The position numbers were made by a program, and so were the translations under genes. Below the pieces are notes generated by a model, which did no database searches, had not been told where the DNA came from, and saw only the letters and a list, made by a program, of their open reading frames with translations. A DNA stretch of 61,091 bases from a virus. Shown in pieces: positions 1 to 61,091 of the stretch; within the stretch, counting starts at the first letter, position 1, and each line of letters opens with the position of its first letter. Location of the stretch: IMG/VR virus record IMGVR_UViG_3300043470_000556, positions 1 to 61,091 of that record. One strand, written 5' to 3'.

Positions 1-2651
1 GCCTGTATTGTTGCACCAGAAAAAGTTCCGCCATAATTTCCTGAGAATCCTCTGGAATAATTGCCTGAATAATTTGCTGGTCCATTATATATACCTGCAT
101 AATTTCTAGATCCACTGTAGTTACCACTAAAGGTTCCGCCACCAGCATACTCGCCTTGGTAGTTTCTTGAACCAGCATATGGCGCAAGACCAGAGAAGAA
201 TCCTAGGTAGTTGCCAGAATATTGTCTAGAACCAGCATATGGAGCGACACCAGAGAAGAATCCTAGGTAGTTGCCAGAATAGGTTCTAGAACCAGCATAA
301 AATCCACCGTCACCATAAGTTCCTTCATAGTTGCCAGAATATACTCTAGATCCAGAGAAGTTTCTGCTGTATGTTCCTTCATAGTTACCAGAGAAATTAT
401 CTGTGTAATTACCAGAATAGGTTCTAGAACCAGAGAAGTTTCTGCTGTATGTTCCTTCATAGTTACCAGAGAAATTATCTGTGTAATTGCCGGAATATTG
501 TCTAGACCCAGAGAAGTTCTGCGTATATGCGCCATCATAGTTGCCGCTGAAATATCCTAGGTAGGTACCAGAATAGGTTCTAGAACCAGAGAAGTTTCTG
601 CTGTATGTTCCATCATAATTACCGCTGAAGTTTCCTAGATAATTGCCAGAATAGACTCTAGAACCAGAGAAAAATCCAGTGTATGTTCCTTGGTAGTTAC
701 CGCTGAACCCTTGGGCATAAGCACCACTGTAGACCCTAGAACCAGCATACGCACCACTGTAGACTCTAGAACCAGCGAAGTTTTCTCCTGGTGCACTGAA
801 ATTGCTACTGTAAAATGCAGGGATGAATCTTGGTCCAGGTCCTCCTCCAGGTCCAGGTCCACCACCGCCACCACCCACATAGTTACCTGCTGTATAGTAT
901 CCAGTGTAATTTGCTGGACCCAAAAAGTACGGCGTGACCCACTCAATTGTTGTTTCTATTGGACCAAATTCGTAAAGGTAGTTGATTTCTGAGTATGGTG
1001 TACCAGCGTATTGCGCAGTTCCAGCATAGGTTCCGGCATATGGTTCTGCCGTAAAGAATCCAGTATATGGTGGACCTGGAGGTCCAACATAGTTACCAGA
1101 ATAGGTTCTAGAACCAAGGTAGTTACCAGAGTAAGTTCTAGAACCAGAGAAAAATCCAGTGTATGTTCCTAAGTAGTTTCCGCTGAATCCTTGAGCATAG
1201 TTGCCAGAATAGGTTCTAGAACCAGAGAAGTTTCTGCTGTATGTTCCTTCATAGTTACCTGTAAAACTACCCAGATAATTGCCGGAATATACTCTAGATC
1301 CAGAGAAGTTCTGTGTATATGTTCCACCATAGGTTCCAGTGAAATATCCTAGGTAGTTACCAGAGTAAGTTCTAGATCCAGAGAAGTTTCCAGTGTATGT
1401 TCCTAGATAGTTACCTGTAAAGTTACCAAGATAATTACCAGAGTAAGTTCTAGAACCAGAGAAGTTTCCAGTGTATGTTCCTAGATAGTTACCTGTAAAG
1501 TTACCCAGATAATTACCAGAGTAAGTTCTTGATCCTTCATAGTTACCTGTGAAGTTTCCACTACCAGCATAGTTACCAGAATAGACTCTGGATCCAGCAA
1601 AGTTATTTGAGAAAGTAGCAAAACCCATGTAACCATCAGGTAAGAATCTACTATAGGTTCTAGATCCAGCAAAGTTATTTGAGAAAGTAGCAAAACCCAT
1701 GTAACCATCAGGTAAGAATCTACTATAGGTTCTTGAACCAGAATAATTTACAATTCCGCCATAGGTTCCTGAATAGTTACCCTGATAGTTTCTAGAACCC
1801 TCGAAATTTCCTGTACCTAAAAAGGTACCAGAAAAGAAACCAGTGTAATTGCCGCTGAAGTTTCCTACATAGTTTTGTGGTGAAACTTGTTCACGAGTAT
1901 CAGTGAATGTGTTGCCTGTTTGAATCCAAGTGCCGCCACTAGTGGGCGCATCCGTTTGGATTTTATATGTTCCGATACCAGTTTCAATAATTCTATTTCT
2001 GAAGACAGGAAGCATCTGTTCAATTTCTGCTTCGGTCATCTGCTTGCAGTTACCACCATTAAATATTCTTAGTGGTGTGTAATCTACTGTTGGTGCTGAA
2101 GATGCGACTGTTTTCTGCCACAGATATGTTACAGTGTTTCCACCTTGCGCTGTATCTGTTAGTGTGTATCTTGCGACCCAAGTTCCACCTGATGGAGCAG
2201 TTGCTTGTAGTTTGTATTGACCTGCAGTATACGACGATTCTGCGACCATCGCCTCAACGCAGAGATCCATCGTGTCATCAATATCACCGTCTGTCATTTC
2301 TTCCAGACGAGAATCCCATGCTAATGGTCTGTTGGTAATGTTTTCAGTCGCCGCAGCAGTAACCTGCTTCACATAATATGTTGTAGTGGAAGTAGCACCA
2401 GTAGCAGGATGCGTTCCGATAGATTCGTTTCTTGTCGTATCGACAAACGTACCGATCGACGTTCCTGCGCCTGAGTTATTTGTCGTGATGTTTATTTCAG
2501 CAGTACCAGTACCATCTGTTACTGCAGCAAATTTTTCTGTGATAACATTGGCAATATAATTTTTTACCTCTGCATCGGTCATGGTCTGCAACCCGCTGAT
2601 GTTTGCAGAAGTGATTGGGGACCCTGTTGCCTTGACCTTTAGAGGATTCAT
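1..2651 (-). CDS. Giant Tyr/Gly-repeat tail fibre, C-terminus beyond window
   Basis: The frame is open from an ATG at 2651 to the left edge, so at least 883 residues are present and the stop lies outside. The N-terminal ~250 residues (starting MNPLKVKATG) hold at least two similar modules ending in Gly-Thr-Trp and a Thr-rich strand. From about residue 255 the protein becomes a long run of short units of the type NYxGNFxG and GSRTYSG, very rich in Tyr, Gly, Ser and Asn, as expected for a beta-solenoid or fibrous shaft. A 24-residue unit is duplicated exactly at 1591-1734. It lies 1 nt after the stop of the next fibre gene, so the two are probably translated together. I infer a distal tail fibre that contacts the host. 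No receptor-binding or enzymatic domain is visible in the part present. Confidence 0.75.
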   Translation of the reverse strand, partial: MNPLKVKATGSPITSANISGLQTMTDAEVKNYIANVITEKFAAVTDGTGTAEINITTNNSGAGTSIGTFVDTTRNESIGTHPATGATSTTTYYVKQVTAAATENITNRPLAWDSRLEEMTDGDIDDTMDLCVEAMVAESSYTAGQYKLQATAPSGGTWVARYTLTDTAQGGNTVTYLWQKTVASSAPTVDYTPLRIFNGGNCKQMTEAEIEQMLPVFRNRIIETGIGTYKIQTDAPTSGGTWIQTGNTFTDTREQVSPQNYVGNFSGNYTGFFSGTFLGTGNFEGSRNYQGNYSGTYGGIVNYSGSRTYSRFLPDGYMGFATFSNNFAGSRTYSRFLPDGYMGFATFSNNFAGSRVYSGNYAGSGNFTGNYEGSRTYSGNYLGNFTGNYLGTYTGNFSGSRTYSGNYLGNFTGNYLGTYTGNFSGSRTYSGNYLGYFTGTYGGTYTQNFSGSRVYSGNYLGSFTGNYEGTYSRNFSGSRTYSGNYAQGFSGNYLGTYTGFFSGSRTYSGNYLGSRTYSGNYVGPPGPPYTGFFTAEPYAGTYAGTAQYAGTPYSEINYLYEFGPIETTIEWVTPYFLGPANYTGYYTAGNYVGGGGGGPGPGGGPGPRFIPAFYSSNFSAPGENFAGSRVYSGAYAGSRVYSGAYAQGFSGNYQGTYTGFFSGSRVYSGNYLGNFSGNYDGTYSRNFSGSRTYSGTYLGYFSGNYDGAYTQNFSGSRQYSGNYTDNFSGNYEGTYSRNFSGSRTYSGNYTDNFSGNYEGTYSRNFSGSRVYSGNYEGTYGDGGFYAGSRTYSGNYLGFFSGVAPYAGSRQYSGNYLGFFSGLAPYAGSRNYQGEYAGGGTFSGNYSGSRNYAGIYNGPANYSGNYSRGFSGNYGGTFSGATIQ
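1591..1734 (-). repeat. 72-bp perfect tandem duplication in fibre gene
   Basis: Two adjacent 72-bp copies, starting at 1591 and 1663, encode the same 24-residue unit containing RFLPDGYMGF. It is essentially identical at the DNA level, unlike the surrounding degenerate repeats, which suggests a recent slippage or recombination event. Confidence 0.85.
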
Positions 2652-2652
2652 T

Positions 2653-3135
2653 TTAGTTTAACCTGTTACCACTCGAGTCATATACAATTAAACTTGTTAC
2701 GCGATACCAATCTACAGCATCTTGTGCAACAAATTCAACAGACGAATATGGTGACAAATTGACACCAACATTGACAGTTCCACCGTCAATAACATCTGAA
2801 GTATCTGGATACACAACAATGGTAACTGCTGTAGTATTAATAACCTTGATGGTCAAACCTGCAGCAGCAGTAGGAAGTTTTACACCCTGATTTGCTGTTG
2901 CTGTTGTGATCATGTTGAGAGTTTTTGTCAGCGCAGTTGCAGTACCTTGGGTAGTTCCCGCTGCTGCAACTGTGCCTGCAACCGATTTAGTTAGACTCCC
3001 AGTAAGTGCTAAATCTGCAAAGGAAGGACTTGATCCAGACTCATACTTATCATTATCCAAATTGCTGAAGTTAGTATCAACTTCAGTATTCGTCAGCGGA
3101 GTCCCCTTTACAGATCTAAGGGTAAGTGTGCTCAT
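2653..3135 (-). CDS. Fibre/virion structural protein
   Basis: 160 residues beginning MSTLTLRSVKGTPLTNTEVD, a start typical of short fibre-associated proteins in marine T4-like phages (recalled, not searched). The middle is Ala/Thr/Gly-rich and the last 60 residues look like a small beta-sandwich. It sits between a small coiled-coil protein and the giant fibre, and its stop is 1 nt before the fibre ATG. A TATAAATA box at 3206-3213 lies about 70 nt upstream. Likely a fibre or fibre-attachment component; no enzymatic motif is seen. Confidence 0.65.
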   Translation of the reverse strand: MSTLTLRSVKGTPLTNTEVDTNFSNLDNDKYESGSSPSFADLALTGSLTKSVAGTVAAAGTTQGTATALTKTLNMITTATANQGVKLPTAAAGLTIKVINTTAVTIVVYPDTSDVIDGGTVNVGVNLSPYSSVEFVAQDAVDWYRVTSLIVYDSSGNRLN

Positions 3136-3146
3136 GCTTTATATCC

Positions 3147-3356
3147 TTATTTCTGTAGTATTTGTGTTAGTAAGTTTTTAATCTCAATCATTTCATTCTT
3201 AAGATTATTTATATCGTCTCCATATGATTCAATTTGCTTCATATGTTGTTTACGAGACTTATATGCCTTTAGAGCAGGCAGGTCATTCGAAAGTATTGCC
3301 TTCGAATGACCATCACGTTCATACTTTGTAGTATCAGTTAGTTTAATTCTTGTCAT
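3147..3356 (-). CDS. Small coiled-coil virion-associated protein
   Basis: The best start is ATG at 3356 (MTRIKLTDTTKYERDGHSK), giving 69 residues; an upstream ATG at 3374 would lie inside the previous gene. The first half is polar with a Lys/Arg-rich patch; the last ~30 residues (INNLKNEMIEIKNLLTQI) form a heptad pattern and likely a coiled coil. The ATG overlaps the region of the stop of the large fibre gene, suggesting coupling. The family is conserved near fibre genes in marine myoviruses by my recollection; function unknown. Confidence 0.6.
   Translation of the reverse strand: MTRIKLTDTTKYERDGHSKAILSNDLPALKAYKSRKQHMKQIESYGDDINNLKNEMIEIKNLLTQILQK
3206..3213 (-). promoter_or_regulatory. 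T4-type late promoter box TATAAATA
   Basis: Exact TATAAATA on the minus strand, about 70 nt upstream of the 2653-3135 fibre gene and inside the preceding small gene. It matches the T4 late consensus, but chance occurrence in AT-rich DNA is possible. Confidence 0.4.
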
Positions 3357-3357
3357 A

Positions 3358-6300
3358 TTACACCTGCAACGCAATCGCTCTAAGTTCTCTTACTAATGGA
3401 ACTACAGAACTATTTGTTGATGATGGAATAACCTTCACTGCGAAATTTTTATAACCACTATAAGTTACACTTCCTGCAGTATATTCAAGAACTCCAGCAT
3501 TTTTATTTGCTGTTGGGATAGTATACTGGTATTCAACAAAACCAGATTTTCCAGTGCTGACTATAGGTGTTTGCGCAAGTTCTAATTGAATCCATTCTAA
3601 GTCATCAAAATTACTAGGGTCGGTCGCATTCTGGAATCTACCATATACTCTAACATCACAACCAGCAGGAATCTGATTGCTCAGATATACTCGGAGATCT
3701 TCGGCATCTTGACCATCGTCAAGAATAACACGACGGGAAATATACTTCGATGCTGCAGTTCCGTTGTTTCCATCTTCGCCAGAAATATCATCTGGTCCAT
3801 TAATGTCATTGGCAATAGCGATCATTGAACATTTTCTAGTATCGATCACAGGAGAAACAGTTGACGTTTGTGTCACCATACCTGCTCTTATACTTAGTGA
3901 TTTATCTCCGCCCAAGTTTGCTTGCTCATTTGAGTAAGAATATACTTGCGCTTCATATGTTAATGCATGTTCTTGTCCAAAGTTAAACCCTTCATATGAA
4001 TCTCCACCAGCACTCGCACCAGTAGCAGTTGGTGCTACAGACCAAGAAACTACCGCAGGAGTATGATCAATAAACCCGACATTAGTTTCCACAACATTAA
4101 GTTGTTTATTTTCGACTTCTACAATTTCAGCATAAGTCGTGCCATTCCCAATAATATCAGTAGCAGTGAATCTACCACCCCTTACTAAGATTTTACCGAC
4201 ATTATACAGAGAATCATACTGCTTCACGAATCCTCTATTCAGAGTTACCGCAACTGCCGCATCAGAACCGCTACCACTTGAAATAGTTAGTGACGGATTA
4301 CTCGTGTATCCTGTTCCTGGATTTGTAACCACAACATCTGTTACTGCTCCGCCTGCAATTGTTACTAGAACAGTCGCACCAGAACCACCACCTCCTGATA
4401 GAGAAAGTGGTATATCTCCATCCGTATACCCAGAACCTGCGTTTGTAATTGCAAACGAGAATCCATGGATTGCATCTCCTGGTTCAAAATTTCCATTTGT
4501 GAACGAGTTAAACTTCAAGAAGTCAACATCCATATTTTTCATTTCAATCAAACCGACTGTATTAATATCGAAGTCTGCGCGACGTAAAGTAAACTTAATA
4601 TCTTCTGCTTGCCACGCTGTCCACGATCTATCATTGGCAGATGTAAATAGCAGACCAATATGTGGTTGTTCAGAAATTCTATTTTCAGTACCAAGTTCGT
4701 TTGCGCCCAATTCAGAAACCCAAATATTATAATCTGGATTATTGCCTGCAGGAAGAAGAACAAAACAGTACTCTGTGTTGTTTTGCAGGTATACTGGCGA
4801 CGGGAACACAAAAGTTGTTGCCGCAGTTGCATCTTCACTGACTGTAATATCAGCAGGATTCAACGTGACTTCACCGAATGGAATAACTTTATTTCCTGGG
4901 TATCCATTTACCACTTCACGTAATTGGAGAGTGATTGGCGCAGTAGATGATTTGGTTCTGAAATATATGTCAAGGTTAGTGACATAACAACCAAATGGCA
5001 TACCTTCAACATAGAATGTCTGCGCGATAGGATCTCGATAGTTCCTGCCTCCTCTCTGACAGGAAACAGGAATTGATGATGTGCAGATCGGTCCTTCTTC
5101 TTCAGTTATTGTTTCAAGTCTTATGTTGTCCTGCCCCCCAAACCCATTAGGGCCTCTGAGTACTCGCTCGCCGCCGCCTTCTCTACAGATTGTTACTGGT
5201 GCACATGGATCTGGTTGAGGAGTATCTTCGGGTACGATTACATCTGGAGCAGGAGTCGGTGCTGGTGTTGGTGCTGGCGTCGGAGCAGGTGTCGGAGCAG
5301 GAGTCGGTGCTGGTGTTGGTGCTGGCGTCGGAGCAGGTGTCGGAGCAGGTGTCGGAGCAGGAGTCGGTGCTGGTGTTGGAGCAGGAGTCGGTGCAGGCGT
5401 AGGTGTCGGAGATGGTGCTGGCGTAGGTGCTGGTGTCGGAGCTGGCGTAGGTGCTGGTGTCGGAGCAGGTGTAGGTGCTGGCGTCGGAGCAGGTGTCGGT
5501 GCAGGCGTCGGAGCAGGAGTTGGCGCTGGTGTTGGCGCTGGCGTTGGAGCAGGTGTAGGTGTTACAACAATTGTTGTATACTCATTGAAAACATTAGTAA
5601 CTTCTGTATTGTTTACTGTTGTGTTGTTTGTTACTGTGTTATCAATATTCGTAGTGTTGTTGATCGTAGTATAGGTGTTGTTGATATTAGTTTGAACGAC
5701 ACCAACATTTCTATCTGCCAATCTATTTTCTGTTGTAGATGTTTCGAATACTGATCTCGAATCAGAAACAGAACCAACTGCTACATTAGCAACGCGAGTT
5801 GATACGACTGTATCTTGGACAGATTGTGACAATCCATTTGCTGACCATGTTTGCATCGCCGCAGTTGTTACAAATGGTTCGCGGTTAAATGGATCATCGC
5901 AGAGGCGGAAATTCTTATCGCCTGTGCGGAATGTTGCCGCCGGAATTCTAAATTGTCCCACACAAACACCTTGAGCATCTGTGATCAGGGAATCACCATA
6001 ATTACCATCGACATACGATGAATATGCCGCAGGATCGACAGGTGCAAGGTCTGTTGCTGGATCAAAATTCAGCGGCCTACAGTGCGGAGTGACACCAACA
6101 CCATCAAAGAACGGGAATACTCGAGTATTAGGTTTCAGTCTTTTTGCGATGAACGTCACCACAACTGAACGCATAAACGGAATAATCGAAGTATCCGTTA
6201 CACGAGAACCAATTCTTTGGGATTGTGTTTCAGGAGTTACTGTTATAGAAACGCCCTGACGAGTTTGGCGCTGCTCTGTTGTAGTAGTAACAACTTGTGA

Positions 6301-9300
6301 CTGCTCTTGGAAAAGCGTATCACCACTTATTGTTGCATTACCAGCAACAGTTTGCACAGTTTGACCAACTGTGCTTCTCCCAGTTACGACATCTTGCCAA
6401 TCACCCCACTGAGTTCCCCACGCATCTGCCATGTTTTCCCAAGCATCATAATTTCCGTCGAAGTTTACGCTTACATCTGGTTTGATTGCGGTATCCGTCC
6501 AGTTATCGACTGGCGGATCTAGTTCCATATTTCCGATGTAGTTAAAGAGTAACTCTCCAACACAATTTCTTGGTTTAGAGGCAGATGGATTTTTAGTCAG
6601 TTCAATGTTCACATATGGAAGAGTGAGCAAGTCGCCTGTCTGATATACGTTCGTTGAGTTAGCATAGTCAAATGCCATATCGATATTTTCTAGATGGAAG
6701 AAAGGACGCATCTCTTTCTTTACTGGATCAATCGAAATATGATATGCGCTGTCGAAAACGTTACCGACATTATGCCCAGTAAACGCATCAACTAGGATAC
6801 CGTTTTTAAATCTGTCGAGTCCTGCGCCGTCAGGAATAGACAAATCGCTTGCTGCTTTCTCGAGCAGAGATAGTGAAGTATAATACTCAAGACGATTGAT
6901 ACGTTGTTCGAGAACACCAATATCGCGCATAGTATAACGACGGTTATCAATGCTGCGGAATGTTACACCATAGTCAGGGCGATTAACAGTCTTCGCGACA
7001 TTTGGAGCAAGCGATGGATATGGCGGAATTGTTATAATTGCCAACGACATCGCATTTTCAGGTTCAGCAGGGATACCAGGATTCAGTGATGGCGTACCAT
7101 ATATGGTACTGAACACACCTTCTGAGTCGATAATAAGTCTATCTGTTCTTCCAAGATAATACTCGAGATCAGTAATAAACTGTTCGGTTGGAACTGGATT
7201 TGTAATACCAACAGAAGGAGCAGATAACGTCGTGCTCTCGGTCGGGTTGGTTGTCGCAGTTCCTAGTGCTGCGGAGTTTGCTGCAGAATCTGCATAACGA
7301 ACACGGAAATCTAGTGTGTCGCGCAAGTCATACGTTTCACCAGTGAGAGGTGATTTGTAAACTGGAATGTCTTGAGTTTTGATTTTCCCTGCAGTCGCTC
7401 CAGTATCATCAATTGGATACGAATCAACTACAAAGAAATTACCATCTGCAGAAGCACCATCGTGTGTGAAGTAATCAAGTTTAATTACCAACTTCTTATT
7501 CGTAAGTGACGGTGCACTAGGTTTCTTCGTAATCTTAGCATTACGATACTCGTTATCTCGTTGACCATTATCAAGAGTAAACGATGAAGCAATGTCTACG
7601 CCAGCAGCAACTACTGCAGCATCAGTATCAGTATCAGCGCCAATGAAGATATTTTTAATTTGATAGACGTCTGAGAGACCAAGAGAATACACACCACCAT
7701 TAGTTAGCGGGTGGGTATTCGTATTGATGATCACGTAACGATCTTCACGAAGAACTTTGAGAATAGGATTGGCGTTTCCTACTTGAACATTCACATATAG
7801 TTTGACTTGCGTAGGAGCAGATGAAACTGCACCAGCAAGATCAATAGTTATGGATGTTGATGAGTTCTTAGTAAATACTGCACCAGAAATATCTAAGACA
7901 GAACCAATTGGTCTAGCAACAGAATTTATTGTTTCTGCTTCTTTTAATACCAGTGTGAAATTATTTTTAATAATGGTTTCAGTAAACGAATCATACGGGA
8001 AAGATTCATCACCACTTAGAGTGATTGTTACTTGCCCGTTAACATTGAGTTCCCCATCGAATTCTTTAGTATAGATAAACGAGTTATCGTAGACTGCATT
8101 TGGTGCAATTGTTTTCGTGGCGCGAGCAGGAATTCTGTAGAGAGATTTATTAAAACTTGTTTCTCGGAGAACTGCATTACCGCCATCTAAAACAACATCG
8201 GCATGACCATCAGCAGTCGCATCGTTGTAAAATATACCACGCACATCTTTGAAATCGCCACTTGACATCGCAATGTCATAGAGATATAAACGATACTCTG
8301 CTGCAGCAGTTCCAACTGTTCCAGATTCATATACGATCTGTTTTACGCGAGCAGTACCAACTTGAGATCCTGCTGCGGTAGCAGCAGAGAATGTTCCATC
8401 AGTAACTGCGCCTTGTGCAACGCTGCGAAGACTAACTTTATCGCCAGTGTTTAAATCCCATAATCCGCAGAATTCTTTGACAAGGATATAGTTACCATAT
8501 GCAGTACTAATTGGTGCTTCTTGCACCGAAACTGTTGTAAGACCCTTTGGCACAACAACATATTCTGTTTGGAAAGTTTCATGTTCATAACCACGAACAT
8601 ATACCTTACCTGCCTCTAAACCAATAGCAAGAAGATCTTTGTTCCCACCACTTCCTGGATTAATAGTGTTTAGTTCTCGTAAACCATTATTGCCATCAAC
8701 ATTAAGATGCTCTTTGATCAGAACTGGAAATTGTCTTACTGCATAGTTGCCCGACTCATCATATGTGCGTCTCGCCATGTTTTTGCCGAGTTCGCCATAG
8801 ATATTTGCAGTATAAGTTCTTTGAATTTCACCATTGATAATATCGACCAATTGGTTAAACGTAGAAGGAATTGTGTCAGTCGGTTCATATGCGACAAGTG
8901 TGGTCGAAACTTGGTATCTATCTGCACCAGGAGCAGCATAGTTGAAAGATCCTTGTGCAGGATCCAATAAGGTTTGATCGTCTTCAGGAGAAACAGTATT
9001 TTCTACAATCTGGAATCCAACCTTCAGAGTTGGTCTTGAATCATATTTAGAAAGTATGATTGTTTGTGATGTATGATTGACGAATTTCCCGTCAATATAC
9101 ACGATACCATCATCCACAGTTAGAGCAGAAGAGAGACCCCAGTAACTGTTAATTGGATCTGCTTCATCAAATGTGTCATCGACAACAAACGTATCACCAT
9201 TTCTGCCCGACACTGTGGAAGATACTGTTAGAGTTTCTCCACCTGAAAAGTGAACCGCAGAAGAACCATCGCCGCTAGTATAACGAAGATACAAAGTTTT

Positions 9301-9657
9301 TAGATTTGGTAGTTCTGCTTCAGTGCCTGTTGCAACATCAAGAATAACTGCAGTCATACCTGATGTGTTTGTTACGGTATCGCCAATATATGTCGATAAG
9401 GTGTCATTATCTACATCTGCATCTGCAATTTTGATGAATGCTCTTTGTGAATCAAGTTTGAATTCACAACCTTGAACGACTGTACCATTCTTGAAAATAT
9501 GGTTTCCGAATTTACCAATTTGGGATTGCAACAGAGTCTGTAGTTGCGTAAGTTCGCGTGCCTGTACTGCATATCCAGGTCTGAACAGAACTCGATTGAA
9601 ATTTTTAGTATCATCAAAGTCATCATAGTATGGAGATACATTTAAATTCAGTGCCAT
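3358..9657 (-). CDS. Very large baseplate/fibre structural protein (DUF4815-like N-terminus)
   Basis: 2099 residues. The N-terminus ([20 protein letters not shown] followed by [14 protein letters not shown]) matches the phage DUF4815 family of large tail proteins of marine T4-like phages. The body is beta-rich. Residues ~1366-1471 form a Thr-Pro-Ala-Pro linker preceded by Asn/Thr-rich coiled-coil-like repeats. The C-terminal third includes a jelly-roll-like segment after AQTFYVEG and a GYT-type repeat module also found in gp7 and gp8. It follows gp8 by 14 nt, and a TATAAATA box lies upstream at 9791-9798. I infer a baseplate-peripheral or proximal fibre protein with a stiff extended Pro-rich spacer. 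No T4 counterpart is clear. Confidence 0.75.
5245..5562 (-). repeat. (TPAP)n-coding tandem repeat
   Basis: About 318 bp of short imperfect repeats of 6- and 12-bp units encode an uninterrupted Pro-Ala-Pro-Thr linker, with a rare Ser variant. Synonymous changes between units show it has been kept at the protein level. Such linkers form extended rods and probably hold two fibre domains apart. Confidence 0.85.
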
Positions 9658-9671
9658 ATTTTATGTCTCTC

Positions 9672-11285
9672 TTAAAATTTTAGAATTGCTCTAATTTTTT
9701 CTATCTGGTCTTCTTGACGAACGATGAATTCTCTGTTATCCAGATATATAATTTCACCAGTGTTATTATTAATTTCCGGCGGTGTAAGACTATTTATAGT
9801 CAATCCAGATAACGACTGCGTTGTATTTGTAAGAATACTAGAAGATGTTATGATTGGAATAATAGGCAGAAGGTATATACTTTCTGTTGTTCCGTCATTA
9901 TTAGCATCAACTTTCTGGACTACAATGAATCTACCACCACTATCAGTTGTAACCACGTCATCCATGTTGTAACTAGAAGGCGATGACGTATTGATAACGT
10001 AACAGCAAGTTCCAGTAGATTCTTGGAAATTGTTATTGTTAATAAACCTTAATGGGTTTTTTATTACTCCGATTTGTCGGAAATCGTTATTGAGGAATAG
10101 ATCGGCAGAATCATTTGTGAGGTTTACCGAGAATCCCACATTGGTTGCAAACAACTCTTTTTGTGGATTCGACCCATGACCTGCTCTTGGTGAAATTACT
10201 GCAATAATTTCTGCGCCATTACCCTCAACACTACTAACTGATACTTCTGCAAATGTATATCCAGTTCCACGATTGGTGATAGTAACAGAGAGAATGGATC
10301 CATCGTCAGGATCGATATCCAAAATTGCTTCTGCTCCAGATCCATCACCAACAATATTTACTGCTGCGTCGCCATCAACGTAATCGATACCGCCTGAAAT
10401 AATTTCTAGTCTATCAACTGTTCCAGGAATTGCTGCGTTTTCTACATCTTCTTGCACTGTTCCAGATTCTGTGGCGCCCAAGGTTACCGATGCAGCAGCA
10501 CCAGAACCACCGCCCCCAGAGAACGTGATATATGCAAAACTATAACCTTCACCAGCATTATTTAAAGTGATGTTAGTAAGTTCGCCACCAGAAACAGATG
10601 CAGTCGCAAGTGCTCCGACCCCATCACCGTTGATAATTACAATCGGTGCAGTTTCATACGAAGATCCAGCATTAGTTATCGTAATGTCGTCAATTCTACC
10701 ATTGACATCGAATACAGGATCACCAGAACCTGCGATTTTTCTAACTGGAATATATTCTGGTGTTAAGAACTTAGTCTTATCCGACGCTTCAACCTTAAAC
10801 ATGAATTTCCAGATATAACCATCCTCAAGTTCGATCGAAGAGATTGAAGTTCCTGATGGTTGTACTATGCTTTCAGCACCATTGTTATTGGAAATACATT
10901 TATAGACATGATCATCAAGAGTCAGAACATAAAACTGTGAATTTTTTAATGATAGAGCACCACTGTATGCAGTAATCGCATTACCGTTTGAATCTAGTTC
11001 GCCATATTTGTCGTCATACTGATCATATACTGTACCTGATACCCAATTAATCCGTGGGATCATCAGAACCGTATCGCTTGACTGGATACGTTTTACGAAC
11101 AGCATGTTCCTGCTTGAGGTGTTTGCATACCGTGGTGAATCAACTGGAATTTCGGGTGATTCTTCATCATCCCATTCAGTTGTTCTGCCTACAAAGAAAT
11201 AGAAGAAGTCGTTCTCGTTGTAAATATCACGATAAAGACTTCTTGCTATTTCTGTGCGACCTGCTGATCGTAGAAGAAGTGCCAT
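9672..11285 (-). CDS. 8: Baseplate wedge protein gp8
   Basis: 537 residues. The start (RDIYNENDFFYFFVGRTTEW), the middle motif YIWKFMFKV and the C-terminal EIIYLDNREF...EKIRAILKF correspond in order to conserved blocks of T4 gp8, which links gp6/gp7 in the wedge. It is longer than T4 gp8 (334 residues) because residues ~200-370 carry an inserted Gly-rich beta-module of repeated GSSYETAP/GTGYTFAEV units, also seen in gp7 and the large neighbour. Position after gp7 and a small structural protein fits the T4 order 25-6-7-8. Confidence 0.85.
   Translation of the reverse strand: MALLLRSAGRTEIARSLYRDIYNENDFFYFFVGRTTEWDDEESPEIPVDSPRYANTSSRNMLFVKRIQSSDTVLMIPRINWVSGTVYDQYDDKYGELDSNGNAITAYSGALSLKNSQFYVLTLDDHVYKCISNNNGAESIVQPSGTSISSIELEDGYIWKFMFKVEASDKTKFLTPEYIPVRKIAGSGDPVFDVNGRIDDITITNAGSSYETAPIVIINGDGVGALATASVSGGELTNITLNNAGEGYSFAYITFSGGGGSGAAASVTLGATESGTVQEDVENAAIPGTVDRLEIISGGIDYVDGDAAVNIVGDGSGAEAILDIDPDDGSILSVTITNRGTGYTFAEVSVSSVEGNGAEIIAVISPRAGHGSNPQKELFATNVGFSVNLTNDSADLFLNNDFRQIGVIKNPLRFINNNNFQESTGTCCYVINTSSPSSYNMDDVVTTDSGGRFIVVQKVDANNDGTTESIYLLPIIPIITSSSILTNTTQSLSGLTINSLTPPEINNNTGEIIYLDNREFIVRQEDQIEKIRAILKF
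9791..9798 (-). promoter_or_regulatory. T4-type late promoter box TATAAATA
   Basis: Exact TATAAATA on the minus strand inside the 3' end of gene 8, about 134 nt upstream of the 2099-residue gene. Placement is plausible for a promoter feeding that long gene. Confidence 0.35.
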
Positions 11286-11291
11286 TTTATA

Positions 11292-11741
11292 TTACGAGAT
11301 CGTTACCGTCCAAGTGATTGTCATGCTGTCTGACGCACCCTTGTTGATGACAGCAAATTCAGTGCGGCAAAGCATTGTTCCGCTGGTAAGAGCATTGAAG
11401 ATACCTGCTTCAGTAACAGCACCAGTGCCTGAACCTGCGCCAAACGTTGCAACATATTCAATTGCGTTTGCTGTTACAGTTGTTGAGGTAAGAGCAACAC
11501 GTGCACCTAGTGCGCTTTCAAGACCAGTATCGCCTGCTGCTGGGTTTGTTGTGCCTGCGCCAACTCCCATGTGTGACATAGCAGAAAGAGTTGTATCCTT
11601 CATGCGTGAAGCAATATACGCAAGACCAGTGTTGACAACAAGGTTAGGAACAGTTACTTCTTGCTTTACATTCCCTGTTGCGTCACGAAGAACGATGTTT
11701 AGTTCGCCCTTAGTACCTTTTACGTTTTCGATTAGTTTCAT
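11292..11741 (-). CDS. Small tail/baseplate structural protein
   Basis: 149 residues starting MKLIENVKGTKGELNIVLRD. The pattern is alternating beta-strands with Gly/Thr/Ala-rich loops (MGVGAGTTNPAAGDTG) and a C-terminal strand ending TITWTVTIS. This resembles small phage tail-fibre or tip proteins, but I cannot name a T4 homologue. It lies between gp7 and gp8, six nt from gp8, so a wedge- or fibre-attachment role is a fair guess from context. Confidence 0.55.
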   Translation of the reverse strand: MKLIENVKGTKGELNIVLRDATGNVKQEVTVPNLVVNTGLAYIASRMKDTTLSAMSHMGVGAGTTNPAAGDTGLESALGARVALTSTTVTANAIEYVATFGAGSGTGAVTEAGIFNALTSGTMLCRTEFAVINKGASDSMTITWTVTIS

Positions 11742-11758
11742 TTGAGTTTACCTTCTTC

Positions 11759-14700
11759 TTAGTTAAAATAAGTTACTTGACCAACATAATCCGAACCGAA
11801 GTCGCCATCAACATAGTCTTGCGTATTTACAATACCGTCTTCGGTGACTGTTACTGTTTCGAATAGTCCTTTAAGTGTATTTATAAGCGATTGTTCAGCA
11901 ACAGCAATAGAATCTATCGTTGCAGAGTCATTCGCCACAATTAATAATTCAGTTGCACCTGCATTGTCAGTTTTAACCAGATATGGAATTACGCCAGCGG
12001 TATCAGTTGACGTAACGGAATCAGTCAAATATTTATATAGATGATTGAATGATGTTTCAGTTGCATTTGCCTCATCTACATCAAACTCGTCACTACCCGT
12101 TGGACGTTCTATACCAGCAGCAGTATATTCATGTGTGATCACAGATTCTGTGAACGTTCTATAATACTCTACCGTTCTGGCGAATGTATCCGACTTGGTT
12201 GCCGTATCTGTTAGAGGTTTACTCATCACAAACGCTTGCGATTCTGAGGTATTCGTTATATCGGCAATAACTTTATTGAGATTGAATTGAGTATTTTCCG
12301 ACGAGACATAATTTTCGTCAAAGAAATCTTCAGCGTATGGTTCTTGTAGGAAAATTGCCTCTTGTAGAACCTTATCAAAGTCAGTTATTGCATTTTCAGC
12401 AGTAATGGTATTTTCGCTTACTTCACGAACGTACTGGACAACTCTATCAAATAGATCCGTAGTTGTTGTAGTATCATCTTCGTCTTCATAAATACCGATG
12501 TCAAAGTCAAAGGCAGTAGTTTCTGAAGTTGTAACAAGATCGGCAAGAACCTTATAAACATGACTGCTATTTGTATCTGCTACTGTCGCAGAGTCAGTAA
12601 GAACCTTGATAAACTCAACTTCGAAATAGAATTCGTTATTGCGATTAATACCACCCGAAGCAGAAAGTTCTTCGAGTACAAACTCATAGATATGCAGAGG
12701 TTGTATTGGTGTCGTAATATATTCGCTGAAGTCAACCGTCTGCTCGATGGTAAGTTCGCCGAAGATAGCAGTACCTGCTGGGTGAGTAGTATTCTTTACA
12801 ATATCCAACCATTTATTGGATGGAACATTTGATCGAACAACATATGAATAGTTTTGGTAGTAGAAGTTATCTTGTAGTCTGTTGACATTCGACAACATCC
12901 CACGCGAGTCTCTAAATCTACCCGTCTTAACGTTGACCGCACCTGTGGTAAATGACAGAGTAGCAGTGCATCCTAGTTCTGACTCAATTATCGCAGTGAA
13001 TGATTCGCGTTCAAAGTCAAACCCTGTATCGAAAATGCTTACTGCAGTTGGACAACCATCATCATCAACTGCATCGATTCTGATAGATGCCTTGTTATCT
13101 CTACCAACGAGAGTATATGGATTTATCGCTGTATCAGTTTCATTATACTTATTTAAAAAGTATCCAGAATTACTCGCTGTAGTGACGTATGTTAACCCTG
13201 TCAGCGTACCAGCAGTGGTTGATATAATACTGCCTGCAGTTGTTCGTAAAGTAAACCCAGTAACATTAGGCGATATACCAGTTACAGAAGAAACCTTATA
13301 GATAGTTCCTGAGGTATAACCACTAATAGCAGCAGTTCCTCCAAGAGTACCAGTAATTGTTACCGTATCATTGACTGCAAGTGTTGATGCACCACAAGTA
13401 AATTGACCCTCAGTTCCAGAAACAGCAACAGTTGCTGCCAACGTTCCGATTGTTCCTGGAGTTGTTTCAATTGTGTATGGACCAACCGAACCAGTTTCAT
13501 CTATACCAAAGATGTCACCTACTACGAACCCGCATGGTGGTGTTCCACTACAATCGGCAACATCGACTGATGCAAGTTGGCGAACAATATAACCATATCT
13601 TGTGATGATAGGTTCATCAGCAGTCCCCGAAACAATCTCAACTTTAGTGCGTATTGCTTCCGTGGAAAATGTAACAGCAGGTGCTGTGCTATACCCAGAA
13701 CCACCATTAGTAACTATGATATTTGATATTTGTCCAGAATCAGTTAATACTGCTCTTGCAGTTGCGCCGACACCCGTTTCCGAAGTAAACTGGATAGTTG
13801 GTGCTGCAAAGTATCCATTACCATTGTCGGAAAGAGGAGCATACAGTCTGTTATTTCCTGGATCAGCAGGAGCAATATTAATTGCAGTACCTAAAACTGC
13901 ATTGTTCGCAGTTAATGCTAATTTTATCTGGTTAGAATTTACAACGATTACATAATATGTGACATACTCTGTTAACCCACCAACAACATGACCTGCAGAT
14001 TTAGTATAGACTACAATATCACCAGTAGAATACCCGTGACTGTTTATTGTAATTATATTAGTGGAATCATTTACGCTTGTCGACGAATCAAATTCGGTAT
14101 AGTCGTCGCCAACTATCGCTTTAACTCTTCCATCTGAAACCAGCGCCTCGGCAACTGCGCCAGCGCCTGGAACTATAATTCTTGCAGTCTTTGGCAGACT
14201 TGTCACCAACTCATACACAGCAGGGAAAACGTAAGCAAATTTTGTAACATTGCTTATGTTGGTTTCAATCGTTCTTTCATATGTTACCGATGAGATATTC
14301 TCATAGTATGTGATTTTAATTGTTTTGCTGTTAAGATCAAAAGGATTTGCTGTGATCGATGAATCGACTGCCAGTTTTAGTGTTACGTCTTCGATCCAAA
14401 TACCATCAGATGCGCGAAGAATCTGCTCAGATGGATAGAAAATTTCAGTGCGTTCGTTATATAAGATTCTAAAGAGAAGTTCGATTGCCTTCTCAGAACC
14501 TTTTGCCTCATAGAACTGCTTGATGAATTTGATTAATCTTCTGTCATCAATTTGCGCATTAAGAGGAAAGTTCTGTGCATACTGGTGTTTAAACTTAGGG
14601 ATGAATGCATCAAGTGTTCTGTTGATGTCAAAATTCTTCTCGTAGTTGAGAAGGAAATTGTTTACCTGATTTTCTTCATCAAGAAACTCATAATACTTTT

Positions 14701-15055
14701 CTAAGAACGTGATGAATACAGGATACTCGGTGCGAACGAAATCCGGAAGTTGATTTGCAATTAGATGACTTAGTGATTGCTTGAAACCATTGTAACTGTC
14801 ATCGATATACACCATATTCGCAGTCGCTGCAGCACCATTTCCGTTGCCGCCTGTAAATGAGATAGATGGTGGCGAAAGATAATTATTTCCTGCAAATGTC
14901 ACTGTGATTGCAGTAACTCGTCCACCTGCAATAGTAGCAACTGCTGTTGCATTACCACCAATTACAACTGTTGGCGCAGAAGTATAATCTGCCCCGCCAT
15001 TTGTGACAGTTATACTGGCAACCTTTTTGTAGTATGAGGTGGTTTCTTCTGACAT
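11759..15055 (-). CDS. 7: Baseplate wedge protein gp7-like
   Basis: 1098 residues. The N-terminus has a GYT-type beta-module (NGGADYTSAPTVVIGG), then a helical block with LPDFVRTEYPVFITFLEKYY and KFIKQFYEAKGSEKAIELLF, conserved in marine T4-like gp7 proteins as I remember them. The last ~270 residues are repeats of the form KxLTDSxTxTDT, each followed by a Phe/Tyr-rich strand. Gene order gp25-gp6-gp7-gp8 supports the call. T4 gp7 is similar in length (1032) but differs in sequence, so the name rests on position and on family memory. Confidence 0.7.
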   Translation of the reverse strand: MSEETTSYYKKVASITVTNGGADYTSAPTVVIGGNATAVATIAGGRVTAITVTFAGNNYLSPPSISFTGGNGNGAAATANMVYIDDSYNGFKQSLSHLIANQLPDFVRTEYPVFITFLEKYYEFLDEENQVNNFLLNYEKNFDINRTLDAFIPKFKHQYAQNFPLNAQIDDRRLIKFIKQFYEAKGSEKAIELLFRILYNERTEIFYPSEQILRASDGIWIEDVTLKLAVDSSITANPFDLNSKTIKITYYENISSVTYERTIETNISNVTKFAYVFPAVYELVTSLPKTARIIVPGAGAVAEALVSDGRVKAIVGDDYTEFDSSTSVNDSTNIITINSHGYSTGDIVVYTKSAGHVVGGLTEYVTYYVIVVNSNQIKLALTANNAVLGTAINIAPADPGNNRLYAPLSDNGNGYFAAPTIQFTSETGVGATARAVLTDSGQISNIIVTNGGSGYSTAPAVTFSTEAIRTKVEIVSGTADEPIITRYGYIVRQLASVDVADCSGTPPCGFVVGDIFGIDETGSVGPYTIETTPGTIGTLAATVAVSGTEGQFTCGASTLAVNDTVTITGTLGGTAAISGYTSGTIYKVSSVTGISPNVTGFTLRTTAGSIISTTAGTLTGLTYVTTASNSGYFLNKYNETDTAINPYTLVGRDNKASIRIDAVDDDGCPTAVSIFDTGFDFERESFTAIIESELGCTATLSFTTGAVNVKTGRFRDSRGMLSNVNRLQDNFYYQNYSYVVRSNVPSNKWLDIVKNTTHPAGTAIFGELTIEQTVDFSEYITTPIQPLHIYEFVLEELSASGGINRNNEFYFEVEFIKVLTDSATVADTNSSHVYKVLADLVTTSETTAFDFDIGIYEDEDDTTTTTDLFDRVVQYVREVSENTITAENAITDFDKVLQEAIFLQEPYAEDFFDENYVSSENTQFNLNKVIADITNTSESQAFVMSKPLTDTATKSDTFARTVEYYRTFTESVITHEYTAAGIERPTGSDEFDVDEANATETSFNHLYKYLTDSVTSTDTAGVIPYLVKTDNAGATELLIVANDSATIDSIAVAEQSLINTLKGLFETVTVTEDGIVNTQDYVDGDFGSDYVGQVTYFN
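11878..11885 (-). promoter_or_regulatory. T4-type late promoter box TATAAATA
   Basis: Exact box on the minus strand inside the 3' end of gene 7, about 137 nt upstream of the 149-residue structural gene. A second copy lies at 12030-12037. Confidence 0.3.
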
Positions 15056-15058
15056 CTA

Positions 15059-16960
15059 TTATTCTTGCGAGTTAGCAATTGCAGTAACAGTCAGTCCTGC
15101 AGGAATATTTGCTAGCGAATTTGGTGCGCTTGTGTCTAGAGTTAACACAGTATTTCTAGCAGCGTATGGGAAAACTGCTGCCGTTGAAGTATTCGTAGTT
15201 GATGTCAGATCTGTCGTTAAGATATTTGGTGAATCACCAAACGGTTCAACATAGACTCTAATAGTATTGTCTAACGTGGATTCTGTTCCCGAATTAATGA
15301 GAAGATCGGTAATAGTAACAACACCAGTCGTATAGTCGACAGTTCCTACGTTGGATAGAACAATAACATCATCTGATACACGTTTCATCACAAGAGTTCC
15401 AATATCGCCAACTGTTGTATCATGTTGATCAGTTATATAAACCACATATTCCTGTGTTCCGATAGTCGTATTGAAAGTCGTAGTCTTTAATGTTTCAATT
15501 TCTAACGGTCCATTAAATCTTACCACGTAATCCTCAGGAAAATCTCCTGAAAATATCGGAATTCGTTTGTGCATCAGTACTTGAATGCTCGCAGAGAAAA
15601 TCGACTGGGTCGTTCCGACTACCGCCGAAAGCAATTTGGAATAATAGAAGTTCTTCTGTAACTTATTAACATTATTTGTGAAGAAACTTTGCACAACTGC
15701 TCTGACCTCAGACTCAATTCTAGAGGAGGTAAGAGATGTAATTGTCTTATTGTAGTTGACTGAAATATTCAATCCGATATATGTCTCGATCGGATCTACG
15801 AATTCGGGTTGAATAGAAACAACACTTCGCGGTCTAATAATATCTCTAGCAATAATATCTTTATCTGATTGTGAGATAATTGAACCAGGTAATGGTTGAA
15901 TAGAGACAAAAACTTTACCATAAATTGGAGGATTGTTTTCTTCACCACCCCAAACAGCAATAGAATTGATATTCCCAAACCTTGATCTGATCAATGTTTC
16001 ATAATCATCAGATGTCACAACACGATTCTTAGTGGAATTAAATTTCGGAGCATTGTAACGAATACTATCTATGCTTTCCTTTTCGCTACCGCCAGTAGCA
16101 GCAGATCCTAGATATACGAGTTTACTTTCGCCCGAAGCAGTGAAAGTTCTTGATGCTGAAAAGTTGGGAATAGAGTTCGCTGCTGAACCACTGCTTACGA
16201 CATAATCAATGATAACAATATTACCAACTTGTAGTTGCTGTCCAACAATATCATCACCAAATCTTATCTCATATAATCCAGATGGACCTTCTTCAACAAA
16301 AAATGCTCTAGTTGTTCCATCAACTGATACAATATCATCGTAGAAGTTCCATGTAGTAATTGATGTAACAGTGTTTGATTGTTGTACTCTAACTCTTATG
16401 GTAGTAGTATCAATATTACCATTTGGTAAAACGAATGGTCCAGATTTATTAGATTGATCAACAACGAATGTATTGGTTACTCGTTTGCCTTCGATCAGTT
16501 CCATCGGGAAACTGAATCCTGTTTGACCTGTTTCAAGAACAACTAATCCAGAAACATAATCTTCTCTCGGGAAGAAAGTATATGTGTTCTTTGCTGTTTT
16601 TGCCGTGAACGGTGTATCGCGTGTCACAGTCAAACTTGTATTGGTAAAAGATTCTGGTGGTCTAATTTGCAATGTGATATTTGCACGAGCAGATCTTCTT
16701 GATGTCGGTGTATATCCTAATGTTTTCGCAATAGATGTAACTGAGTTTCTCTTGATGGCGCTATCAATGAACATTTCATTTGCTTGAAGATGCGCGAGAG
16801 TTGCATTATAGTGTGTGTTATATGCAAGAATATCAAGAAGTATAGTAAGACCAGATCCATCAAAGTTGTAATCTTGGAACTCCTCTTGCGATTGCATGAA
16901 GGTTTTTAGATTTTCTTTGATGGTTGCAAAATCTAATTCAGTAACATTGAGTTGAGACAT
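15059..16960 (-). CDS. 6: Baseplate wedge protein gp6
   Basis: 633 residues, close to T4 gp6 (660). The N-terminus has the gp6-type block LKTFMQSQEEFQDYNFDGSG and LLDILAYNTHYNATL, also shared with P2 gpJ-like proteins; it continues with LGYTPTSRRSARA and RFGDDIVGQQLQ. It forms the inner wedge ring that joins baseplate to tube. Start and stop are 1 nt and 3 nt from the neighbours gp25 and gp7, so all three are probably co-translated. Confidence 0.9.
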   Translation of the reverse strand: MSQLNVTELDFATIKENLKTFMQSQEEFQDYNFDGSGLTILLDILAYNTHYNATLAHLQANEMFIDSAIKRNSVTSIAKTLGYTPTSRRSARANITLQIRPPESFTNTSLTVTRDTPFTAKTAKNTYTFFPREDYVSGLVVLETGQTGFSFPMELIEGKRVTNTFVVDQSNKSGPFVLPNGNIDTTTIRVRVQQSNTVTSITTWNFYDDIVSVDGTTRAFFVEEGPSGLYEIRFGDDIVGQQLQVGNIVIIDYVVSSGSAANSIPNFSASRTFTASGESKLVYLGSAATGGSEKESIDSIRYNAPKFNSTKNRVVTSDDYETLIRSRFGNINSIAVWGGEENNPPIYGKVFVSIQPLPGSIISQSDKDIIARDIIRPRSVVSIQPEFVDPIETYIGLNISVNYNKTITSLTSSRIESEVRAVVQSFFTNNVNKLQKNFYYSKLLSAVVGTTQSIFSASIQVLMHKRIPIFSGDFPEDYVVRFNGPLEIETLKTTTFNTTIGTQEYVVYITDQHDTTVGDIGTLVMKRVSDDVIVLSNVGTVDYTTGVVTITDLLINSGTESTLDNTIRVYVEPFGDSPNILTTDLTSTTNTSTAAVFPYAARNTVLTLDTSAPNSLANIPAGLTVTAIANSQE

Positions 16961-16961
16961 C

Positions 16962-17360
16962 TTATCTACTTCTTCTTAGAACAGTTGAAAATGAAACGGG
17001 TTCCGCAACCCCGACAACATAAAAATATATGGTTACATTAAATGCATTCTGATCAAAGAGAGGCACAACATCTATCTGCTGCGATCTAACTCGTGGTTCA
17101 TACTTATTAATTAATAATTCTAATCGCAATTTCAACGAATTGGCAGTAACAATATCAACATTCTCAAACATCATACCGTAGATCGGCGAACCAATCTTTG
17201 GTTGAAACGGTCTTTCGTAGAAGTTCGTGAGAACGAGAAGTTTCAGTGCTTGTTTTACAGCATTAACATCGAACTTCCTCGCAACGTCACCCGTGATTGG
17301 GTGCGCTGCGAAGGATAAGTCTAGATCCGAATAGATTCTGTTTACTGTTTTTGTTGTCAT
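16962..17360 (-). CDS. 25: Baseplate wedge protein gp25
   Basis: 132 residues, the same length as T4 gp25. The gpW/gp25 fold signature is visible: DLDLSFAAHPITGDV near the start, FYERPFQPKIGSPIYGMMFE in the middle and YEPRVRSQQIDVVP near the end. gp25 sits where sheath meets baseplate. The ATG is preceded by TATAAATA at a spacing of 5 nt and no Shine-Dalgarno sequence is visible, so a transcript from that box would be leaderless. Confidence 0.93.
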   Translation of the reverse strand: MTTKTVNRIYSDLDLSFAAHPITGDVARKFDVNAVKQALKLLVLTNFYERPFQPKIGSPIYGMMFENVDIVTANSLKLRLELLINKYEPRVRSQQIDVVPLFDQNAFNVTIYFYVVGVAEPVSFSTVLRRSR

Positions 17361-17365
17361 ATAGT

Positions 17366-17373
17366 TATTTATA
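17366..17373 (-). promoter_or_regulatory. Late promoter box TATAAATA 5 nt before gp25 ATG
   Basis: Exact minus-strand TATAAATA followed by five bases and the ATG of gene 25. A T4 late promoter starts transcription about six bases after the box, which here is the A of the ATG. Confidence 0.5.
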
Positions 17374-17381
17374 TCAACTTC

Positions 17382-20300
17382 TTAGACGGTCGGAAGTTGT
17401 TTGAAATATCCTTTCGATATATATTTTCCAGTTGGACCGACCATAGTTCCACTCATCCCTGCACGTTGTTTTCCATCTCTATATACCCAACCTACGTGAA
17501 TCCAACCACTACCAGATTTTCCTGGTGTAAACTCGAGTAAGATTTGATCGTGTTTACAATTTTCGGTAATCCATTTTGCGATTTTAATAAATTCTTTCTT
17601 GCTTCTACCACCAATTCCTTCGATATCGGCAGCAGCACCATAACCATGAGCGCCTGGATCAACTCCTCCCCTAGTAGGGTGATGACTTCTATATGCGCAA
17701 GAAAGTTTGAGTTTACCCCATTTTGCTTGCGTAGGTTCAAGAATATTGACACAGAGACAACGCAAGTTATTGATGATGTCAGCTACTGTATGCCCATGTG
17801 GAGATTTGCGCAATCCCTTCCACCCATCTGGGCAACCATTACTTGGAAACACACAGAGGTCTTTAAGTTTGAAATTGGGCGATAGTTGCAGATTGCCATC
17901 ATACTTCCCAGACAATGGTGGTAATTGCACTGTTTTACCGTCGAGTATAACTGCGTTGCACGATTTCGTTGCAACACCAGAAGTACTCGGAATCATTCCA
18001 GTTGATGTTTCTGGGTCACCAGTATCGGATGTAGATGTATCATTTCCAGCAGTTGATGGATCAGCATCTGTATTAACACAATCTGGATTATCTCCGTCTG
18101 CGGGAGGAGTATCATCACCATCAGAATTCATGACATCGTTTTCACCATCATACCCAGTAGTAACATCATTAGTGGTGCGTTCGACAGGTTGTGGTGCAGA
18201 TACGGATACAGGTTGTTCTAGTTCGTATGTTACTGGGAGTTTTGCTGCAACCGCACAAACTGCATCTTCAGCGGATCCTGCAGAACCAGCAGATGAAGGA
18301 GCAGTAACAGAAGCAGAACCTCTGATATTTGTAACATCACCGCTGGATTCGTCGTTACCAATCAGATTGGTAGTTGCTGCCCGTAGAGTTGTAACATCTA
18401 GTGTAGAGGTTTTGATTGGTGCTGCAAGAACTGTCGGAGCGTTCAAACTTATGTCTCCTGCACTTTGTGCATTAATAGTTCCAGCAGATTTAATATTAGC
18501 ATTACCAGTCGATTCTTGATTGATCATACCAGCAGTTTTTAAGTTAATATCACCAGTCGATTCTTGATTGATCATACCAGCAGTTTTCAAGTTAATATCA
18601 CCAGTGGATTTAGCAAGAATTTCTGCATCAGTGCATAGGTTCATGTTACCAGTTGAATGATTAAAGAACGATCCGCCAGATTTGATATGCGTATTAACCT
18701 TGGATGTCAGGTTCAACCCTGCATTTGTTGTCAGATTATATTTACCAGTAGTCTTGGTAGTGACTGCTCCTGTTATTTCAGCATCAACCTTACCTTCATT
18801 TTTAACAGAAATATCACCTTCGTTTCTGAGATAGATACCATCTTGTACTGAAAGACCAAGCGATCCACCAATGTTGACATTAACGTCATTATGGATGTCA
18901 AGACTGACTTTACCGTGCATAGTTAGTGCAGTGTCATTCATAATAAACACATTACATTGTCCTGCAATGTGAACGTTGGCATTACCTTCAATTAAAACGA
19001 AACCATCTTTTTCTACGATAGAATACCCATTACCCACAATTTTATTTACTTGAGTTCCATCAGGTCCAGTCTCAGTAAAGGTTCCTGATCTGTGGGCAAT
19101 ATTTAATCGTTCGAATCCAGGAGTGTCGTCGATTTCTAATGCGTGTCCAGATTCACCTGCAAAAACTTTGTTAAATGGATACTTCGCAGCGTACGGAGTC
19201 GCTGGTTGTTCCCACGTGGATCCAGAACGACCTGCCATCTTTACCGCACGTTTTCTTGATGCATTTCTTGCTGCTGGTGAAGAACCCAATGACTGTGAAG
19301 ATTTATCACCTGCAGATGTTCTTGGGTCTGGGTTGATATTTTTAGAATTTACCCCAAGCGCAAGAGTATTAGTATCTGGTTTATTTACATAGTCTGGTTT
19401 AGGATATGATTTATTTGGATCTGCGAAACCTTTCTCAATTGGTTTTTCTACATTAGTGCCTTCGTGCGTCGGGAGAGCATTAGCAGATGGAGAATTTATT
19501 TGAGAAGTAGGTTCTGCTGATCTTGTATTGTGTTCGATACCATTGTCTAGAGTATTCTGAGAAGAACCTTTTAACGGTGCGTCTACCTTTTCTACTGTCT
19601 TGGTTTGTGTTACTGTTCCGTCTGCATCTGTTGTTGTAGTAACAGTTGTTACCGCACCAGATGATTGAACAGTTGAAACAGATGATGTAGAACTCCCGTC
19701 AGCAGAAGTTTGTGTTGCTTGTGAGATTGCGGAAGAAATTGTTTGCGTATCTGTAGTAAAGTTTGATTGAATTTCATTCTTCGCTGATACGCATGCATCA
19801 TATGTAAATTTTAATCTAGATCTATCTGCTTCTTGCGCTTTAGCATCAAGTTGCTTAATGAGAGTTTCTACGTCAGCGGGATCATCGAAAGCAATTGTTT
19901 TGTTGCTTTCAACATCATCAGTTTTAGTATTCTCATTAGTAGTTTTTAACTGTTTCAGTGCGGTAACAATAGATGGATATGTTTGGGGCAACCATTCCAC
20001 TACAGTTTCAATAGCAAGCAACCAAGTTCCACCAGATCCTCTACCATGTAGAGAATCACGTTCTGCTGCTTTTATTTGATTGAGTTTAGTTGCTGCATTG
20101 GAAGCGAGAGTCGCTGAATTTATATCTGACCCCTCAAATAAAACTCTTCCATTATCGACTCTATCCACAACAGAGAGTTTAAAAGTTTCTGCGCCAAGTT
20201 GTTCTAATGTCGTCACAATACCATTCTGTATAAAACTGAATGGATTTGTTACTGATGTGATGAACCCGCCAGAACCAAGAACACTAGCAGTTTTCTTTGT

Positions 20301-21395
20301 GGCAGTAACAACCTTAGCAGAGATAGTTCCAGCAGGAGTTAATTCATATGTGATCGTTCCATTATTAATTGTCTTAACAATTTTCTTAGGGACTTCTTTT
20401 GCCTCTGCAGGGGAATTAGATGTTTTTGTAGTTTCGACAGTAGTTTGTCCGACAGGTGTCTCAGGTTCAACTGCTGGAGGAGGTGTTACTTCTTCGTCCT
20501 TAACTACACTGGTAGTACCAGGAATTGGTCCAGGTGTTGCAACCTTTTCCGTTGGTAGTGCAACTGCATTGTACCCAACATCGAACCAGTACTTTGCAGA
20601 TATACCGCTTGTGTCTGTCTTAATGTTTCCTCGCAGATAGTTTTGCGCAGAATCAATATCCCAGCACAATGATAATGCCAAGGCACCAGCAAGAGTTTTT
20701 TTATCGACACTTTCATTTATTGCGCGAGATGTTAATAATAATTGATATGAAAATTTCAGTAGATTTGATGCAGCAAGATCTTGTAGTTGAGGTTGTTCAA
20801 TAAATCCAGTATGCATATCAATTGGATTTTGCGATGCTAACTCTGGATGAATAGAAACATTAAACCGAGGATCGCTTCCATTTACTATATAAATTAACAT
20901 ATAGTATAATGCATTATTGCGAGCATTAACAGGCGCTTGAATTATTCTTGTTTGTTTAGCGTTGTTGTACTTTGCGAATCGACTATACCAACTTTCATAT
21001 TCCTCGTTACCTTTCGAGGGAACAGGAATATTTGGCAGATTATTGCTGATCCATTTATTTAAATCGCTGCCGAATATTCCAGCATCAATAAGTTGCGTTG
21101 TGCCGAGTTTATATACGCCATACTCACCATCTGCATGAACAACAGTAAATTTCCATTGGTCACCAGTTTGTGTTAGTTGACCACCCTTTACTTCTAATAA
21201 GTTGTATCCAGGACCAGGAGGCGTTTGCCCGAAGTTATATACCTTATTATAATATTGTAGAGTCATCGCTTTTTGAATTTCTTTCAAAAGCGTAACTACA
21301 TCATCGCGAGTCAGAGAACCAATGGTCTCATCCTCAATCATGTTGATACTATCGACTGTTGTAAAATACGGCGTAAATGGATTATATTTTATCAT
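17382..21395 (-). CDS. Tail-spike/hub needle protein, gp5 C-terminal type, with M15 peptidase domain
   Basis: 1337 residues. The N-terminal ~300 residues are mostly helical, then come Thr/Ser/Val-rich linkers. Residues ~760-1000 contain gp5-like needle motifs (NIAHRSGTF, VLIEGNANVHIAG) and strands repeating INQESTGDINLKTAG, as in the beta-helical prism of T4 gp5. The C-terminus is an M15-family D-Ala-D-Ala-type peptidase: His1250 and Asp1257 in AHGYGAAAD plus His1300 in WIHVGW are the expected zinc ligands. The next gene upstream supplies the OB-fold and lysozyme half of gp5, so the gp5 functions are split over two proteins here. Likely the membrane-puncturing tip, with cross-link-cutting activity. 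Confidence 0.8.
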   Translation of the reverse strand: MIKYNPFTPYFTTVDSINMIEDETIGSLTRDDVVTLLKEIQKAMTLQYYNKVYNFGQTPPGPGYNLLEVKGGQLTQTGDQWKFTVVHADGEYGVYKLGTTQLIDAGIFGSDLNKWISNNLPNIPVPSKGNEEYESWYSRFAKYNNAKQTRIIQAPVNARNNALYYMLIYIVNGSDPRFNVSIHPELASQNPIDMHTGFIEQPQLQDLAASNLLKFSYQLLLTSRAINESVDKKTLAGALALSLCWDIDSAQNYLRGNIKTDTSGISAKYWFDVGYNAVALPTEKVATPGPIPGTTSVVKDEEVTPPPAVEPETPVGQTTVETTKTSNSPAEAKEVPKKIVKTINNGTITYELTPAGTISAKVVTATKKTASVLGSGGFITSVTNPFSFIQNGIVTTLEQLGAETFKLSVVDRVDNGRVLFEGSDINSATLASNAATKLNQIKAAERDSLHGRGSGGTWLLAIETVVEWLPQTYPSIVTALKQLKTTNENTKTDDVESNKTIAFDDPADVETLIKQLDAKAQEADRSRLKFTYDACVSAKNEIQSNFTTDTQTISSAISQATQTSADGSSTSSVSTVQSSGAVTTVTTTTDADGTVTQTKTVEKVDAPLKGSSQNTLDNGIEHNTRSAEPTSQINSPSANALPTHEGTNVEKPIEKGFADPNKSYPKPDYVNKPDTNTLALGVNSKNINPDPRTSAGDKSSQSLGSSPAARNASRKRAVKMAGRSGSTWEQPATPYAAKYPFNKVFAGESGHALEIDDTPGFERLNIAHRSGTFTETGPDGTQVNKIVGNGYSIVEKDGFVLIEGNANVHIAGQCNVFIMNDTALTMHGKVSLDIHNDVNVNIGGSLGLSVQDGIYLRNEGDISVKNEGKVDAEITGAVTTKTTGKYNLTTNAGLNLTSKVNTHIKSGGSFFNHSTGNMNLCTDAEILAKSTGDINLKTAGMINQESTGDINLKTAGMINQESTGNANIKSAGTINAQSAGDISLNAPTVLAAPIKTSTLDVTTLRAATTNLIGNDESSGDVTNIRGSASVTAPSSAGSAGSAEDAVCAVAAKLPVTYELEQPVSVSAPQPVERTTNDVTTGYDGENDVMNSDGDDTPPADGDNPDCVNTDADPSTAGNDTSTSDTGDPETSTGMIPSTSGVATKSCNAVILDGKTVQLPPLSGKYDGNLQLSPNFKLKDLCVFPSNGCPDGWKGLRKSPHGHTVADIINNLRCLCVNILEPTQAKWGKLKLSCAYRSHHPTRGGVDPGAHGYGAAADIEGIGGRSKKEFIKIAKWITENCKHDQILLEFTPGKSGSGWIHVGWVYRDGKQRAGMSGTMVGPTGKYISKGYFKQLPTV

Positions 21396-21404
21396 AGTTA
21401 TACC

Positions 21405-22409
21405 TTAAACTTTGTATTTATTTCTGTAGTATGCGAATTTCTTTTTTCTATCAGCAAGTCCAAGCACTCCACCATTAATTTGCCTGGTTACGTACTCGAC
21501 ATCACCCCATCTATTATTTTTACCGACTTTAGGTCGTTCTACGTTGAAATACCAAAGTAGTATTTCTGCTGCGACCTCTTTAGTTGCTGCTAAATCTGGA
21601 TTTTGTTCCAATGGTTTTTTAATGTATTTCCCACAGTTTCGATAACTATTTTTCCATGTAAGTCCTAGAAATCCTCTTCCGCGATATTTCTTACCATCTC
21701 CTGGTTGTGTATTACCATTTTGTCTCGCTCTTTGCCTGCCGTCTGCATGAATACTTTGAATATCATAACCGCTATGTACTTTTTTCCCGCGATTGAGACC
21801 AGAAATAAAATATTCGTCGCTACCAACTTCAGTCATTCTCGTGAATCCGCCAGATTCGTGTGAGCATTGTGCCATGATCATAGCTTTAGCAAGTGGAGTA
21901 TATCCGTTTATTTTCTTTCCATTAATATCTAACCAAGATGACAAATATTCTTCTAGATTTTTCGCATCGCCCGTTGGTTGAGTCACTTCACCAATATCAC
22001 CACCAGTATCAGTCCCCCCGCTGCCTGTTGCATCATCACTAGAAGATCCAGATCCCTCGGATGGTGCGCAATTTGCAGATGCCAACCCACCAGGAATTGA
22101 ACCGACTGTACCGAAGAACATAGGGTGTTGACCGTTTTCACCGTCCGCGAAAAATCCAACAACCCAAGAACCCTCTACTGCGCCTGTTGGTGACCACCCA
22201 ACACCAGAACTTCCCGCCGAGTTTGCAGGCATTACAGGTATTGCCCATGGAAGGTCTTCTGCAGGAAGTACTTCATTATCTTCAGTGTGATACCCAATAA
22301 TTCTTACTCGGCATCTACCTAGTCGCAGCGGATCGTTTCGATCCTCAACCACACCAAACCACCAATAAAAGTTTGCATTATTGTTAGATGTAATATTGTC
22401 CATTGCCAT
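21405..22409 (-). CDS. 5: Baseplate hub gp5-like protein: OB-fold plus GH19-like lysin
   Basis: 334 residues. Residues ~14-105 (NFYWWFGVVEDRNDPLRLGR, then PHMFFG-type end) are the OB-fold of T4 gp5 that docks on gp27. After a Gly/Ser linker (~115-145), residues ~150-334 match the glycoside hydrolase 19 fold: Glu185 in SHESGGF is the expected acid, and RGRGFLGLTWKNSY and RQINGG are characteristic. T4 gp5 has a T4-lysozyme domain there instead, so a different muramidase/chitinase-like domain has been swapped in. It probably cuts peptidoglycan glycan chains during infection. Confidence 0.85.
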   Translation of the reverse strand: MAMDNITSNNNANFYWWFGVVEDRNDPLRLGRCRVRIIGYHTEDNEVLPAEDLPWAIPVMPANSAGSSGVGWSPTGAVEGSWVVGFFADGENGQHPMFFGTVGSIPGGLASANCAPSEGSGSSSDDATGSGGTDTGGDIGEVTQPTGDAKNLEEYLSSWLDINGKKINGYTPLAKAMIMAQCSHESGGFTRMTEVGSDEYFISGLNRGKKVHSGYDIQSIHADGRQRARQNGNTQPGDGKKYRGRGFLGLTWKNSYRNCGKYIKKPLEQNPDLAATKEVAAEILLWYFNVERPKVGKNNRWGDVEYVTRQINGGVLGLADRKKKFAYYRNKYKV

Positions 22410-22412
22410 ATT

Positions 22413-24494
22413 TTAACTTCCTATCTCACTATTGACACGTTCGAGAACCTTCGCATAACTTTTTGGATGCAATCCGTCATTCGAAGGGAATTCCGAAAGT
22501 TTAATCGTTTTGTCACCATATTTAGATGCTACGCCTTGAATCTTTTGTGCAATCACACTATCATACGGAAGAATCCAGATAACTTTCTTAGTTTGTGTTT
22601 TAATAGATTCTCTTACTGCAGTCGCATTTTCGGCAGTCTTAATATTCGGGAATCCTTTATCATTAGATCCCATTGATATGACTGTATAATCAGAACCACC
22701 TTTTGCAGCATAATTTTGTTTAATCCTGTCAGTATTCCAACCAACGGTAGCATTTGTTGTTGCGTCCTTGGCAGAACTTCCTAGACCTTGTGCAATACTG
22801 TCGCCGATAAACGAACCTTTACCAACTGGTTTCGTCGGTGTTGCCGCTGGCGCAGCAGGATCAGTTGTGGTTGGCGCAGAATCAGAAGTTGGAGTACTAG
22901 TACCATCCGATCCACCAAGTTCTTCAACTTCATAAATTTCTTGCGCATAAGAATCTTTGGAAATTTCCAAAAACATAGTGTGCCGCAAAGGAGATATTTG
23001 ATGATGTATCGCAGTTATCATGTAGATACCTGTTACAAATTTGTCCCATATCAATGCTTCAGAATCCTCTTTAGTTTTCTCCCCGACGGAGGGGTAATAT
23101 AATTGAATCATTCTACCAACTTCAGCATCCGTTCTTCCAGGAACTGTTATCTGCAATCTTAATGTGGTTAAGTCCAGCAACGAACTATTTCTCTGCGACA
23201 CAAATTCTTCGGGATGAAGATCGATAGAATCTACGGTTGAATCCAGCACACCAGGATTCACAGTTGAAACAAACGGTTTAGTATCTGATGATCGCAACAC
23301 GTTAATTGGAAAAATCATTTTGTATTGTTTGTCGGTTTTGGTAGGATCTTCGTTGTCAATGTCGGGGAATTTATATGCCCCTGATGATGGATCCAATGTT
23401 CCATCTTCCATGTGGTGGTATTGTTTATAGTTGAATCCATGATCATAATAATATGCCGTATATTCTTTCTTTACCATATTGAATGAATGAACAGTGCTGG
23501 CAAAATGACCTAAATCTTGACTCTGGATGACATCAAGATTAGTAATAAATTGCAATGCTTCTATGGTTTGGAATCCCTTGACCAACGAAGATACCGTTTG
23601 TAAATTAGATAAATTCGTATTATAAACGAAGGCTGAATATATGTCTCCGTTTTCTAACTGATTTTTGACAAGACCTTCGATTGACGCGAAATAGAATGCT
23701 TTGGTTGTTTCATAAAACATAAAAGTTGGAGATTTATTATTGTTTCCAATAGATCTCTTCGCCAACCAATTTATACACTGAAAGGGTGACCACATTGGCG
23801 AAACAAATGTTATTTCTGATTGGTGGGGAGCGTCGGCGATATACAGTTCGGTATATGCTGTCTCATCCGCGATATTGTATGATGACTCGCTATCCGTCTC
23901 AGGCGTCTCAGGATTGGTTGATCCTGTGCTAACTTCGCTTTTACGAGTAAAAAATCTTTGTGCTTTTATGTTTTCTTTAAAAATATCAGCAACGATTTCG
24001 TCTGTGGTGCCTTCGAATTTTTTACATACTTTTACAACGTTATCAGAAGATGCTTCTATAGAGCAAAATAACAACTCATAATATTGCTCCCTGTCATTGT
24101 TTAGTTTACGATTCTTGACTGCATAAACTGAAAATGACTTTTGGATTTTATTGATAGGATCGAATGTTCCAAGATTACTTTTGGTATAACCGCCCAGTTC
24201 TTTCCATGGTGTTTGAATATCCATGGTGAGAACCTCATCACCAATGATTGGCAATCTCCCAATAAGATTCAACGAATCGCGAATAATTACTGAACCGTGC
24301 AGAGCTGGAGAAAAAATATCTTCATACAGATTTATTTCCATCATGAATGGTTTCAGATCTAGAGGATCTTCTGATGACACGACATTTAGAGTCAGAGATG
24401 AAATAATTACATCTCCTGGTTTTGTCATTGCATCACTGATTGCGGTTGGTGGTGATGCAGTAGTTTTTCCTTGACCTACTGGTGATTCTGCCAT
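22413..24494 (-). CDS. Baseplate hub gp27-like protein fused to SGNH hydrolase
   Basis: 693 residues. Residues ~25-530 look like the marine T4-like hub protein equivalent to gp27 (IISSLTLNVVSSEDPLDLKP, then MMEINLYEDIFSPALHGSV). After a Pro/Thr/Ala linker, residues ~559-693 form an SGNH/GDSL hydrolase: block I FIGDSIAQGL with Ser nucleophile, GSND for block III, and DGLHP carrying the Asp and His. It lies 3 nt from the gp5-like gene, consistent with a gp27-gp5 complex. The fused esterase could remove acetyl or acyl groups from surface glycan or peptidoglycan. The hub assignment rests on position and general pattern. Confidence 0.75.
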   Translation of the reverse strand: MAESPVGQGKTTASPPTAISDAMTKPGDVIISSLTLNVVSSEDPLDLKPFMMEINLYEDIFSPALHGSVIIRDSLNLIGRLPIIGDEVLTMDIQTPWKELGGYTKSNLGTFDPINKIQKSFSVYAVKNRKLNNDREQYYELLFCSIEASSDNVVKVCKKFEGTTDEIVADIFKENIKAQRFFTRKSEVSTGSTNPETPETDSESSYNIADETAYTELYIADAPHQSEITFVSPMWSPFQCINWLAKRSIGNNNKSPTFMFYETTKAFYFASIEGLVKNQLENGDIYSAFVYNTNLSNLQTVSSLVKGFQTIEALQFITNLDVIQSQDLGHFASTVHSFNMVKKEYTAYYYDHGFNYKQYHHMEDGTLDPSSGAYKFPDIDNEDPTKTDKQYKMIFPINVLRSSDTKPFVSTVNPGVLDSTVDSIDLHPEEFVSQRNSSLLDLTTLRLQITVPGRTDAEVGRMIQLYYPSVGEKTKEDSEALIWDKFVTGIYMITAIHHQISPLRHTMFLEISKDSYAQEIYEVEELGGSDGTSTPTSDSAPTTTDPAAPAATPTKPVGKGSFIGDSIAQGLGSSAKDATTNATVGWNTDRIKQNYAAKGGSDYTVISMGSNDKGFPNIKTAENATAVRESIKTQTKKVIWILPYDSVIAQKIQGVASKYGDKTIKLSEFPSNDGLHPKSYAKVLERVNSEIGS

Positions 24495-24500
24495 TATTAA

Positions 24501-25013
24501 TTACCTACTAATCAAATTCGAATACGCAGACACAAATTCCGCTAAGTATTTTGGATCCAAAATCTTTATCTCTCGCTTACCATTATTTAGTTCTTCTTCG
24601 TACTGAATATTAGTCACTTCTTCTATATTTCCGTTTGCAAGATCTGCAGCGTCATAATCAACAATCAATTTATCAACATCTACTGTTCTATAATGATGTG
24701 TTTCATAGATTCCTGTTTCACCATATTTCTTTTTACAATATGCGAGTAAATCTGAAGAACCCATCGGCCACTCTTTTCGTGCATCGACGATATCATTTAT
24801 TGCCATAATAACCCAATGATAATCTGGACTGTTGTAAAACTTATCGGAAACTTGTTCGATTGTGTAACCATCCGGAATGGTGACTGTTTGTAAAAAAACA
24901 ACATTATTCTTAAATCTATTTAATGAGATTCTGCGAAAAATATCAGTTACAAGTGTCGCTGTGTTTGGCGTAATCGTATTGACTAGTAATCTCGGGAACA
25001 TAGAAAATAACAT
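24501..25013 (-). CDS. 53: Baseplate wedge protein gp53
   Basis: 170 residues from ATG 25013 (MLFSMFPRL), which follows GAGAAGGGA at a good Shine-Dalgarno distance and nearly abuts the stop of gp48; an ATG at 25031 would sit within gp48. The motif VSDKFYNSPDYHWVIMAINDIVD followed by WPMG is the LysM-like gp53 signature (YxDPxxYWVI..N..D). gp53 joins wedges to each other around the hub. Confidence 0.88.
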   Translation of the reverse strand: MLFSMFPRLLVNTITPNTATLVTDIFRRISLNRFKNNVVFLQTVTIPDGYTIEQVSDKFYNSPDYHWVIMAINDIVDARKEWPMGSSDLLAYCKKKYGETGIYETHHYRTVDVDKLIVDYDAADLANGNIEEVTNIQYEEELNNGKREIKILDPKYLAEFVSAYSNLISR

Positions 25014-25014
25014 A

Positions 25015-26247
25015 TCAGTATCCCTTCTCAATTCTGTCTGTAGTCAAAGTTTCCAACTCAGAGAATTGCAATCTGACAAATGCTTCAGTAGGACATCCAT
25101 TAGAGAACGTGGTAAACCCTTCTGCGCCGTAATCTATAACCATATCTGTCAGCACGCAGTTTGATATTTTTCTGACATATGTATTCTCGGCACCATTGTG
25201 ATAGTAGATTATCATAAATTCTGATGGATAAGTTTGGAACAGACCGTTAGGGCTCAGGGTTGGATGCATGTGCGAAGTAAACAATTTAAGTATACCGTTT
25301 TCACCGAAAACGACATCTGCTTCTGCTTCATTATATGGTGCAAATCTATAATCAAACGAGAACTTTCTAAATCCCATAGATCTAAATAATTGTTCTTTGT
25401 ATGGGTTTTCTACTCTCTTTGAAGTTGCCTGCAACACATTATTAAACTGATCAAATCCAGCAATGTTCGCAATACGACCTGCCTTTCTTATCATGTAATC
25501 AGCAGTTTCTGTACCTTCAGTAAATAAACCTCCTACTGATGCTTTACCCGAAGCGAGACCACCAATGAGTGCACCTAGATCTGCAGTCTCGTAGTTTGCA
25601 TTATAACCTGATGAGATTTTTTCTGGTATATACAGAATGATCTCATCACTACCAATTACTAGACGTTGTTCCCCCGCGATTGCGCTGGCAGCAACACCAG
25701 CTGCAGCACCAGCACCTGCTCCCAAAATTCCACCAACAAGACCTGCCGCCATTTTTACGCCGATTGATACTGGTCCGCCTGTAGCGTTAGGATTTTTGTT
25801 TACAGTTGTTCCACCATTTTTATTTAATACCTCCCCGAGAGAGGTCGCTGCGCCAGCACCACCAGCAGCACCCAAACTGGCCCCAATTAACGCACCTGCT
25901 GCTCCTGTTGCAATTTTACCGTTTTCTGGGTCGACTCTATTCTGATCTGTCTGATCAAAAATTCTACCACCACCAGATGACAATAATTCCTTACCTCGTT
26001 TTGTTCCTTCGCGCACCAGAGGATAGAAAACAACGTAATGTGGGAACTCTGCAGAATTCCCAACATTTATCGGATAACGTTTCTGTCCATCTTTATCGAG
26101 TGGCGTTTCTAGGAAATTGAGTGGTGCACTACCTCTACTGAACCGACTTTCTGTTTTCGGTTGAGGTGCCGCAGTTGCTGCGGCAGGTGCAGTTGCTCCT
26201 GGAGCAGGAGTTTGTGCGGGAGGTGCAGGTGCAGGAGTTAATGCCAT
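25015..26247 (-). CDS. 48: Tail tube cap/baseplate protein gp48
   Basis: 410 residues. The N-terminal 35 residues are a Pro/Ala linker. A central glycine-zipper stretch (~115-195, many GAAxGAxxG repeats) looks membrane-like. The C-terminal half carries PYKEQLFRSMGFRKFSFDY and FTSHMHPTLSPNG, the blocks I associate with marine gp48, and ends in a tube-fold. gp48 caps the hub and starts tube growth with gp54. First gene of the leftward tail operon; a TATAAATA box lies 37 nt upstream. Confidence 0.8.
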   Translation of the reverse strand: MALTPAPAPPAQTPAPGATAPAAATAAPQPKTESRFSRGSAPLNFLETPLDKDGQKRYPINVGNSAEFPHYVVFYPLVREGTKRGKELLSSGGGRIFDQTDQNRVDPENGKIATGAAGALIGASLGAAGGAGAATSLGEVLNKNGGTTVNKNPNATGGPVSIGVKMAAGLVGGILGAGAGAAAGVAASAIAGEQRLVIGSDEIILYIPEKISSGYNANYETADLGALIGGLASGKASVGGLFTEGTETADYMIRKAGRIANIAGFDQFNNVLQATSKRVENPYKEQLFRSMGFRKFSFDYRFAPYNEAEADVVFGENGILKLFTSHMHPTLSPNGLFQTYPSEFMIIYYHNGAENTYVRKISNCVLTDMVIDYGAEGFTTFSNGCPTEAFVRLQFSELETLTTDRIEKGY

Positions 26248-26251
26248 CTAG

Positions 26252-26259
26252 AATAAATA
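26252..26259 (+). promoter_or_regulatory. Possible variant late promoter AATAAATA for gp4 operon
   Basis: Plus-strand AATAAATA about 31 nt before the gp4 ATG, one base from the TATAAATA consensus. No exact plus-strand TATAAATA was found near this operon. Weak evidence. Confidence 0.3.
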
Positions 26260-26283
26260 TCCTATTAAGTATAGAGTTTGGAA

Positions 26284-26291
26284 TATTTATA
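26284..26291 (-). promoter_or_regulatory. Late promoter box TATAAATA for gp48 operon
   Basis: Exact box on the minus strand in the gp48/gp4 divergent gap, 37 nt upstream of the gp48 ATG. It is well placed to drive the long leftward baseplate operon. Confidence 0.55.
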
Positions 26292-26749
26292 TGAGTTATG
26301 GCAAGGAAACTTTGAAAGGTCTGTATAAAATACAGAATTCAAAGAAATACATTGGAAATCCGAACAATATTGTTTATCGCTCCAGTTGGGAACTGAAGTT
26401 CATGAAGTGGTGTGATAATAATGACAACATATTGGAATGGGGATCTGAAGAGTTGCCCATACCATACATCTCTCCTTTAGATAATCGAGTACATAGATAT
26501 TTCGTGGATTTTTATATCAAGGTTCAAGAAAAAAGTGGTGTTACAAAGAAGTATCTGGTTGAGGTAAAACCGCAGAAGTTTACTAAAGAACCCAAGGTGC
26601 CTGCTAGAAAAACAAAGAAGTTTCTACAGGAAGTTATGCAATGGGGAGTAAATCAAGCAAAGTGGAAATTTGCTACTGAGTTTTGTGAAGATAGAGGATG
26701 GAAATTCATCATCCTAACTGAAAAAGAGTTGGGAATCCGTAATAAATAA
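26291..26749 (+). CDS. 4: Head completion protein gp4
   Basis: 152 residues, near T4 gp4 (150). The nuclease-like core is clear: YRSSWELKFMKWCD, then RVHRYFVDFYI and YLVEVKPQKFTKEP, fitting a PD-(D/E)XK-like arrangement with Asp in VDF and Glu-x-Lys in EVK. gp4 (also called gp50) is needed to complete filled heads. First gene of the rightward operon, divergent from gp48. Confidence 0.88.
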   Translation: MSYGKETLKGLYKIQNSKKYIGNPNNIVYRSSWELKFMKWCDNNDNILEWGSEELPIPYISPLDNRVHRYFVDFYIKVQEKSGVTKKYLVEVKPQKFTKEPKVPARKTKKFLQEVMQWGVNQAKWKFATEFCEDRGWKFIILTEKELGIRNK

Positions 26750-26763
26750 GAAGGAGAATATCT

Positions 26764-26925
26764 ATGGCAAAAGCAAAATCTGGTGGCGGAAATACTAAAA
26801 TTTCCTTTACTAATCAGAAAAAGGGCAAAACATCAATTGGTGGTAGTGCCTCTTCGATTAAGTTTTCAACCATGAATAAACGTAAACGTGCAAACTATAA
26901 AGCATACAGAGGACAAGGTAGGTAA
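26764..26925 (+). CDS. Small very basic protein, 53 aa
   Basis: ATG at 26764 follows AAGGAG at a good distance (ATAAGAAGGAGAATATCTATGG). The 53-residue product starts MAKAKSGGGNTKISFTNQKK and ends KRKRANYKAYRGQGR. It is strongly basic, so nucleic-acid binding is likely. Proteins ending in a similar YRGQGR tail occur next to gp4 in marine T4-like phages by my recollection. The stop is directly followed by the TTG start of the next gene. Function unknown. Confidence 0.75.
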   Translation: MAKAKSGGGNTKISFTNQKKGKTSIGGSASSIKFSTMNKRKRANYKAYRGQGR

Positions 26926-27498
26926 TTGGCAAATCCGTTTCAGAGACTTCGTGCCAAGGCAGGTGATGGACAAAAGTCCATGGATTGGTATATGAACAAT
27001 GTGAAAAACCTCGTTGGCGCGAGGTTGTCTCAGAGCAGCGTAATGAAATCAGATATTGGTGAATTGAAAACCAATATCGAGATTGGTTCGATGTATCTGT
27101 ATTTCTACGACCCAAAGTTGAAGGAAGAACTTCCTTTCTATGACACCTTTCCGTTGGTGTTACCATTCGGTCCAGCAAAAGGTGGATTCTATGGAATCAA
27201 CTTACATTACCTGCCTTACATGCTACGAGCACAAGTTCTTGGCGAGTTGTTAGATTACAAGACAACCAAGACATATTCTGAAACAACCAAGTTGCGCATG
27301 TCATACAATCTATTAAACAACTTGAAGAATGCGAATGAAGTCAAACCATGTATCAAACATTACTTGACCAATCATGTTAACTCGCAATTCATGAAAGTCA
27401 ACCCTGAAGATTGGCAAGCAGCAATATTCTTGCCGATCGAGAACTTTGTAGGTGCTACAAAGGAACAGGTATTCAGAGATTCTAGGAGCAAATTCTAA
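26926..27498 (+). CDS. gp2-like DNA end protector / head-tail protein (tentative)
   Basis: 190 residues starting at TTG 26926, immediately after the previous stop; GGACAAGGTAGG just upstream can serve as ribosome binding site, and the next ATG would lose a conserved-looking start. Core motif: YLYFYDPKLKEELPFYDTFP and GGFYGINLHYLP. In T4 gp2 neighbours gp4, and the small marine homologue is commonly called a DNA end protector; I cannot confirm homology. Its stop overlaps the next ATG (TAATG). Confidence 0.5.
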   Translation: MANPFQRLRAKAGDGQKSMDWYMNNVKNLVGARLSQSSVMKSDIGELKTNIEIGSMYLYFYDPKLKEELPFYDTFPLVLPFGPAKGGFYGINLHYLPYMLRAQVLGELLDYKTTKTYSETTKLRMSYNLLNNLKNANEVKPCIKHYLTNHVNSQFMKVNPEDWQAAIFLPIENFVGATKEQVFRDSRSKF

Positions 27499-28163
27499 TG
27501 GCAACAGCAGGTCACACAATTGCAGATTTTCTCGCTAGAGTTCGCGAGACTGACTTCGCAAGAGCCAGCAGATTCGAAGTAAGGTTTCAGACTCCAGGAG
27601 TTCTTGGTGTAGGTGGTGATACAAAAGAAATTTCATTAATGGTTGAAGATGGATTGTTTCCAGGAATTCTCGTCGGAACAAGACCAGTCAGAATAAACAA
27701 TCTAAATGAACAAAGAGCAAATGTGATTGACTTCGGCGGCGATGCAATAACATTCACATTTTTAGTCGATACCACATGGGCGGCAAAACGTTTCTTTCAA
27801 GACTGGATGACATCTATCGTAAATCCTATTTCTAGATATCTAAGTTATCCTTCTGAATATTATTCAAACATCACTCTGGTATCATTGAATTTAAACAACG
27901 AAGTTATTGCTGAGTGGGAAATCATAGATGCGTTTCCTCGTTCGATGGCACCTATTTCCGTGTCCTCCACTAATTCTGAAGTTTTACGTATGCCAGTAAC
28001 GTTTGCATACAAGAAATGGATATCTATTGGGCACAATGGAGAACCAAATTCAGAATCTGAATCTGACTATATCAATGATAATATCGTCGGTGATGATAAT
28101 ATCGACGCTGATCAGTTAATAAATGATGTTGAGAATGACATCCCACAATTTGAAGACATTTAA
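27498..28163 (+). CDS. Tail-tube-fold protein (gp54/gp19 family)
   Basis: 221 residues. The T4 tube-protein pattern is visible: SRFEVRFQTPG near the N-terminus, EISLMVEDGLFPG, then AEWEIIDAFPRSMAPISV and a final strand MPVTFAYKKW, followed by an acidic tail. Both gp19 (tube) and gp54 (tube initiator) share this fold. The neighbouring gp48 favours gp54; the compact size fits gp19. No sheath gene is in the window to decide. Confidence 0.7.
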   Translation: MATAGHTIADFLARVRETDFARASRFEVRFQTPGVLGVGGDTKEISLMVEDGLFPGILVGTRPVRINNLNEQRANVIDFGGDAITFTFLVDTTWAAKRFFQDWMTSIVNPISRYLSYPSEYYSNITLVSLNLNNEVIAEWEIIDAFPRSMAPISVSSTNSEVLRMPVTFAYKKWISIGHNGEPNSESESDYINDNIVGDDNIDADQLINDVENDIPQFEDI

Positions 28164-28179
28164 TTATTTGGAGTAAATT

Positions 28180-28866
28180 ATGGCACTACCTACAATATCA
28201 GTACCAACATTTGACGTTGAAGTGTATTCAACAAAACAAAAGGTATCAATGAGACCATTCCTCGTAAAAGAGGAAAAGATTTTAATTCTAGCAGCAGAAT
28301 CTAATCAACGAGCAGATATGATTCGCGCGATGCAACAAGTCATCAACTCTTGCTCTGATGGTAAGATCGACGCAGAGAAACTACCATTCTTTGACATACA
28401 GAACATCTTTATTAAATTGCGCTCGCAGTCTATTGGTAAGGATTCAGAGTTTAACTTGATCTGCGGTGAGTGTGGTCACAAAACTCCAACTATTTTGGAT
28501 CTGGATCAGATTGAATTACAGATAACTCCTGAGCACAAGAATAAAATTATGATCACTCCCGACGTTGGTGTTATCATGAAGTATCCAACTGCAGAAGTTC
28601 TAGTAGATGATGACTTGCCTGTGTTTGATTTAGTTGTGTCATGTATTGATAAAGTCTTTACACAAGATGAAATCCATGACGCTAAAGATCAAACTACTGA
28701 GGAAATTGCTACCTTCATTGAAGGATTGACGAATGAGCAGTTTGAGAAGATCGTAGAATTCTTTGTGACGGCACCAAAGATCTTCCACAATATTGATTAC
28801 ACCTGCTCTAAGTGTGGAACAGAAAATACTGTAGTCGTGGATGGTGTTGAAAATTTTTTCGGATAA
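28180..28866 (+). CDS. 26: Baseplate hub assembly protein gp26 / tail assembly chaperone
   Basis: 228 residues; TTGGAG lies 9 nt before the ATG. It starts MALPTISVPTFDVEVYSTKQ and belongs to the T4 gp26-type family. Two CxxC pairs, ICGECGH (~98) and CSKCGT (~214), form a likely zinc ribbon. It ends with GAAAATTTTTTCGGATAA: a TTTTTTC heptamer in the right phase sits two codons before the stop, and the -1 frame stays open for 57 codons into the next small ORF. The gene therefore occupies the place and logic of the tail chaperones with frameshift found before tape-measure genes. Confidence 0.8.
   Translation: MALPTISVPTFDVEVYSTKQKVSMRPFLVKEEKILILAAESNQRADMIRAMQQVINSCSDGKIDAEKLPFFDIQNIFIKLRSQSIGKDSEFNLICGECGHKTPTILDLDQIELQITPEHKNKIMITPDVGVIMKYPTAEVLVDDDLPVFDLVVSCIDKVFTQDEIHDAKDQTTEEIATFIEGLTNEQFEKIVEFFVTAPKIFHNIDYTCSKCGTENTVVVDGVENFFG
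28854..28860 (+). promoter_or_regulatory. Candidate -1 ribosomal frameshift site TTTTTTC
   Basis: The heptamer T TTT TTC is in the gp26 reading phase with two Phe codons that re-pair after a -1 slip. An overlapping AAATTTT (28851-28857) also fits the X XXY YYZ pattern. After slippage the frame reads without a stop to 29033, giving a predicted fusion of about 284 residues. Confidence 0.6.
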
Positions 28867-28886
28867 CCCTTTCTCATGATAACTTG

Positions 28887-29033
28887 ATGAATTTCTACAA
28901 AATCAACTTTATTTTAATGCATGAACATAAATATAGTTTGACTGAATTAGAGAATATGATGCCTTGGGAGAGGGAAGTTTACATAGGGATGCTTATGGCG
29001 CATCTTAAAAAGAAAGCAGAGAATCAGGAATAA
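28887..29033 (+). CDS. Frameshifted extension of gp26 (or 48-aa stand-alone protein)
   Basis: ATG 28887 to TAA 29033 gives MNFYKINFILMHEHKYSLTE... ending KKKAENQE, 48 residues. The same frame is open upstream to 28851 and would add RITLSHDNL before the Met. No Shine-Dalgarno sequence precedes the ATG, which favours expression by -1 frameshift from gp26. The ELENMMPWEREVY motif resembles the C-terminal part of tail assembly chaperones, as I recall it. The stop is directly followed by the ATG of the tape measure. Confidence 0.65.
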   Translation: MNFYKINFILMHEHKYSLTELENMMPWEREVYIGMLMAHLKKKAENQE

Positions 29034-31598
29034 ATGGAACAGCAACAGCAAACTAAAGGTATCGGCAAGGAAAGTCAACTTTCTAAGATTGCTGCTGCAG
29101 TAAATCCAGGTTCGATGGCAGAGGCAAATCCTACTGCTACACAATCTATGATCTCAACTTTCATGCAGACCTTTGAGTCTTCAGCATTAGAACTACGCGA
29201 AGAAACTAATGATGATCAAAAAGAGTTGATCAAAACAATGATCGACGAGATCACCAAGTTACAAACTAAAAACATGAAAGAGTTTGAGAAAGCAATCGGT
29301 AAGATTGTTGGTATCACAAAGGATCTTCAAGACTCTGACAATCCATTATTACAAAAACTCGGTAAAGAGATGGAAGAAAAATCTCGCGAGGAAGTAGTAA
29401 AGGCATCTGGGTATACTTTAACTGGCGAAAAAGATACATTCCTAAATCGTCTTGGTCGTTCGGTTGGAATGAACACCGATGAAGAACCTGTAGAAAAAAC
29501 TAGAGAAGGTATTGGTAAACTCGCTAAAGGGTTTGCTTCCAATATCGGTGGAACTCTCAAACGTGGATTTAATATCGCAGTAGGAAGAGAAGCACCCGAG
29601 GGTAGTTTCGCTGATAATGTGTTTACTTCCGATGAACAGAAACGCGAACGTCTGTTGTCCAGAGTAGATTCTGAAACGAATGAGACTCAAACTGTATCTG
29701 CGAATGAAACTATAAAGAAAGTCATCGAAGAATACTTCAAAGAGGATAAGCAGAAATCAGAATCCTCAGAAAAAACCAGTAAAGAGACATTAACTGTTTC
29801 TTCTTTAACTGAAGCATTTAAAACTGCTCTTGATCAACACTTCAGCGAGAGTAAAAGTTCAACTGGTTCTTTCGAGAAAAATAATATTGAATCATCTTCA
29901 CTAACAGAGGAACAGAAAAACCTTCTCTCTGAAATAAAGGATCGCAGTGCGGATGTCGAGTCTACACAATCGATCGTCAATGATAAAAGGAAGCAATTGT
30001 CTGGCGACCTTGAGGATGAAACAAAATCAGATGAAGAGATAAAGGAGAGCGCAAAAGAACTCGACGCAGTAACCGAAGTTCTTCGTGAAAAGACTGAAAA
30101 ACTTACTGCGGTAATGGACAAATATGAAGCATCAGTTGGAACTTCAAAATCACCACCTGTAAACAGCGAAGCACAAGAAGATGCTGCGGGTATCTCTAAA
30201 GATGCAACAATTGAAGCACTGCAAAAAACTGCCGATTCCAATGTTTTAATACAAGAGTATTCTAATACTACCCAAGAAAAGACAACTGAAACAGTCGATG
30301 TATTGAAAGAAATACTAGAACTGATGAAGAAGATGTCAGCAGATAATCAAAGTGGTGGTGCTGGTGGTGATGGAGGCGACGGTGGCGATGGCGGTGGACT
30401 GGATATCGATCTCCCAGATAGAAGAAGAGGTCCACGAAGATCCCGAGGAAGAATTCGTGCTCGTGCTCGTATGGCCAGTCGTGGTATCAGAGGTAGAGTA
30501 GGAGGACTTGCTCGCGGTCTAGTAAGTGGTGCCAGAACAGTTGGTAGTGCTATTCTCAGTGGTGGTGCCAGAACACTCGGAATGCTTGGGTTGGGAACAG
30601 TAGGTGCTACTGGCGCTGCTGGTGCCGCTGGCGCTGCTAGTTTGGGTGCTACTGGTGCTGCTGGTGCCGCTGGTTTAGGTGCTACTGGCGCTGCTGGCGC
30701 TGCTGGGTTGGGGACAGCGGGTGCTGCTGGCGCTGCTGGTTTGGGAACAGCAGGTGCTGCTGGTACTGCCGCTGCCGCTGGTACTGCTGCTGCAGCAACC
30801 AAGTCAACTGGGTTCTTAGGTAAGATTGCAAGTGGCGCATCAAGTTTGGGTTCTAAGGCAAGTGGTCTGTTGAGTAAAGCACCTGGATTGGCAAAAGGTC
30901 TTGGATTCGCAGGTAGAGTTGCCGGAAAACTCGCACTTCCGCTTGCAGCAGGTATGGCAGCATATGATGGATATAAAGGATTTAATGCTGATCCCAATGC
31001 AACGACTGGACAGAAGTTTAAGAATGCTGGCAGAAATGTTTTAAGTGGTCTAACATTTGGATTAGTCGACAGCACAGAAGATAAAATGGCAGCAGGTGAA
31101 TATACTGGAACACAGAAAGGTTCAGTTGAAAAACCTTCTGGTGGTGGATTCTTCTCGCGAAATAAGGGTGTGGTCGCAGGACCTACAGGACGTGAAAGTG
31201 CTGCTGCTGCTTATGATAAAATGGCAGGCAATAAAGGTTCTACTAACATAGAACCCAAAGCAAAAGAAAACACTGGCAATTTCTTCTCAAGAAATGCAGG
31301 CATGTTGACAGGTGCGGCATTAGGTCCAGCAGGTATGATTGCTGGTGCTGCTTATGATAAAATGTCTAGTAGCAAAGCGGAAACAGGCAAAAATATGGAT
31401 GGCGCTTTAATTGAACAGGGAACTGAAGCAACTAAAGAAAAACTGCAGATTAATGTTCCTCCGCCAACAGTGATCAATCAAGGTGGTGGTGGTGGCGATC
31501 AAACATCTCCGCCGATAACTTTCCCAGGAGGCGTCGGAAAAGTAAGGACAGATGACCCTACTTGGTTGGTGTTCCAAAAAAGAAGAGCAGTAGCATAA
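29034..31598 (+). CDS. Tail tape measure protein (gp29 position)
   Basis: 854 residues. The first ~440 are charged and coiled-coil rich (LQTKNMKEFEKAIGKIVGIT-type helices). Then come a Gly/Asp linker, an Arg cluster (RRRGPRRSRGRIRARA), and a hydrophobic Gly/Ala stretch with repeats GATGAAGAAGLG, suiting transmembrane insertion. Conserved-looking YDKMAGNKG-type repeats and a Gly-rich tail follow. Its place after gp26 matches T4 gp29, which sets tail length and sits in the hub. The ATG abuts the preceding stop. Confidence 0.8.
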   Translation: MEQQQQTKGIGKESQLSKIAAAVNPGSMAEANPTATQSMISTFMQTFESSALELREETNDDQKELIKTMIDEITKLQTKNMKEFEKAIGKIVGITKDLQDSDNPLLQKLGKEMEEKSREEVVKASGYTLTGEKDTFLNRLGRSVGMNTDEEPVEKTREGIGKLAKGFASNIGGTLKRGFNIAVGREAPEGSFADNVFTSDEQKRERLLSRVDSETNETQTVSANETIKKVIEEYFKEDKQKSESSEKTSKETLTVSSLTEAFKTALDQHFSESKSSTGSFEKNNIESSSLTEEQKNLLSEIKDRSADVESTQSIVNDKRKQLSGDLEDETKSDEEIKESAKELDAVTEVLREKTEKLTAVMDKYEASVGTSKSPPVNSEAQEDAAGISKDATIEALQKTADSNVLIQEYSNTTQEKTTETVDVLKEILELMKKMSADNQSGGAGGDGGDGGDGGGLDIDLPDRRRGPRRSRGRIRARARMASRGIRGRVGGLARGLVSGARTVGSAILSGGARTLGMLGLGTVGATGAAGAAGAASLGATGAAGAAGLGATGAAGAAGLGTAGAAGAAGLGTAGAAGTAAAAGTAAAATKSTGFLGKIASGASSLGSKASGLLSKAPGLAKGLGFAGRVAGKLALPLAAGMAAYDGYKGFNADPNATTGQKFKNAGRNVLSGLTFGLVDSTEDKMAAGEYTGTQKGSVEKPSGGGFFSRNKGVVAGPTGRESAAAAYDKMAGNKGSTNIEPKAKENTGNFFSRNAGMLTGAALGPAGMIAGAAYDKMSSSKAETGKNMDGALIEQGTEATKEKLQINVPPPTVINQGGGGGDQTSPPITFPGGVGKVRTDDPTWLVFQKRRAVA
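30596..30800 (+). repeat. Gly-Ala-Thr repeat in tape measure
   Basis: Imperfect tandem units coding GATGAAGAAxLG are repeated about six times. They make a flexible or membrane-inserting hydrophobic segment. Confidence 0.7.
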
Positions 31599-31627
31599 AA
31601 AAGGGGAGCGAAACGCTCCCCTTTTCA
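31597..31627. terminator. Bidirectional Rho-independent terminator
   Basis: Perfect 8-bp stem GGGGAGCG/CGCTCCCC with AAA loop (31603-31621), flanked by A-run on the left and TTTT on the right, so it works for both strands. It separates the converging tape-measure and gp32 genes. Confidence 0.93.
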
Positions 31628-31628
31628 T

Positions 31629-32555
31629 TTAGTCATCAGCGAGACTCGAGAAGTAACTCATCGTGTCATCGTCGCTGTCTTCCTTCCAAGGCGGACTGTC
31701 ATCTGTTGCCTTGGCAGCAGGTGCATTACGCATCTTGGTTTCAACGAACAGTTCGTCTTCAGCATCAAGCGGATTAACCTTCTCCGCAGTTGCCATACGC
31801 GAACCACCACCTGTCAGAACAGCATTCATCTTCGCCTTCAGTTCATCATATGACTTGAAGTTCGAAGGATCGAGGAAGGTTGCGAGAGAATGCGCATTCT
31901 TCCAAACCTGCTCCAACTTATCCTCATCATCGTCGAGAGGAGTTGGACCGTCGAATTCTGACTTATCGTAGTTGCGATAACCTTCAACCTGACGAATGCG
32001 CAACTTGAAGTTAGCACCTTCCCAAAGGTCGAATGGGTTGACTGGTTTCTCATCTTCAAAGGTTGGTTGCATTACATCCTTGATCTTGTCAAAGATTTTC
32101 TTACCATACTTGTAGAGGAATACCTTACCTTCATTCTCTGGATTTGCGGGATCGCGAATCACAAGAACGTTGGAGATGTAAGAAAGACGACGCTTTTGCT
32201 TACGAGCGATTTCCTTATTCGCTTCGATACCTGAGTTCCAAAGTTCGGAATTCAGTTCGCCGACGGGATCTGGTTTGTTGATTGTGGTCAACGAGTTTTC
32301 GATATACCACTTACCAGTTGGACCCTGGAAACCATGATCAAAAACGCGAACCCAAGGAAGTTCCTCGCCAGAAGGTGCGGGAAGGAAACGAAGAACTGCC
32401 TGTCCATTACCTGCCTTATCGACAGTTGGTTTCCAGAAGCGATCGTCGTCGCCACGCTTTTCATTTGATGGGTTTGCGATTGACTCAACTGCCTTCATGA
32501 GTGAGTCGAAGTTTCCGCGATTCTTGCGAAGTTCGGATAGTGAATTAATAGACAT
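31629..32555 (-). CDS. 32: Single-stranded DNA-binding protein gp32
   Basis: 308 residues, close to T4 gp32 (301). Features: basic N-terminus (LSELRKNRGNFDSLMKAVES) for cooperative binding, DRFWKPTVDKAGNGQAVLRF start of the OB-fold core, and a strongly acidic tail (PPWKEDSDDDTMSYFSSLADD). The usual zinc-site residues of T4 are not obvious. It coats ssDNA in replication, recombination and repair. AGGAAAT is the ribosome binding site. Probably transcribed from the promoter at 32896-32924 and a TATAAATA box at 32652-32659. Confidence 0.92.
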   Translation of the reverse strand: MSINSLSELRKNRGNFDSLMKAVESIANPSNEKRGDDDRFWKPTVDKAGNGQAVLRFLPAPSGEELPWVRVFDHGFQGPTGKWYIENSLTTINKPDPVGELNSELWNSGIEANKEIARKQKRRLSYISNVLVIRDPANPENEGKVFLYKYGKKIFDKIKDVMQPTFEDEKPVNPFDLWEGANFKLRIRQVEGYRNYDKSEFDGPTPLDDDEDKLEQVWKNAHSLATFLDPSNFKSYDELKAKMNAVLTGGGSRMATAEKVNPLDAEDELFVETKMRNAPAAKATDDSPPWKEDSDDDTMSYFSSLADD

Positions 32556-32584
32556 ATTTTATTTCCTTATATTGCGTTGTATGT

Positions 32585-32758
32585 TTAATATTTGCGTTGT
32601 GTATTGTAATCATCATAGTCATCATACTCATCTGCATCATGACTACTGGAGTATTTATACAAACTCTTACGGTGTTTATTTGATTTATCAACACCCTTGC
32701 GTACTTCTTTTACTCTGGGTTCTGACCCATAGTAGTCTTTACTTCTTGAATTGCTCAT
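32585..32758 (-). CDS. Small charged protein between gp59 and gp32, 57 aa
   Basis: The ATG at 32758 overlaps the gp59 stop (TAATG). The product starts MSNSRSKDYYGSEPRVKEVR, has a basic middle (GVDKSNKHRKSLYKY) and an acidic end (DADEYDDYDDYN). A longer start at 32791 would lie within gp59 and is not needed. I recall similar small ORFs at this place in marine T4-like phages; function unknown. Confidence 0.7.
   Translation of the reverse strand: MSNSRSKDYYGSEPRVKEVRKGVDKSNKHRKSLYKYSSSHDADEYDDYDDYNTQRKY
32652..32659 (-). promoter_or_regulatory. TATAAATA box upstream of gp32
   Basis: Exact box on the minus strand about 97 nt before the gp32 ATG, inside the small upstream gene; no -35 element is seen. 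Could give late-phase gp32 synthesis. Confidence 0.35.
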
Positions 32759-33360
32759 TAACAGACCACTTGGCCTTTCTCCTTGATCCATAGTTGAGAG
32801 AATTTCGCCCGATCGATTCGAACGAACGGACGATACTTAATTATCAAAAGATTTAAATCATTCCAGATAAAATCATTTAACAATTCAGTATTTAGATTAT
32901 ACCTGAAATCTAGTAGTTTGTCAAGTATAATAACTGTTTCTAGTGAAATTTTTTTACCAAGTAACATTTTAATTACTATTGGATGTTGATTGTCATAAGA
33001 TACAAAGGGATCTTGTTCTAACTTCTCTGCTTCTAAGAGTAAGCGACTAATATCGTCTGCGAACATGTATGACAACCGATCGTGTCTACCTTTCCACTTC
33101 TCATAGATGTCGTCAGAATCTGCGCTAAAGATGCCGCCGTTCTTATCTCCTGCTGCAAAGTTTGCAACAAAGTAGTTGATAATTTCTTGACGAGCGACGA
33201 ACTTCTTCGCCAGTTTCCTGAATAGGAAAACATCTCTTCTTTTTAAGAAGGCAGACTCTGACGACTTGACAGCACCTTTAGTAACGGTGATGTCATAAGA
33301 CGCAGTAGTGAAATGTAGTTTAAGTGCCATATAGAGGCGATAAACTTCATATGCTTCCAT
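32758..33360 (-). CDS. 59: Helicase loader gp59
   Basis: 200 residues (T4 gp59: 217). The start MEAYEVYRLYMALKLHFTTASYD is diagnostic, and FLKRRDVFLFRKLAKKF follows. gp59 loads the gp41 helicase onto gp32-covered DNA. The gene order 33-59-32 is as in T4. Its ATG overlaps the gp33 stop by one base, and it contains a sigma70-like promoter for the downstream genes. Confidence 0.9.
   Translation of the reverse strand: MEAYEVYRLYMALKLHFTTASYDITVTKGAVKSSESAFLKRRDVFLFRKLAKKFVARQEIINYFVANFAAGDKNGGIFSADSDDIYEKWKGRHDRLSYMFADDISRLLLEAEKLEQDPFVSYDNQHPIVIKMLLGKKISLETVIILDKLLDFRYNLNTELLNDFIWNDLNLLIIKYRPFVRIDRAKFSQLWIKEKGQVVC
32896..32924 (-). promoter_or_regulatory. Consensus sigma70 promoter TTGACA-N17-TATAAT
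   Basis: Perfect -35 (32919-32924) and -10 (32896-32901) hexamers with the ideal 17-bp spacer on the minus strand, inside gp59. It would start RNA near 32889 and feed the 57-aa gene and gp32. Confidence 0.75.
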
Positions 33361-33629
33361 TAAAGTGGTAATTTCCCGCCAGATTTACGCTTCAGCATAT
33401 TTAGTTCTTCTGCTTCTGCTCTAATCTTTTCTTTAAGAGAAGTGGTGAGTAAAACAGCAACTGACTCCATCTCAATATCCTTTTTGACACAATAGTCGAG
33501 GAGAATATCCAAACAAGGAATACCATTCTCGAATGATTGTTTCTCTATGAATTGAGAGAACTCAGTTGCTGAATTATACTCTTTTGTAATTAAAAATTCA
33601 TTGGTTACTTCAGAACCATCCATTACCAT
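33360..33629 (-). CDS. 33: Late transcription coactivator gp33
   Basis: 89 residues from ATG 33629; a TTG at 33635 with AGGATAA upstream is an equally possible start, as is ATG 33623. The pattern FSQFIEKQSFENGIPCLDILLDYC then IEMESVAVLL is that of gp33 family proteins, which link RNA polymerase to the sliding clamp at late promoters. Its presence explains the TATAAATA boxes in the window; the partner sigma gp55 is not here. Confidence 0.82.
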   Translation of the reverse strand: MVMDGSEVTNEFLITKEYNSATEFSQFIEKQSFENGIPCLDILLDYCVKKDIEMESVAVLLTTSLKEKIRAEAEELNMLKRKSGGKLPL

Positions 33630-33640
33630 ATTCAAAGTTA

Positions 33641-34246
33641 TTATCCTGCATAAAAAATGTGATCACCGATTTTTGCAACACGCCTCAAATTCCATCTTGG
33701 ATTGACATAATCCGCATGGTAGAATAGCACGTTACGTCCAAGTATACCGTGATTTGCCCCAGAAAGCAATACTTTTTCAGCAACTTTTTTAGATTCTGAA
33801 TATTGCTGGGCACTACGCACAGTCTTCTTTCCTTCGCATACCCATGAGAACTGGCAAACACGCTTTGTTCTCTGATACACGACTGAGCATACAGACTTCG
33901 GGAACTTGGGACTTTTCACACGATTGATAGTTACTGCAGCAACCGCCAACTTTCCTTGAGTTGACTGGTTTCCTGCTTCAAAGTAAATATTGTCTGCTAG
34001 ACATTTCAATTCGCGATTATTTGCTAAATGTATGTTTTGGGTTTCAATTTTTCTTAGTGCGGTTTTCTTTTTTTCTTCTGCCGCATCTTCTTTAATCTCT
34101 TGGATTACTTCTACAAAGCCGAGGGAATATTCCCTCGTATCTCTCTCGATAGCATCTTCAGCATATGAATTGATTCCATATAAACTATATACTAATACTG
34201 TAAAAATCGAAAGAAACTTGAAAAACTTCTTGTTAAAGGAAGTCAT
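33641..34246 (-). CDS. Secreted SleB-type cell wall hydrolase
   Basis: 201 residues. The N-terminus (KKFFKFLSIFTVLVYSLYG) is a signal or signal-anchor, with a possible cleavage at SYA (~29). The hydrolase_2/SleB core runs ~80-201: IYFEAGNQSTQGKLAVAAV with Glu90, TINRVKSPKFPKSVCSVVYQ and CQFSW. It probably acts as endolysin exported by the host Sec system. AGGAAATAAG is its ribosome binding site. A terminator-like hairpin with a seven-codon ORF lies upstream at 34318-34366 and may control it. Confidence 0.82.
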   Translation of the reverse strand: MTSFNKKFFKFLSIFTVLVYSLYGINSYAEDAIERDTREYSLGFVEVIQEIKEDAAEEKKKTALRKIETQNIHLANNRELKCLADNIYFEAGNQSTQGKLAVAAVTINRVKSPKFPKSVCSVVYQRTKRVCQFSWVCEGKKTVRSAQQYSESKKVAEKVLLSGANHGILGRNVLFYHADYVNPRWNLRRVAKIGDHIFYAG

Positions 34247-34317
34247 CTTATTTCCTAATACTTGTTAAACTTGAGAGGGTATTATCCAGTGACTCCCCAC
34301 ACTGGTTGTCCGGAGAC

Positions 34318-34363
34318 AAAAAAACCTACTATGCGTGCTTTTTCAAGTAGAGGCGTAGTAGGT
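34318..34363 (-). terminator. Terminator/attenuator hairpin
   Basis: On the minus strand ACCTACTA (34363-34356) pairs with TAGTAGGT (34331-34324) followed by six T. It ends the tmRNA transcript and lies upstream of the wall-hydrolase gene. Confidence 0.75.
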
Positions 34364-34366
34364 CAT
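34343..34366 (-). CDS. Seven-codon mini-ORF (MTYYAST), possible leader peptide
   Basis: ATG 34366 to TGA 34343. It starts 5 nt after an exact TATAAATA box and its codons cover the 5' arm of the terminator hairpin. This geometry would let translation disturb the hairpin. It could also be chance; there is no Shine-Dalgarno sequence. Confidence 0.25.
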   Translation of the reverse strand: MTYYAST

Positions 34367-34371
34367 GCAAA

Positions 34372-34379
34372 TATTTATA
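34372..34379 (-). promoter_or_regulatory. TATAAATA box before mini-ORF and hydrolase
   Basis: Exact minus-strand box between the tmRNA body and the hairpin. Late transcription from here would reach the wall hydrolase if it passes the hairpin. Confidence 0.4.
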
Positions 34380-34383
34380 AGTG

Positions 34384-34780
34384 CAGAACCGTAGTGGAAC
34401 TCGGTCCACCTTCTTACTAGAACGGTTGATAGTTTTATTCTGTTTCGAGGAAAAACTATCAAAAACCCAATGCTAGCTTAAGCAGCTAGGGCAAAGGCAA
34501 CGTTATCGTTTGCATTTACTTTTTGTGGGCGCTTTACCCAGTCAATCAGTCTACTCTCGCCTTCAACTCGCAGTCGAATCCTAAGTACGCCCCCATCATA
34601 GATACTCTGGCTAGAGAGTACCTGCGATTCCAAACTCTGCCTATTCTATTGCCCGGATTTCAGCAATAGTAATCGAAACTTTTATTAGCCGGTGTGTATT
34701 CGGCCCAGAGTATCTATGGTGGAGGCGAGGGGAGTTGCACCCCTGTCCTACGCAGCATTCAGATTGTATCAACAACTGAT
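34384..34780 (-). ncRNA. ssrA: Permuted (two-piece) tmRNA
   Basis: The acceptor piece comes first on the minus strand and ends at CCA (34719-34717), preceded by a T-arm AGGGGTGCAACTCCCCT. The coding piece starts at 34594 with GGGGGCG. GGGGGCG (34594-34588) pairs with CGCCTCC (34727-34721) over 7 bp, including a G3-U70 pair, the alanine identity element. Downstream GGATTCGAC is the D-loop-like segment. The tag frame (34513-34478) reads ANDNVAFALAA then TAA. The spacer between pieces is bounded by a perfect 12-bp inverted repeat (34599-34610 and 34705-34716). Helices TTGATAGTTTT/AAAACTATCAA and others follow the tag. The exact ends are estimated. Permuted tmRNA is typical of alphaproteobacteria. 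Confidence 0.93.
34599..34716 (-). other. Excised spacer of permuted tmRNA
   Basis: The segment between the acceptor CCA and the 5' end of the coding piece. Its ends are the 12-bp inverted repeat TAGATACTCTGG/CCAGAGTATCTA, which would form the processing stem holding both pieces in place. Confidence 0.75.
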
Positions 34781-34786
34781 ATTCTA

Positions 34787-34815
34787 TTTATACTATACAT
34801 GACGTAGGAAGTCAA
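34787..34815 (-). promoter_or_regulatory. tmRNA promoter TTGACT-N17-TATAAA
   Basis: The -35 TTGACT is at 34810-34815 and the -10 TATAAA at 34787-34792, 17 bp apart. The -10 extends to TATAAATA (34785-34792), so both the host-type and the late phage machinery might use it. RNA would begin near 34780. Confidence 0.7.
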
Positions 34816-34820
34816 GTCTT

Positions 34821-35018
34821 TTATGCTTCCCAGGGAAGTTTTTTTCCTACTGAACCCCATTTACCCTTGGGACAGGATGCACGATTTAGTTTTGTTTTTA
34901 CTGGCATCAAACATCCGCATTGATTGCATATCCGTTTATGTATTAGATGTTCACACTGCCTACAAATTTCCATCCGTTGTTCGGAAAGTTCACTCACTGG
35001 TATAATACCCATTTTCAT
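34821..35018 (-). CDS. Small zinc-ribbon protein
   Basis: 65 residues (63 if the second Met is used). CRQC and CNQCGC plus a later Cys in RASCPKGKW make a probable zinc ribbon, like the small DUF6171-type phage proteins. It overlaps the 3' end of the exonuclease gene by 29 nt, so it is probably coupled to it. A DNA- or protein-binding adaptor is possible; nothing more can be said. Confidence 0.65.
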   Translation of the reverse strand: MKMGIIPVSELSEQRMEICRQCEHLIHKRICNQCGCLMPVKTKLNRASCPKGKWGSVGKKLPWEA

Positions 35019-35673
35019 AATAGTCGCGAGTGCGAAGAAGTTTCTTCACCCAATCATCGCGCTTTTCAATGAACACTTGTGGAGCATCGTCCTCAACTGC
35101 GATTAGGATTACCAACCATGGAACAGGAATACCAGTGCGTTCTTCATACATGATAGCATATGCTGCTGTCTGCATGAAGTAACTTTCAATGTAAGATTTA
35201 GATTTCGCTTTGTTGGAAGTCTTGAAATCAATAACAGCACGTTTACCATTATACTCAGCAATACAGTCGACGCGACCTGCCATACGCAGATGATCACTGT
35301 AGAGAGCAAGTTCCTGACAATGAATATTGCTGATTGGTTCTAAGATAGTTTTGAATTTGTTAAACATCTCAACATCAAGCATCGACGCTTTGACTTCATC
35401 AATCTTGTCGCTAACATTTTCGTTCTTAAGATACGTTTCGGTTAGCGTGTGAATCTTAGTTCCACGAGTTGATGCTTTGTTTGAGATTTTATTTGCTTCT
35501 TCCTCACCAACACGCTTTCGCCAAGCAGCGATAGAGTCGCGAGAGAGAACACCTAAAACGGTGGTGGCAGAGGGATATGCAGTGCCACTGGCATTTACAT
35601 AAACTCTACCACCATCTTCGCTCGTAGTTGATTGGGCAAAATCTTCATATTCATATATCGTTTCAAACATCAT
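34990..35673 (-). CDS. PD-(D/E)XK exonuclease (RecB/Cas4/MGME1-like)
   Basis: 227 residues. SATTVLGVLS and RGTKIHTLTETYL at the N-terminal side, then GRVDCIAEYNGKRAVIDFKT with Asp and the D-x-K pair, and YFMQTAAYAIMYEE with a Gln-Tyr helix, are the ordered motifs of phage RecB-like exonucleases. It probably trims DNA in recombination, repair or host-DNA breakdown. The ATG is 6 nt after a TATAAT box with TTGACT 16 bp further upstream and no Shine-Dalgarno sequence, suggesting a leaderless early message. Confidence 0.8.
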   Translation of the reverse strand: MMFETIYEYEDFAQSTTSEDGGRVYVNASGTAYPSATTVLGVLSRDSIAAWRKRVGEEEANKISNKASTRGTKIHTLTETYLKNENVSDKIDEVKASMLDVEMFNKFKTILEPISNIHCQELALYSDHLRMAGRVDCIAEYNGKRAVIDFKTSNKAKSKSYIESYFMQTAAYAIMYEERTGIPVPWLVILIAVEDDAPQVFIEKRDDWVKKLLRTRDYYENGYYTSE

Positions 35674-35679
35674 AAATCC

Positions 35680-35707
35680 ATTATACTATAATTGACAGAA
35701 AAGTCAA
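35680..35707 (-). promoter_or_regulatory. Sigma70-like promoter TTGACT-N16-TATAAT
   Basis: The -35 is at 35702-35707 and the -10 at 35680-35685 on the minus strand. The -10 is 6 nt from the exonuclease ATG (35673). Confidence 0.65.
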
Positions 35708-35711
35708 GCCC

Positions 35712-36464
35712 TTAATTATGTTTTTCTTCGTATTCTAACCGAGCAAGGATATATTCCTTTACCAGTTTCGACCTGACAATATCATTAACAGAAAATTCAA
35801 CCGTCTTGAATGATGGCATCAGTTCTGCGATTGCGATAAACTTCTGGAGACCAGACATATCGTTCTTCTTATTTAGGTCGGTTTGACGGAAGTCTCCACA
35901 GAAGATAATCTTGGAGTTCTTGCCGATACGAGTCATAATAGAGTTGAGTTCCATGTCAGTCATGTTCTGGCATTCGTCAACGATTATGATTGAATTATCA
36001 AGTGTGATACCACGCACGAACGAGGTGATTAGGAAATGAACGGTCTTTTGCTCCTGCATGCGCAGGAAGGGTTGGATGTGATTGAACAAGTCATCACAGA
36101 TCTCAACATAAGGTAAAGTATAGACCTCTGTTTTTTCCTTCTCGTCACCTGGAAGGTGTCCGATATCTCTTGATGGTACTGCTGAACGCACAACAACAAC
36201 ACGCTCAAAATCTGTTGTTGGGTCCAGGACTTCTTCAAGTGCCTTATACATGGAAATAAAAGTTTTTCCTGTTCCTGCTACACCATGCAGTAGCATTGCA
36301 GTGGACTGTTGATTGTAAAGATCGAAGAAAAGTCGTTGATTCTGTGTCTTTGGTTGGATATGTCTTAGATCGTCATACTTAACTTTGCATAGTTTACTTT
36401 TTTCGATAGTTACCTTTGGTTCAGAATTCGATACAACTTGGAGATTGTTTTTTCTTCTCGTCAT
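35712..36464 (-). CDS. phoH: PhoH-like ATPase
   Basis: 250 residues. Walker A GVAGTGKT is at 61-68, VVVRSAVPSRDIG next, Walker B SIIIVDECQNM at ~155-165, and GDFRQTDL as sensor motif. This matches marine-phage PhoH, an RNA/DNA-dependent ATPase with helicase-like core, often taken as a marker gene of marine viruses. A phosphate-starvation role in phage is unproven. A terminator lies upstream (36496-36531), so it probably has its own promoter in 36465-36495 that I could not identify. Confidence 0.93.
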   Translation of the reverse strand: MTRRKNNLQVVSNSEPKVTIEKSKLCKVKYDDLRHIQPKTQNQRLFFDLYNQQSTAMLLHGVAGTGKTFISMYKALEEVLDPTTDFERVVVVRSAVPSRDIGHLPGDEKEKTEVYTLPYVEICDDLFNHIQPFLRMQEQKTVHFLITSFVRGITLDNSIIIVDECQNMTDMELNSIMTRIGKNSKIIFCGDFRQTDLNKKNDMSGLQKFIAIAELMPSFKTVEFSVNDIVRSKLVKEYILARLEYEEKHN

Positions 36465-36495
36465 AAACAGTCCTTATTCTTACTAGAGTGAATAC

Positions 36496-36531
36496 AAAAA
36501 AGGCGACTCCACACAAGGTGGGGTCGCCCTT
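36496..36531 (-). terminator. Rho-independent terminator
   Basis: On the minus strand an 11-bp stem with one G-T pair (36502-36512 with 36518-36528) is followed by TTTTTT. It closes the leftward transcript from gene 36602-37144 before phoH. Confidence 0.85.
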
Positions 36532-36601
36532 TGTTACCGAGGAAGTTCGGTATCTGAAATTGGAATGGGGATACTATTTTTTAAACTCATACAGGTATTT
36601 A

Positions 36602-37144
36602 TTAAACTGCATCGCTCCACCACTCTGGAATAGGACGATTTTTCCACTTTGCCATAGTTTTTTTTGCGCCGATGTAATAGTTACGATACGACTGCAGGGA
36701 GTCGCCCTGCACCTTGTATTCGTCTGGCATAGCAGGTGTTGGTTGTGTCAGATAACCTACTGGAATATTTTTTGGTGGTTGTCGCAACCAGTATACTAGG
36801 CGATCGGTTGCATGAATCTTACCGTAGCGATGCGTATATTCTTGCAAAAGTTCCTGGAATAAACACATCAACCAATTGTAATTATTGTTGGACTGTCGCG
36901 CCCAAATAGCACTGGGGTGATTAATGTGTGATGCTTTGTAAAGCATATTTTCCATCTGATCATGTTCAAGTCGCCAACGCTTGATTCGACGCCCAGAAGA
37001 GGCATCAATATATTCTTTGCCGTCAAGCATGCGATGTGCTGTTGACAGTAATTGGGCATACTCTAAAATCATTTTAACAACGTGTTTATCATTGTGATAT
37101 GTAGCACAAGTTTTGACGTCGCGGTCAAGGTAAAAAATATTCAT
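36602..37144 (-). CDS. Conserved phage protein of unknown function
   Basis: 180 residues starting MNIFYLDRDVKTCATYHNDK, followed by HVVKMILEYAQLLSTAHRML. This family is widespread in T4-like marine phages by my recollection. Conserved His/Asp and Trp residues (HINHPSAIWARQSNNNYNW) suggest an enzyme, but I do not know one. It is the last gene before a strong terminator; a TTGACT-N17-TATATT promoter lies ~80 nt upstream inside the previous gene. Confidence 0.7.
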   Translation of the reverse strand: MNIFYLDRDVKTCATYHNDKHVVKMILEYAQLLSTAHRMLDGKEYIDASSGRRIKRWRLEHDQMENMLYKASHINHPSAIWARQSNNNYNWLMCLFQELLQEYTHRYGKIHATDRLVYWLRQPPKNIPVGYLTQPTPAMPDEYKVQGDSLQSYRNYYIGAKKTMAKWKNRPIPEWWSDAV

Positions 37145-37150
37145 AATATA

Positions 37151-37438
37151 TCAGTTCTCAAGTTTAAAGGGAATTTCCTCAATCGACTTACGAATGCATT
37201 CGATATGCGCTTTCGTAGTATTAGAAATATACTCTGATTCAAGTGAAAAGTCAATACATTTTATGACATCGACTGGATCCATTTTGATCAGATCGTCAAT
37301 AATTACACGATTATCAGTTTCACCAAATGCGTTTACGCAGAATAAAACAACATCAATGTCCATGTCCGAATATAATGGTATTCGGTATAACCGCTTTCCG
37401 TTAACAAACTTATCAGGGAATTTTAGAATATCCGCCAT
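37151..37438 (-). CDS. Hypothetical protein, 95 aa
   Basis: Starts MADILKFPDKFVNGKRLYRI. It is acidic and helical with no recognisable motif. The ATG is preceded by AATAAATA at 5 nt, the same spacing as the late boxes before gp25 and the holin-like gene. It lies 6 nt before the next gene downstream. Function unknown. Confidence 0.6.
   Translation of the reverse strand: MADILKFPDKFVNGKRLYRIPLYSDMDIDVVLFCVNAFGETDNRVIIDDLIKMDPVDVIKCIDFSLESEYISNTTKAHIECIRKSIEEIPFKLEN
37226..37254 (-). promoter_or_regulatory. Sigma70-like promoter TTGACT-N17-TATATT
   Basis: The -35 at 37249-37254 and -10 at 37226-37231 on the minus strand are 17 bp apart, inside the 95-aa gene and about 80 nt upstream of gene 36602-37144. 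Confidence 0.45.
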
Positions 37439-37442
37439 AATA

Positions 37443-37964
37443 CTATTTATTAAAATGCGTTGAAAAAACTAGATGAAGTCTGTTGGCAGAAATTGAAGCA
37501 TTTATCGCAGTATGTTTGACATTTGTTTGTAAACTATACAATCTACCAATATCTGGCATTCGTTCTACCATGTCATCTACAACAAAGAATGCATCGGCAT
37601 CAGTGATCAACGGTATGTGATACCGAATAGAATCAGGGTCAACATGGTAACTCAAGCATGTTATCGGCGTCATGTTCATAAATCTAATTCGATCTATCGT
37701 CAGGTTACCATTAGAATAGTTGTATATTTGATTCTCTAATTTTTTGATCAACGGGAAAATATGCTGCGTATAATCCTGTCTTTTGAGAGTATTCTGATCG
37801 CGCAGACTACCTGCTCCAAGTTGAAGTTTTTCTTCAAAACTTAGCGCCTCGTCACCTTCTCTATATTTGAGATTGTGTTGTTTCATTGCTGGTAATTCTG
37901 ACCATAGTTTAATATATGGCGCAGGATCTATAGTAAATTCTAATTCTTTAATATACCTTGACAT
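37443..37964 (-). CDS. Asp/Asn beta-hydroxylase-like 2OG-Fe(II) dioxygenase
   Basis: 173 residues from ATG 37964, chosen because GAGGGAC lies just upstream; the longer start at 38003 is deep in the carbamoyltransferase gene. Motif YHVDPDSIRYHIPL gives His107, Asp109 and Arg114; a distal His151 in VKHTAINAS and Arg162 in NRLHLVF complete the double-stranded beta-helix pattern of aspartyl/asparaginyl hydroxylases. Substrate unknown. It overlaps the carbamoyltransferase by 17 nt, so the two are co-translated and may modify the same target. Confidence 0.72.
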   Translation of the reverse strand: MSRYIKELEFTIDPAPYIKLWSELPAMKQHNLKYREGDEALSFEEKLQLGAGSLRDQNTLKRQDYTQHIFPLIKKLENQIYNYSNGNLTIDRIRFMNMTPITCLSYHVDPDSIRYHIPLITDADAFFVVDDMVERMPDIGRLYSLQTNVKHTAINASISANRLHLVFSTHFNK

Positions 37965-39372
37965 TATAAAGTCCCTCGAACATCTTAGCGTCCTTGGTAT
38001 CATTTACCATAGGAAACCCTTTGATGTTAAGACTAGTATTAAGCAACATTGGGCAACCTGTTTCTTCATACCAGCGTGACAACAATTCAAATAATCCTGG
38101 ATGCTGCTCTTTGTTTACAGTTTGGACGCGAGATGTGCCATCAACGTGAACGATAGCAGGGAACTCTGTAGGAAATTTACATCTTGCAGTAAACTGCATG
38201 TAAGGGGATACTTCAACTGGCATGTCAAAATACTCTGCTGCATATTGCTCAAGGATGACTGGTGCGAATGGTCTAAACTTTTGTCTGCGCTTGATTGCAT
38301 TTACTTTGTCCTTAATGTCTGGTCTAGATGGATCAGCGAGGAGACTTCGGTTACCAAATGCCCTCGGACCAAACTCTGCTCTTCCACTAGCAACTCCAAC
38401 TATACCCTCTTTACGCAAAGAAGTCAATAGATTTTCTACGGGATATTCGGTTTCAATATTCTCACCGAGATATGGACCTTGCCAGTTTAGTTTTCTGCGG
38501 TTGTTTGCAGCAATAGCACCAAGAGAACTACCAGCATCTCCTGGGTTAGGAATAATCCAGATATTTTTGAAGTATTTTTTAGCGATGTGATTTGCCGAGC
38601 AGTTAAGTGCGCAACCCCCTGATAACACTAGATTATTTTGTGCTGGATCATTCTTCTTTGCGCGATGTAGAAGTTTATCAAATTCTTCTTCATATATCTT
38701 TTGCGCCGATGCGGCAAGATCGTAGTGATCAGGATCTTCTTTTTTCATCCACCACTTACAACCACGATGTAGATTTACTCGCTCATAGAGTTCGCGCATA
38801 TCCCAATAGTGCTTGTCAGGATTACCATATGCCGCCATACCCATGAGGATATATTCATCTTCGTTTGGTTTCAACCCAACTCTGTCTGTTATAGCAGAAT
38901 AAAATAATCCAAGAGATTTCGGATAATCCATACTCCATTGTTTCTTCATAACATGTGCGTAACATGTCCAGATAGATGCCGTATCAAACTCACCGATAGC
39001 ATCAATTACTAGAGTGGTTGCTGATTGAAATGGAGAGGTATAGAAACCTGCTGCGGCATGCGACTCATGATGTGAAGCAAATTCGACTGGAACTTCGAGA
39101 CCGAATTCTTTTAGATACTGCCTTACGCTAAAGCGAATAATTCCTTGCCCCGAAAGTAGTCTGCGCATACCTCTGAGTTTTGGTTTTTCATACCAATGAA
39201 TCTTTTCTGGTTTACCAAACTCTAATGCCGCATTGATCAGATCGGCATTTAGATGCTTGTCATTTTTGATTCCGCTATACCGTTCTGCGTGCGAAGCAAA
39301 TAAAATTCGTTCACCCTGCACCACAGTAAGAGCAGCATCATGCGCTGCAGCAGATATACCCCATTCAATCAT
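37948..39372 (-). CDS. NodU/CmcH (TobZ-type) carbamoyltransferase
   Basis: 474 residues from ATG 39372, which overlaps the preceding radical-SAM stop as ATGA. N-terminal Kae1-like domain: WGISAAAHDAALTVV, FASHHESHAAAGFYTSP and YILMGMAAYG, LSGGCALNC. C-terminal YrdC-like domain: GRAEFGPRAFGNRSLLADP and FAPVIL. The family moves a carbamoyl group from carbamoyl phosphate through carbamoyl-AMP to a hydroxyl. Phage members have been linked to carbamoylation of 5-hydroxymethylcytosine (from memory). A TET/JBP enzyme at 60589 could supply that hydroxyl; alternatively it serves the radical-SAM cassette. Confidence 0.9.
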   Translation of the reverse strand: MIEWGISAAAHDAALTVVQGERILFASHAERYSGIKNDKHLNADLINAALEFGKPEKIHWYEKPKLRGMRRLLSGQGIIRFSVRQYLKEFGLEVPVEFASHHESHAAAGFYTSPFQSATTLVIDAIGEFDTASIWTCYAHVMKKQWSMDYPKSLGLFYSAITDRVGLKPNEDEYILMGMAAYGNPDKHYWDMRELYERVNLHRGCKWWMKKEDPDHYDLAASAQKIYEEEFDKLLHRAKKNDPAQNNLVLSGGCALNCSANHIAKKYFKNIWIIPNPGDAGSSLGAIAANNRRKLNWQGPYLGENIETEYPVENLLTSLRKEGIVGVASGRAEFGPRAFGNRSLLADPSRPDIKDKVNAIKRRQKFRPFAPVILEQYAAEYFDMPVEVSPYMQFTARCKFPTEFPAIVHVDGTSRVQTVNKEQHPGLFELLSRWYEETGCPMLLNTSLNIKGFPMVNDTKDAKMFEGLYNVKVY

Positions 39373-40703
39373 TTGTATAACCACTCCAGTTCTGGAAATG
39401 TTTCTTTGAAGTTCGTGCCGCGAGCAATATCCATTTTCGAATATTCTTCCATGAATATTAAGTAATCTTCTGTAGGATACTCAAAAAATTTAAAATCAGA
39501 CTGCTGCATCTTTCGCATATTTCTAATTTTACTCATTGCAGTTTTAATTTTTTTCTTCTTGTTAGATAACGCAGGAGTGCCATTCACAACACAAGACAAA
39601 TACCAATCTTCAAATTCAGTCAAACAATTATCAACATATTGCCAATGCTGCTCTGGCATATTAACAATACTTAAATGTGTTGGGTTGCGAAGAAGATTTT
39701 GAAACATGTATGATTCAAACAAAGTGGTATTACATAAACTTGTTTGGTAAATTCCACAATCAATAAATTCTTGCACAATTTCTTTCAACCGATGTATATT
39801 GAACGCACTCAGAACAGGAACATATACTAATTTTTGTTTTGCCCATCCGACAGATCTATTTACTATTTCGAATGAATCGTGTATTTTTTTAAGATTCTCT
39901 GAGATTTTGTTCCAATCTCCAGGCCAGCGAATATAATTAAATCGCTCACCGACTTCGTCGATACTCGCCATGATCATTACGCTTTTGAATTGTTTCCAAT
40001 ATTCTAAAACATCTTTACCACGATATGTTAGAGTGCTGCAATTAGTAGAATATACTAGAGTAACTTGATTTGCTCTACCGCATTCTATAAGTTTTTCTAG
40101 TGTATACCAATGGTATTTTGATATCATCGGTTCCCCACCTGCAAAATAGATATCTCTAACGCTATCCAAATTGTCATCAATAAGTTTAAATGCAATAGAG
40201 TCATCTTTTGGTTCTATAAACTTTGATTCCGTTTGAGGTCTGCCCAATTTTTCATTTAGATCATACCACTTAGAACTCAACCCATGTCCGCACGTAATAC
40301 ATGCTTGGTTGCATCTATTACTGAATCTGAAATCCATGTACTTTAATTTGTCTGTTGTCATTTCACCAGATGGTAGGAGATGCGAAATATAATGATCATA
40401 CTCATCCGCATAAACATTGTTTCTATGCGTCCTAGAACTTTCTGAAGCAAATTTTTCAGTATCATAACACCCAGAACAAATGGGATTTTCTACGCCATCT
40501 ATCATATTTTTTCTGAATTGCTTGTACTCTTCTCCATTCCAGATCTCATTCCATGAAGAAACTTTGTTTATGTTTCCTAGTGGTTTCTGTAGTGTATCGC
40601 CCACACAACATGGCATAACGTTACCATCTGGTGAAACGTATGTATGCAATAATCCCAACATACAAAATGAAGGATTTTTTTTGAGATTGTATTCTCTAGT
40701 CAT
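39369..40703 (-). CDS. Twitch-domain radical SAM enzyme A
   Basis: 444 residues. Cluster-binding CxxxCxxC is Cys131, Cys135, Cys138 (NRCNQACITCG). An N-terminal twitch/half-SPASM region carries Cys14, Cys32/33, Cys76 and Cys79, placed before rather than after the barrel. FAGGEPMISKYHW (GGEP motif) and ASIDEVGERFNYIRWPG follow. The C-terminal end is KETFPELEWL, shared with two other enzymes here. Probably modifies a peptide, sugar or base by a radical route; substrate unknown. It overlaps its neighbours at both ends. Confidence 0.88.
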   Translation of the reverse strand: MTREYNLKKNPSFCMLGLLHTYVSPDGNVMPCCVGDTLQKPLGNINKVSSWNEIWNGEEYKQFRKNMIDGVENPICSGCYDTEKFASESSRTHRNNVYADEYDHYISHLLPSGEMTTDKLKYMDFRFSNRCNQACITCGHGLSSKWYDLNEKLGRPQTESKFIEPKDDSIAFKLIDDNLDSVRDIYFAGGEPMISKYHWYTLEKLIECGRANQVTLVYSTNCSTLTYRGKDVLEYWKQFKSVMIMASIDEVGERFNYIRWPGDWNKISENLKKIHDSFEIVNRSVGWAKQKLVYVPVLSAFNIHRLKEIVQEFIDCGIYQTSLCNTTLFESYMFQNLLRNPTHLSIVNMPEQHWQYVDNCLTEFEDWYLSCVVNGTPALSNKKKKIKTAMSKIRNMRKMQQSDFKFFEYPTEDYLIFMEEYSKMDIARGTNFKETFPELEWLYK

Positions 40704-40794
40704 AGATGAACGGATCTAATTCCTGCAATTTTTTAATTTTTCTTTTGATTTTTCTATCTAGGAAAAACTGTCGTATAATAGCAATCAATTTCAT
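40696..40794 (-). CDS. Hidden small basic protein, 32 aa
   Basis: ATG 40794 overlaps the SGNH-hydrolase stop (TAATG) and the TAG at 40696 overlaps the start of radical SAM A. The product MKLIAIIRQFFLDRKIKRKI... ends KKLQELDPFIYD. The double coupling and the strong codon logic argue for a real gene. Basic amphipathic helix; possibly a membrane- or partner-binding peptide. It also deserves thought as a radical-SAM substrate, without direct evidence. Confidence 0.6.
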   Translation of the reverse strand: MKLIAIIRQFFLDRKIKRKIKKLQELDPFIYD

Positions 40795-41588
40795 TATAGT
40801 ACACCTTTCGAAACTAATTCATCGTAGATTTTATCTGCGTAGATAATATGACTTTGCAGTTTTGGATGAGACCAAGTATGAGGTTCTAACTTATGTTCTT
40901 CCCGTATATTCTGAAATGCAAAGTCTGGAAGAAGTAAATTATCGAACTCGAAAGAATCTAACCATGGAAGTTTCTTCTTATATCCAGAGAAAAAGTTTTT
41001 CCATCCATCCAAAGAATGCACAGTCATTGTCAAGAACATTCTACCATTGAAATATTTCGTTGCCATGTCATCAAGGTGTTTTAAGTCTCGTATATACTGA
41101 TAAATTAAATTGACATCATTCACATAATCTACCATTAATGCATCATAAAGTTTGGGATCCCCCCAAGTTTCTCTAAAATTAAACACTTGGTTTACTTCAC
41201 TTACATTCTCTGTCAAATAGAAAAACCTATTGGGAGATGTGATTCCGACCAGAATCAAATCGGTTTCTTTTATACTTCCTTCGTGCATATCTCTTTGGAT
41301 TCTAAACATAACATTTGAGATATTAGAACCATTTACAGCTCTATTCGAACAGGGTATATTTACTTTTTTTGCTAGTTGACTCGGCCATGCAAGAGTTTTA
41401 CCATATGCTTCTGCTTCTCTTGCCAAACCACCATATACTTTTTGATACGCTTTATCACCCAACCCATGTTCTGCTTTCAATCGATCAACTTCATCGTGGG
41501 TTTTACCCAAAATCTCTGCATCACCAAGTTCTTGTCCCGCAGTAAAACTGCATCCATATGCAATTATTTTGTTAAAATTGGATACCAT
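40794..41588 (-). CDS. SGNH/GDSL-type hydrolase-like protein
   Basis: 264 residues. Block I is IAYGCSFTAGQE with a probable nucleophile Ser; SNRAVNGSNISNVMFR and LILVGITSPNRFF resemble blocks II and III; the C-terminal WSHPKLQSHIIYADKI holds a likely catalytic His. Such esterases remove or add acyl groups. It overlaps radical SAM B by 25 nt and the 32-aa ORF by one, so it belongs to the cassette. Confidence 0.72.
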   Translation of the reverse strand: MVSNFNKIIAYGCSFTAGQELGDAEILGKTHDEVDRLKAEHGLGDKAYQKVYGGLAREAEAYGKTLAWPSQLAKKVNIPCSNRAVNGSNISNVMFRIQRDMHEGSIKETDLILVGITSPNRFFYLTENVSEVNQVFNFRETWGDPKLYDALMVDYVNDVNLIYQYIRDLKHLDDMATKYFNGRMFLTMTVHSLDGWKNFFSGYKKKLPWLDSFEFDNLLLPDFAFQNIREEHKLEPHTWSHPKLQSHIIYADKIYDELVSKGVL

Positions 41589-42718
41589 TCTGCAAAACTT
41601 TCTTTAAAATAATTATTCCTATACTTATCATGCTTCTCTGTAATAGATAGCATCAAATTAAATTCATCCGGATTGTGCACAGAAGTATTTAACATGTTTG
41701 TTATGTTAGTCAGTTTATCTGAGTAATCTAACAACCGCTTAGATACTAGTGGTTTTAAATCTTCGGGAATATTAGTAATACTAAATTGTGTTGGGTGAAA
41801 CAACATATTATAATAAATTCCGATATTCGGATAATGTTCTCTAACAAACATATCAAACTCCACAACATCCCAAATATTATATATGCTAACAGTATAACAA
41901 AAATCTATTCGAATATGATCATTTTGCTTAGACAAGTTGGAATACTTCTCAATAACATCCAGTGCAGTATTCCACTTTCCAGGATATCTCATGTATTCAA
42001 ATTTCTCGCCGATCCCATCTATGGAAAGAGAGATATTTACTTTTTTGAAATTCTTGAGAGCAGTTTCCTGCTTGCTATTCAGATACATTGTTGCGTTAGT
42101 GTTAAAATGGATTTCTTGATCAGTAGAATAACCATCAAGAACACACTTATCGAGAATTTCCCAAGATCTTTCTACTAGTAATGGTTCGCCACCATAAAAA
42201 TCAATAACACTACATTGTGGAATCCATTCTTCCAATGTATTCCAAAAATCTGTATTCTCGGCAGAATAGATTTGGCGTATGTTTTTAAATTTTTGCATAA
42301 ACGCATTTTTAGGTACATGCGAATTGTTTACATCATACCACTCTGTCACCCAAGAACTGCTTATTTCTGGATTGCATGTTCGACACTTTAGATTACAAGT
42401 ATTTCCTAATTTCAAATCTAAAATTTGTGGAGTTTCTTTAATCTGCAGAGTTCTAGTGTTTTCTCGTTCTCGTTTACTTTCTCTACCATGGTGTTCTTCA
42501 GACCAACAAACTTCACAAGTTGAATTTTCAATACCATTTTCTAGATCTTGTAATAGTTTTTTTCTGGCGTCAGAATTCCAGATTTCAGTTAATGTATTTG
42601 TAGATAGATTATATTCCTTGCCTGTGTCATCTGCAAATGGTTTTGCCAGACAACAAGGTCTAACTCTACCAACAGTATCAACTTCTAATCCGCAAGATGC
42701 ATGCAGGCAGGTTTTCAT
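41564..42718 (-). CDS. Twitch-domain radical SAM enzyme B
   Basis: 384 residues from ATG 42718 (MKTCLHASCG), which overlaps the preceding stop as ATGA; the upstream ATG at 42733 is less likely. Radical-SAM Cys108, Cys112, Cys115 (NTCNLKCRTCN). N-terminal cluster residues Cys4/Cys9, Cys22/23, Cys68, Cys71. FYGGEPLLVERSW is the GGEP motif and LSIDGIGEKFEYMRYPGKW a conserved strand. Close relative of enzymes A and C. Confidence 0.88.
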   Translation of the reverse strand: MKTCLHASCGLEVDTVGRVRPCCLAKPFADDTGKEYNLSTNTLTEIWNSDARKKLLQDLENGIENSTCEVCWSEEHHGRESKRERENTRTLQIKETPQILDLKLGNTCNLKCRTCNPEISSSWVTEWYDVNNSHVPKNAFMQKFKNIRQIYSAENTDFWNTLEEWIPQCSVIDFYGGEPLLVERSWEILDKCVLDGYSTDQEIHFNTNATMYLNSKQETALKNFKKVNISLSIDGIGEKFEYMRYPGKWNTALDVIEKYSNLSKQNDHIRIDFCYTVSIYNIWDVVEFDMFVREHYPNIGIYYNMLFHPTQFSITNIPEDLKPLVSKRLLDYSDKLTNITNMLNTSVHNPDEFNLMLSITEKHDKYRNNYFKESFAEWYPILTK

Positions 42719-43917
42719 ATTTGCTTTGCCCACGGATGAGTTTCAAATACGTCTTGGTTTCTAATCTTGTCTAACAACAGTTGCTTTTGAACAAACTTCT
42801 TTTGTAGATCCGAATTATGCAAGTTAGACTTGTTGCTTTCCAGATAGTTAATGGTATTATTAATTTCTACTACATTAATTTTTATCTGTGGTTTGATATT
42901 TTTGAATTCTTGTAGATAGTACTCATAGATTTCTTCTGGCATAACATCTGCTTGTAGAAAATCAGGTCTATTAACAGGAATTACGCCCATAGAAAGTCCA
43001 AGATCTTCGCACCAAAGAAATAGATCACGAAGAGAATTATTGGATATTGTTAAATTCTGTAATGTTGGAGTAACTCCGCATTCTATATTTCTAAGATCTT
43101 TAATTTCTGCCATCAACAATTTCATATTTGATTCAATAGTTTCCCATTTCGCGGGATTACGAATATACTCATATTGCTTACCAACACCATCGATGCTAAC
43201 ATTAAGTTGAACAAATCTGAATTTTTTCCACATATCAATGAACTTTTTGCCAAGAAAAATACCATTTGTATTATATACCAATTTAATCTTGGATGCAGAT
43301 CCAGTTTCTAACAAATAGGTAAGCAGTTCTTCGTGGGCATCAATAATAAGAGGTTCTCCACCAATCATATAGATTTCCTGTAGTGTGTCAAGATGCGGAG
43401 AAACAACATCACGCATACTCACAGCATCAACCCACTCAGTGCTGTCATAATCCATTTCGTAATACGATCTAGATTCAGGGTGCTTTTGTGTTTCTTTACC
43501 AATCAGAGAACTACTGAATGGTGCACACATTCTACATCTCAGGTTACACTTTTTACCAAGGTCAAATTCAATTCTGTGAATGCCCAAAGGAGTCTCATCA
43601 TGGATCCTCTCGCGCAACTCTGGATATCTCTGATTAATAGATTCCCTAAAACTCTTCATACCAGAGTCTTCCATTTTCCAACAACGACCGCACATTGGAT
43701 GACGTTCGCCCACCAACATAGATTCACGCAATTCTTTGTGAGTATGTGTGTTTAGAAAACTGTCGAGGGTGTAATCTTTCATTTCAGTTATATTTGCTCG
43801 AACACCCTTCTCGCTCTCAATATCAGCATGCAGTGCATTACAACAGGGTCGTAACCCTCCATTAGATCCTACGCTCAGTAGAATCCATGGATACACACAA
43901 ACTGTATTATTTTGCAT
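42715..43917 (-). CDS. Twitch-domain radical SAM enzyme C
   Basis: 400 residues. Cys124, Cys128, Cys131 (KKCNLRCRMCAP) bind the SAM cluster; Cys7, Cys25/26, Cys76, Cys79 form the N-terminal twitch. IGGEPLIIDAH is the GGEP motif and VSIDGVGKQYEYIRNPAKW the repeated strand. Its stop overlaps the start of B, and its start lies within the end of D, showing tight coupling. Substrate unknown. Confidence 0.88.
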   Translation of the reverse strand: MQNNTVCVYPWILLSVGSNGGLRPCCNALHADIESEKGVRANITEMKDYTLDSFLNTHTHKELRESMLVGERHPMCGRCWKMEDSGMKSFRESINQRYPELRERIHDETPLGIHRIEFDLGKKCNLRCRMCAPFSSSLIGKETQKHPESRSYYEMDYDSTEWVDAVSMRDVVSPHLDTLQEIYMIGGEPLIIDAHEELLTYLLETGSASKIKLVYNTNGIFLGKKFIDMWKKFRFVQLNVSIDGVGKQYEYIRNPAKWETIESNMKLLMAEIKDLRNIECGVTPTLQNLTISNNSLRDLFLWCEDLGLSMGVIPVNRPDFLQADVMPEEIYEYYLQEFKNIKPQIKINVVEINNTINYLESNKSNLHNSDLQKKFVQKQLLLDKIRNQDVFETHPWAKQI

Positions 43918-45196
43918 TAGATTTTTCCCGTTGTTCGTGTTCTTGCTGTTTTACCAACCCTCTGCTTGTTGTTCCAAGTTCGCCTTGGTCTAAGTGATTG
44001 TATTCATCACCACAACATGCAGTGCATTGGTGACTTCTCATCGAACTTCCCTTTTGGAAACTCAATGGGAGAAATCTTTGATACAATGGAGAACTTACAA
44101 TATCCTGAATAGAATTTTTCTTCAACGATATCGAATCCATACCACCGTTTAGTTCTATCATCTGCAAAGATGTGTCATTGGGATTCCAATGTTCTGAATT
44201 CGCTCTCCACAATTCACCACCAAGGAAACAGCAAGGATAAACATTACCTGCGCCGTCAACAAAAATTTCGTTCAGTTGTTGATACTTCGATTTCTTTGCG
44301 CGACAAACAATTCCCAAAGAATTGTGTGGAATAGAAATAGATGTGTTGTTTTCGTTGTCATAGACATCTATGTCTGTTTTTCCAGGTTTGGGTATCATTC
44401 TATTAAATTCATCATTAGTAATATACTGAGGAATTATACCGAACGATCTTTTAAATTCAACAGAATTCTCATGTTGATATATTGGGTTTCTTGGTTGCCG
44501 TAATGTATGGGTTTTTACTCCATTGTCCATAACGTCATACAGTCCGCGACCTTCATCGTCATACCGATGCCAGCGAGTTGTCTTTTTAATATTAAAATAT
44601 TGGAAACCTAGATCTTTTGCGATTTGTTTCGCTTGCTCGACCTGATGCTCATTGTGTTCAAATACAATATAATCCCACTTAGCAATACCACCTGCAGCAG
44701 TATATGCCTTCATGTTTTCATGGATTTTTTCAAAACTGGTATTTCTGCGGTATAAATGATTCGTATCCCATAGACCATCAACTGAAAAGATAACATAATC
44801 TTGTCTGGTACCATCTGGTCCGCCATTCATGATTTTCGCTAGTTCTTCCCACCATGACTTTGGTCTTGCACTACCATTGGTATGAATTACTAATCCTACC
44901 TTATCATTACATTCGCGAATATATTTGTAGATTTCTAACGTGTCTCTCGCGGCAAGAGGATCCCCATAGTTACCACAGGCATAAACTCTGCGCATTTGTT
45001 GCAGAAATTCTTTTGGAAACCAACTTTTAAATTGATCCAATGTAATTTCTGTCATAGGCAATCGTGGATTAATCTCGGATCCATTTTTAATATGCCTTGG
45101 ACACATAGGACATGCTGCATTACATCGAGTTGTTAACTCTAAATGCATCCCATTTAAATCGCGATACGACTCGTATAGCGGTTCAATTTGCATCAT
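43907..45196 (-). CDS. SPASM-type radical SAM enzyme D
   Basis: 429 residues. The barrel starts at once with Cys25, Cys29, Cys32 (TTRCNAACPMCPRH). The SPASM/twitch-like Cys set is at the C-terminus (IVCRAKK, VYPCCFLGG, HQCTACCGDE), the usual order, unlike the other five enzymes. CGNYGDPLAARDTLEIYKYI replaces the GGEP motif. This looks like the most conventional maturase of the group. Start and stop overlap the neighbours. Confidence 0.87.
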   Translation of the reverse strand: MMQIEPLYESYRDLNGMHLELTTRCNAACPMCPRHIKNGSEINPRLPMTEITLDQFKSWFPKEFLQQMRRVYACGNYGDPLAARDTLEIYKYIRECNDKVGLVIHTNGSARPKSWWEELAKIMNGGPDGTRQDYVIFSVDGLWDTNHLYRRNTSFEKIHENMKAYTAAGGIAKWDYIVFEHNEHQVEQAKQIAKDLGFQYFNIKKTTRWHRYDDEGRGLYDVMDNGVKTHTLRQPRNPIYQHENSVEFKRSFGIIPQYITNDEFNRMIPKPGKTDIDVYDNENNTSISIPHNSLGIVCRAKKSKYQQLNEIFVDGAGNVYPCCFLGGELWRANSEHWNPNDTSLQMIELNGGMDSISLKKNSIQDIVSSPLYQRFLPLSFQKGSSMRSHQCTACCGDEYNHLDQGELGTTSRGLVKQQEHEQREKSNAK

Positions 45197-46595
45197 TAAT
45201 TTCCTTACACATGTAATAGAAGTCTTTATATTCAGGAAACAGTTCTAGAAGACCCAATCCAACAGATCTCTTATCGTATTCAGTAAAGAATTTGTAAAAA
45301 TCCTTTCTTCCGTTCTCGATTAACTTCTCATCAATTCGCGGACCACCCTGATAAAAGTAATTACGAACACGCTTGAGTTTTTCGTATTCTTGCTCTTGGA
45401 ATCCATGGACCAATCCTGGTTCGGCAATATTATTTTGAATGTATTGAAGATCAGAATCAATATACCGACCAAATTCTTCTTTCGGTAGAAGATTGATCAT
45501 CCAGTGTGGTGGTTCCTTGAGATAAGGAGTATCAAACATAATACGATTTTGGTATGGGTTGACGTTCCACTTCTTGCGCAGTTCCAGAATTTTCTCTAGG
45601 AACGGACGGAAAGATGCAACACAAAGAATATTATATGTGCACATAATGCTAATTGAAACATCAGGAACTGTCTCAAGAAACGTCTCAACATTCTTCAACC
45701 AAAGATCCTGATTTAAACCACGACGCATATACTCTGCTTGTGGACCCCATGCTTCCAACGAGGTATACATCTTAAAGTCTTTGATTTTTTTCTTATCAAG
45801 AAGATTCTTCACAGAGTCAGAAAGACGCTGCACTCGATTATTGCTTACACCCATATTACTGTTGATGTTCAATTCTAGGTGCTGCGTGTCATCACCTGAT
45901 TCAATTTCCTTAAACAACTTCATTGTGTTGGGATTGATCAATGCTTCACCGCCTGTTAGACGAAGAACACGGAGATCTTTCTTTAGATCAGGCCACCATT
46001 TCCAGAATGCATCAACATAGGGATTGTCTTCGTCATCTTTATATACCTTCGTAGTCTTAAGATAATCGATACCATACTGATTGTAACTAATGTCATAGTT
46101 ACCATGATCACGAATTTCTTGTTCCCAAAGAGATGATGCTTGAGGGCAACAGTAACCGCACTTAAAGTTGCAACCATTGCCAAAACTTACTTCTAAGAAA
46201 TATGGATTATAATCCTGATCCCACGGGAGACTTTTAACCATCTCAGTTTCTGTCTTGGCATCAATCCAAGTACTGGCATTGTGGAACATTCGATCGCTGA
46301 AGTTTTCTCCAGGAAGGTTTTCTACGTTCCAACAGTAATAACATTCTTCCGGACGTCCGCCCTCGAGCATGATCTTGCGCTGCTGTTTCTTCCATTTTGT
46401 GTTATGTAGTGCAGAAGGATTCTCTGCAATTTCTTCCAATGGAATGCGTTGTGGGCGAGGATGATAGCAACTGTGGTTGTCGCCCATGTGCAAATACAAT
46501 GTTTCATGGCGCCATTTCTGCAAACAGAATCCATTCCCAACTGTATTGAGAGTGTCCCGAACTTCGCGGACTTTGTCGAGATAACTATTGCTCAT
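45183..46595 (-). CDS. Twitch-domain radical SAM enzyme E
   Basis: 470 residues from ATG 46595 (MSNSYLDKVR), 11 nt inside the preceding gene; 46610 is an alternative. Cys142, Cys146, Cys149 (NGCNFKCGYCCP) plus N-terminal Cys24, Cys43, Cys85, Cys88. LTGGEALINPNTMKLF is the GGEP-like motif. It shares FCLxKW, HSCYHP, ENPxxLHNT and GCSYCW-type blocks with enzyme F, so E and F are paralogues. Confidence 0.87.
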   Translation of the reverse strand: MSNSYLDKVREVRDTLNTVGNGFCLQKWRHETLYLHMGDNHSCYHPRPQRIPLEEIAENPSALHNTKWKKQQRKIMLEGGRPEECYYCWNVENLPGENFSDRMFHNASTWIDAKTETEMVKSLPWDQDYNPYFLEVSFGNGCNFKCGYCCPQASSLWEQEIRDHGNYDISYNQYGIDYLKTTKVYKDDEDNPYVDAFWKWWPDLKKDLRVLRLTGGEALINPNTMKLFKEIESGDDTQHLELNINSNMGVSNNRVQRLSDSVKNLLDKKKIKDFKMYTSLEAWGPQAEYMRRGLNQDLWLKNVETFLETVPDVSISIMCTYNILCVASFRPFLEKILELRKKWNVNPYQNRIMFDTPYLKEPPHWMINLLPKEEFGRYIDSDLQYIQNNIAEPGLVHGFQEQEYEKLKRVRNYFYQGGPRIDEKLIENGRKDFYKFFTEYDKRSVGLGLLELFPEYKDFYYMCKEINDAN

Positions 46596-48234
46596 TTTTG
46601 CATCTTTCATAAAAATTAATTAATTCGGGGAAGGTTTCTTTGAAATTTGTATTTCTTCGCCTATCCAACTCGTCAACATATTGAGCAAATCGAATCATAC
46701 TAGTATTTAGTCGACTCTGCTCCATTCCTTGTCGCATTATATCTAGGTCTCGTCTAACTTTGTCGATTTCATACTGCTTAAATCCACGGAAACTGGTGGA
46801 GTAATCATCTCCTTGGATATTTTTTTCCATAAACTCCACGCTACTTTCCATCATAGCAATCATCTCAGAATCCGCCATCTTTATACTCAACCAACTTGGA
46901 GTATGGAGAATGGGTATATCAAACCAAATTCTTTGACTGCGAGGTTTAACTATAGGTTTCTGCCCAGGAACATCAAAGACAATATCATTTTGTTTGTCGT
47001 ATGCGAATTCTTCGCGTAAGTCAAGAATCCATTCTAGGAATTTTTGTAACTTTGGGATACTCAGAAGATTGAATGTATTAATGATTGTAATATTAGTGCA
47101 GTTCGTCTCTCTCAAAAATGTTCTAACGTTCGAATCTAAGATATCAAAATTCATCCCAGTTCGAATATACTCAGCTTGCGGACCTACGCTATCACAACTT
47201 ACAAACAATGAAAAGTGCTTCATCACAGGAGCAGTACATTCAAACTCATAAGAAAATCCGCCATCTTCTTTACTTTTTCCGGATTCTGTTAGTTCGGGAA
47301 TGTTTTCTGGTTCTATTGATGGTAACTCGCTATGGTAAAGACGCTTATTCTTATCACCAATGATATAGTGTTGCCACTCTTTCCACTCAGTCCCATTTTT
47401 AGGATCGGGAACAAAACATTTTACCGTATGGTGTGCTGTTTCCATTTTCTTTACTTGAGTCAGAAACTTGTCAAACAATTCTTGCTTAGGTGGACACAAA
47501 TTGCTGGTAATACTCAATTCAAGATCTGGATTGGGGTGATGATAAACGTAATCCAATACTTTAAATGTATTGTTATCCATTAGAGGTTCGCCACCAGTCA
47601 TTCTAAAAATCTTTAGCGTTTTATATAATTCAGGCCACCATTTCCAGAATGCTTCTACGTATGGATTTTCTTTCTGCGAAACTTTCTTTGGCATCAATCC
47701 ATAGTCAGTTAATGCACCAAGATGATTATGTGCTGCATCCTTCAGAATATATGCACCATATTTTTCTGCTTCTTCTTGCCAAGAGGTACTAAGATGCGGG
47801 GAACAATATACACATTTAAAATTGCACGCCTGATTGAAATTTACTTCAACATACGCTGGTGTGATTGTTTTGTCTAGGGATTTATTAGTTGCAATTTTTT
47901 CAAAGTCGGGTGAATTCCACCACTCACTGCTACGATAGTGTCGATCACTCGTGTGACCTGCATCTTCGATACGCCAACAATACGAACATCCATCAGGACG
48001 TTCGCCTTTACGCATTTTAGCACGTTCTTCAATTTTCTGTGGGGTATTGTGGAGCAATCCTGGATTTTCCGACAATCCCTCTAGAGGAATATCGTGCGTC
48101 GGCGGATGATAGCAACTATGCGTCTTACCATTAGTAAGATGCATACTCACCATATTCCATTTTGCCAAACAGAATGTAGAACTTACTGTTTCAAGTTTCT
48201 GCTTGGTTTCTTCTGCCGAGTCTCTATAATCCAT
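46585..48234 (-). CDS. Twitch-domain radical SAM enzyme F
   Basis: 549 residues. Cys137, Cys141, Cys144 (QACNFKCVYCSP) and N-terminal Cys22, Cys41, Cys83, Cys86. RMTGGEPLMDNNTFKVLDYV follows. Compared with E there is an insert of roughly 70 residues in the barrel (around KRLYHSELPSIEPENIPE). It ends FKETFPELINFY, like A and E. First rSAM gene of the cassette; its ATG overlaps the stop of the methyltransferase-like gene. Confidence 0.87.
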   Translation of the reverse strand: MDYRDSAEETKQKLETVSSTFCLAKWNMVSMHLTNGKTHSCYHPPTHDIPLEGLSENPGLLHNTPQKIEERAKMRKGERPDGCSYCWRIEDAGHTSDRHYRSSEWWNSPDFEKIATNKSLDKTITPAYVEVNFNQACNFKCVYCSPHLSTSWQEEAEKYGAYILKDAAHNHLGALTDYGLMPKKVSQKENPYVEAFWKWWPELYKTLKIFRMTGGEPLMDNNTFKVLDYVYHHPNPDLELSITSNLCPPKQELFDKFLTQVKKMETAHHTVKCFVPDPKNGTEWKEWQHYIIGDKNKRLYHSELPSIEPENIPELTESGKSKEDGGFSYEFECTAPVMKHFSLFVSCDSVGPQAEYIRTGMNFDILDSNVRTFLRETNCTNITIINTFNLLSIPKLQKFLEWILDLREEFAYDKQNDIVFDVPGQKPIVKPRSQRIWFDIPILHTPSWLSIKMADSEMIAMMESSVEFMEKNIQGDDYSTSFRGFKQYEIDKVRRDLDIMRQGMEQSRLNTSMIRFAQYVDELDRRRNTNFKETFPELINFYERCKNEQ

Positions 48235-48815
48235 TATTTAAAACCAACTGCCATGTATCTATAGAAATGCCCACACTTCAACATACCAGCGTATTCTGGG
48301 GTTTTAATCCTGTTGATTGTTAAGAATTCTTCTAGACTATCGGCAATGCGGACATGCTCAGGATTTTCTAGATTATTTCCTTGGACGATATATTTAGTCG
48401 TACTAGGAATAGAGTCCCACCAAGCATCATATACTTCTTGCGTAACATGTTCGCTACTTGTATTGATCACCAGATCGGGATGCACGTTGATCGGCATACC
48501 GTTTTTCATGTCATGTTGACGGAAGACAATATCATGATAACACTCATCGATAGCAGTGAATACATGCCTACAACTAGAATCTAAGTCAGTGGTTAGAATT
48601 CGTGCATCAGGAAACTTGTGTGCAATAAACTGCGCAAGGATTCCATACCATCCACCGAAAATTACGATAGATCGATCCATAGGAGTTACATGTTCGAGTA
48701 ACCACTTCTTACTTTCGATCTGACTTGGCCAGAAGTTCTCGGAGAATCTGTATGCATTCTCTGGATTATTCCGGATGTATTCCATCCAATTTAATACAAC
48801 ATCAAAATTAACCAC
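48234..48815 (-). CDS. SAM-dependent methyltransferase-like protein
   Basis: 193 residues. IVIFGGWYGILAQFIAHKFP gives a Gly-rich motif I and ARILTTDLDSSC a motif II with an acidic residue, as in class I methyltransferases; DLVINTSSEHV is the motif IV position. The canonical GxGxG is altered (GGWYG), so activity is uncertain. It opens the radical-SAM cassette, its stop touching enzyme F's start and its own start overlapping the gene before. Confidence 0.65.
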   Translation of the reverse strand: MVNFDVVLNWMEYIRNNPENAYRFSENFWPSQIESKKWLLEHVTPMDRSIVIFGGWYGILAQFIAHKFPDARILTTDLDSSCRHVFTAIDECYHDIVFRQHDMKNGMPINVHPDLVINTSSEHVTQEVYDAWWDSIPSTTKYIVQGNNLENPEHVRIADSLEEFLTINRIKTPEYAGMLKCGHFYRYMAVGFK

Positions 48816-49209
48816 GGCGCATCCTCGCTACTTCAATTGCTTGTTCTTCGTTGATGATAGGAACCGCATTTGATTTATGCATGGTCGCGATACCTTTAAT
48901 CAACGTTCCAGTATATGTATTCTCCTTGCGAGCAAAGGTTACGCCGAGTCCGTCGCCTGAAGGATACTTCTGACGATGGTCGCTGACTTCATACTTGGGG
49001 AGAGGTGTGCCACGCAACTTGGGTTTATAATTGCCTTGGCGATATTGCACATACTCGTCGAAGGTCTTAGTCTTACAACCAATCCGTTTCATCTGCTTGT
49101 TGTACTCAACCCAGTCCTGGGAATACTTCGCAGTTACGCCTTTGTTTGTGGTCTTGCGCTTCTTCGTATTAGTGGTGGTGTACGCATGAGACATCAGGTG
49201 CATAGTCAT
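48808..49209 (-). CDS. Conserved phage protein, 133 aa
   Basis: Starts MTMHLMSHAYTTTNTKKRKT, basic N-terminus, and ends YTGTLIKGIATMHKSNAVPI then a helix ending ARMRRG. I recall similar proteins in many marine T4-like phages, without known function. AGGA is 8 nt before the ATG and a consensus promoter (49240-49268) lies upstream, so it is probably an early gene heading the leftward cassette. Confidence 0.65.
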   Translation of the reverse strand: MTMHLMSHAYTTTNTKKRKTTNKGVTAKYSQDWVEYNKQMKRIGCKTKTFDEYVQYRQGNYKPKLRGTPLPKYEVSDHRQKYPSGDGLGVTFARKENTYTGTLIKGIATMHKSNAVPIINEEQAIEVARMRRG

Positions 49210-49239
49210 AACAGAATCCTTTTTCTAACTCAACATACT

Positions 49240-49268
49240 CTTATACCCTATTCGAGCAAAATTGTCAA
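49240..49268 (-). promoter_or_regulatory. Sigma70 promoter TTGACA-N17-TATAAG
   Basis: The -35 at 49263-49268 and -10 at 49240-49245 on the minus strand are 17 bp apart. It can drive gene 48808-49209 and possibly the whole radical-SAM cassette. Confidence 0.7.
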
Positions 49269-49292
49269 GCCATAAAAAATTAAAAAAAGAAC

Positions 49293-49321
49293 TTGACTTT
49301 TCCCATGTTTCGAGGTATAGT
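49293..49321 (+). promoter_or_regulatory. Sigma70 promoter TTGACT-N17-TATAGT
   Basis: The -35 is at 49293-49298 and the -10 at 49316-49321 on the plus strand. It is divergent from the promoter at 49240-49268 and drives four small genes. Confidence 0.7.
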
Positions 49322-49345
49322 GATTATATTGAAATGGAGAATGTG

Positions 49346-49543
49346 ATGGTTATTGACAATATTGTGAGTCGTGAAGAAGAACTCCTAGAACTCCTAGGAA
49401 TTCCGTGGAATGGTTGGGGATACGAACTTGAAGAGTTCGCCCAAATAAACTTCGAACTCGAAGCGAACGGTGTTCCCACTTATAAATCATTCGAGGAATA
49501 TCTCGAAGGTCGTCTTGAATATAAGAAAAGGATTGCAGCATAA
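49346..49543 (+). CDS. Small acidic protein, 65 aa
   Basis: ATG 49346 is chosen because GGAG precedes it and because the promoter lies at 49293-49321; an open frame to TTG 49262 would start upstream of that promoter. Product MVIDNIVSREEELLELLGIP... is acidic with helices, ending EYLEGRLEYKKRIAA. The stop overlaps the next start (TAATG). No known motif. Confidence 0.65.
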   Translation: MVIDNIVSREEELLELLGIPWNGWGYELEEFAQINFELEANGVPTYKSFEEYLEGRLEYKKRIAA

Positions 49544-49758
49544 TGGCATATATTACTACTGAAGTCGAAGTTTATATGGACGACTTTGATGATCGAGAAC
49601 TGATCGAAGAACTCACAGATCGAGGTTACTACGTTAGCAAATCGAGTAGCGATATTCCTGTCGCTCAGAATCTTTATGATGCATGGGTCTACAAAACTGG
49701 CAATTTTGAGGATCTATTTCGCGAATTTTGCCGAGCAACAATTGGGAGAAGTTTTTAA
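49543..49758 (+). CDS. Small acidic protein, 71 aa
   Basis: MAYITTEVEVYMDDFDDREL starts the protein; VEVYMDDFDDRELIEELTDRGYYV is a pattern seen in small phage proteins annotated only as hypothetical. Coupled to both neighbours by TAATG overlaps. Unknown function. Confidence 0.65.
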   Translation: MAYITTEVEVYMDDFDDRELIEELTDRGYYVSKSSSDIPVAQNLYDAWVYKTGNFEDLFREFCRATIGRSF

Positions 49759-49928
49759 TGACCGTTTCTATTTTTGAAGAAGATGCACCATATTTCGACG
49801 AATTGGTCGATGGTAGCGTTGGCGCATTACAGAATGCATTGTTTGATGCAGACCTGGACGAAGAAGCAAACATCATAGAACAGATTATGTGGAAGTTAGT
49901 AAATAAGATAGAACTGGAAAAGCAATGA
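49758..49928 (+). CDS. Small acidic protein, 56 aa
   Basis: ATG 49758 overlaps the previous stop, with GGGAGAAG upstream. Product MTVSIFEEDAPYFDELVDGS... is very acidic, helical. Its stop overlaps the next start (ATGA). Acidic early phage proteins of this size often mimic DNA or bind host enzymes, which is only a possibility here. Confidence 0.6.
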   Translation: MTVSIFEEDAPYFDELVDGSVGALQNALFDADLDEEANIIEQIMWKLVNKIELEKQ

Positions 49929-50089
49929 GCACATCAATTCACCAACAAGAACTAGATACGCATTTCGACAAGATCGAGAGCGAAATGACACAACAGGAAG
50001 TAACAGAAACTCCTATTGTGTTTTTCCGATTCGGCGAGGATAATCCACTTCTTACTTGGTCAGGGCTCTATAAACCCCGTCAAAGTTAG
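49925..50089 (+). CDS. Small protein, 54 aa, overlapping cyclase gene end
   Basis: ATG 49925 to TAG 50089 gives MSTSIHQQELDTHFDKIESE... ending WSGLYKPRQS. It is coupled by ATGA to the gene before and overlaps the 3' end of the oppositely directed cyclase gene by 38 bp. The hydrophobic/aromatic tail suggests a small fold. Unknown function. Confidence 0.55.
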   Translation: MSTSIHQQELDTHFDKIESEMTQQEVTETPIVFFRFGEDNPLLTWSGLYKPRQS

Positions 50090-52103
50090 CAGGAGGTTCG
50101 CCCTCCATGCGCTCGAGCATCATATCATAGTAATTATTTAACTCTCCACGCCAGCAGTCTTTAAGATCGCTGGCGTATTTTTTAGCAACTTCCCATTTAC
50201 CTTGGCGATAAAGTTCGATGAATTTCTTATGCTGTAACTCTGATGCTGCTTCAAAGAATGGCAGAACTGTATAGATTGAAACTGGTTTTGTTTTGCCTTT
50301 AACAGCAATCAAGTCAAGTTCGACTACTTGGTATACATCCCCCACCGATTCGGCCGTTTGTGGTCCGACGACGAGTTTGACGCCATAAGGTTTGGATTGA
50401 CCTTCGAGACGAGCAGCCAGATTAACGCCGTCACCCAGACAAGTATAATCGAAACGCTGATCGCTGCCCATATTGCCAACAACCACAGTGGCAGTGTTAA
50501 TACCAAGACCCATACCGAAAGCGGGAATGCCTTCTTCTTTAATGTCTTCATTGAAAATCTCCAAGTCTTTTAGCATCTGAAAGGAAGTTCGAACTGCGTC
50601 CAGTGCATGTTGCTTATTATCCAACGGTGCATTCCAGAATGCCATCTGCGCATCACCGATATACTTATCAAGTGTACCGTTGTTTTCGAGAATCGCCCTT
50701 GTCATAACTGTCATGTAACGATTCATAATCTTTGTTAGACCTTGAACGTCATCGCCGTAGTGCTCAGAAATCGTAGTGAATCCACGAACGTCTGTAAACA
50801 TGATCGACAGTTCTCTAGAGTCACCACCAAGTTGTAGTAGTTCTGGTTGACGCTGTAGTTGTGCAACAAGATCTGGCGACAGGTACGTACCGAACTGCTT
50901 CTTAATTTGTTGCTTCTGTAGATACTCGCTAATGAACTTGGCAGTGTAGAGATGAATGTAGATTAGAGCAATCGCGAGTACGTTAAATGTAACATCAAGC
51001 AAAATACCCTGTTGCGCAAACAGGTATACTGGTAAATAGAAATATCCGCCCAACAGAACTGCGATAAATATAATCGAGAATCTGAATCGAGAAAGAATGA
51101 TCAATGCCAGCGCAAGACCCAGAAAAGCAGCAAGATCCGCAATTGCTGACCAGTTCGGTATCGCAACCGAATCCCCATTTATCAGAGTTTCAAGAATACT
51201 CGCCTGAAGGACGTGGGGATGTTGCTCACCTTGTGGAGTCGCTACAGGGTTCGCTATACCAGCAGCAGTTACGCCAACAATCACAATTTTCCCGTCAAGA
51301 CGAGGAATATCACCACCTACTTCAACAGATGGAAATACGTAATTGGGGTTGATGAACACCCGACTATATTCATCTGTTTTAATTGTTTCAAAAGAAGGAA
51401 TTCGTAATGCTTCGACCCCAGTCTGATTTATCTTGGCTTGATATGAAGAGTCTCCTGCAGCTACACGCAGCATCTCTAGAGCAAATGCGGGATAGTATTC
51501 GCCTGATGTTTGAGATAGAAGAGGAACTCGCCTTACAACCCCATCACTCTCGGGTAGGGTTGACGTTATCCCAACACCGACTGCGGCTTCTTGAAGAATT
51601 GAGATATTACTTAGAACGCACGGGTATTGAGGAAGAAATTCAGTTGCTTCTCCATCGCCGATTACGGCAACGCCTGTCCTCCGAATTGTCGCACTTGCCC
51701 GAGAACAAGAATCGCTTACCGTCTGACTCAAAACCACTGGATACTGATTTAGGGTATCCGCAAGAACTCGATCAGTCCCCATCCGATCAGACTCAGGCAT
51801 AAGTATAGTGCTACCAACAACAGCAGCCCCTCGACTATAAAGGTCGTTAATAATTTTAGCATGGACTTCCCTCGGGAAAGGCCACTGACCATATTTCTCA
51901 ATTGCTTTCTCCCCAATATTGACTGTTACAATTTGCTCGGATTGCGTCGGCGAACCGAGCATCAAATAATCATAAAACTTCAATCTCGTGGATTCAACCA
52001 TGTATGGATCAGATAGTTTTACCCAAAGAAGAATACTAAAAGTAAGTAGTGCCAACCAAGGCGAGAGTAAAACTTTTTTAGTTCTTTGTGTAAGAGTATC
52101 CAT
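50052..52103 (-). CDS. CHASE2 sensor-adenylate cyclase (class III)
   Basis: 683 residues. TM helix at ~11-29; a CHASE2-type extracytoplasmic domain ~30-315 (QWPFPREVHAKIINDL is characteristic); three more TM helices at ~320-388; catalytic domain ~425-600. Metal Asp438 (FTDVRGF) and Asp484 (IGDAQMAFW), adenine-specifying Lys480 and Asp552 (FDYTCLGDGVN), and transition-state Asn561 and Arg565 are all present, so an active adenylate rather than guanylate cyclase is expected. It is the last gene of the curli-like operon and overlaps the curlin-like gene before it. Full membrane cyclases are unusual in phages. The ligand is unknown; FecR protein nearby is a likely partner. Confidence 0.9.
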   Translation of the reverse strand: MDTLTQRTKKVLLSPWLALLTFSILLWVKLSDPYMVESTRLKFYDYLMLGSPTQSEQIVTVNIGEKAIEKYGQWPFPREVHAKIINDLYSRGAAVVGSTILMPESDRMGTDRVLADTLNQYPVVLSQTVSDSCSRASATIRRTGVAVIGDGEATEFLPQYPCVLSNISILQEAAVGVGITSTLPESDGVVRRVPLLSQTSGEYYPAFALEMLRVAAGDSSYQAKINQTGVEALRIPSFETIKTDEYSRVFINPNYVFPSVEVGGDIPRLDGKIVIVGVTAAGIANPVATPQGEQHPHVLQASILETLINGDSVAIPNWSAIADLAAFLGLALALIILSRFRFSIIFIAVLLGGYFYLPVYLFAQQGILLDVTFNVLAIALIYIHLYTAKFISEYLQKQQIKKQFGTYLSPDLVAQLQRQPELLQLGGDSRELSIMFTDVRGFTTISEHYGDDVQGLTKIMNRYMTVMTRAILENNGTLDKYIGDAQMAFWNAPLDNKQHALDAVRTSFQMLKDLEIFNEDIKEEGIPAFGMGLGINTATVVVGNMGSDQRFDYTCLGDGVNLAARLEGQSKPYGVKLVVGPQTAESVGDVYQVVELDLIAVKGKTKPVSIYTVLPFFEAASELQHKKFIELYRQGKWEVAKKYASDLKDCWRGELNNYYDMMLERMEGEPPANFDGVYRALTK

Positions 52104-53532
52104 TACATGGTCCAGTCGTGCATGTTATTTCCATTTTCGCAGAGTCGGCAGCAGTCAAGTTATTTTGTGTGACAGTTACACCAATTCCAGGACTATTTAG
52201 TAAAAGTTGAAATTGCTTTGCAGACGCACCTAATTGAGTCACCGATGCAGTAACTCCGCCGAATGGTGCATCAATTTGTAAAAAGTGATTACCTGCACCC
52301 TGTTGTAAGGTGCTGATATTATTAGAGTTTCCTAAAGCATTGATAAACAACGATTTTCCGTTAGCATCTTTTTGTTGTGCAGTTATTTGATTGCTTAGAC
52401 CATTGGTCACAATCTCGGCGTATTTACCATTATATTGTTGTGTCAACGATACTATATTGTTATTACCAGTTACTGATACTTCTGCTAAGTTCTTACCGAT
52501 TGGTGTTGTTGCTGTGCCTTGATTGATAGTAATGCTGTTGCCGCTACCATTGATTGTCATAGCTGGTGCGCCATTGACACCACGAATCTGGTTCTGCTTA
52601 GAAAACTGTTCAATATAAACTGAGTTGTTAGACCCAGTTGCATTAATGTATATTGAGTTTTGTGTAATTGCGTTTGTTTGATTAATCTTTAGCGATTGGT
52701 TAGCACTAATCGATGCCAGTGGATAAGTTGGTTCTGGTGGTGTTGGCGCAGGAGGTGGTGGAGCAGAAGAACCAGCATTTGGTTGAACTGGAGTAAACGT
52801 TGTTCCGTTTAAAGAGGTTGTTCCTTGCATCTGATCGATAAACAGAATTGGTGACAATGCGGTATCTCCAAGATTGAACGAAGCAAATCCTAATAGATAA
52901 TTTCCGTCAGCAGGAACGGTGAACACGGCAACTTGCCAACCAGTGGCACCATATGAATTTGTCGAATAGTTACCAGTTCCAGGATTAGTAAATCCGAGAA
53001 GAGCAAAGTTTTGAGTTTGCCCATTGATTGTTGGAGTGCCATTGCCACCAGTAACAGTGATCATCGATCCGTCATTGTATGGAACATAGTCAGTAGATAG
53101 ATACTGCCAAGCATAAGTGTAAGTCACACCTGCTTGGAGAAATACTGTTCTACTAATAGAAGTTGCGTTTGTGGGATACATGTTGCCATTAGAGTAAATG
53201 GTATTCTTGATTGATGTAATCACAGAACTTTGTAGTCCCAGCGTCGTCATGGCACTATCAAAACCAGGAGAACCTCCTCCTGCTTGTAGTGACACCATGT
53301 AAGAACCATATGGAGTAACTGTCCAGCACTTACCTCCACCTGGACAATAGTTAGTCATACCAGTTGTAACTTGAACACCCGAACCATCTGGACCCCATGT
53401 GGTTCTTGCTGTAGTCGAACCATTACTGACAGTCCATCCAGCATAGTCGCCATTCTCGAAACCGTAGTTTGTAACTTGCGCAAATGTTGGCATTGCAAAG
53501 AACAGTAGAAAGAGAGCAATTAGTCTTTTCAT
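52078..53532 (-). CDS. Secreted two-domain protein with curlin-like repeats
   Basis: 484 residues. Signal peptide MKRLIALFLLFFAMPTFAQ. Residues ~20-245 form a beta-sandwich-like region (YGFENGDYAGWTVSNGS), similar to carbohydrate-binding or adhesin domains. A Pro-rich linker (SSAPPPPAPTPPEPTYP) is followed by C-terminal curlin-type repeats with recurring GxxN and alternating hydrophobic residues (TGSNNSVYIEQF, TGNNNIVSLTQQ, LGNSNNISTLQQ). This fits a CsgG-exported adhesin with amyloid-like tail. Two Cys near the C-terminus (TCTTGPCNG) could form a disulphide. It overlaps both neighbours by a few bases. Confidence 0.72.
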   Translation of the reverse strand: MKRLIALFLLFFAMPTFAQVTNYGFENGDYAGWTVSNGSTTARTTWGPDGSGVQVTTGMTNYCPGGGKCWTVTPYGSYMVSLQAGGGSPGFDSAMTTLGLQSSVITSIKNTIYSNGNMYPTNATSISRTVFLQAGVTYTYAWQYLSTDYVPYNDGSMITVTGGNGTPTINGQTQNFALLGFTNPGTGNYSTNSYGATGWQVAVFTVPADGNYLLGFASFNLGDTALSPILFIDQMQGTTSLNGTTFTPVQPNAGSSAPPPPAPTPPEPTYPLASISANQSLKINQTNAITQNSIYINATGSNNSVYIEQFSKQNQIRGVNGAPAMTINGSGNSITINQGTATTPIGKNLAEVSVTGNNNIVSLTQQYNGKYAEIVTNGLSNQITAQQKDANGKSLFINALGNSNNISTLQQGAGNHFLQIDAPFGGVTASVTQLGASAKQFQLLLNSPGIGVTVTQNNLTAADSAKMEITCTTGPCNGYSYTKN

Positions 53533-54674
53533 CTTGCACCTGTTTCTTGTATTACTGTAATATTACCTTGTGGTCTGCCAGTTCCAGATGTTGTCCACTT
53601 GTCGTCCATAAAGTTATAAACATCCACAAGTCCATTCTGCACAGAAACAACTTGTGCTTCTGACCCCTTTTCTAACCAGATAGTGATTGCTTGTTGCTTG
53701 TCCTCGGATAAGCGAGTATACACCCACCCGACCTGAACGTTTTTCTTAAATGTAGGAGACACGTTAGTATAAACTGTTTCTGCTGGTTTCGTACCCTCAT
53801 TAAATTCAGCATAAACATCTAAAAGTTCTTGAGGTGTTGCTGGACGAAGCATCGCTATGGAAACTTGTTCGACGTTATCATTTGTGCCTGCATCTGGATC
53901 TTTATTATCGTCGGATGCTGCTTTAGAAGGATTGACAAATTTCTTTAAACTGTCTCTGGCAAGTTGCAAGAGACTTTGACCATCATCTGTTTCTAGTGGA
54001 ACAATCTGAACGTTATTGTCTAGTGACTTAATCAACGGATTGATTACCACTGGTGGTGCAGGAGGTGCAAAGTTGTTTTCGACAACAGTTGCTTGGAATG
54101 GTTTGTCTAATGTAACTACGCCCGATGCCGTAATGACATCAATCATACCATTAGGACATTCGGCAGTTTGTTTTGTAATATCTAATTCGTTATAGCATTC
54201 TGGAACCAGCACGACTGTAGAACGACCTGCTTCATCAACCGACATAACGAAGTCTGTCCCACGAACTGCGATAGTAGCAGTTGGTGTGCGAATGTTTACG
54301 CCTTTTCCGTTACCTTTGGCGATTTTACCTGAAGTGTATCTGACTGTTCCAAGCGCGACCCGAAGTCCAAGTTTGCCCTTCGTTTTCCCTCCCCCATCAT
54401 AGACAAAGTCGTCCACAAGAAGTCGAGAGTTTTCTGTAATATTGACTGTAGTCGAATCATTGAATGTAATCCTAAATCTACCTTGAGAGTTGGTGGACAC
54501 TGTGTCCATCTTTTCAACACCAGAACCTTTAGTTGCTGGTGTGGTCTTGGCGCCACGCTTAATAGCACCACCACCTCTGAAATCTGTTATCGACCCAATA
54601 CCAGCAACGGCAGGAGTCGATAACAGAAAAATCAGTAGAAGATTAGTGACCAGTTTTGATATTAAACGTGCCAT
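53529..54674 (-). CDS. Periplasmic FecR-domain protein
   Basis: 381 residues from ATG 54674 (the GTG at 54686 is less likely). Signal peptide ends near STPAVAG. The FecR domain ~35-140 has the usual TVSTNSQGRFRITFNDSTTV and GTVRYTSGK...IRTPTATIAVRGTDF blocks. A Pro-linker and a second beta domain follow (~290-380, SH3-like WLEKGSEAQVVSVQNGLVDV). Free-standing FecR proteins are often paired with CHASE2 cyclases in bacterial genomes (family knowledge). Probably senses the envelope state for the cyclase. Confidence 0.85.
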   Translation of the reverse strand: MARLISKLVTNLLLIFLLSTPAVAGIGSITDFRGGGAIKRGAKTTPATKGSGVEKMDTVSTNSQGRFRITFNDSTTVNITENSRLLVDDFVYDGGGKTKGKLGLRVALGTVRYTSGKIAKGNGKGVNIRTPTATIAVRGTDFVMSVDEAGRSTVVLVPECYNELDITKQTAECPNGMIDVITASGVVTLDKPFQATVVENNFAPPAPPVVINPLIKSLDNNVQIVPLETDDGQSLLQLARDSLKKFVNPSKAASDDNKDPDAGTNDNVEQVSIAMLRPATPQELLDVYAEFNEGTKPAETVYTNVSPTFKKNVQVGWVYTRLSEDKQQAITIWLEKGSEAQVVSVQNGLVDVYNFMDDKWTTSGTGRPQGNITVIQETGAR

Positions 54675-55416
54675 TAGATCCCACACTGTTAATGTTGATC
54701 ACAGTTTCCGATGCACCATATTGTTGTGTTGTAATAGTGTTTAGAGAACCTGTTAGATTTACATACAGAGAGTGACCGAATGTTCCACCAAGATCAGTTT
54801 GAGTAACATCAAAATCATTGTAGTTACCTGTTACTAGAATTGTTTGTGATGCATTTGGTGATAGTGCATCCATATTGATTGTGTTATTGTTACCGCTGAA
54901 GTCCATCGAGTTACGGATATTAGCACCTGAACCATGGAAAACAAACGAGTTGTTATTACCAGTGAACCTAGCATTCATATCAAGTTGATTACATGAAGTA
55001 TCTGCTTGTAATGTTCCGCAACGGATATCAGCGGTATTCAGGTCACCGATTTGACGAATTGTTACATCGGCGATTCCTTGTGCTCCTGTGTCGGATACGA
55101 CACCCATATAAAGCTGGTTTCCATTGCCTGTTTGAATTGCGATGACGCTTTGATTATCACCACGTAGGTAAATAGGATCGATAGCAGAACCGATGACATT
55201 AGCAGTCCCAGTTTGAACAACGTTAACATCTACGTTACCCCCTTCTTGATCAATATAAACCTTGTTGGTTGTAGCAACAGAATTCGCATCTGTTTCATTT
55301 GGCGAAGTCGTTACAATTGCTGGAGGTGTTGGTGCTGTTGGTAGCACAGTTTGTGCAATCGCAGATGTTCCATAACAAAGAGCAGCGCCAACGAATAAAA
55401 ACTTACTTAGTTTCAT
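54643..55416 (-). CDS. Curlin-like (CsgA/CsgB-type) secreted repeat protein
   Basis: 257 residues from ATG 55416 (MKLSKFLFVGAALCYG), with GGAAACG upstream; the longer start at 55464 lies inside csgG. Signal peptide ends AIAQ. After a short Pro-rich N-terminus about eight repeats of 20-27 residues follow, each with GxxN and flanking alternating strands: QTGTANVI, QTGNGNQL, QIGDLNTA, FTGNNNSF, FSGNNNTI, VTGNYNDF, LTGSLNTI. E. coli curlin repeats have the same QxGxxNxxxxxQ logic. Expected to be carried by CsgG to the cell surface and to assemble as amyloid. Confidence 0.78.
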   Translation of the reverse strand: MKLSKFLFVGAALCYGTSAIAQTVLPTAPTPPAIVTTSPNETDANSVATTNKVYIDQEGGNVDVNVVQTGTANVIGSAIDPIYLRGDNQSVIAIQTGNGNQLYMGVVSDTGAQGIADVTIRQIGDLNTADIRCGTLQADTSCNQLDMNARFTGNNNSFVFHGSGANIRNSMDFSGNNNTINMDALSPNASQTILVTGNYNDFDVTQTDLGGTFGHSLYVNLTGSLNTITTQQYGASETVININSVGSNGTFNIKTGH

Positions 55417-56227
55417 TTGTCGTTTCCTTTTGTTTGAATCTCCATAGACTTTTCTTTTCACCATCCTTGATTAACTCAACAACGGCCGTTTCTATGGCAG
55501 AACGGATCGCATAACTACCTGCTTCATTACTTGTTTGTTGTCCATCAAATTCAAATGCTTTTGTTGCCATGTCGAAGAATGTGAAAGCAGTAACTCCCTC
55601 GGAAGTGGAGAGAACAGTTTTCTCCACAGTAACCGAATTAAGAACTTCACCAGTCTGGACAGAAACAAGGCGAAGACTGACTGTAACTTGGTCTTGTGTA
55701 TATTGCTGGTATGGACCGACGCCGAGGAAACGAGCACCAGTACCGCCAGTCTTGATGTTTGAGTTGTAGTCGATGATACCACCTTCTATGATGATACCCG
55801 CAACTTTCAACGGAGGCAGAGGTTCCGCACCTTCGCCTGAAATCTGTTCGCGCATCTGGCGGACAAGTTGACGTTCTTTGATCAGCGAATCAATACCGAC
55901 ACGCTCCACAGGAACAAACCACTTACCGTCGCCTGTATCTTGTAGTGTTTTGATCAAATATGCATCAGCACCCTGAGTAACCGCAGTAGAGAAACTTGCA
56001 AGGGTTGACGATGGTTTACGTTGACCAGTTCTATCAGTGAACGAGTATAGAGCGATAGGAATTGGTTGTCCATCTAACTCTGGTAGATTCTTGAACAGTT
56101 TTGGATTAGCAAAACGCTTGACTTCGGCATCGTCTCTAAAGAGATATGATTGGTTGGTGGTAGGATGAAGTGCACCAACACAACCAGAAGTTGCGAGAAG
56201 AAGTGGAAGGAGAATTAACTTTTTCAT
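55403..56227 (-). CDS. csgG: Curli export pore lipoprotein CsgG
   Basis: 274 residues (E. coli 277). Start ATG 56227 follows AAGGAG; upstream ATG 56233 and the longer frame to 56299 are not used. Lipobox LLATSGC gives Cys16. IPIALYSFTDRTGQRKPS, FSTAV, WFVPVERVGIDSLIKERQL and GARFLGVGPYQQYTQDQVTV match CsgG along its whole length. It forms a nonameric outer-membrane channel. At the constriction loop the E. coli residues Tyr51 and Asn55 appear as Ser, while Phe56 is kept, so the phage pore may be wider. csgG/csgF pairs are known in pelagimyophages from memory. Confidence 0.92.
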   Translation of the reverse strand: MKKLILLPLLLATSGCVGALHPTTNQSYLFRDDAEVKRFANPKLFKNLPELDGQPIPIALYSFTDRTGQRKPSSTLASFSTAVTQGADAYLIKTLQDTGDGKWFVPVERVGIDSLIKERQLVRQMREQISGEGAEPLPPLKVAGIIIEGGIIDYNSNIKTGGTGARFLGVGPYQQYTQDQVTVSLRLVSVQTGEVLNSVTVEKTVLSTSEGVTAFTFFDMATKAFEFDGQQTSNEAGSYAIRSAIETAVVELIKDGEKKSLWRFKQKETTNETK

Positions 56228-56237
56228 GGTCATCTCC

Positions 56238-56687
56238 TTAGAACGCAAACGTAGCAATAGGAACAGTAACAACCGTAGTGTTACCATTTTTATCGACAAC
56301 AGTTAGTGTGACTTCTGTTCCAGTTTTAACATAACTTACAGAATTGCCATCAAGATTGAATGTTCCTGTGCTGGCATTCCCACCTTCTGCGAACAGATTG
56401 TTTGAAAGTTGTGTAGCAAGTTGCGCATACACCTGAGAGGTAAACAGCGCCATGAACTTTGCCAGAGGAGTGTTTGATGCCTCTGCTCTTGCTAGTGCTG
56501 CCTTTGCTGCCTCAGCATCTTTGATTGCCTGTTCACGCGAACGCTCTTGCGCATCAATCGATTGCACATGCGAAGACCACCCGTAACCAGTAAAGGAAGG
56601 TGATTTAAATTGTTGAACTATGGGGTCGGCAAATGCTGGACTACTTAGACTTAGTAGTAGCAGGAGCATCGTCGCTCGTTTTAACAT
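56238..56687 (-). CDS. csgF: Curli accessory protein CsgF
   Basis: 149 residues (E. coli 138). Signal peptide ends SSPAFAD. Mature start PIVQQFKSPSFTGYGW matches the conserved CsgF start that inserts in the CsgG pore (FRNPNFGG in E. coli). A helical middle and a C-terminal strand region (YVKTGTEVTLTVVDKNGNT) follow. GGAAGAG precedes the ATG. Order csgF-csgG is adjacent and co-directional. Confidence 0.9.
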   Translation of the reverse strand: MLKRATMLLLLLSLSSPAFADPIVQQFKSPSFTGYGWSSHVQSIDAQERSREQAIKDAEAAKAALARAEASNTPLAKFMALFTSQVYAQLATQLSNNLFAEGGNASTGTFNLDGNSVSYVKTGTEVTLTVVDKNGNTTVVTVPIATFAF

Positions 56688-56778
56688 CTTTCTCTTCCTT
56701 TATTTTTTTATTATCTGAAGAAAAATTTAAATCAAACGTAAATACTTTAAGGATCTCAATCTTTAGATTTATGGTCAC
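56641..56778 (-). CDS. Hidden 45-aa protein (GTG start) overlapping csgF
   Basis: GTG 56778 follows an excellent AGGAGG at 7-8 nt, much better than most neighbours. Product MTINLKIEILKVFTFDLNFS... ends TTKSK. N-terminal half hydrophobic/amphipathic, C-terminal half charged. It overlaps the end of the holin-like gene by 23 nt and the start of csgF by 47. The ribosome binding site is the main reason to call it. It could be a small membrane-associated accessory of the holin-like or Csg proteins. Confidence 0.6.
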   Translation of the reverse strand: MTINLKIEILKVFTFDLNFSSDNKKIKEEKDVKTSDDAPATTKSK

Positions 56779-57019
56779 TGTGATCCTCCTTTATTTGCAA
56801 TACAACGCTCACCTTCTGGTTTAATCTTATCAAATCGTTATCTAACATACGAACACGGTCAATCAACGCAATTAAAATCACATTGGTTTCACCAATCAAC
56901 GGCATCAACTTATCAGTTACGAATTTATAAATGAACCAAACGAAATAACCCATGCCGACAGATGCGACAATTGGGAATCCATATTGCTTAACTAGTTCTG
57001 CTACAATAGAAGGATCCAT
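56756..57019 (-). CDS. Holin-like small membrane protein 2
   Basis: 87 residues. One TM segment (~13-35, YGFPIVASVGMGYFVWFIYKFV), a linker, then a coiled-coil-like helix (LIDRVRMLDNDLIRLNQKVS) and a charged tail. The architecture recalls BhlA/UviB-type holins. It is a paralogue of the gene directly upstream (same GFPI motif, same RV...NDxIR helix) and overlaps it by one base. Confidence 0.65.
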   Translation of the reverse strand: MDPSIVAELVKQYGFPIVASVGMGYFVWFIYKFVTDKLMPLIGETNVILIALIDRVRMLDNDLIRLNQKVSVVLQIKEDHSDHKSKD

Positions 57020-57306
57020 TAATCTTTCCGAGCATCGTTCTTCCCGTCTGCTCGTGCAATTCTATCTAGATCTGGTTTGAGACCTAAAGCGGAACTGACA
57101 ACTGCATCAACGCGAATAATATCATGGTTCATAGTTTTCACTCGGTTATCTAACCCCATGATGATACCCTGCATTCCCTTGAGTGCTTTAACAACACTTT
57201 CAAGAATGTAGTTGATGACAAAATATACGAATACACCCGCAAGTAAGGCACCTGCGATCGGGAAACCAACGTCTCCGATTAGTTTAAAAATAACATCGTA
57301 ATTCAT
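57019..57306 (-). CDS. Holin-like small membrane protein 1
   Basis: 95 residues. TM segment ~12-34 (VGFPIAGALLAGVFVYFVINYI), amphipathic helix with NRVKTMNHDIIRVDAVVSSA, charged tail ending in Lys/Asp. Likely inner-membrane homo- or hetero-oligomer with its paralogue, such as holin and antiholin. The ATG is 5 nt after an exact TATAAATA box and has no Shine-Dalgarno sequence. It is the first gene of the operon that continues into csgF. Confidence 0.65.
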   Translation of the reverse strand: MNYDVIFKLIGDVGFPIAGALLAGVFVYFVINYILESVVKALKGMQGIIMGLDNRVKTMNHDIIRVDAVVSSALGLKPDLDRIARADGKNDARKD

Positions 57307-57311
57307 ACGAC

Positions 57312-57319
57312 TATTTATA
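57312..57319 (-). promoter_or_regulatory. Late promoter box TATAAATA of the curli-like operon
   Basis: Exact minus-strand box 5 nt before the ATG at 57306, without a -35 element, as in T4 late promoters. It would start the whole holin-like/csg/cyclase operon late in infection. Confidence 0.6.
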
Positions 57320-57324
57320 AGATT

Positions 57325-58590
57325 TTACTTGGCACCGTTAAATTTAACTGCTAAATTCAGGAATTGTCCCAATTTATGTTGAACGCCAACCTTGTTGGAT
57401 CTTATACTGAAATTGAGTTTAGTAGTCTTCAGATTACAAGTCAATGATATGTCAAAATTCTGTTTTGACGTGGTGGATTTAGTAATCTTCAGTCCACCAG
57501 TTTTCTTAGACCTTACGACGCATGATTTAATTATATCCTCGTCCGTCTGCATTTCAAAATCGCCTGTCGTTTCAATTGCCTTCACAACAACCAGAGGAAC
57601 ACCGTCTTGTTCGCCAGCAACGACTTCTGTTAACCATTTCTTTGTGGTGGCATCATTTGCTGATAATATTTCTACCAGTTTAGATCTCATGTACTCCAAG
57701 ACAGCATCATACCGCTTATCATAATCTTGTTTGTTAGAAATCTCGTATTTACCCAATGAATCGTAAAACTCTCTAGATCCAATCTTCTTAGGGTCTTTCG
57801 GCATTCCTGGAATATCAACATAGAACTGATTGTATGCCTCAACCTTCATCTTTTCGAAATCCGCTTTCTTACCGAACCACTCCACAATAGGATTTACATA
57901 TGTGTTCAACTTAGGTTCTTGCGTTTTAGCACCACCCGATTTTATAGAGGCACCAACCATAGAGTTGTCATTGAACTTTAAGAATATGTCACCTTTGTGG
58001 TTTGGAAGAACACCAGTTGGTTTATTTCTATATCCCCAGTAAACATCAGTTACTGGTTTGCCTTTATCTTGTTCGCGGATGAATTTAAGGACAGCAAGTG
58101 CGCCAGTTACTTTCTGTTTGAACTTCGTTGAGGTTTCTGCTTTATCTACGAATTCTTTCCCAGCAATGTTATCATTTCTAATATAGCAACTTAGATCTGG
58201 TCTGTTATTTTTTAATATTGCTGCGTAAAACTTATCAGTAGTAGTTAAATCCTGATTTTCAATCTTCGTTAAGAATGCGATACAAGGGAACAGTTCGGTG
58301 ATTGAAGAATTTAGAGTTGTTTCCTGCATCCCTCCACCACGTTTGTTCTTGTAAAGGATATTAAGACTTTGTCCCTCGATGACAGTTGCAGGAAAAGAGG
58401 AACCTGAAACGATTTGTTCTTTAAACTTGACTTCGTTATCTTTCAACGTCGACTCAAGAATACCCTTTGACTCTTGCCTGTCTTTATCGCAGTCGACTAC
58501 AATCTTTGAGGGCGTGGAAGATCTTATAGAAAACCCGTCCACACCCTCGATGATTTGTTTAATTTTATTGAGTTGCTCTATTGTTGCCAT
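57325..58590 (-). CDS. Unknown protein, possible PD-(D/E)XK-like nuclease
   Basis: 421 residues from ATG 58590 (MATIEQLNKI); a GTG at 58602 is the longer alternative. A stretch HKGDIFLKFNDNSMVGASIKSGG has an Asp, a beta-turn and S-x-K, resembling the core of some restriction-type nucleases. A Trp-rich helix and conserved-looking YDxRYDAVLEYMRSKLVE follow. I do not recognise the family. A TATAAATA box is ~26 nt upstream. Confidence 0.5.
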   Translation of the reverse strand: MATIEQLNKIKQIIEGVDGFSIRSSTPSKIVVDCDKDRQESKGILESTLKDNEVKFKEQIVSGSSFPATVIEGQSLNILYKNKRGGGMQETTLNSSITELFPCIAFLTKIENQDLTTTDKFYAAILKNNRPDLSCYIRNDNIAGKEFVDKAETSTKFKQKVTGALAVLKFIREQDKGKPVTDVYWGYRNKPTGVLPNHKGDIFLKFNDNSMVGASIKSGGAKTQEPKLNTYVNPIVEWFGKKADFEKMKVEAYNQFYVDIPGMPKDPKKIGSREFYDSLGKYEISNKQDYDKRYDAVLEYMRSKLVEILSANDATTKKWLTEVVAGEQDGVPLVVVKAIETTGDFEMQTDEDIIKSCVVRSKKTGGLKITKSTTSKQNFDISLTCNLKTTKLNFSIRSNKVGVQHKLGQFLNLAVKFNGAK

Positions 58591-58615
58591 CTTTATACTC
58601 ACATATGTTATGTAG

Positions 58616-58623
58616 TATTTATA
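58616..58623 (-). promoter_or_regulatory. T4-type late promoter box TATAAATA
   Basis: Exact minus-strand box 26 nt upstream of ATG 58590, in the gap between two genes. Normal leader length. Confidence 0.5.
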
Positions 58624-59742
58624 TCAACGGATAATATCGATGGTATCAATAGTGTCATTATTCCAAACTTCAAGATTATGTCGCAATCTTCCGTCGGATT
58701 TAAGAGTTTCGTACCTCGACGACGCTTTTTTCTTCCACCAGCGAATAATATTCTCTGAATAGTGCTTGTCAAAGTTTTCTTTGCTCTTGATCAGCGTTTT
58801 ATCGGTTCCGAGAATGTAATTTTTAGAATTTTCGTACCCATAAGTCGAAATATAAAACCGTTTTTGCGTTGTAACGTCTTTGTTCGCTTGAATTGCGTTT
58901 GAAAATGCCAAAAGTTCGCTTGAATTGTGATATTTTAGCGAATTTTTGATAATTGACATCATTTTGTTCTGCATTTTCATTTTATACGACGCAATTCCTT
59001 CTCGACCGAACAAAGGTTCGCCATTATTCTTGCTCGCAAACCAATTTAGCGTCTCAAACCAAAATTCATCGGAGAATGATAGGAGAAAATTGCTAACAGT
59101 GTCGCCAGTGTACCGCAAAAATGGTTTTAGACCATCATATTGCGATGCTTGCTTGATATTCCCGTATAATGATGTCGTCTCAAAGAGGCAAGTTTCCATG
59201 TCATACTTCTTATTGAACATTTCACGAAATTCATGAGAAGCACAAAGAAGTGCGAGCAGTTTACCACCGAGATAATTGAAACCGAATGGTTGTGTAGGGA
59301 CAATGATGAATCCCATAACAGCATGTTTGTTAAATCTCTTTAGATCGGGGACTTGCCCGAACCATTCATTTCTCGGTCTAGAATTAATGAATGGACTTGC
59401 GACTCGACAGAAACCAACATACTTACCGCTGTTCTTTTCACGAACAATAAACTTAATTTCTTTACCGAATGAGTTTTCGTTGCAGAATGAAGAAGTAATC
59501 TCCACCATGGTTGAAAACTCGCTGGCAGTTGGTTCGAAAATCTCAAACTCCATATCTTCTGGGTGCATGTTAAAATCAGAGAACAACATATTCTCTGGTT
59601 CACAACCTGGAAGTGTGGCGGGAAGAGTTTTAAGTCTCTCAAGTTTTTTCATGCGCATGTGGTCGTCGATACGATTATAGTTTGACATATAATCGATGAA
59701 TCGACGACCAATATATTCTGCGTCTGCTTTTTCTAGTATCAT
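58624..59742 (-). CDS. Conserved phage protein, unknown (GNAT- or DUF4338-like at best)
   Basis: 372 residues. EIKFIVREKNSGKYVGFCRV and VMGFIIVPTQPFGFNYLGGK with LLALLCASHEFREMFNKKY and ETTSLYGN form the conserved-looking core. This loosely recalls acyltransferase-like folds or DUF4338/DruA-like proteins; I would not name it. The ATG lies 6 nt from a TATAGT box with TTGACT 17 bp upstream, with no ribosome binding site: a leaderless early gene candidate. Confidence 0.5.
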   Translation of the reverse strand: MILEKADAEYIGRRFIDYMSNYNRIDDHMRMKKLERLKTLPATLPGCEPENMLFSDFNMHPEDMEFEIFEPTASEFSTMVEITSSFCNENSFGKEIKFIVREKNSGKYVGFCRVASPFINSRPRNEWFGQVPDLKRFNKHAVMGFIIVPTQPFGFNYLGGKLLALLCASHEFREMFNKKYDMETCLFETTSLYGNIKQASQYDGLKPFLRYTGDTVSNFLLSFSDEFWFETLNWFASKNNGEPLFGREGIASYKMKMQNKMMSIIKNSLKYHNSSELLAFSNAIQANKDVTTQKRFYISTYGYENSKNYILGTDKTLIKSKENFDKHYSENIIRWWKKKASSRYETLKSDGRLRHNLEVWNNDTIDTIDIIR

Positions 59743-59748
59743 TAACTG

Positions 59749-59777
59749 ACTATACTACATTTACAGAGATAAGTCAA
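59749..59777 (-). promoter_or_regulatory. Sigma70-like promoter TTGACT-N17-TATAGT
   Basis: The -35 at 59772-59777 and -10 at 59749-59754 on the minus strand. The -10 ends 6 nt before ATG 59742. Confidence 0.65.
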
Positions 59778-59779
59778 TA

Positions 59780-60589
59780 CTAAAATAGATCCGCTAGAGA
59801 AGATTCTACCTTACGATACTTCTTGTTACGGTCATGGAGTTTCAACTCTGCGTGACCAGTGGTTTCTCGGATATACATTGTGCAAAGTTCGGGGAACTCA
59901 TCAGCAATAATCTTCACGCTGTCATACACATATTCCTTAGTGCGAACATCTTGAAGACCACCTTCTTCTTTGTAGTAACGAGACTTGACCGTGTAGTTGT
60001 CAAGACGAGCAAGAACACCATTCTTGATATACTGGCGAATAGAATATTCGTAATCTTCGCCGTGGTTGGTTACTCGAGCGAGAAAATCATCATGTTCAAC
60101 AATCACACCAAACATCGAGGCAATGATATAGCAAATGTCATTGTATACTCGATCTTTCATAAAGAAAGCATTTGATGCTGCGTAGATACCAAAGGTCTTA
60201 GCACCTACCTTTTCACATTCTTCAAATCCACGAATAAAGATTTCTCGCTCGAGATCTTCGACACGACCCAACTTCTGTTCGCTGATTTTAACTTGAACTT
60301 CTTCAATGTCATCATCGAACATCATCAGTCGTGTACCTTCCGGATACCAACGTTCAATAAAGTTACGTTGTGCGCCGATAGTTGGAACACCGCGAATAAT
60401 CTCGATATCCTTAGCGTAAGGGTTTTCCTTTAGCGCATTAGCATATCGGTCATACTCACCTTCTTCCTGATCATTAACAAAGATCTTGATTTTAGCAGGA
60501 TCGATGTTGTATGATTCAAGAACTTTCAATGTCTTATTCTGAACAGTCTGTTCGCGATGATAAGACGGAATAGCAATACTATATTCCAT
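59780..60589 (-). CDS. TET-associated-type glycosyltransferase (GT-A fold)
   Basis: 269 residues. N-terminal MEYSIAIPSYHREQTVQNKT, then RGVPTIGAQRNFIERWYPEG and MMFDDDIEEV with Asp92-Asp94 as the DxD metal site. HGEDYEYSIRQYIKNG is a second conserved acidic patch. This fits the phage TET-associated glycosyltransferase family, which adds sugars to hydroxymethylated bases. It overlaps the TET/JBP-like gene by one base, supporting a joint role in DNA hypermodification. Confidence 0.75.
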   Translation of the reverse strand: MEYSIAIPSYHREQTVQNKTLKVLESYNIDPAKIKIFVNDQEEGEYDRYANALKENPYAKDIEIIRGVPTIGAQRNFIERWYPEGTRLMMFDDDIEEVQVKISEQKLGRVEDLEREIFIRGFEECEKVGAKTFGIYAASNAFFMKDRVYNDICYIIASMFGVIVEHDDFLARVTNHGEDYEYSIRQYIKNGVLARLDNYTVKSRYYKEEGGLQDVRTKEYVYDSVKIIADEFPELCTMYIRETTGHAELKLHDRNKKYRKVESSLADLF

Positions 60590-61091
60590 TAAAATAGATC
60601 TCCAAGTGTTGATGATGTTTGGTATGCTTTAGGGTGATACTTGGCGACTGTATCTCGACCAAGTTTAGATTCAAGGTAGTCATACCATTCTTGTTCGTCC
60701 CACATTCCTGGAGATACTCCATTCCAGAGTGGACGATAGTGATGATGTTCTTTGTTAGTTCTACGGTCAATAACATATTGCTCGCGAGTTGTCTCGTATT
60801 CATATGAACCAAGTTCTAGCATGTTTTCGCGCAGATAACAAACCAACGAAATACGCTCAGCATCTGGACGTGTTAGTTTAATCTCAGTGTTACCATGGAT
60901 AATCTCGTGATTGCTCACAAGCAACAAGTCACCTGGACGAACATTCACTGCGATACGATACTCGGGGAATACTAGATAACCACCAGTATAGTCACCACTA
61001 CCAACGACCAGAAGATTGCTGAGACCATCAGCAAAGTCACCAGCGTCGCGATGCGCTGCTGTACGGAAGGACTTGTTGACAGTGATGGTGG
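60589..61091 (-). CDS. TET/JBP-family 2OG-Fe(II) dioxygenase, N-terminus beyond window
   Basis: The frame is open from the right edge; only the C-terminal ~167 residues are seen. FRTAAHRDAGDFADGLSNLL gives the His-x-Asp iron pair and HEIIHGNTEIK the distal His; ERISLVCYL has the Arg for 2-oxoglutarate. This is the core of TET/JBP enzymes that hydroxylate 5-methylcytosine or thymine in DNA. The adjacent glycosyltransferase and the carbamoyltransferase at 37948 could then act on the hydroxyl. No start can be given. Confidence 0.82.
   Translation of the reverse strand, partial: TITVNKSFRTAAHRDAGDFADGLSNLLVVGSGDYTGGYLVFPEYRIAVNVRPGDLLLVSNHEIIHGNTEIKLTRPDAERISLVCYLRENMLELGSYEYETTREQYVIDRRTNKEHHHYRPLWNGVSPGMWDEQEWYDYLESKLGRDTVAKYHPKAYQTSSTLGDLF

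Follow-up and report, generated by a model that had tools for sequence, protein, structure and literature searches.

A radical-SAM-rich gene cassette of T4-like phages, with a counterpart in Bdellovibrionota, that may build or edit an unusual glycan

Results

Ten tightly packed genes form a radical-SAM cassette in a T4-like phage fragment

The window, that is, the whole stretch of 61,091 nt analysed here, is a 61-kb linear IMG/VR fragment, and the contig is incomplete. It encodes T4-like baseplate, single-strand-binding, gp59, PhoH and tail proteins (PhoH being assigned from sequence), and judged by its genes it comes from a T4-like phage that has the methylophage Melnitz and the pelagiphage HTVC008M among its relatives. 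The cultured Melnitz and, in part, HTVC008M match the window in the permuted tmRNA, the PhoH/nuclease neighbourhood and an operon of CHASE2 cyclase, curlin, FecR, CsgG and CsgF. On the minus strand at 37443-48815, the ORF check recovered ten ORFs, all at the coordinates of the original prediction, which are listed below in the direction of transcription, preceded by their upstream neighbour.

48808-49209, minus strand: small conserved protein upstream of the cassette, phrog_27048; 72-94% identity in close relatives
48234-48815, minus strand: methyltransferase-like protein ('INTSxEH' family), the first gene of the cassette; 71-93% identity in the closest relatives having it
46585-48234, minus strand: rS1B, twitch radical-SAM enzyme (rSAM), long type T1; NF033640 304 bits
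45183-46610, minus strand: rS2C, twitch rSAM, long type T1 paralogue; NF033640 284 bits
43907-45196, minus strand: rS3D, SPASM rSAM with a C-terminal SPASM domain; PF04055 and PF13186
42715-43917, minus strand: rS4, twitch rSAM, short type A; NF033640 312 bits
41564-42733, minus strand: rS5, twitch rSAM, short type A; NF033640 288 bits
40794-41588, minus strand: SGNH/GDSL-like protein; N-terminal GCSFTAG motif
39369-40703, minus strand: rS6, twitch rSAM, short type B1; NF033640 328 bits
37948-39384, minus strand: NodU/TobZ-family carbamoyltransferase, the last conserved gene; PF02543, PF16861 and phrog_1601
37443-38003, minus strand: PF05118 Asp/Asn hydroxylase-like protein, accessory; PF05118 29.6 bits

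Counted from the listed starts and including the junction with the upstream ORF, 9/10 junctions overlap by 1-56 nt, in keeping with the near-universal overlap that had been predicted, and the sole non-overlapping junction is a 90-nt gap at 40704-40793. The upstream phrog_27048 protein does not clearly belong to the pathway. The cassette lies between the PhoH-side genes and the curli operon, and tail fibres do not adjoin it.

Several other features were observed in the window. Besides CsgG, CsgF and FecR, the curli operon (50052-56687, minus strand) encodes a CHASE2-adenylate/guanylate cyclase and two proteins with weak matches to curlin repeats; Melnitz has the same set, and HTVC008M has CsgF, CsgG, a curlin-associated protein and the cyclase in a matching layout. 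The curli module of Melnitz has been described as incomplete (PMC9004378). A permuted two-piece tmRNA at 34387-34819 (minus strand) carries the tag ANDNVAFALAA (ARAGORN) and scores 89 bits to Rfam tmRNA_permuted, and the protein encoded at 58624-59742 (minus strand) matches part of Druantia DruA (PF14236, 47 bits). At 59780-61089 (minus strand), TAGT, a TET-associated glycosyltransferase (PF20691), adjoins a TET/JBP oxygenase whose gene is cut off by the end of the contig.

Five enzymes belong to the N_Twi_rSAM family and the sixth is a SPASM enzyme

The rSAM enzymes were assigned using the NCBIfam model NF033640 ('N_Twi_rSAM'), which has a curated whole-protein cut-off of 170 bits. Five cassette proteins scored 284-328 bits; rS3D scored 44 bits and so falls outside this family, and it carries a Radical_SAM domain together with a SPASM domain (PF13186, 27.1 bits vs a Pfam cut-off of 21.5). 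These results confirmed the predicted set of six rSAMs, five with an N-terminal twitch and one with SPASM. The paralogy predicted for two of them was likewise borne out, rS1B and rS2C being 40% identical over 250 aa (E 1e-57). Two size classes of twitch rSAM were distinguished, long (types T1 and T2) and short (types A, B1 and B2), and among 161 non-redundant twitch sequences the CxxxCxxC motif, the four twitch cysteines and a GGEP motif are near-invariant, with C7, C26, C76, C79 and C124/C128/C131 conserved at 99-100%.

rSAM enzymes are costly and oxygen-sensitive. The dN/dS of cassette genes against the relative L012 was 0.03-0.25 where estimable, several synonymous distances being saturated. 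Since the catalytic residues are near-invariant and dN/dS is in this range, the cassette does not appear decayed, and sequence conservation indicates that its enzymes are intact, under purifying selection and the result of neither chance nor decay.

All other NCBIfam models, including those of housekeeping and tRNA-modification rSAMs, scored far below their cut-offs, so that the match to a known housekeeping function such as tRNA modification, which would have refuted the original reading, was not observed. Profile and fold searches revealed no close solved relative of the twitch rSAMs. The AlphaFold2 model of rS4 (pLDDT 82) gave SkfB as its best fold match, and the nearest folds of the rSAMs comprised the peptide maturases SkfB, SuiB and anSME and the sugar/nucleoside enzymes BlsE and SpeY, at query-normalised TM-scores of 0.2-0.4.

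Viral relatives keep the order of the array and carry different centres

One scan with rS1B detected at least 496 viral-contig relatives. By tblastn, rS1B and rS2C had zero matches among 50,697 phage records, and the matches of rS4, to some Vibrio phages and to one single-cell marine virus, were weak. The best 80 of the 496 relatives, plus two loci from a second scan, were collapsed into 58 non-redundant loci carrying 1-9 twitch rSAMs each. At least two were present in 48/58, and the genes are therefore linked in relatives rather than single and scattered. This linkage, together with the lack of a match to a housekeeping model, supports the original reading of a multi-rSAM biosynthetic cassette rather than ordinary phage metabolism.

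The array order T1 > T2 > B/A was conserved, with a concordance of 0.86, where shuffled orders averaged 0.57 and reached at most 0.64, a value to which shared ancestry contributes and for which loci were picked through T1. Because ~90% of the gaps within related islands are ≤10 nt, the island is consistent with a single transcript. Comparison of individual loci located the variation in the centre. Three relatives (L014, L015 and L028) keep the ends, with the methyltransferase-like protein at 71-93% and the carbamoyltransferase at 87-93% identity, and have a different centre (T1 T2 B2 A ...), the members of which are mostly 26-39% identical to the nearest window rSAM, with rS1B at ~60%. A fourth, L012, shares the array of the window at 65-92% identity, its SGNH gene being only ~40% identical. 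Such central exchange resembles that of serotype loci, the ends being conserved and the rSAM set differing, and would fit a locus that exchanges the structure of its product, as suggested by the comparison of these few loci.

On a 235-kb island-bearing viral contig (L139; G009:C1:60-80 kb), SufB/SufD-like and class-V aminotransferase genes were found, which are likely a phage-encoded SUF Fe-S assembly system. A general provision of Fe-S assembly machinery by these phages themselves was not supported, as SufBD exceeded the cut-off in 1/21 contigs and A-type carriers were found in 3/21.

The remaining cassette proteins are conserved to different degrees

The predicted carbamoyltransferase was verified, PF02543 and PF16861 both exceeding the Pfam cut-off beside a match to phrog_1601, and its PDB relatives are the novobiocin, GdmN and TobZ carbamoyltransferases. 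Sugars or natural products are the substrates of most known members of the NodU/TobZ family. This gene was present in 18/58 loci. Uncharacterised proteins of 330-370 aa with a 'MYPEGYxLYxNGxW'-like motif recur beside the carbamoyltransferase (L084:17211-19282, L082:18177-19166 and L070:15733-18273); one was tested against PHROG and had no match.

Three other predicted functions held in part. The SGNH hydrolase (40794-41588) retains the GCSFTAG motif but had zero Pfam or PHROG matches; SGNH-motif proteins occur in 17/58 loci, and in relatives this protein is 32-40% identical, compared with mostly 59-92% for the products of its neighbour genes. The methyltransferase-like protein is a member of a conserved family, but its methyltransferase assignment is weak by Pfam and NCBIfam. 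The beta-hydroxylase (37443-38003) matches PF05118, a family whose enzymes can hydroxylate Asp/Asn, but lies outside the conserved module: no homologue was found among the 58 related loci, which rules out a fixed place in the cassette and makes it an accessory gene.

Sugar-type genes accompany the islands of many relatives

By Pfam, the window cassette contains neither a glycosyltransferase nor a nucleotide-sugar enzyme, and such enzymes are present in many relatives and in Bdellovibrionota. In 34/52 loci, a gene of the 'SYDEPN' family lies ≤3 genes upstream of the array. The DxD of this family is invariant, and nearly all of the nearest PDB folds of its model (pLDDT 89) are glycosyltransferases, the match being weak (best E 3.5e-4, TM-scores ~0.3) and the top one being SunS, a peptide glycosyltransferase; SYDEPN is therefore predicted from the model to be a GT-A glycosyltransferase. 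It is not on the contigs of the window's two closest long relatives. Since the cassette also lacks sugar enzymes, the sugar in the window's clade may come from the host or another locus.

Two GT8-like genes precede the array in 33/46 loci, the GT8 label resting on sequence appearance and PMC7029224 rather than Pfam, and tail-fibre or virion-structural genes lie upstream in 28/46. Among the other genes of the islands in relatives are those for UDP-sugar dehydrogenases, GDP-mannose dehydratase/epimerases, NeuB, mannose-P isomerase, cytidylyltransferases/nucleotidyltransferases and methyltransferases. A control set of 73 proteins drawn from the same long contigs included NeuB (1/73 proteins), and its 25 listed families contained neither UDP-sugar dehydrogenases nor epimerases, so that any enrichment of sugar genes in islands would be modest.

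Bdellovibrionota chromosomes carry the same family and partners

Bdellovibrionota were surveyed with the NF033640 model, as a 21-sequence alignment was too diverse and a narrower one gave five loci. NF033640 exceeded its cut-off in 94/291 genomes, which rules out a phage-only system: the cassette predicted as a phage one does occur in phages, but its family is not phage-specific. One Bdellovibrionia MAG (L101 and L102; G022:C1:745-775 kb) has 20 twitch matches, ~13 of them in 30 kb on a 917-kb contig. The window's methyltransferase family was found in 28/291 genomes and the SYDEPN family in 18/291, and all of these (28/28 and 18/18) also carry twitch rSAMs (hypergeometric P 8e-16 and 4e-10, respectively, both of which genome size may inflate); ~12 of the 18 genomes with SYDEPN have a twitch rSAM no more than ~10 kb from it. 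SPASM rSAMs of the rS3D type, 27-36% identical to rS3D, share clusters with twitch rSAMs. Family-2 glycosyltransferases make up 10/68 of the cluster neighbours, which also include GDSL, PF05118, DegT, epimerase and acyltransferase domains; in one cluster, the twitch rSAMs adjoin a NodU-type carbamoyltransferase. N_Twi clusters can also adjoin an ATP-grasp-like ORF and B12-rSAMs.

In one Bdellovibrionia cluster (L093 and L092), a twitch rSAM and an rS3D-type SPASM rSAM are joined with HMGL-like, LeuC/LeuD-like and MmgE/PrpD enzymes, which suggests an amino-acid-type natural product. An archaeal home was rejected: the contigs of the 'Pacearchaeota' MAG NZDU01 (L090, L106 and L107) carry T4-like phage genes, e.g. 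a clamp loader, and the twitch-rSAM contigs in this bin are probably misbinned phage.

Discussion

A glycan or glycoconjugate is the favoured product

Among the products originally considered, a modified peptide, a surface glycan or a nucleotide, the glycan is favoured: the search for a precursor peptide found none, and modification of DNA is a poor fit. We consider it on balance probable that the cassette is one operon whose enzymes form a modular pathway for making or editing an unusual glycan or glycoconjugate. This product would most likely be displayed on the surface of the infected cell and possibly on the host-recognition fibres of the virion. This reading is preferred because it explains most of the partners, the swapped centre and the placement of related cassettes in a host-recognition region (PMC7029224).

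We infer the substrate, the order of the reactions and the biological role of the cassette as follows. Glycosyltransferases would lay down the sugars, the predicted GT-A enzyme sitting just upstream of the array in relatives; each twitch or SPASM rSAM would then catalyse a single radical reaction on a sugar, such as oxidation, epimerisation, deoxygenation or C-C bond formation; and the methyltransferase-like, SGNH and carbamoyltransferase proteins would cap hydroxyl groups. Acting on the surface glycan of the infected cell, the cassette could block competing phages, and exchange of the middle between phages with the same flanks might alter the product structure, as in O-antigen loci. Against this reading stand the lack of a glycosyltransferase in the window cassette, the mixed fold neighbours, the one amino-acid-type Bdellovibrionota cluster and the presence of the carbamoyltransferase in only 18/58 loci.

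A protein or ribosomal peptide, e.g. a tail fibre or a secreted peptide, could instead be cross-linked, epimerised or hydroxylated by the rSAMs and receive groups from the other enzymes, which we regard as rather unlikely. Many SPASM/twitch rSAMs are peptide maturases, as is the top fold match of rS4; PF05118 enzymes can act on Asp/Asn, arrays often follow tail-fibre-type genes (28/46 loci), and the top fold of SYDEPN is a peptide glycosyltransferase. However, the overlapping junctions and the short gaps of the islands, 90% of which are ≤10 nt, leave a precursor gene no space, and the proposed search for candidate precursor peptides yielded none in the cassette: no precursor ORF lies beside the maturases among the adjoining ORFs, the intergenic space of the cassette being ≤90 nt, and any precursor would be encoded at a remote site. 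By Pfam, no cassette protein contains an RRE/PqqD recognition domain, and transporter and peptidase domains are likewise absent. Moreover, the hydroxylase is unconserved, and a peptide product would leave the nucleotide-sugar enzymes of many islands unexplained.

Synthesis of a diffusible small molecule, such as a modified amino acid, a nucleotide or an antibiotic-like sugar compound, seems to us improbable. The LeuC/D- and HMGL-like enzymes, ATP-grasp-like ORF and B12-rSAMs adjoining N_Twi clusters in Bdellovibrionota point in this direction, and BtrN and SpeY, two of the twitch rSAMs that make aminoglycosides, are distant matches here; yet the window cassette lacks an exporter or resistance gene by Pfam, and amino-acid-building genes are missing from the phage versions.

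Hypermodification of phage DNA, in which the carbamoyltransferase would cap a hydroxymethyl base and the rSAMs would modify bases further, is highly improbable and was rejected as a general role: the window does end in a TET/JBP-TAGT pair and a TobZ-family carbamoyltransferase acts on 5hmC in DNA (PMC8670742), but only 3/20 island-bearing contigs tested have TET/JBP and these three belong to the window's clade, the thymidylate-synthase/dCMP-hydroxymethylase family is missing in 16/21 island-bearing contigs other than the window, including some of 175-235 kb, a C5-methylase was found in 0/20, the carbamoyltransferase accompanies the island in contigs without TET/JBP, and bacterial chromosomes have the same rSAM partners. 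Because the window's clade has TET/JBP and a C5 DNA methylase was not detected, phages of that clade may contain a modified base, either derived from thymine (base-J-like) or of another kind.

Relation to known systems

rSAM cassettes and T4-like phages with many rSAM genes are already published. The host-recognition region of pelagimyophages was described with rSAM gene cassettes and GT8 enzymes (PMC7029224); as here, these are T4-like aquatic phages in which a hypervariable region has cassettes that vary between relatives, with glycosyltransferases near. The passages concerned mention the cassettes without analysis of their enzymes, order or product, and the cassettes sit in the host-recognition cluster, whereas that of the window lies between the PhoH-side genes and the curli operon. 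The T4-like environmental genome TARA_ERS488813_N000010 has 12 rSAM genes, treated as Fe-S proteins (PMC5332604); it is likened to the window by description rather than by identity, as one T4-like marine phage with many rSAM genes, and the passage on it describes no pathway, order or partner genes.

NF033640, to which 5/6 cassette rSAMs belong, carries no stated function; the present analysis links the family to an array with a set order, to partners that recur and to two taxonomic groups of carriers. O-antigen/LPS and serotype-conversion loci likewise have conserved flanks, an exchanged centre and, as in the window's relatives, sugar-nucleotide and decorating enzymes, but the window cassette is dominated by rSAMs and has no polymerase, flippase or glycosyltransferase. 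The 5hmC carbamoyltransferase systems (eLife 2021, PMC8670742) also place a TobZ/NodU-family enzyme in phage, whereas the window's relatives mostly lack a dCMP-hydroxymethylase-type partner and the carbamoyltransferase is embedded in an rSAM array. In the openly accessible literature that was searched, there was no account of the ordered array, the exchanged centre, the GT-A, methyltransferase-like and SPASM partners or the Bdellovibrionota counterpart; the ordered array, exchanged centre and bacterial counterpart thus appear to be new.

We tentatively propose, as a possibility rather than the expected outcome, an undescribed class of pathway in which ordered twitch rSAMs, a SPASM rSAM, a GT-A enzyme and an INTSxEH protein would produce a radical-edited surface glycan, common to T4-like aquatic phages and Bdellovibrionota and with its rSAM set swapped in a serotype-like manner. 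With the conserved order, swapped centres and a counterpart on bacterial chromosomes, what had been isolated 'radical SAM' annotations become a single system open to testing, for which Bdellovibrionota members may permit a genetic approach. If the product is indeed a surface glycan, aquatic phages would remodel host surfaces by radical chemistry, and these loci would be a large source of carbohydrate-active rSAM enzymes yet to be characterised.
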